16,762 nt of DNA. Source: an uncultured Mediterraneibacter sp. Its GTDB lineage: Bacteria; Bacillota; Clostridia; Lachnospirales; Lachnospiraceae. The notes beneath the pieces were generated by a model. The model saw only the letters and a list, made by a program, of their open reading frames with translations. It was not told the DNA's origin and did no database searches. Shown piece by piece: positions 1-16,762 of this stretch. The translations under genes and the position numbers were made by a program. Location of the stretch: the NCBI RefSeq assembly GCF_934330165.1, contig NZ_CAKRGI010000037.1:1-16762 (forward strand), given 5' to 3'. How positions within the stretch are numbered: position 1 is the first letter of the stretch; each line of letters opens with the position of its first letter.

Positions 1-9
1 ATATTATAT

Positions 10-24
10 CCTGCGTTTTGCAGG
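10..24. repeat. Small perfect hairpin near the left edge
   Basis: A 5-bp perfect inverted repeat (CCTGC at 10-14, GCAGG at 20-24) encloses a 5-nt loop. Neither flank carries a convincing uridine tract (TCGTTT follows on the + strand, ATATAAT on the - strand), so it is at most a weak terminator for something ending off the left edge. Bases 25-90 show no gene and no convincing promoter. Confidence 0.3.
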
Positions 25-90
25 TCGTTTATCCTGGTCAATAACCATCCGGCTTCTTTCTAACGTTTTTAAATTTGTATTGTTGAGTGA

Positions 91-356
91 ATACGCTGTG
101 GAGACAGTGTAACTTCTTATCGAGATGGTCAGCGGAAAGCAGGGTGTTCCTGAGCAGGTGCATTAGCAGGAGCGTTCCGAAGACACTTTGCAGCGTTTGT
201 TAGAGAAAGTAAATCGAGTGCCATTGCACGAAGATTTCCACTTTCGAGTTACAAACGGTCAACGGGCTGAGGTAAAGCGGGCTCTGCACTGCGAAGGAAT
301 ATCCTGCTTTCCGCGTCCGATCCGTCACTAAGAATTTATATGCCTGCTAAGCGTAT
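91..356 (+). ncRNA. Candidate large rod-shaped structured RNA, family not recognised
   Basis: Hand folding gives one nested system with about 78 base pairs in 266 nt. Helices from outside in: 91-97/350-356; 114-119/329-334; 124-128/322-326; a 20-bp continuous helix 132-151/295-314; 154-157/289-292; 159-162/285-288; 170-173/281-284; 186-191/272-277; 194-200/251-257; 205-210/240-245; 211-215/233-237; 218-221/226-229, capped by a CATT loop. The strand is inferred from wobble pairs. G-U pairs at 126/324, 144/302, 146/300 and 190/273 would be A-C mismatches on the other strand. Tandem G-A mismatches flank helices at 152-153/293-294 and 203-204/246-247, as is typical of a sense RNA. I saw no SRP, RNase P, tmRNA, T-box or common riboswitch signature. 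No clear promoter precedes it and no U-tract follows it. A mobile-element fold-back or a 3' UTR structure of the convergent symporter gene is the main alternative. Confidence 0.55.
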
Positions 357-385
357 CACCCCAACAGCTACAAATTTCAGCAACA

Positions 386-1756
386 TCATCCCACAAACTT
401 ACTCCAGTATCCCTGCACGAAGATAAAGAGTACGATCAGTGGCAGAATATAAGACACATAAATTCTTGTCCATTTCGGGAATTTGATTCCTTCTCCTGCA
501 TTTGCCTCTTCACAGAATTTCTTCCATCCCCAGCCATAGCGGCTCGTACAGAATAAAAGGTAAACCAGACTGCCAAGTGGGAGCAGATTATTACTTACAA
601 TAAAATCTTCCAAATCCAGTACATTACTTCCTGCTCCAAGTGGCTGGAATCCGCTCAGTACATTGAAGCCCAAAATGCATGGCAGAGAAAGGATCACAAT
701 AGCGATCAGATTTATCACGACTGCCTTCGCTCTTGAGCAGTTGGTCAGATCCATTGCAAATGCAATAATATTTTCAAAAACTGCAATGATCGTAGATGCT
801 GCCGCAAAAAGCATGCACAGGAAAAATAAGGTTCCCCAGATTCTTCCACCACTCATGGAATTGAAAATATTCGGCAGTGTAATAAAAATCAGACTCGGGC
901 CACTGTCCGGCTGAACTCCAAAGGCAAAGCATGCCGGAAAGATGATCATTCCAGCGATCAGTGCCACGCATGTATCCAGTACTGTCACACAGACTGCCTC
1001 TTCTGTCAGCCTTCTCTTTTTATCAATATAACTTCCAAAAATTGCAATCGCACCGATGCCAAGACTTAATGTAAAGAAAGACTGTCCCATGGCTGCAAAA
1101 ATAACTTCTTTCAGTCCTGATTCTGCTGCCTTTTTAAAGTCTGGCAACAGATAGAATCTGAGTCCTTCTCCTGCACCCGGAAGGGTTGCAGAACGGATTG
1201 CCAGAATCACCATCAGTGCCAGTAAAAGAATCATCATTTTCTTGGTAATCTTTTCTACTCCCTTCTGCAATCCCATGCAGACAATCCCAAAGCAGACTGC
1301 TACAACTACGATCATACAGATTGTCATCAGCCCCGGTTTCTCCATCAGATTTCCGAAGACACCTGCAATCTCATCTGCATTCTTTCCTTCAAACTCACCA
1401 CCTGCCATCTTAAATACATACAGCAGGATCCACCCCCCGATCGTCGTATAAAACATCATCAGGAGATAATTTCCCGCCATGCCAAACCATTTATACCAGT
1501 GCCATTTTGTTCCCAGTGGCTCCAGCCGGTCAAATGACATCGCCACGCTTGCCTGACTTGCACGTCCTACAGCAAATTCCATGACCATGATCGGCAGCCC
1601 CAAAAGCACCAGAAATACCAGATAGATCAATACAAATGCTGCTCCACCGTATTTTCCGGTAATATACGGGAACCGCCAGACATTCCCCAGACCGATGGCA
1701 CAACCGGCTGAGATCAGGATAAATCCCAGCCGTGAGCCAAATTTTTCTCTTTGCAT
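386..1756 (-). CDS. Sodium-dependent amino-acid symporter, NSS (SNF) family
   Basis: This 456-residue polytopic membrane protein is of the neurotransmitter:sodium symporter family (LeuT/MhsT/TnaT type), importing an amino acid with Na+ across the cytoplasmic membrane. The TM1 family signature is intact: GSRLGFILISAGCAIGLGN followed by VWRFPY at residues 7-31, whose unwound segment binds Na+ and substrate in LeuT. A second hallmark is the glycine/serine-rich TM6 region around FFTLSLGIGAIAIFGSY. The length matches bacterial 11-12 TM members (about 450 residues). The ATG at 1756 lies 2 nt after the stop of the TetR-type gene, with its ribosome binding site (GAGGAAAG) inside that gene's last codons, so the two are co-transcribed and probably translationally coupled. 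Substrate cannot be read from sequence; hydrophobic or aromatic amino acids are common in the family. No clear intrinsic terminator follows the stop. Confidence 0.93.
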   Translation of the reverse strand: MQREKFGSRLGFILISAGCAIGLGNVWRFPYITGKYGGAAFVLIYLVFLVLLGLPIMVMEFAVGRASQASVAMSFDRLEPLGTKWHWYKWFGMAGNYLLMMFYTTIGGWILLYVFKMAGGEFEGKNADEIAGVFGNLMEKPGLMTICMIVVVAVCFGIVCMGLQKGVEKITKKMMILLLALMVILAIRSATLPGAGEGLRFYLLPDFKKAAESGLKEVIFAAMGQSFFTLSLGIGAIAIFGSYIDKKRRLTEEAVCVTVLDTCVALIAGMIIFPACFAFGVQPDSGPSLIFITLPNIFNSMSGGRIWGTLFFLCMLFAAASTIIAVFENIIAFAMDLTNCSRAKAVVINLIAIVILSLPCILGFNVLSGFQPLGAGSNVLDLEDFIVSNNLLPLGSLVYLLFCTSRYGWGWKKFCEEANAGEGIKFPKWTRIYVSYILPLIVLFIFVQGYWSKFVG

Positions 1757-1758
1757 TC

Positions 1759-2355
1759 TTAACTTTCCTCTCTTCCTTCTTTCTTGTCATAAAATGCCTT
1801 CACCGAACTTACTACCATCCGGTAAGTCATATCAGCCGCATAATCCGGACTTTTATCCTCTCCGTCCTCAAGCCATGTCTTGACAAGGCCAAGACATCCA
1901 TTCAGGCAATAAGAGTAAAAATAATTCATCTCGCCTGATTTTTCCGGAAACATCTGCAGTAAAACTTCTCTTGAATTTTCCTCCAAAAGATCTTCCATCT
2001 TATGGATAAAACCAATATCTCCATAAGGTCCGATCAAAGCACATCCAATTTCCCGGTTACGATCAAGTACCTGAAAAATATCTTTAATAAAAGAAAATGC
2101 GGAATCATTTTCCCGGTCGATTGGATGATCATGGATCGCACGCTTCATCTCATCCATCATCTCATCTTCAATCTCTCTCAAAAGCGTTGGGATATCCGAA
2201 TAGTGAAGATAAAAAGTAGAACGATTAATATCCACTTCCTCTACCAGTTCTTTCACCGTGATCTCTCCGATACTTTTTTCTTTCATCAGATGTGCCAGAC
2301 CTTTTCTGAGCTGACTTTTCGTCTTTCTCACCCGCCGATCCGTCTTTTTCTGCAT
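1759..2355 (-). CDS. TetR/AcrR-family transcriptional regulator
   Basis: A 198-residue one-component regulator. The N-terminal helix-turn-helix is clear at about residues 30-54 (EITVKELVEEVDINRSTFY then LHYSDI), the recognition-helix pattern of TetR proteins. The all-helical C-terminal half, with a GCLGLVKTWLEDG segment, resembles the ligand-binding domain of DhaS-like members. An in-frame ATG exists upstream at 2400, but I chose 2355 because AAAGGGGGAG lies 7 nt before it and the extra 15 residues are not TetR-like. It is the first gene of an operon with the symporter and is divergent from the YhgE pair. TetR genes commonly regulate such neighbours, and two palindromes (2430-2438, 2467-2482) lie in the shared intergenic region. 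Ligand unknown. Regulation of the YhgE pair is inference. Confidence 0.9.
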   Translation of the reverse strand: MQKKTDRRVRKTKSQLRKGLAHLMKEKSIGEITVKELVEEVDINRSTFYLHYSDIPTLLREIEDEMMDEMKRAIHDHPIDRENDSAFSFIKDIFQVLDRNREIGCALIGPYGDIGFIHKMEDLLEENSREVLLQMFPEKSGEMNYFYSYCLNGCLGLVKTWLEDGEDKSPDYAADMTYRMVVSSVKAFYDKKEGREES

Positions 2356-2429
2356 AAAATCTCCCCCTTTATGTGACCATTTGCACCTCTTTACTCCCAT
2401 TTCCCGCTATCCTTTTCTCTAAGCAGCCC

Positions 2430-2482
2430 TGTCAGACAAATAAATACTGGTCATTTTTCATCATTTTGTCTACTAAGAGACA
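2430..2482. promoter_or_regulatory. Candidate TetR operator region: two TGTC/GACA palindromes
   Basis: Two inverted repeats share a half-site. TGTCAGACA at 2430-2438 is a perfect odd palindrome. TGTCT-N6-AGACA at 2467-2482 is a 16-bp palindrome with 5-bp arms. The outer arms AGACAAA (2434-2440) and TTTGTCT (2465-2471) also pair with each other. The sites lie between the divergent TetR-type gene and YhgE gene, the second about 20 bp upstream of the YhgE -35 box. Size and position suit a TetR dimer, but binding is inferred. Confidence 0.45.
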
Positions 2483-2502
2483 GATAAGTTGTTCATTGAT
2501 GG

Positions 2503-2531
2503 TTGTAAATTAGTTTCTTCATTAATATAAT
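2503..2531 (+). promoter_or_regulatory. Sigma-A-like promoter of the YhgE operon
   Basis: TTGTAA at 2503-2508 (4/6 to the -35 consensus) is followed after exactly 17 nt by TATAAT at 2526-2531 (perfect -10). Transcription would start near 2538, leaving a leader of about 60 nt before the ATG at 2599, with AAAAGGAG 8 nt ahead of it. Confidence 0.7.
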
Positions 2532-2598
2532 ACTTTTTAGCAAGAAAATCAACATTGTATCTATTACTAGAATATTTCTTTTAAAAGGAGTGTTATTT

Positions 2599-5133
2599 AT
2601 GAAAAAAGCAATGCGAATCTTTCGCCGCGATCTGCGGCGGCTCATTCACAGTCCGGCAGCCATGCTGGTCATGGCAGGTGTTGCAATCCTGCCTTCACTC
2701 TATGCCTGGTTCAATATTGCTGCCAATATTGATCCTTATGCAAATACTTCAGCGATTCAGATTGCCGTTGCCAATAATGATCAGAATGCCTCCAGCAATG
2801 ATCTCACGATCAATGCCGGTGATCAGATCATGGAAAATCTGAAAGAAAATGACCAGCTTGGCTGGGTCTTTACTTCTGAAGAGAAAGCAGTTGACGGAGT
2901 CCGTTCGGGAAAATATTATGCAGCTATTGTAATCCCTGAAGACTTCAGCGATTCCCTTCTCAGTGTTCTTTCCGGTACTCTTGAAACACCGGAACTGAAT
3001 TACTATATTAATGAAAAGATAAATGCCATCGCTCCAAAGATCACAGATACCGGAGCAAGTACGATCCAGACCCAGATCAACGATACTTTTTCATCCATTG
3101 CCGCTGAATCTGTATCAGAAGTGTTAAAAGAATCCATTTTGGATCTGTCCGGAACTGTAAATTCTACTAATTCTGAGATTATCTCGCTTCTGAAAAAAGC
3201 AGATAAGAACTTAAATGAATACGAAACCCTTTTAACTGAATTTACAGAAAAGACTTCCCAGTCCCATGATCTGATCTCAGATGCAAAAGGTGCTTCTGAT
3301 TCTCTTGGAAATGCAGCTGTTTCTGGGGCATCTGCCCTTGAAAATGCACAGGATGCACTGAAGATGAGCCGGCAGGCAGCAGGAGATTTCTCCTCCTCAC
3401 TTTCCAAATCCATCTCCGACGGAGAACAGATTCTGAACAGTGCGAACAGTTCTGTCTCTTCGGGTCTGACTTCTTTGGAAGGAAGTGCCGGAAAGATCAA
3501 CCAGTCTCTCCAACAGGCTCTGGACTCTGCCGGAAACGTAACAGCTCTGAATGCATCCCTTCTGGAAAAAATGCAGGAAATTGCTGCCTCCACACCAGTT
3601 GTCAGTGAACAGCTTTCTGCTGCTATTGCAAAGTTACAGACACAGAATCAGGAAAACCAGACTCTGCTCAACAGTTTAAGTACTGCAAATACAAGTGTTA
3701 AAAATGCTTTGGATACAACCTCTCAGACCCGGCAGGATATTTCCTCGCTCACGCAGCAGAGTATCGACGGACTGCATTCTTTCAGAACAACACTGGACGA
3801 AAATCTGCTCCCACAGCTCAATGCAACGCTGGATACATTTTCCTCGCTCACTGGAGAACTGACCGGAATCCTGAACGGCGTTCCGGCAACTTCCGAGCAG
3901 CTTAAGGGAATCCTGACGCAGCTTGATTCTGGTCTGACCGATACAGCCAACGCACTGAACGGTACAAAAGATGCCCTTTCCACCGTTTCGGACCGGCTTG
4001 GAACTGTGCAGACGGATCTGAATGCCATTACCAGTTCGGCTACTTTTCAGACACTCCTTTCGCTGGAAGGAATGAATGCTGATAAGATTTCCGAATTTAT
4101 GTCCTCCCCGGTGAAGATTGAAACTGAAACTTTTTATTCTGTAAAAAATTATGGTTCATCCATGACTCCTTTTTACACAAACCTTGCGATCTGGGTTGGC
4201 GGAATCGTCCTGATCGCCATTTTAAAAATGGAAGTTGACCACGATGAGACCATGCGTTCCTATGGTTCTGTCTCACTTTATTTCGGACGCTGGCTGCTAT
4301 TCGTCACAGTAGGTATGATACAGGGCTTTATTGTCTGCCTTGGAGATGTACTTCTTCCGGGAATCCAGTGCGTACATCCGGCTCAGTTTATTCTGACCGG
4401 TGTGATCTGTTCCTTTGTATACGTGAATATTATCTACGCACTTTCGCTTACTTTTAAACATATCGGGAAAGCACTGTGCGTCATTCTCGTTATTTTACAG
4501 ATTCCGGGCTCTTCCGGTACTTATCCGGTTGAAATGACACCTGTATTTTTCCAGAAGCTCCATCCACTCCTTCCATTTACTTACGGAGTCGGAGCTATGA
4601 GAGAATGTATCGCAGGATTTTACGGAACAACCTTCCGAAAAGATCTTATGATCCTGCTGCTCGCCTATATTCCGCTCTCTTTGCTGATCGGACTTGGACT
4701 TCGCCCACTTCTTGCCGGACTGAATCACCTCTTTGACAAGAAACTGGCTGAGACAGAATTTATGATGTGCGAACCTCATGAAATTTCCGTCAGCCGCAGC
4801 ACGCAGCTTGCTCTCCTCCTGAAAGCCTCTCTTTCACAGGAAGAGCTGAAACTGACAACCGCTGCCAAAGCACAGGCTTTTGAAAAGAACTACAGAAAAA
4901 TGGTACGCTATGGATTCCTTGCGATCGCACTGATCCCTCTGATTTTCCTGATTCTGATGTTCAGCCTGGAATCAAAAATTATCTTCCTTGTACTCTGGAT
5001 CATTTCGATCATTGCTATTGCATTGTTCTTGATCATTGTTGAATTTATTCACTCGAAACTGGAAGAACAGCAGCAGCTTGCCGGCATGACTTTTGATGAA
5101 ATGCTGGAGACCTTCCGCAGAAAGGAGAATTAA
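2599..5133 (+). CDS. YhgE/Pip family membrane protein with C-terminal extension (first tandem copy)
   Basis: An 844-residue protein of the YhgE/Pip family (phage infection protein; T7SS EsaA is a distant relative). One N-terminal membrane segment (about 18-42) runs into the signature LPSLYAWFNIAANIDPY. A large extracytoplasmic domain then runs to about residue 520, much of it Ser/Thr/Asn/Ala/Leu-rich heptad-like helix. An ABC-2-type membrane domain of about five segments follows (about 522-705), including LAIWVGGIVLIAI and LLPFTYGVGAMRECIAGFYG. Unlike the second copy it continues about 135 residues, with a charged stretch and two further strong membrane segments (about 770-815), ending in a hydrophilic tail. 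I start at ATG 2599, 8 nt after AAAAGGAG; a GTG at 2590 overlaps that site and is unlikely. The next gene begins 3 nt after the stop. Molecular role unknown; Pip in Lactococcus is a phage receptor, and envelope or export functions are proposed for relatives. Confidence 0.9.
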   Translation: MKKAMRIFRRDLRRLIHSPAAMLVMAGVAILPSLYAWFNIAANIDPYANTSAIQIAVANNDQNASSNDLTINAGDQIMENLKENDQLGWVFTSEEKAVDGVRSGKYYAAIVIPEDFSDSLLSVLSGTLETPELNYYINEKINAIAPKITDTGASTIQTQINDTFSSIAAESVSEVLKESILDLSGTVNSTNSEIISLLKKADKNLNEYETLLTEFTEKTSQSHDLISDAKGASDSLGNAAVSGASALENAQDALKMSRQAAGDFSSSLSKSISDGEQILNSANSSVSSGLTSLEGSAGKINQSLQQALDSAGNVTALNASLLEKMQEIAASTPVVSEQLSAAIAKLQTQNQENQTLLNSLSTANTSVKNALDTTSQTRQDISSLTQQSIDGLHSFRTTLDENLLPQLNATLDTFSSLTGELTGILNGVPATSEQLKGILTQLDSGLTDTANALNGTKDALSTVSDRLGTVQTDLNAITSSATFQTLLSLEGMNADKISEFMSSPVKIETETFYSVKNYGSSMTPFYTNLAIWVGGIVLIAILKMEVDHDETMRSYGSVSLYFGRWLLFVTVGMIQGFIVCLGDVLLPGIQCVHPAQFILTGVICSFVYVNIIYALSLTFKHIGKALCVILVILQIPGSSGTYPVEMTPVFFQKLHPLLPFTYGVGAMRECIAGFYGTTFRKDLMILLLAYIPLSLLIGLGLRPLLAGLNHLFDKKLAETEFMMCEPHEISVSRSTQLALLLKASLSQEELKLTTAAKAQAFEKNYRKMVRYGFLAIALIPLIFLILMFSLESKIIFLVLWIISIIAIALFLIIVEFIHSKLEEQQQLAGMTFDEMLETFRRKEN

Positions 5134-5136
5134 CCG

Positions 5137-7323
5137 ATGAAAAATATCATTCAGATTTTTAAAAATGATCTCCTCAGAATTCATAAGAATGTCATCGCAA
5201 TGATTGTCATCATGGGAATTACCGTGATCCCGACACTCTACGCATGGTTTAATATTGCTGCAAGCTGGGATCCTTATGGAAATACCGGTAATCTGAAGGT
5301 TGCCGTAGCCAGCAACGATGAAGGGTATAAAGGGGAACTTCTTCCGGTCAATTTGAACCTGGGAGACGATGTCATCAGTGAACTGCAGGGAAATAAGCAG
5401 CTAAACTGGGTCTTCACAGATGCAAAAGATGCGAAAAAAGGGGTACAGTCCGGTAAGTACTACGCTGCCATTGTCATCCCTGAAGATTTCAGTAAAGATA
5501 TGATGAGTCTTTTTACTTCAGATGTCGTACATCCTGATATCACCTACTACATCAATGAAAAAGAAAATGCCATCGCCCCGAAAGTCACACAGAAAGGTGC
5601 CAGCTCTGTCCAACACCAGGTCAATGAAACGTTCATTACCACCGTATCCAAGACAGCACTTGAGGCACTTCAGTTCGTAAATGATGTTTCAGCCAAAACC
5701 GGAGACGAGTCCCTGACTGAACATCTCGCTGCCTCTCTGTCACAGATTTCCGCCGATCTTGGAAATATTTCCGGTACGGTGAAAGCCTTTTCTGATATGA
5801 CCGATGCCGGAGCATTAATGCTGGATACGACTACCTCTTTTCTTGAACAATCGGGAAAAGGAACAAAAAGCAGTGTCAATGCACTGAATCAGGCAGGAAA
5901 TGGAATTGATTCACTGACTTCTGCCCTGACAGGAACAACTTCTGATATCAATACCGCACTGAAGCAGAATGCTGATTTTTATTCTTCTGTATCTGCCGCC
6001 ATTGACAAGGCACTCGACTCTTATTCAACTGACGCTGCCGCCTGCTCCAATGCCATTCAGGCAGTCAGCGGCCGTGTGCAGAATCTGATTTCCGGTTATC
6101 AGGAATTATCTGATTCCCTGACCGCCATTGCCAATGCACACCCGGATCAGACAGCTCTGGTTCAGGCGATCAATGGACTGAACGTGCAGATCCGGCAGGC
6201 GATCGACCAGCAGACACAGATCAAAAAGAAACTGGATGAAATTGCTGCTGCCCTTCCTTCAGCTACTGCCGATGCCTCCACTTTAAAGAAAGAACTGGAT
6301 GATCTGCTTGCCCGGGGAACCGCTTCTGTCAACTCGGTAAAGACCTCTTATGAGCAGAATGTGAAAAGCAGCCTGGATGGTCTCGCCACGAATCTTGACT
6401 CCACCGGTTCTTCCCTTGTGAACCTCTTAGGGCAGGTAGACAACAGTATAAAGCAGATCAGTTCTGTCACCGGATCTGCTTCCACAGATCTTTCCACTGT
6501 GAAAGAGGCTCTTGAACAGACCGTCAGTCTGCTGAATGAATCTTCTGAAAAATTGCAGAAAGTCTCCACCACACTTTCCACAGATGGCAGTGATGGTGTG
6601 CAGATGCTTGAAAATATTCTTGCCGAAGATCCACAGACGATCGGAGCTTTCCTTGCAGCACCGGTAAGCCTGAATGAGACAAAAATCTATCCAATTGAAA
6701 ATTACGGAACTGCCATGGCTCCTTTTTACTCCACACTGGCGATCTGGGTAGGAGCTGTCGTTATGGCAGCCATGCTCAAAGTCAATGTCTCTGAATCTGT
6801 AGTTAAGAAGCTTTCCGGAATGAAACCATATCAGCTCTACTTTGGACGTCTGCTCCTCTTTGTATGTATCGGACTGTTACAGAGCGGACTGATCTGTCTG
6901 GGAGACCTGTATTTCCTTGGTATTCAGTGCGAACATCCTTTCCTGTTCCTAGTGACGGGCTGGTTTACAAGTTTTGTTTATGTCAATCTGATCTATGCAC
7001 TGACTGTCTCCTTTGGCGATATTGGTAAAGCGGTTGCCGTTGTCCTTATGGTCATGCAGGTAGCCGGAAGTGGTGGCACATTCCCGATCCAGTGTGCTCC
7101 GAAATTTTTCCGGGTTGTATACCCACTGCTTCCATTTACCCACAGCATGAATGCCATGCGTGAGTGTGTTGCAGGCTTCTACGGTATGAACTATATCAAA
7201 GAACTGGGATATTTAGGAATCTTCCTGATCCTTTCACTTTTACTCGGACTGCTGCTTCGCAAACCGGTTGTAAAATTAAATGATGCATTTACTGAAAAGC
7301 TGGAAAGTACACATCTGATTTAG
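5137..7323 (+). CDS. YhgE/Pip family membrane protein (second tandem copy)
   Basis: A 728-residue paralogue of the preceding protein with the same plan: an N-terminal membrane segment (about 16-38) with IPTLYAWFNIAASWDPYGN, a conserved extracytoplasmic head (SGKYYAAIVIPEDFS, YYINEKENAIAPKVTQKGAS), a long Ser/Ala/Thr/Leu-rich helical stalk, and a C-terminal ABC-2-like membrane domain (about 528-715) with LAIWVGAVVMAAML and LLPFTHSMNAMRECVAGFYG. It ends soon after the last membrane helix and lacks the two-helix extension of the first copy. The ATG at 5137 is preceded by AAAGGAG (5121-5127) in the last codons of gene 1, spacing 9, so the pair is one operon and probably translationally coupled. 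Conserved head motifs suggest similar partners, with divergent stalks setting length or specificity. A hetero-oligomer is plausible but inferred. Confidence 0.9.
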   Translation: MKNIIQIFKNDLLRIHKNVIAMIVIMGITVIPTLYAWFNIAASWDPYGNTGNLKVAVASNDEGYKGELLPVNLNLGDDVISELQGNKQLNWVFTDAKDAKKGVQSGKYYAAIVIPEDFSKDMMSLFTSDVVHPDITYYINEKENAIAPKVTQKGASSVQHQVNETFITTVSKTALEALQFVNDVSAKTGDESLTEHLAASLSQISADLGNISGTVKAFSDMTDAGALMLDTTTSFLEQSGKGTKSSVNALNQAGNGIDSLTSALTGTTSDINTALKQNADFYSSVSAAIDKALDSYSTDAAACSNAIQAVSGRVQNLISGYQELSDSLTAIANAHPDQTALVQAINGLNVQIRQAIDQQTQIKKKLDEIAAALPSATADASTLKKELDDLLARGTASVNSVKTSYEQNVKSSLDGLATNLDSTGSSLVNLLGQVDNSIKQISSVTGSASTDLSTVKEALEQTVSLLNESSEKLQKVSTTLSTDGSDGVQMLENILAEDPQTIGAFLAAPVSLNETKIYPIENYGTAMAPFYSTLAIWVGAVVMAAMLKVNVSESVVKKLSGMKPYQLYFGRLLLFVCIGLLQSGLICLGDLYFLGIQCEHPFLFLVTGWFTSFVYVNLIYALTVSFGDIGKAVAVVLMVMQVAGSGGTFPIQCAPKFFRVVYPLLPFTHSMNAMRECVAGFYGMNYIKELGYLGIFLILSLLLGLLLRKPVVKLNDAFTEKLESTHLI

Positions 7324-7390
7324 GATCATCCCGGTTGTCCTGTAACTGAAAAGATCCATTGAATTTTTTTACTGCATGCCTGGCAGCTAA

Positions 7391-7430
7391 AAAGGTGGAC
7401 AGAACTCAAACTCCAGTTCTGCCCACCTTT
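7391..7430. terminator. Convergent (bidirectional) intrinsic terminator
   Basis: Arms 7391-7406 and 7415-7430 form a 16-bp stem with an 8-nt loop between the + strand YhgE operon and the - strand GNAT gene. Read on the - strand the single non-Watson-Crick position is a G-U wobble and CCTTTTT follows. On the + strand it is an A-C mismatch with only a short T4. It is therefore a better terminator for the pdxR-GH2-GNAT unit but probably serves both. Confidence 0.85.
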
Positions 7431-7447
7431 TATCTATGCCTTTTTCC

Positions 7448-8005
7448 TTACGCTTTTTTAAAATTTTTCTTCACCATCAACGCCAGTGTCCGTCCAAAAT
7501 ATTTCCTGATCAATGCCAGGAATTCTTCATAGGATACCTTTCCTCCCAGATACAGCATCTCATATTCTACCCCATACTCTCTTGTACTGTATCCTGCCTC
7601 CTGAAATCCATTTTTCAGATAAAACTCCTTTCTTTTTTTCCGCTCTTCATAATTGTCACAGTTCTCATCTACCACCTCTATATTCAGAATGATCCTGCGT
7701 GCCGAAAACCGGCGGCGTAATGCCTGCAGGATTCTGCTTCCATACCCCTGACCTCTTTCATCCGGCTCGATTGCAAAATAATACAGATAGACCACATCCT
7801 CAAAATAAACCAGATGGATAAATCCTACTAAAATATCATCATCATATACCTGCATCAGATCTGCGGTTGATGTGCGGCCTGCTTTTCTCAAAATCCAGAA
7901 GGGAATCTGTTCTTCTTTTGGAAATGCCTCATCATATAAGCTTTTAATTTCATTCAGTCTCTTTTTATCATTTCTTGCATTTACAAAGCGTAACATAATT
8001 TTCAT
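7448..8005 (-). CDS. GNAT-family N-acetyltransferase
   Basis: A 185-residue soluble protein with the GCN5-related N-acetyltransferase fold. Motif A, which binds the acetyl-CoA pyrophosphate, is visible at about residues 72-92: a YLYYFAIEPDE strand followed by RGQGYGSRIL, matching Q/R-x-x-G-x-G/A. A motif B-like segment (RKEFYLKNGFQEAGY, near 125-140) includes the usual FYxxxGF. About 35 residues (KVSYEEFLALIRKYFG onward) follow the core. The start is uncertain: ATG 8005 sits 3-4 nt after AAAGGA and a second ATG at 7996 sits 12 nt after it. It lies 68 nt downstream of the GH2 gene with no terminator between, and just before the 7391-7430 terminator, so it is likely the last gene of the pdxR unit. 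Acceptor substrate unknown. Confidence 0.85.
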   Translation of the reverse strand: MKIMLRFVNARNDKKRLNEIKSLYDEAFPKEEQIPFWILRKAGRTSTADLMQVYDDDILVGFIHLVYFEDVVYLYYFAIEPDERGQGYGSRILQALRRRFSARRIILNIEVVDENCDNYEERKKRKEFYLKNGFQEAGYSTREYGVEYEMLYLGGKVSYEEFLALIRKYFGRTLALMVKKNFKKA

Positions 8006-8073
8006 TTTTCCTTTCTACTACTGATTCCTGTTGTCTATCCACCCCTGCATGATTCTCATTTTTTCTCACTCTT

Positions 8074-9885
8074 TCAATCAATCTTTCTGATCTTTCGATC
8101 ATATGTATAAATTCCGTTGACTTCTTCTTCAATATCTGACCACTGTGTATAGACACTGGCACACAAACCTTCAGCCATTAATTTTTTCACCTGTTCCATT
8201 CTTTTTCTGTATCGACGGTTCAGTGCTTTTTTACTCTTGCAGATCCCATATCCATAAAGTTTTCCACAGGCACTATGTCCTTCGATCCGGTAACTGTATC
8301 CTCCAAATTCCGAAAGAACTGCCGCCCTCTCCTTTTCCGGGTGGATCTTCAGCTTAAAGAAATAATTATGAAGACTGCAAAAATCTCCTCCCCCCTGATC
8401 GAACCACCCACTGGCCTGATCGATCAGCCGGTCAGGGTCTTCTTTTCTGAGAATCGCGGTCATATCTTCCGTCTGAAACTGCCCCCAGCCCTCATTAAAG
8501 ATGACCCAGGCGGCAATACTTGGATGCCCTTTTAACCGATGTACCGTCTCCCTCATTTCTTTCACAAATTCCAGGCGGCTTTCCTTTTCTTTCCTTGCCA
8601 GCAGCCCCGGATAAATATCTCTCATCCGGATCTTCCACCACGACATCAGCGTTGCCGCATACGTCACAAACCAGTGCTTATATTTTCCCCCGCCATTGAC
8701 CATATCCTGCCATACAACCAGCCCCAGCCTGTCGCAATGATAATACCATCTCTGCGGTTCTATTTTCAAATGCTTCCGTACCATATTAAATCCGCATTTC
8801 TTCATCTGCTCCAGATCAAAGATCATAGCTTCATCTGAAGGTGCGGTATACAGTCCATCCGGCCAGTAGCCCTGATCCAGTACTCCATTCTGATACTGTA
8901 TCTGATGGTTCAGGCAGATCCGCATGGATCCCTGTCCATCTTTTTCCAGTGTGAATTTTCTCATGGCAAAATAACCTGCTATCCTGTCTTTCTCCATTTC
9001 AACAGTAAAATCATAAAGATATGGTGTATCACACGTCCACAACTGCACATCCTGAACCGGAATCTCCAGCCATTCATTCGTCTTTCCATATATTTCGCTC
9101 CCGATCATGCCCTCCACTGGATCATGCGGTACATTTTTCTCCAGTTCTTTGTGGATCTTTGGCTTTTGCAGCACGATCTTTACAGCATATTCTGCATCAG
9201 ACCGGACTATGATACGGACTTTTTTCTCATCCGGTTCAGGGATTGTCTCCACTTCTTTTATATACTTTTCCGGCACTCTTTCCAGCCAGACAGTCTGCCA
9301 GATTCCACTTTGAGCCGTATAGAACATACCGCCTCTTTCCAGCTTCTGCTTTCCCCTGGAATGATACGATGTATCACTCAGATCTTTCACAGCCACAACC
9401 AGTTCATTTTCTCCTGCCTGCACTGCCTCTGTAATCTCAAATTCAAAAGGCAGATACCCACCTGTATGCCTTCCGATCCGCTGTCCGTTCACCCATACAA
9501 CGCACGCCTGATCCACAGCTCCAAAGTGAAGAAGCAGTCTTTCCTCTGTCAGGTCTGCTCCCATCCCGGATTCCAGATCTTCCTCTAAAAAAAATCCACC
9601 TGCTCTTTTTATCTTATGCCCGTCAACAGAAAATGTCCGGTGATACCACAGATATTCATCCGGCATTAACTGACGGTTCACGCCTGATAATGCTGCCTCC
9701 GGCGAAAAAGGAACCAGGATCTTCCCGTCAAATTCTTTCGGACATACAAATTCCTGTGTAAATGCATAATCCCAGTACCCATTGAGATTCAGATAACTGT
9801 CCCTTATCATCAGCGGTCTTGGATATTCGTCAAGTACATGCTCCCTGTCCAGCGTCTCTCCCCATACAGTAAAAAGCTGCTCCAT
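8074..9885 (-). CDS. Glycoside hydrolase family 2 enzyme, compact cytoplasmic form
   Basis: A 603-residue retaining glycosidase of family GH2 (beta-galactosidase / beta-glucuronidase / beta-mannosidase clan). Order: jelly-roll sugar-binding domain (about 25-205, with the conserved VWVNGQRIGRHTGGYLPFEF run), immunoglobulin-like domain (about 206-310), then TIM barrel (about 320-600). The predicted acid/base is Glu465 in FNEGWGQF and the nucleophile Glu526 in LSEFGGYSY. The fold-typical VRKHLKIEPQRWYYHCDRLG segment is at 369-388, and VYTQWSDIEEEVNGIYTYD closes the barrel. No signal peptide or membrane helix, so intracellular oligosaccharide or glycoside hydrolysis is expected. It is much shorter than LacZ, near beta-glucuronidase length; substrate cannot be assigned. 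The ATG at 9885 has a strong AAGGAGGAG site lying in the 15-nt gap after the PdxR-type gene, indicating one operon. Confidence 0.9.
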   Translation of the reverse strand: MEQLFTVWGETLDREHVLDEYPRPLMIRDSYLNLNGYWDYAFTQEFVCPKEFDGKILVPFSPEAALSGVNRQLMPDEYLWYHRTFSVDGHKIKRAGGFFLEEDLESGMGADLTEERLLLHFGAVDQACVVWVNGQRIGRHTGGYLPFEFEITEAVQAGENELVVAVKDLSDTSYHSRGKQKLERGGMFYTAQSGIWQTVWLERVPEKYIKEVETIPEPDEKKVRIIVRSDAEYAVKIVLQKPKIHKELEKNVPHDPVEGMIGSEIYGKTNEWLEIPVQDVQLWTCDTPYLYDFTVEMEKDRIAGYFAMRKFTLEKDGQGSMRICLNHQIQYQNGVLDQGYWPDGLYTAPSDEAMIFDLEQMKKCGFNMVRKHLKIEPQRWYYHCDRLGLVVWQDMVNGGGKYKHWFVTYAATLMSWWKIRMRDIYPGLLARKEKESRLEFVKEMRETVHRLKGHPSIAAWVIFNEGWGQFQTEDMTAILRKEDPDRLIDQASGWFDQGGGDFCSLHNYFFKLKIHPEKERAAVLSEFGGYSYRIEGHSACGKLYGYGICKSKKALNRRYRKRMEQVKKLMAEGLCASVYTQWSDIEEEVNGIYTYDRKIRKID

Positions 9886-9900
9886 CCTAAACTCCTCCTT

Positions 9901-11361
9901 CTATGGATGAATGATCTTATAAAGCGTCTGTGCCACATATTCCAACCGGTCGCAGTCCACAAAGGAATAATTCATGACATACGTATTTTCATATCTGCTG
10001 TCTTTCTGTTCCGCATTATAAAAAGAAGACAACGTTGCAAGCCGGATTCCTTTCGCCTTTGTCTTTAAAAGAATTTCCTGCTCGCTCACGGAAGTATTAA
10101 CATGCATCAGGAAATGCACTCCTGAATCCTCTTCACTGATCGTAATATATTTTCCCAAAGGCTCTCTGAGAAATGTACTTAAGATCAGATCCCGCTTATG
10201 CTGATAATAGTTTCTCAGCCTGTTGATATGCTTCTCAAATGCACCTGCATTCATAAATGCTGCCAGCGTATACTGTTCAAAATTAGACACGGTACAGGAA
10301 TAAAATGAAAGTTCTCTGTAATATTTCTCTGCCAGTGCCTCTGGAAGCACCATATAACTGATTCGGACAGTAGAACAAAGTGTCTTCGCAAATGTATTAA
10401 TATAAATCACCTTGCCTGATACATCGATGCTCTGCAGGGACGGAATCGGTTTCCCCGCAAGTCTTAACTCACTGTCATAATCATCTTCTATGATATATCT
10501 CTCCTTCTCTCTCGTAACCCATCCAAGCAGTTCATACCTTTTACTGATCGGCATCACCATTCCGGTCGGAAAATGATGAGATGGGGAAATATGCATGATA
10601 TCTACTTTTTTTTCTTCTAGTTTCTTTGCAGAAGTTCCCTCTTCATCCAGATCAATATACTCATACTTTACACCCATACTGTGGTAGATTTTTGCAATCT
10701 TTGGATAGCCCGGATTCTCCACTCCATAACAGACATTTCTCCCAAGAAGCTGGATCAGAATGCTGTACAGATACTCTGTTCCTGCTCCGATAATGATCTG
10801 TTCCGGTCTTACATACATGGCACAAAATTCTTTAAGATAACCGGAAATACTTTTCCGCAGCTCCATCACACCTCCACAGGGGGGATTGATCATCATTTCC
10901 TCCTGATAATCATTCATGACTGCCCGCATGGTCTTATTCCAGATGGAAAAAGGAAATGCCGCATGCTCCGTCTGATTGCTTGTAAAATCTGCAATAAATG
11001 CATTGTCCCCTCCGGTCAGAAGTACTTTGTCCCCGGCTTTTGCAGTCCGTGAATCTTTTCCCTGCTCTTCTGCCTTATACGGTTCTGACGTATACTCCGT
11101 CTGATGTACCGGAATCCCACTCAGATCCGACACATAATACCCGCTTTTAGGAATAGAATAAATATATCCTTCTGCAAGAAGCTGACCGTAGGCATTTTCC
11201 ACCGTGATCACGCTTATAGCCAGATTTTTTGCAAGTGCCCGCTTGGAAGGCAGCTTCTCACCACTTAAGATTTTCCCCTGTATTATGTCATTTTTGATAC
11301 ATTTATACAGAAATTCATACAGGGAATCTGACCCTATATTTTCAAAATTATATGTCAACAT
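9901..11361 (-). CDS. pdxR: MocR/PdxR-type regulator (GntR-like wHTH fused to aminotransferase fold)
   Basis: A 486-residue MocR-family regulator, probably PdxR, which senses pyridoxal phosphate and controls pdxST. The N-terminal winged helix (about 8-80) shows the GntR pattern GEKLPSKRALAKNLAISVIT then VENAYGQLLAEGYI. After a linker (about 82-120) comes a fold-type I aminotransferase-like domain, with SPSHHFPTGMVMP (259-271), IEDDYDSELR (291-300) and the PLP Schiff-base lysine Lys326 in NTFAKTLCSTVRISYMVLP. I start at ATG 11361. Upstream extension is open only to a TTG at 11433, adds non-homologous residues and would overlap the -10 box. The ribosome site for 11361 is weak (GGAG, 12 nt away). 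It is divergent from pdxS, the usual arrangement for a B6-dependent activator, and heads a unit with the GH2 and GNAT genes. Confidence 0.88.
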   Translation of the reverse strand: MLTYNFENIGSDSLYEFLYKCIKNDIIQGKILSGEKLPSKRALAKNLAISVITVENAYGQLLAEGYIYSIPKSGYYVSDLSGIPVHQTEYTSEPYKAEEQGKDSRTAKAGDKVLLTGGDNAFIADFTSNQTEHAAFPFSIWNKTMRAVMNDYQEEMMINPPCGGVMELRKSISGYLKEFCAMYVRPEQIIIGAGTEYLYSILIQLLGRNVCYGVENPGYPKIAKIYHSMGVKYEYIDLDEEGTSAKKLEEKKVDIMHISPSHHFPTGMVMPISKRYELLGWVTREKERYIIEDDYDSELRLAGKPIPSLQSIDVSGKVIYINTFAKTLCSTVRISYMVLPEALAEKYYRELSFYSCTVSNFEQYTLAAFMNAGAFEKHINRLRNYYQHKRDLILSTFLREPLGKYITISEEDSGVHFLMHVNTSVSEQEILLKTKAKGIRLATLSSFYNAEQKDSRYENTYVMNYSFVDCDRLEYVAQTLYKIIHP

Positions 11362-11432
11362 CCGTTCTATTTTCTCCGTTCTGACCTTTTTGATTATATC
11401 TAAATTGAATATTTCTCTATAGTCACAATGCA

Positions 11433-11461
11433 ATTATACTAATACCTGTCGAAATTGTAAA
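11433..11461 (-). promoter_or_regulatory. Promoter of the pdxR unit
   Basis: On the - strand TTTACA (complement of 11456-11461; 5/6 to consensus) is followed after 17 nt by a perfect TATAAT (complement of 11433-11438). It points at pdxR and lies back to back with the weaker pdxS promoter. A TATAAT about 40 nt further downstream has no good -35 partner. Confidence 0.7.
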
Positions 11462-11479
11462 GAATTTCCACTATATTCT
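11449..11479 (+). promoter_or_regulatory. Probable activator-dependent promoter of pdxST with overlapping inverted repeat
   Basis: TCGAAA at 11449-11454 (4/6) is spaced 17 nt from TATATT at 11472-11477 (5/6), a weak promoter that fits genes needing an activator. An inverted repeat, AGAAT (11461-11465) and ATTCT (11475-11479) separated by 9 nt, overlaps the -10. It could bind PdxR, though MocR proteins often use direct repeats instead. The leader would be about 25 nt. Confidence 0.5.
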
Positions 11480-11509
11480 AAAATACGATTTTAAAGGGAG
11501 GATTTACCA

Positions 11510-12388
11510 ATGAATACAAACGAAAGATATAAACTGAACAAAAATCTGGCTCAGATGTTAAAGGGTGGTGTCATCATGGATGTAACGACACCGGAGCAGG
11601 CAAAAATTGCAGAAGCTGCAGGTGCATGTGCAGTTATGGCTCTTGAACGGATTCCGGCAGATATCCGTGCAGCAGGTGGTGTTTCCCGTATGAGTGACCC
11701 GAAAATGATCCGTGGAATTCAGGAGGCAGTGTCCATTCCGGTTATGGCAAAATGCAGGATCGGACATTTCGCAGAAGCACAGGTGCTTCAGGCCATTGAA
11801 ATTGATTATATCGATGAGAGTGAAGTTCTTTCCCCTGCTGATGATGTATACCATATCAACAAGCGTGACTTTGACGTTCCTTTCGTCTGCGGTGCAAAAG
11901 ACCTCGGAGAAGCTTTAAGAAGGATCAATGAAGGAGCTTCTATGATCCGTACAAAAGGAGAACCGGGAACCGGTGATATCGTCCAGGCTGTCCGTCACAT
12001 GAGAATGATGAACAGTGAAATTGCCCGGATCAAAGGAATGCGTGAAGATGAACTCTTTGAGGCGGCAAAGCAGCTCCAGATTCCATTTGACCTTGTTCTC
12101 TCTGTCCATGAAAACGGAAAACTTCCGGTCGTAAACTTCGCAGCCGGTGGTGTCGCAACTCCTGCAGATGCAGCCCTGATGATGCAGCTGGGAGCAGAAG
12201 GTGTCTTCGTTGGCTCCGGTATCTTCAAGTCCGGTAATCCGGCAAAACGTGCCGCTGCCATTGTTCAGGCTGTAACAAATTATACTGATGCAAAACTGAT
12301 CGCTGAACTTTCCGCAGATCTCGGAGAAGCCATGGTCGGTATCAATGAGCAGGAAATCGCACTTCTTATGGCTGAAAGGGGTAAATAA
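11510..12388 (+). CDS. pdxS: Pyridoxal 5'-phosphate synthase, lyase subunit PdxS
   Basis: A 292-residue PdxS (YaaD/SNZ type) that condenses ribose 5-phosphate, glyceraldehyde 3-phosphate and PdxT-supplied ammonia into PLP. It is a cytoplasmic (beta/alpha)8 barrel that forms a dodecamer in known homologues. Length and residue numbering match the Bacillus enzyme: Asp24 in [12 protein letters not shown], catalytic Lys81 in VMAKCRIGH, and Lys149 in [11 protein letters not shown]. The substrate phosphate loop [12 protein letters not shown] and the [10 protein letters not shown] segment are intact. GGGAGG at 11496-11501 lies 8 nt before the ATG. pdxT follows 4 nt after the stop, so the two are co-transcribed. 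No damage seen. Confidence 0.98.
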
Positions 12389-12392
12389 GACT

Positions 12393-12974
12393 ATGACGAT
12401 TGCAGTTCTTGCCCTGCAGGGGGCATTCATAGAACATGAGCATATGCTCCAGAAGCTCGGTGCAGATACCATCGAACTCAGAAAAGCTGATGATCTGCAA
12501 AAAGACTTCAACGGTCTCATTCTTCCCGGTGGTGAAAGCACCGTCCAGGGAAAACTTCTGCATGATCTTGATATGTTTGAACCTTTAAAAGAAAAAATCT
12601 GCTCCGGTATGCCGGTTCTCGCAACCTGTGCAGGAATGATCCTGCTCGCTTCGGATATTGCCGGTCAGGAGGAATCCTACTTCGGGACTCTTCCCATGAC
12701 AGTCAGACGAAATGCCTATGGCCGTCAGCTCGGCAGTTTCCACACTACTGCCAACGCCAGCGGAATCGGTGAAATCCCTATGACTTTCATCCGTGCACCT
12801 TATGTGGAAAGCGTTCATGCTGATGCAGCCGGAGAAAAACCGGAAGTTTTAAGTATCATACAGGATCGGATCGTCGGAGTAAAATATCACAATCAGATGG
12901 CATTTGCATTTCATCCGGAACTGGATCAGGATACAAAGATCCATGAAGCATTTCTTGGAATGATCAATAAATAA
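12393..12974 (+). CDS. pdxT: Pyridoxal 5'-phosphate synthase, glutaminase subunit PdxT
   Basis: A 193-residue class I glutamine amidotransferase that hydrolyses glutamine and channels ammonia to PdxS. The triad is visible: nucleophile Cys79 in PVLATCAGMILLA, with His174 and Glu176 in FAFHPELDQD. The oxyanion/substrate loop LPGGEST is at 44-50, and the N-terminal MTIAVLALQGAF strand is typical. The frame is open upstream inside pdxS, but I start at ATG 12393, 4 nt after the pdxS stop, because homology begins there; AAAGGGG lies about 11 nt ahead. It ends about 65 nt before the terminator at 13041-13090. Confidence 0.97.
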   Translation: MTIAVLALQGAFIEHEHMLQKLGADTIELRKADDLQKDFNGLILPGGESTVQGKLLHDLDMFEPLKEKICSGMPVLATCAGMILLASDIAGQEESYFGTLPMTVRRNAYGRQLGSFHTTANASGIGEIPMTFIRAPYVESVHADAAGEKPEVLSIIQDRIVGVKYHNQMAFAFHPELDQDTKIHEAFLGMINK

Positions 12975-13000
12975 TTTTGTGAAATGAATCCACTGTAAAC

Positions 13001-13032
13001 CAGTTCACTTATTATATAAATCAGTTCACTTA
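13001..13032. repeat. Direct repeat of 11 bp, two copies
   Basis: CAGTTCACTTA occurs at 13001-13011 and again at 13022-13032 (21-bp period). A shorter relative, TCACTTA, lies at 13062-13068 in the terminator loop. The copies sit between pdxT and its terminator, beside the lipoprotein breakpoint. They may be a recombination scar or chance A/T-rich similarity. Confidence 0.5.
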
Positions 13033-13040
13033 CTGACACA

Positions 13041-13090
13041 AAAGACGGGATCAGAACCGTATCACTTACGTTCCAAATCCCGTCTTTTTT
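13041..13090 (+). terminator. Intrinsic terminator of pdxST
   Basis: A perfect 11-bp stem (AAAGACGGGAT 13041-13051, ATCCCGTCTTT 13077-13087) runs into a T6 tract (13085-13090). Inside the loop, 54-56/71-73 and 58-61/67-70 (add 13000) form a further stem, making one long hairpin. It terminates pdxST on the + strand. Read from the - strand the same hairpin is followed by TTTTG, so it may also stop transcripts from the lipoprotein remnant. Confidence 0.9.
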
Positions 13091-13560
13091 CCTTCTATAC
13101 TGTTCAAACAATGTCTTGTTGGCAATGATCGTCTGTGGTATACCGCAGATAGGAAGCCACTGAATCTCATTTTTTGAATTTTTATAATATTGCAATGCAT
13201 AGGAGTAATATCTGGAAACCACATCATAAGAAGCAAAATCCATTAGATATGGCTCCAGATCCTGTGCATCTTTTCCAGAAAATCGCCGTACGGTTATGAT
13301 ATCCGGCAGTTCACCATGTTCCTCAAAATAGCTATATAAAGCGGTATCATTGGTACCGGTAATAAACTCAATATCCTGATCTGGAAACTGCTCATGGATA
13401 TAGGGTACAATATTTTTCATTAAACGATTTTCCCACAGATACACGGTAAGGTGATCGTCATTTTTAGATACTGCTTTTTGAGATTGTCCACAGCCAGACA
13501 AAACAGTAATTGCTAAAAGTGCACCTGACAGTAATGCTGTCAGACATTGTTTTGCCTTTT

Positions 13561-13581
13561 TCATCCTCGTATTTTTCTCAT
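13561..13581 (-). other. Six-residue leader frame overlapping the lipoprotein start (ATGA)
   Basis: A mini frame, MRKIRG, starts at ATG 13581 behind an AGGAAAG ribosome site. Its TGA stop overlaps the lipoprotein ATG as ATGA. The lipoprotein's own upstream GAGG abuts the ATG with no spacing, so translation may depend on coupling from this leader. Its small size makes chance possible. Confidence 0.3.
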
Positions 13582-13583
13582 TC

Positions 13584-13619
13584 TTTCCTGATAAAATCAT
13601 TAATTCAATAATCAGGAAA
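13584..13619 (-). promoter_or_regulatory. Intercistronic stem-loop covering the downstream ribosome site
   Basis: Arms TTTCCTGAT (13584-13592) and ATCAGGAAA (13611-13619) form a perfect 9-bp stem with an 18-nt loop, starting 4 nt after the kinase stop on the - strand. No T tract follows on either strand, so it is not a classic terminator. In the - strand transcript the 3' arm contains the AGGAAAG that would serve the leader frame, so the hairpin could reduce translation or stabilise a processed 3' end. Confidence 0.5.
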
Positions 13620-13622
13620 CAA

Positions 13623-16600
13623 TTACAGCCAGCTTTCCAAAACATCATTCAGCTTATTCATATCCAGAGGTTTTGCGATATGTCCATTCATACCTGTATT
13701 TTTAGCAAGCTGTACGTCTTCTGCAAAAGCATTGGCAGTCATGGCAACAATCGGCAGTTTTCCCTGTTTGCCCGGAAGACTCCTGATCGCAGCGGTTGCC
13801 TCATAACCATTCATGACAGGCATTTGGATATCCATAAAAATAAGATCATACAAGCCTTTCGGAGATGCTTCCACTTTTTCAACTGCAATTTTTCCATTTT
13901 CCGCTGTTTCCACTTCTGCCCCTGTCATCTGCAGAATTTCAACAGCAATTTCTCTGTTCAGCTCATTATCCTCAACCAGCAGAATCCTTTTTCCTGTGTA
14001 ATCTGCTTCAGACAGTTCCTCCAGATAATTTCTTGCTGTTTTTTCTTTTCTGCCAGAAGTAAACTGCCGCAATGTAGCCGTCAAACGGGAACGGAACAGC
14101 GGTTTTGCAATAAAAGCATCTACGCCTGCAGCCTTTGCTTCTTCTTCGATCTCGCTAAATTCATAAGATGTCAGTACAATAATGGTAGTCTCTTTCCCTA
14201 TCCGTTTCCGAATCTGTCTGGCTGTTTCAATTCCGTCCATATCCGGCATTTTCCAATCTAAAATAACAGCAAAGTAATCATTTTTTAGCTCATGACGTGC
14301 ATAACAGCGCTCAACGGCTTCTCTGCCGGAGAGGACCCATTCGCCTGTAATCCCAATCTCCTTCAATGTGGCAACTGTACTTTCACAACATGTCTTATCA
14401 TCATCCACAACCAGAACAGGCAGATTCATCAGATTTCTGTCCTGTTCTTTTTCTTTTTCCTGAAGCTCCAGATAAATTGTTACTATAATTTTAGTTCCCT
14501 TATGTAAGGTGCTTTCCACTTTAATATTACCATTCATCAGGTTCACAATATTTCTGGTTATCGCCATTCCCAGACCTGTTCCCTGAACCTTGGTTGTCCG
14601 GTGGTCATCTGCGCGGCTGAAAGGATCAAACATGATTTTCTGGAATTCCGATGACATACCGATTCCATTATCCTCAATCGTAAATTCATAGCATCCAAGT
14701 TCCGAAAATCCATTTGGCTTTTCCTCTATGGAAAAAATAATATTCCCACCATCCGGTGTATACTTGATCGCATTACTCATCAGATTCACAAATACCTGCT
14801 GGATTCTCAGGCTGTCACCACAGACATCCTCATGTTCAATGTGATTAATGCGTATATCAAAATTGTGTTTATGTTCATCAAGCACCGGTTTTGTTAGTGT
14901 AATGAGATTATCCACCAGATCCGGCAGATTGAAATCCTCCTGTGCCAGCGTCATTTTTCCACTTTCAATACGTGCCATATCCAGCACTTCATTGATCAGC
15001 CCCAGCAGATGACGGCTTGATTCTGTGATCTTGCTGAGACATTCAATAACCCTGTCCTGACTCTCAATATTTGCTCCTGCGATTGCCGTCAGACCGACAA
15101 TCGCATTCATCGGTGTCCGGATATCATGGGACATATTGGAAAGAAATTCTGTTTTCGCACGATTTGCATTTTCTGCGGACTGGTAGGCCTCTTTCAGTGC
15201 CTGGCGGGATTCGATTTCTGCTTTCTTCTCCTGTGTCACGTCCATGGATGCCAGCAATACCTTTATCAGTTTTCCATTCTCCCATTCCAGGGGAATGTAA
15301 GAAGCGATTTTATAAGTCTTTTCATTCAGGCTGCAGTACTCAAACTTATAAATATCATTTTCACTTTTCAGATTCTTCCGGATATTTTCCGGTGCTGTCA
15401 GGATATCCATAGCTTCCAGTGGCTCCAGTGTCTTATACTTTTCAAGAACCTGCATCTGAAAATCATGATAGAATCCCAGAGGTTTATATATCATCTGTCC
15501 ATTCAGGTTGTAGAATTCATATCTGTCATTTTCCAGATCACAGACAACAAAACGGTCAACCAGATGCACAATACTTTGGATCAGCTGCTCCATGGAAGCA
15601 TTGTCCGCTGCCATCTGCAGATGCCGTGCACTCTCTACCTTTGCCTCCGTGATATCCCGCAGGAAGATCATGGCATATTCTGAATCCGCTATCTCGCCTC
15701 GTATGATCACATTACGTACCCATCGTTCTTCTCCATTCAGGATAATACGGCATTCCAAAGCCAATTCGGTTTCCAGACCCTTCAGCTTTTCTGCAATATA
15801 ACTACGATTATAAAAAGCGGAAACCGCCTTCTTATCTGTCTCCACAACATAGGAATCCACAAAATGCCGGATCAGTTCATCCCATGTATGACTCTGTTCA
15901 AAGACTGTCATCAGAGACGGTTCAACCTTAAACGTATCGAAAGTATTCGCTTCCAGATTCACATAATACTCGCACAGATCTGCTTTTGTAAAAGCCCTGT
16001 GGAAAGCTGCAGATTTTTGTGCCTGCATAGTCTCTTTTTTCTCCGCATCAATGTTAATAAAATTCCCGGCAATCCTGCTGGCAGAACCATCCAGACGACG
16101 TATCACTTCTGCCGATGCCCGAAACCACTGGTACTGATTATCCTTCATTCTCATACGATACTCTACCTGGTATTTTATCTGGTTCGTCTTATCCGCAATT
16201 GCCGCCTGAAGTTGTGCCATTACTCTTTCTTTATCCTGTGGATGCAGAAGATCTGACCAGGATTCCAGTTTATTCGGAAAGTCCAGAGTGTCATGATAGC
16301 CAAGCATTTTTCGGAACTCATGGCTCCAGTTTGCATTCACAATCTCACTGTTTTCGTCACAGTCAAAATACCAGAAGCCGGAACAGATAGCCTCATTGAG
16401 CAGTGTCAAATTTACATGATCCCAGTTGACCTGTACGGACATAACCCAGATCTGTCTGCCCGCTTCATCTGTCGCATCCTCTTTATAAAGTCGTACATTA
16501 TTCACGGTACCGTCCGCAGTAAGGATCTGTGCTTCCCCTGCTCCGCGAAGCTGCAAAAAACGATTTCGATCCAGTATATCCTCCTCATCATAAAAGAAGT

Positions 16601-16762
16601 TTTTCAATGAGCCTTTTGTCTTTTCCATGAAAGTATCAAATGTATGTCCTGTACTATGTAACAGCAGATTACTCACAGACAAAATAGACAGGTTTTGGTC
16701 ATAATATCCTGTCATTATACCTACCCCGCCATTATTTTCCAGTGTTTTCTGTACGGCCTGTG
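13623..16762 (-). CDS. Multi-PAS hybrid sensor histidine kinase with two receiver domains (5' end outside window)
   Basis: At least 1045 codons, with no membrane segment or signal peptide in the visible part. Numbered from the Met at 16715: PAS-like domains at about 1-100, 107-225, 240-360 and 375-495, linked by coiled-coil pieces (DITEAKVESA; DVTQEKKAEI); HisKA with phospho-accepting His530 in FLSNMSHDIRTPMNAIVG; HATPase_c with N box NLMSNAIKYT, G1 EDNGIGM, F box FDPFSRAD and G2 QGTGLGMA (about 640-750); REC1 with Asp820 in ILDWKMPDMDG and Lys871; REC2 with Asp962 in FMDIQMPVMNG and Lys1015. No Hpt domain is present, so a separate phosphotransfer protein may be needed. The ATG at 16715 is not accepted as the start: the frame stays open to the edge and reads VQKTLENNGGVGI straight into the first PAS, as expected for a gene continuing upstream. 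It is followed by the truncated binding-protein gene. Signal and output unknown. Confidence 0.93.
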   Translation of the reverse strand, partial: QAVQKTLENNGGVGIMTGYYDQNLSILSVSNLLLHSTGHTFDTFMEKTKGSLKNFFYDEEDILDRNRFLQLRGAGEAQILTADGTVNNVRLYKEDATDEAGRQIWVMSVQVNWDHVNLTLLNEAICSGFWYFDCDENSEIVNANWSHEFRKMLGYHDTLDFPNKLESWSDLLHPQDKERVMAQLQAAIADKTNQIKYQVEYRMRMKDNQYQWFRASAEVIRRLDGSASRIAGNFINIDAEKKETMQAQKSAAFHRAFTKADLCEYYVNLEANTFDTFKVEPSLMTVFEQSHTWDELIRHFVDSYVVETDKKAVSAFYNRSYIAEKLKGLETELALECRIILNGEERWVRNVIIRGEIADSEYAMIFLRDITEAKVESARHLQMAADNASMEQLIQSIVHLVDRFVVCDLENDRYEFYNLNGQMIYKPLGFYHDFQMQVLEKYKTLEPLEAMDILTAPENIRKNLKSENDIYKFEYCSLNEKTYKIASYIPLEWENGKLIKVLLASMDVTQEKKAEIESRQALKEAYQSAENANRAKTEFLSNMSHDIRTPMNAIVGLTAIAGANIESQDRVIECLSKITESSRHLLGLINEVLDMARIESGKMTLAQEDFNLPDLVDNLITLTKPVLDEHKHNFDIRINHIEHEDVCGDSLRIQQVFVNLMSNAIKYTPDGGNIIFSIEEKPNGFSELGCYEFTIEDNGIGMSSEFQKIMFDPFSRADDHRTTKVQGTGLGMAITRNIVNLMNGNIKVESTLHKGTKIIVTIYLELQEKEKEQDRNLMNLPVLVVDDDKTCCESTVATLKEIGITGEWVLSGREAVERCYARHELKNDYFAVILDWKMPDMDGIETARQIRKRIGKETTIIVLTSYEFSEIEEEAKAAGVDAFIAKPLFRSRLTATLRQFTSGRKEKTARNYLEELSEADYTGKRILLVEDNELNREIAVEILQMTGAEVETAENGKIAVEKVEASPKGLYDLIFMDIQMPVMNGYEATAAIRSLPGKQGKLPIVAMTANAFAEDVQLAKNTGMNGHIAKPLDMNKLNDVLESWL

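Follow-up and report, generated by a model that had tools for sequence, protein, structure and literature searches.

A large paired and structured repeat, probably mobile, at the ends of convergent genes in Mediterraneibacter

The window analysed here is a stretch of 16,762 nucleotides from an uncultured Mediterraneibacter sp. (Lachnospiraceae; contig NZ_CAKRGI010000037.1, positions 1 to 16,762). Its left end holds part of a structured, interspersed element, followed by a gene that reads toward it. Complete copies of the element in the nearest genome compared (G001) consist of two related units, here called A and B. The features are as follows, each with the evidence for it:

1 to 69, + strand: part of the spacer, forming one inner arm of the palindrome at its centre (aligned with 30 copies from G001, where complete B-spacer-A elements occur)
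35 to 53, + strand: block TGGTCAATAACCATCCGGC within the spacer (alignment with 30 G001 copies)
71 to 377, + strand: A half, a single long hairpin unit with imperfect pairing, closed by helix 71–79/369–377 (fold, helices, right edge at 377)
132 to 314, + strand: main stem 132–151/295–314 with all its interior (letter check, fold)
169 to 280, + strand: core, from GGAGCGTTCCGAA to GAGGTAAAGCGG, common to A, B and other-species units (alignment of 61 units, pair counts)
218 to 229, + strand: innermost hairpin, GTGC-CATT-GCAC (letter check; helix 7, with 98.4% of cells paired)
370 to 377, + strand: outer end of the element, ACAAATTT (aligned copies; 61 terminal-pattern matches in G001, none in the reversed control)
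386 to 1756, − strand: convergent neighbour gene of the sodium:neurotransmitter symporter family, stop codon at 386–388 (ORF; PF00209 at 9.9e-57)

A preliminary description, made from the letters of the window, had proposed a lone structured RNA bounded by positions 91 and 356. Checked letter by letter, every helix that it named is present. Helices 91–97/350–356 (7 of 7 pairs) and 114–119/329–334 (6 of 6) are Watson-Crick throughout, 124–128/322–326 has four Watson-Crick pairs and one G-U pair, and the 20-bp helix 132–151/295–314 has 18 Watson-Crick and two G-U pairs around a perfect 12-bp core at 132–143/303–314. All three wobble pairs in these outer helices read as G-U on the + strand, as the description had stated for its four wobble positions. 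A perfect inverted repeat of at least 12 bp arose in one of 400 mononucleotide shuffles of positions 1–385, in agreement with its estimate of ∼0.005. Folded as RNA, the same positions reach −138.6 kcal/mol on the + strand (z −6.26) and −123.5 kcal/mol on the − strand (z −5.55), and none of 100 shuffles equalled either value. The description had overlooked the outermost helix, a perfect 9-bp pairing of 71–79 with 369–377. The hairpin therefore extends over ∼71–377, with a sharp outer edge and a conserved terminal sequence.

The hairpin is also not alone. G001 is a single contig of 2.73 Mb that shares 24% of sampled 31-letter words with the window. In this genome, 34 places (A-type) align with most of window positions 30–377 at 87–93% identity, a range that gives no sign of a recent burst. 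Another 26 places match at 73–82% in the opposite orientation, mostly near one of the 34. A covariance model finds 66 units in G001, which we split by score into 32 of type B and 34 of type A. This copy number rules out a lone structured RNA: the hairpin is instead half of a multi-copy interspersed element. Most G001 units are arranged as head-to-head pairs, B-spacer-A, and a complete element runs in the order AAATTTGT..., B (reversed), spacer, A, ...ACAAATTT, with a length of ∼760 bp and units of ∼300 nt. Among 25 elements measured in G001, 16 are 716–786 bp long, seven are 876–961 bp, and two are 615 and 664 bp. The right edge at window position 377 is common to the aligned copies, and the flanks beyond it are unrelated. 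From the complete G001 elements and this common edge, it follows that the window carries the A half together with part of the spacer; the B half would sit to the left of base 1, beyond the window. In structure, the element joins two diverged versions of a single long structured unit, placed head to head on either side of a palindromic spacer. Inverted terminal repeats, as in MITEs, are present in the G001 elements, and an inverted doublet of palindromic units, as in REPINs, is present in G001 and in other species. The flanks of the G001 copies, and the G001 site L014, show no clear target-site duplication; at L014, a duplicated AAATTT could be concealed within the fixed ends.

Four fecal scaffolds labelled ‘Bacteriophage sp.’ (MT838801, MT839318, MT839411 and MT838007; L060–L063) each start inside the element. 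They are 99.3–99.8% identical to G001 chromosomal loci over 1.2–1.7 kb and are probably bacterial contigs broken at the repeat, which in this way misleads assembly and labelling. A phage origin was rejected on this chromosomal match and on the exact pattern, which had no match in viral contigs. Plasmid sequences likewise gave no match to the element.

At the symporter gene the stop codon lies 8 nt from the element end, and the corresponding place in G001 is also occupied, by an element 8 nt past the stop of the same gene. The half adjacent to the gene is A in the window and B in G001 (window 378–385 compared with L068 1279–1286), and the eight bases between element and stop differ at three positions. 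Inversion, replacement or independent insertion could explain the opposite halves.

To assess the fold across copies we cut out 179 distinct units, all with a fuzzy form of two core motifs, and thinned them by 8-mer similarity and a minimum length to 61, among which relatedness persists. In the resulting alignment, 36 rows stem from the motif-pattern search and 25 from the window and similarity-found loci. The constancy of the core motifs is partly by construction, because the motif ends doubled as the search pattern; near-constant loop strands, e.g. GTTA and GTTACA, lie outside the search motifs. RNAalifold predicts 47 pairs, 41 of them with at least one double compensatory change. Paired cells amount to 95.3%, compared with 73.1% in shuffles, and the covariation score is 0.615, compared with 0.213 in shuffles, which do not preserve relatedness, and at most 0.148 in slid controls. 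The window itself forms 38 of the 47 consensus pairs, and each of the four pairs in hairpin 218–229 is formed by at least 58 of the 61 units. The double changes in 41 pairs are incompatible with a degraded coding sequence and bear out the earlier proposal of a selected fold: judged from the alignment, the fold is strongly conserved and under selection, as RNA or single-stranded DNA (ssDNA).

The alignment also carries information on the strand. In the 35 pairs predicted from both strands there are 81 G-T cells and 25 A-C cells; omitting columns rich in either leaves 45 and 21 (binomial p 0.004, ignoring relatedness). This excess favours the + strand of the window, whether as RNA or as ssDNA, and so sides with the strand preference of the preliminary description. 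As to the molecule itself, we consider RNA only slightly more probable than ssDNA as the one under selection. The description had named a transposon end as one of the outcomes that would speak against its selected RNA. The element does resemble a mobile repeat, and the fold is conserved nonetheless; both ideas thus hold in part.

The description had also recognised no RNA class, and a scan with the Rfam 15 covariance models concurs: the element in the window is unmatched at E up to 5, and no family matched it in 18 plus 5 loci of relatives. The only family to reach gathering level in the scanned relatives is Clostridiales-1 (RF01699), at positions apart from the element. An RNA-like covarying fold, loop strands that hardly vary although they lie outside the search motifs (e.g. 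GTTA and GTTACA) and a + strand bias are what a family of trans-acting cellular regulatory RNAs might show, if transcribed outward from the spacer and kept in many copies for its own function. Promoter-like sites, however, are at chance level in the regions scanned (L064 450–1400 and window 1–500), and copy numbers vary from 0 to at least 50 between related species, so that we consider such a family highly improbable.

The position of the element relative to genes is as distinctive as its fold. In a survey of G001, 42 of 60 possible element ends were recognised, and 31 of these face an ORF of at least 100 codons. Of these 31 scorable flanking ORFs, 28 end between −10 and +12 bp relative to the element. 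Twelve of the 28 end at −2, so that the element contains the final two letters of their stop codon. Ten elements are flanked on either side by ORFs of 90 codons or more; by our reading, eight of them have both ends in the −10 to +12 range, the exceptions being L010 and L030. The pattern extends across species. After removal of duplicates (same 160 nt after the core) and of flanks below 450 nt, and with ORFs called mechanically, a convergent ORF end is reached within 400 nt in 166 of 188 outer flanks, and in 110 of the 166 that end lies 85–135 nt from the core end, i.e. at the element end. The other 22 flanks face no convergent end, and 18 of them have a start within 400 nt. Sampling 400 kb of G001 shows elements at 4 of 33 convergent junctions, at 2 of 233 co-directional ones and at none of 30 divergent ones (convergent 4/33 compared with 2/263 for other junctions; Fisher p 0.0017). 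Among the element-free convergent gaps of this sample, 6 of 29 are 15 bp or less, overlaps counted. With so few tight gaps, random insertion into convergent gaps would seldom put both ends at stop codons. Random intergenic insertion is contradicted by the end positions in G001, across species and in the 400-kb sample.

Sites that lack the element in relatives bear on how it is gained. At L014 the joined G001 flanks match unbroken in three genomes (G024, G023 and G035). In these, distances of 6, 6 and 8 bp separate the facing stops, and the proteins end in much the same way; the covariance-model survey of the genus found no unit in any of the three. Element-free relatives have gaps of 39 and 72 bp at L003 and, in 12 genomes, of 23–156 bp at L006, and several of these gaps contain terminator-like hairpins by eye. 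A tight gap as target is thus shown at one of three sites only. At L003 and L006, either the gap in G001 was tighter to begin with or the insertion cost it some sequence.

The DegV gene beside L017 has matches in 57 of 58 genomes. In the 30 loci looked at, its product either stops at one common residue or is a single codon longer, and elements of the repeat family follow its stop in G001, G005 and G067. A second family of long, structured hairpins, of ∼350 nt, starts directly after the DegV stop in other species (L165, L171, L177 and L186). An alignment of four of its sequences, of which two are almost the same, yields 66 pairs, and 28 of these show double changes.

Terminator-like sites are few and not far above chance: they number 3 in L064 450–1400, with 1.0 expected, and 2 in window 1–500, with 0.5 expected, and some spacers contain a 10-pair terminator-like hairpin. 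It is conceivable, though we hold it only tentatively, that the element terminates transcription in both directions. That spacer hairpin, and the occupation of spots where relatives often carry terminator-like hairpins (by eye), could also suit a family of immobile bidirectional terminators, repeated through recombination without transposition. A terminator, however, does not need conserved internal loops, and the fixed terminal sequence together with the newly filled gap of 6–8 bp indicates integration; we therefore regard an immobile family as very unlikely.

The element is centred on one group of bacteria. The exact pattern occurs in 84 stretches of a named genome collection; the 80 that were listed are mostly Mediterraneibacter, the others being Ruminococcus, Lachnoclostridium, Dorea, Lachnospiraceae bacterium and Clostridium sp. 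Marseille-P3244, with names as in the record titles. Within the genus, the covariance model matches 44 of 58 genomes, with one to at least 50 matches each. These counts are lower bounds because the candidates scored per genome were limited (up to 50, compared with 73 in the fuller survey of the family). Across the order only G001 matched among 295 genomes, a weak negative because nine candidates were scored per genome. The fuller search of 40 family genomes found the element in G001 and in one of 39 other genera (G381), which has 11 divergent matches including one head-to-head pair. In G381, the paired units of L240 fold as one giant palindrome (−257 kcal/mol for 520 nt). Head-to-head pairs are seen in other species too, and the outer ends differ between species. 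In a tree of units whose bootstrap is not settled, the paired halves from several species (e.g., L032, L049, L086, L116 and L128) fall in different parts, one of them in a clade of 30 rows; in other species (L033, L053 and L146) both lie within that clade. The unlike halves therefore look old, though they are not universal.

We conclude that window positions 1–377, the A half with part of the spacer, probably belong to a non-autonomous mobile repeat that is dispersed in genomes of the Mediterraneibacter group, is spread by an enzyme encoded elsewhere and forms a shared 3′ end at convergent junctions. In the mechanism that we propose, this enzyme would recognise the folded unit, as RNA or ssDNA, and integrate it at the junction of convergent genes. 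The inserted element would then become the shared 3′ end of both genes and would probably terminate or insulate the transcripts of both. A bolder form of the proposal, which we think rather unlikely, is a mobile structured RNA element of a new class, with two unlike, large, RNA-like halves kept as a pair and a conserved core read by the enzyme, put precisely where genes converge and travelling as a prefabricated shared 3′ end and insulator.

None of the candidates examined, namely Y1 transposases, Rpn nucleases, IS630 and the genes in long spacers, was identified as the mobilising enzyme. One alternative is a true REPIN, in which a Y1 tyrosine transposase (RAYT) moves an inverted doublet by way of ssDNA; the conserved fold would then be that of one DNA strand. 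REPs are described, in the portions available of PMC3116915 and PMC3733652, as inverted doublets that prefer 3′ and convergent positions and sometimes serve as stop codons. Moreover, the fold of the element is strand-biased, and 49 of the 58 genus genomes contain a Y1_Tnp match. However, for all its 66 units, G001 yields just one Y1 match; it lies in a 159-aa frame at a distance of ∼0.8 kb from a partial unit. Y1 genes also occur where no unit was found (e.g., in G062, G063 and G024), and by inspection their presence does not follow unit number among the 58 genomes, so RAYT/Y1 was set aside as mobiliser. Considering also the ∼300-nt units with conserved internal loops, we judge a REPIN in the strict sense improbable.

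Mobilisation by an Rpn nuclease (PF04754, YhgA-like; treated in excerpts of PMC5350276 and PMC10327210) was weighed because six G001 loci with the gene (L064, L066, L067, L069, L070 and L074) each adjoin a unit, five of them with an identical 5′ junction to the outer end of B. Outside G001, no Rpn match lay near units in the other-species loci tested. Matches to the family were found in 36 of the 58 genus genomes but not in step with unit number, and G037 (30 units) and G027 (16 units) gave none. We consider this explanation very doubtful and rejected Rpn as a general mobiliser. Some copies of the gene in the G001 loci are interrupted.

A non-exhaustive search for an autonomous parent transposon, covering the IS630 inserts and the genes in long spacers, found none. 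The IS630 copies were rejected as parent, being inserts within the spacers of L068 and L071. Both inserts carry a Clostridiales-1 RNA that follows the IS630-type transposase ORF immediately on its 3′ side and shares its strand (L068 1690–1857 and L071 1499–1666, both − strand), which suggests that this RNA can travel with an IS630 element. A third copy (L074 521–688, + strand) has no IS630-type transposase ORF among those listed. An autonomous partner gene inside long-spacer pairs was likewise rejected, since gene contents differ among four loci including L233 (G064), L235 (G080) and L236 (G008). By eye, the genes between the units of these three are a RelB/RelE-like pair, a CPBP-like gene and a 140-aa ORF.

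Bacterial interspersed repeats are mostly short hairpins. What is unusual in this element is its size, its strong covariation, its often two distinct halves and its position at the stops of facing genes. Should it prove to be mobile and to define where dozens of genes in common gut bacteria have their 3′ ends, it would link changes of the genome with the ends of transcripts and with the structure of RNA or ssDNA, all in one testable system. We found no description of it in open-licence papers, which is weak evidence of absence, and compared it with known repeats as described in the available parts of PMC3116915, PMC3733652, PMC2267715 and PMC3049150.

Several known systems share features with the element. 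Like the large Firmicutes RNAs of Rfam (raiA, 6S, SRP and others), it has a large covarying fold; unlike them, it lacks an Rfam match. As in MITEs, it is non-coding, present in many copies and bounded by inverted terminal sequences, but it differs in that no autonomous parent and no clear target-site duplication were found and in that its interior is a conserved, covarying fold. Among the repeats of Streptococcus pneumoniae, BOX, RUP and SPRITE are likewise structured, interspersed and enriched between convergent genes, and BOX often encodes a stop codon without clear truncation. RUP, however, is ∼107 bp long and BOX is modular, and a head-to-head pair of unlike large units does not appear in what the available parts of PMC3049150 describe. 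With the REPs and REPINs of Proteobacteria the element shares the inverted doublet around a spacer, the intergenic placement at convergent or co-directional genes, ends that sometimes give a stop codon, and strand-biased G-T pairs (PMC3116915 and PMC3733652, in the portions available). REP units are 20–40 bp long, in doublets 71 or 110 bp apart (same portions). The element, in contrast, has units of ∼300 nt in a whole of ∼760 bp, conserved internal loops and no linked RAYT that we could find, and it does not fit the definition of a REP as a 20–40 bp unit with a GTAG or CGTC tag. Its placement works as in REPs, BOX, RUP and SPRITE, and the element is best read as a REPIN- or BOX-like structured interspersed repeat that is unusually large, paired and endowed with a conserved, RNA-like core.
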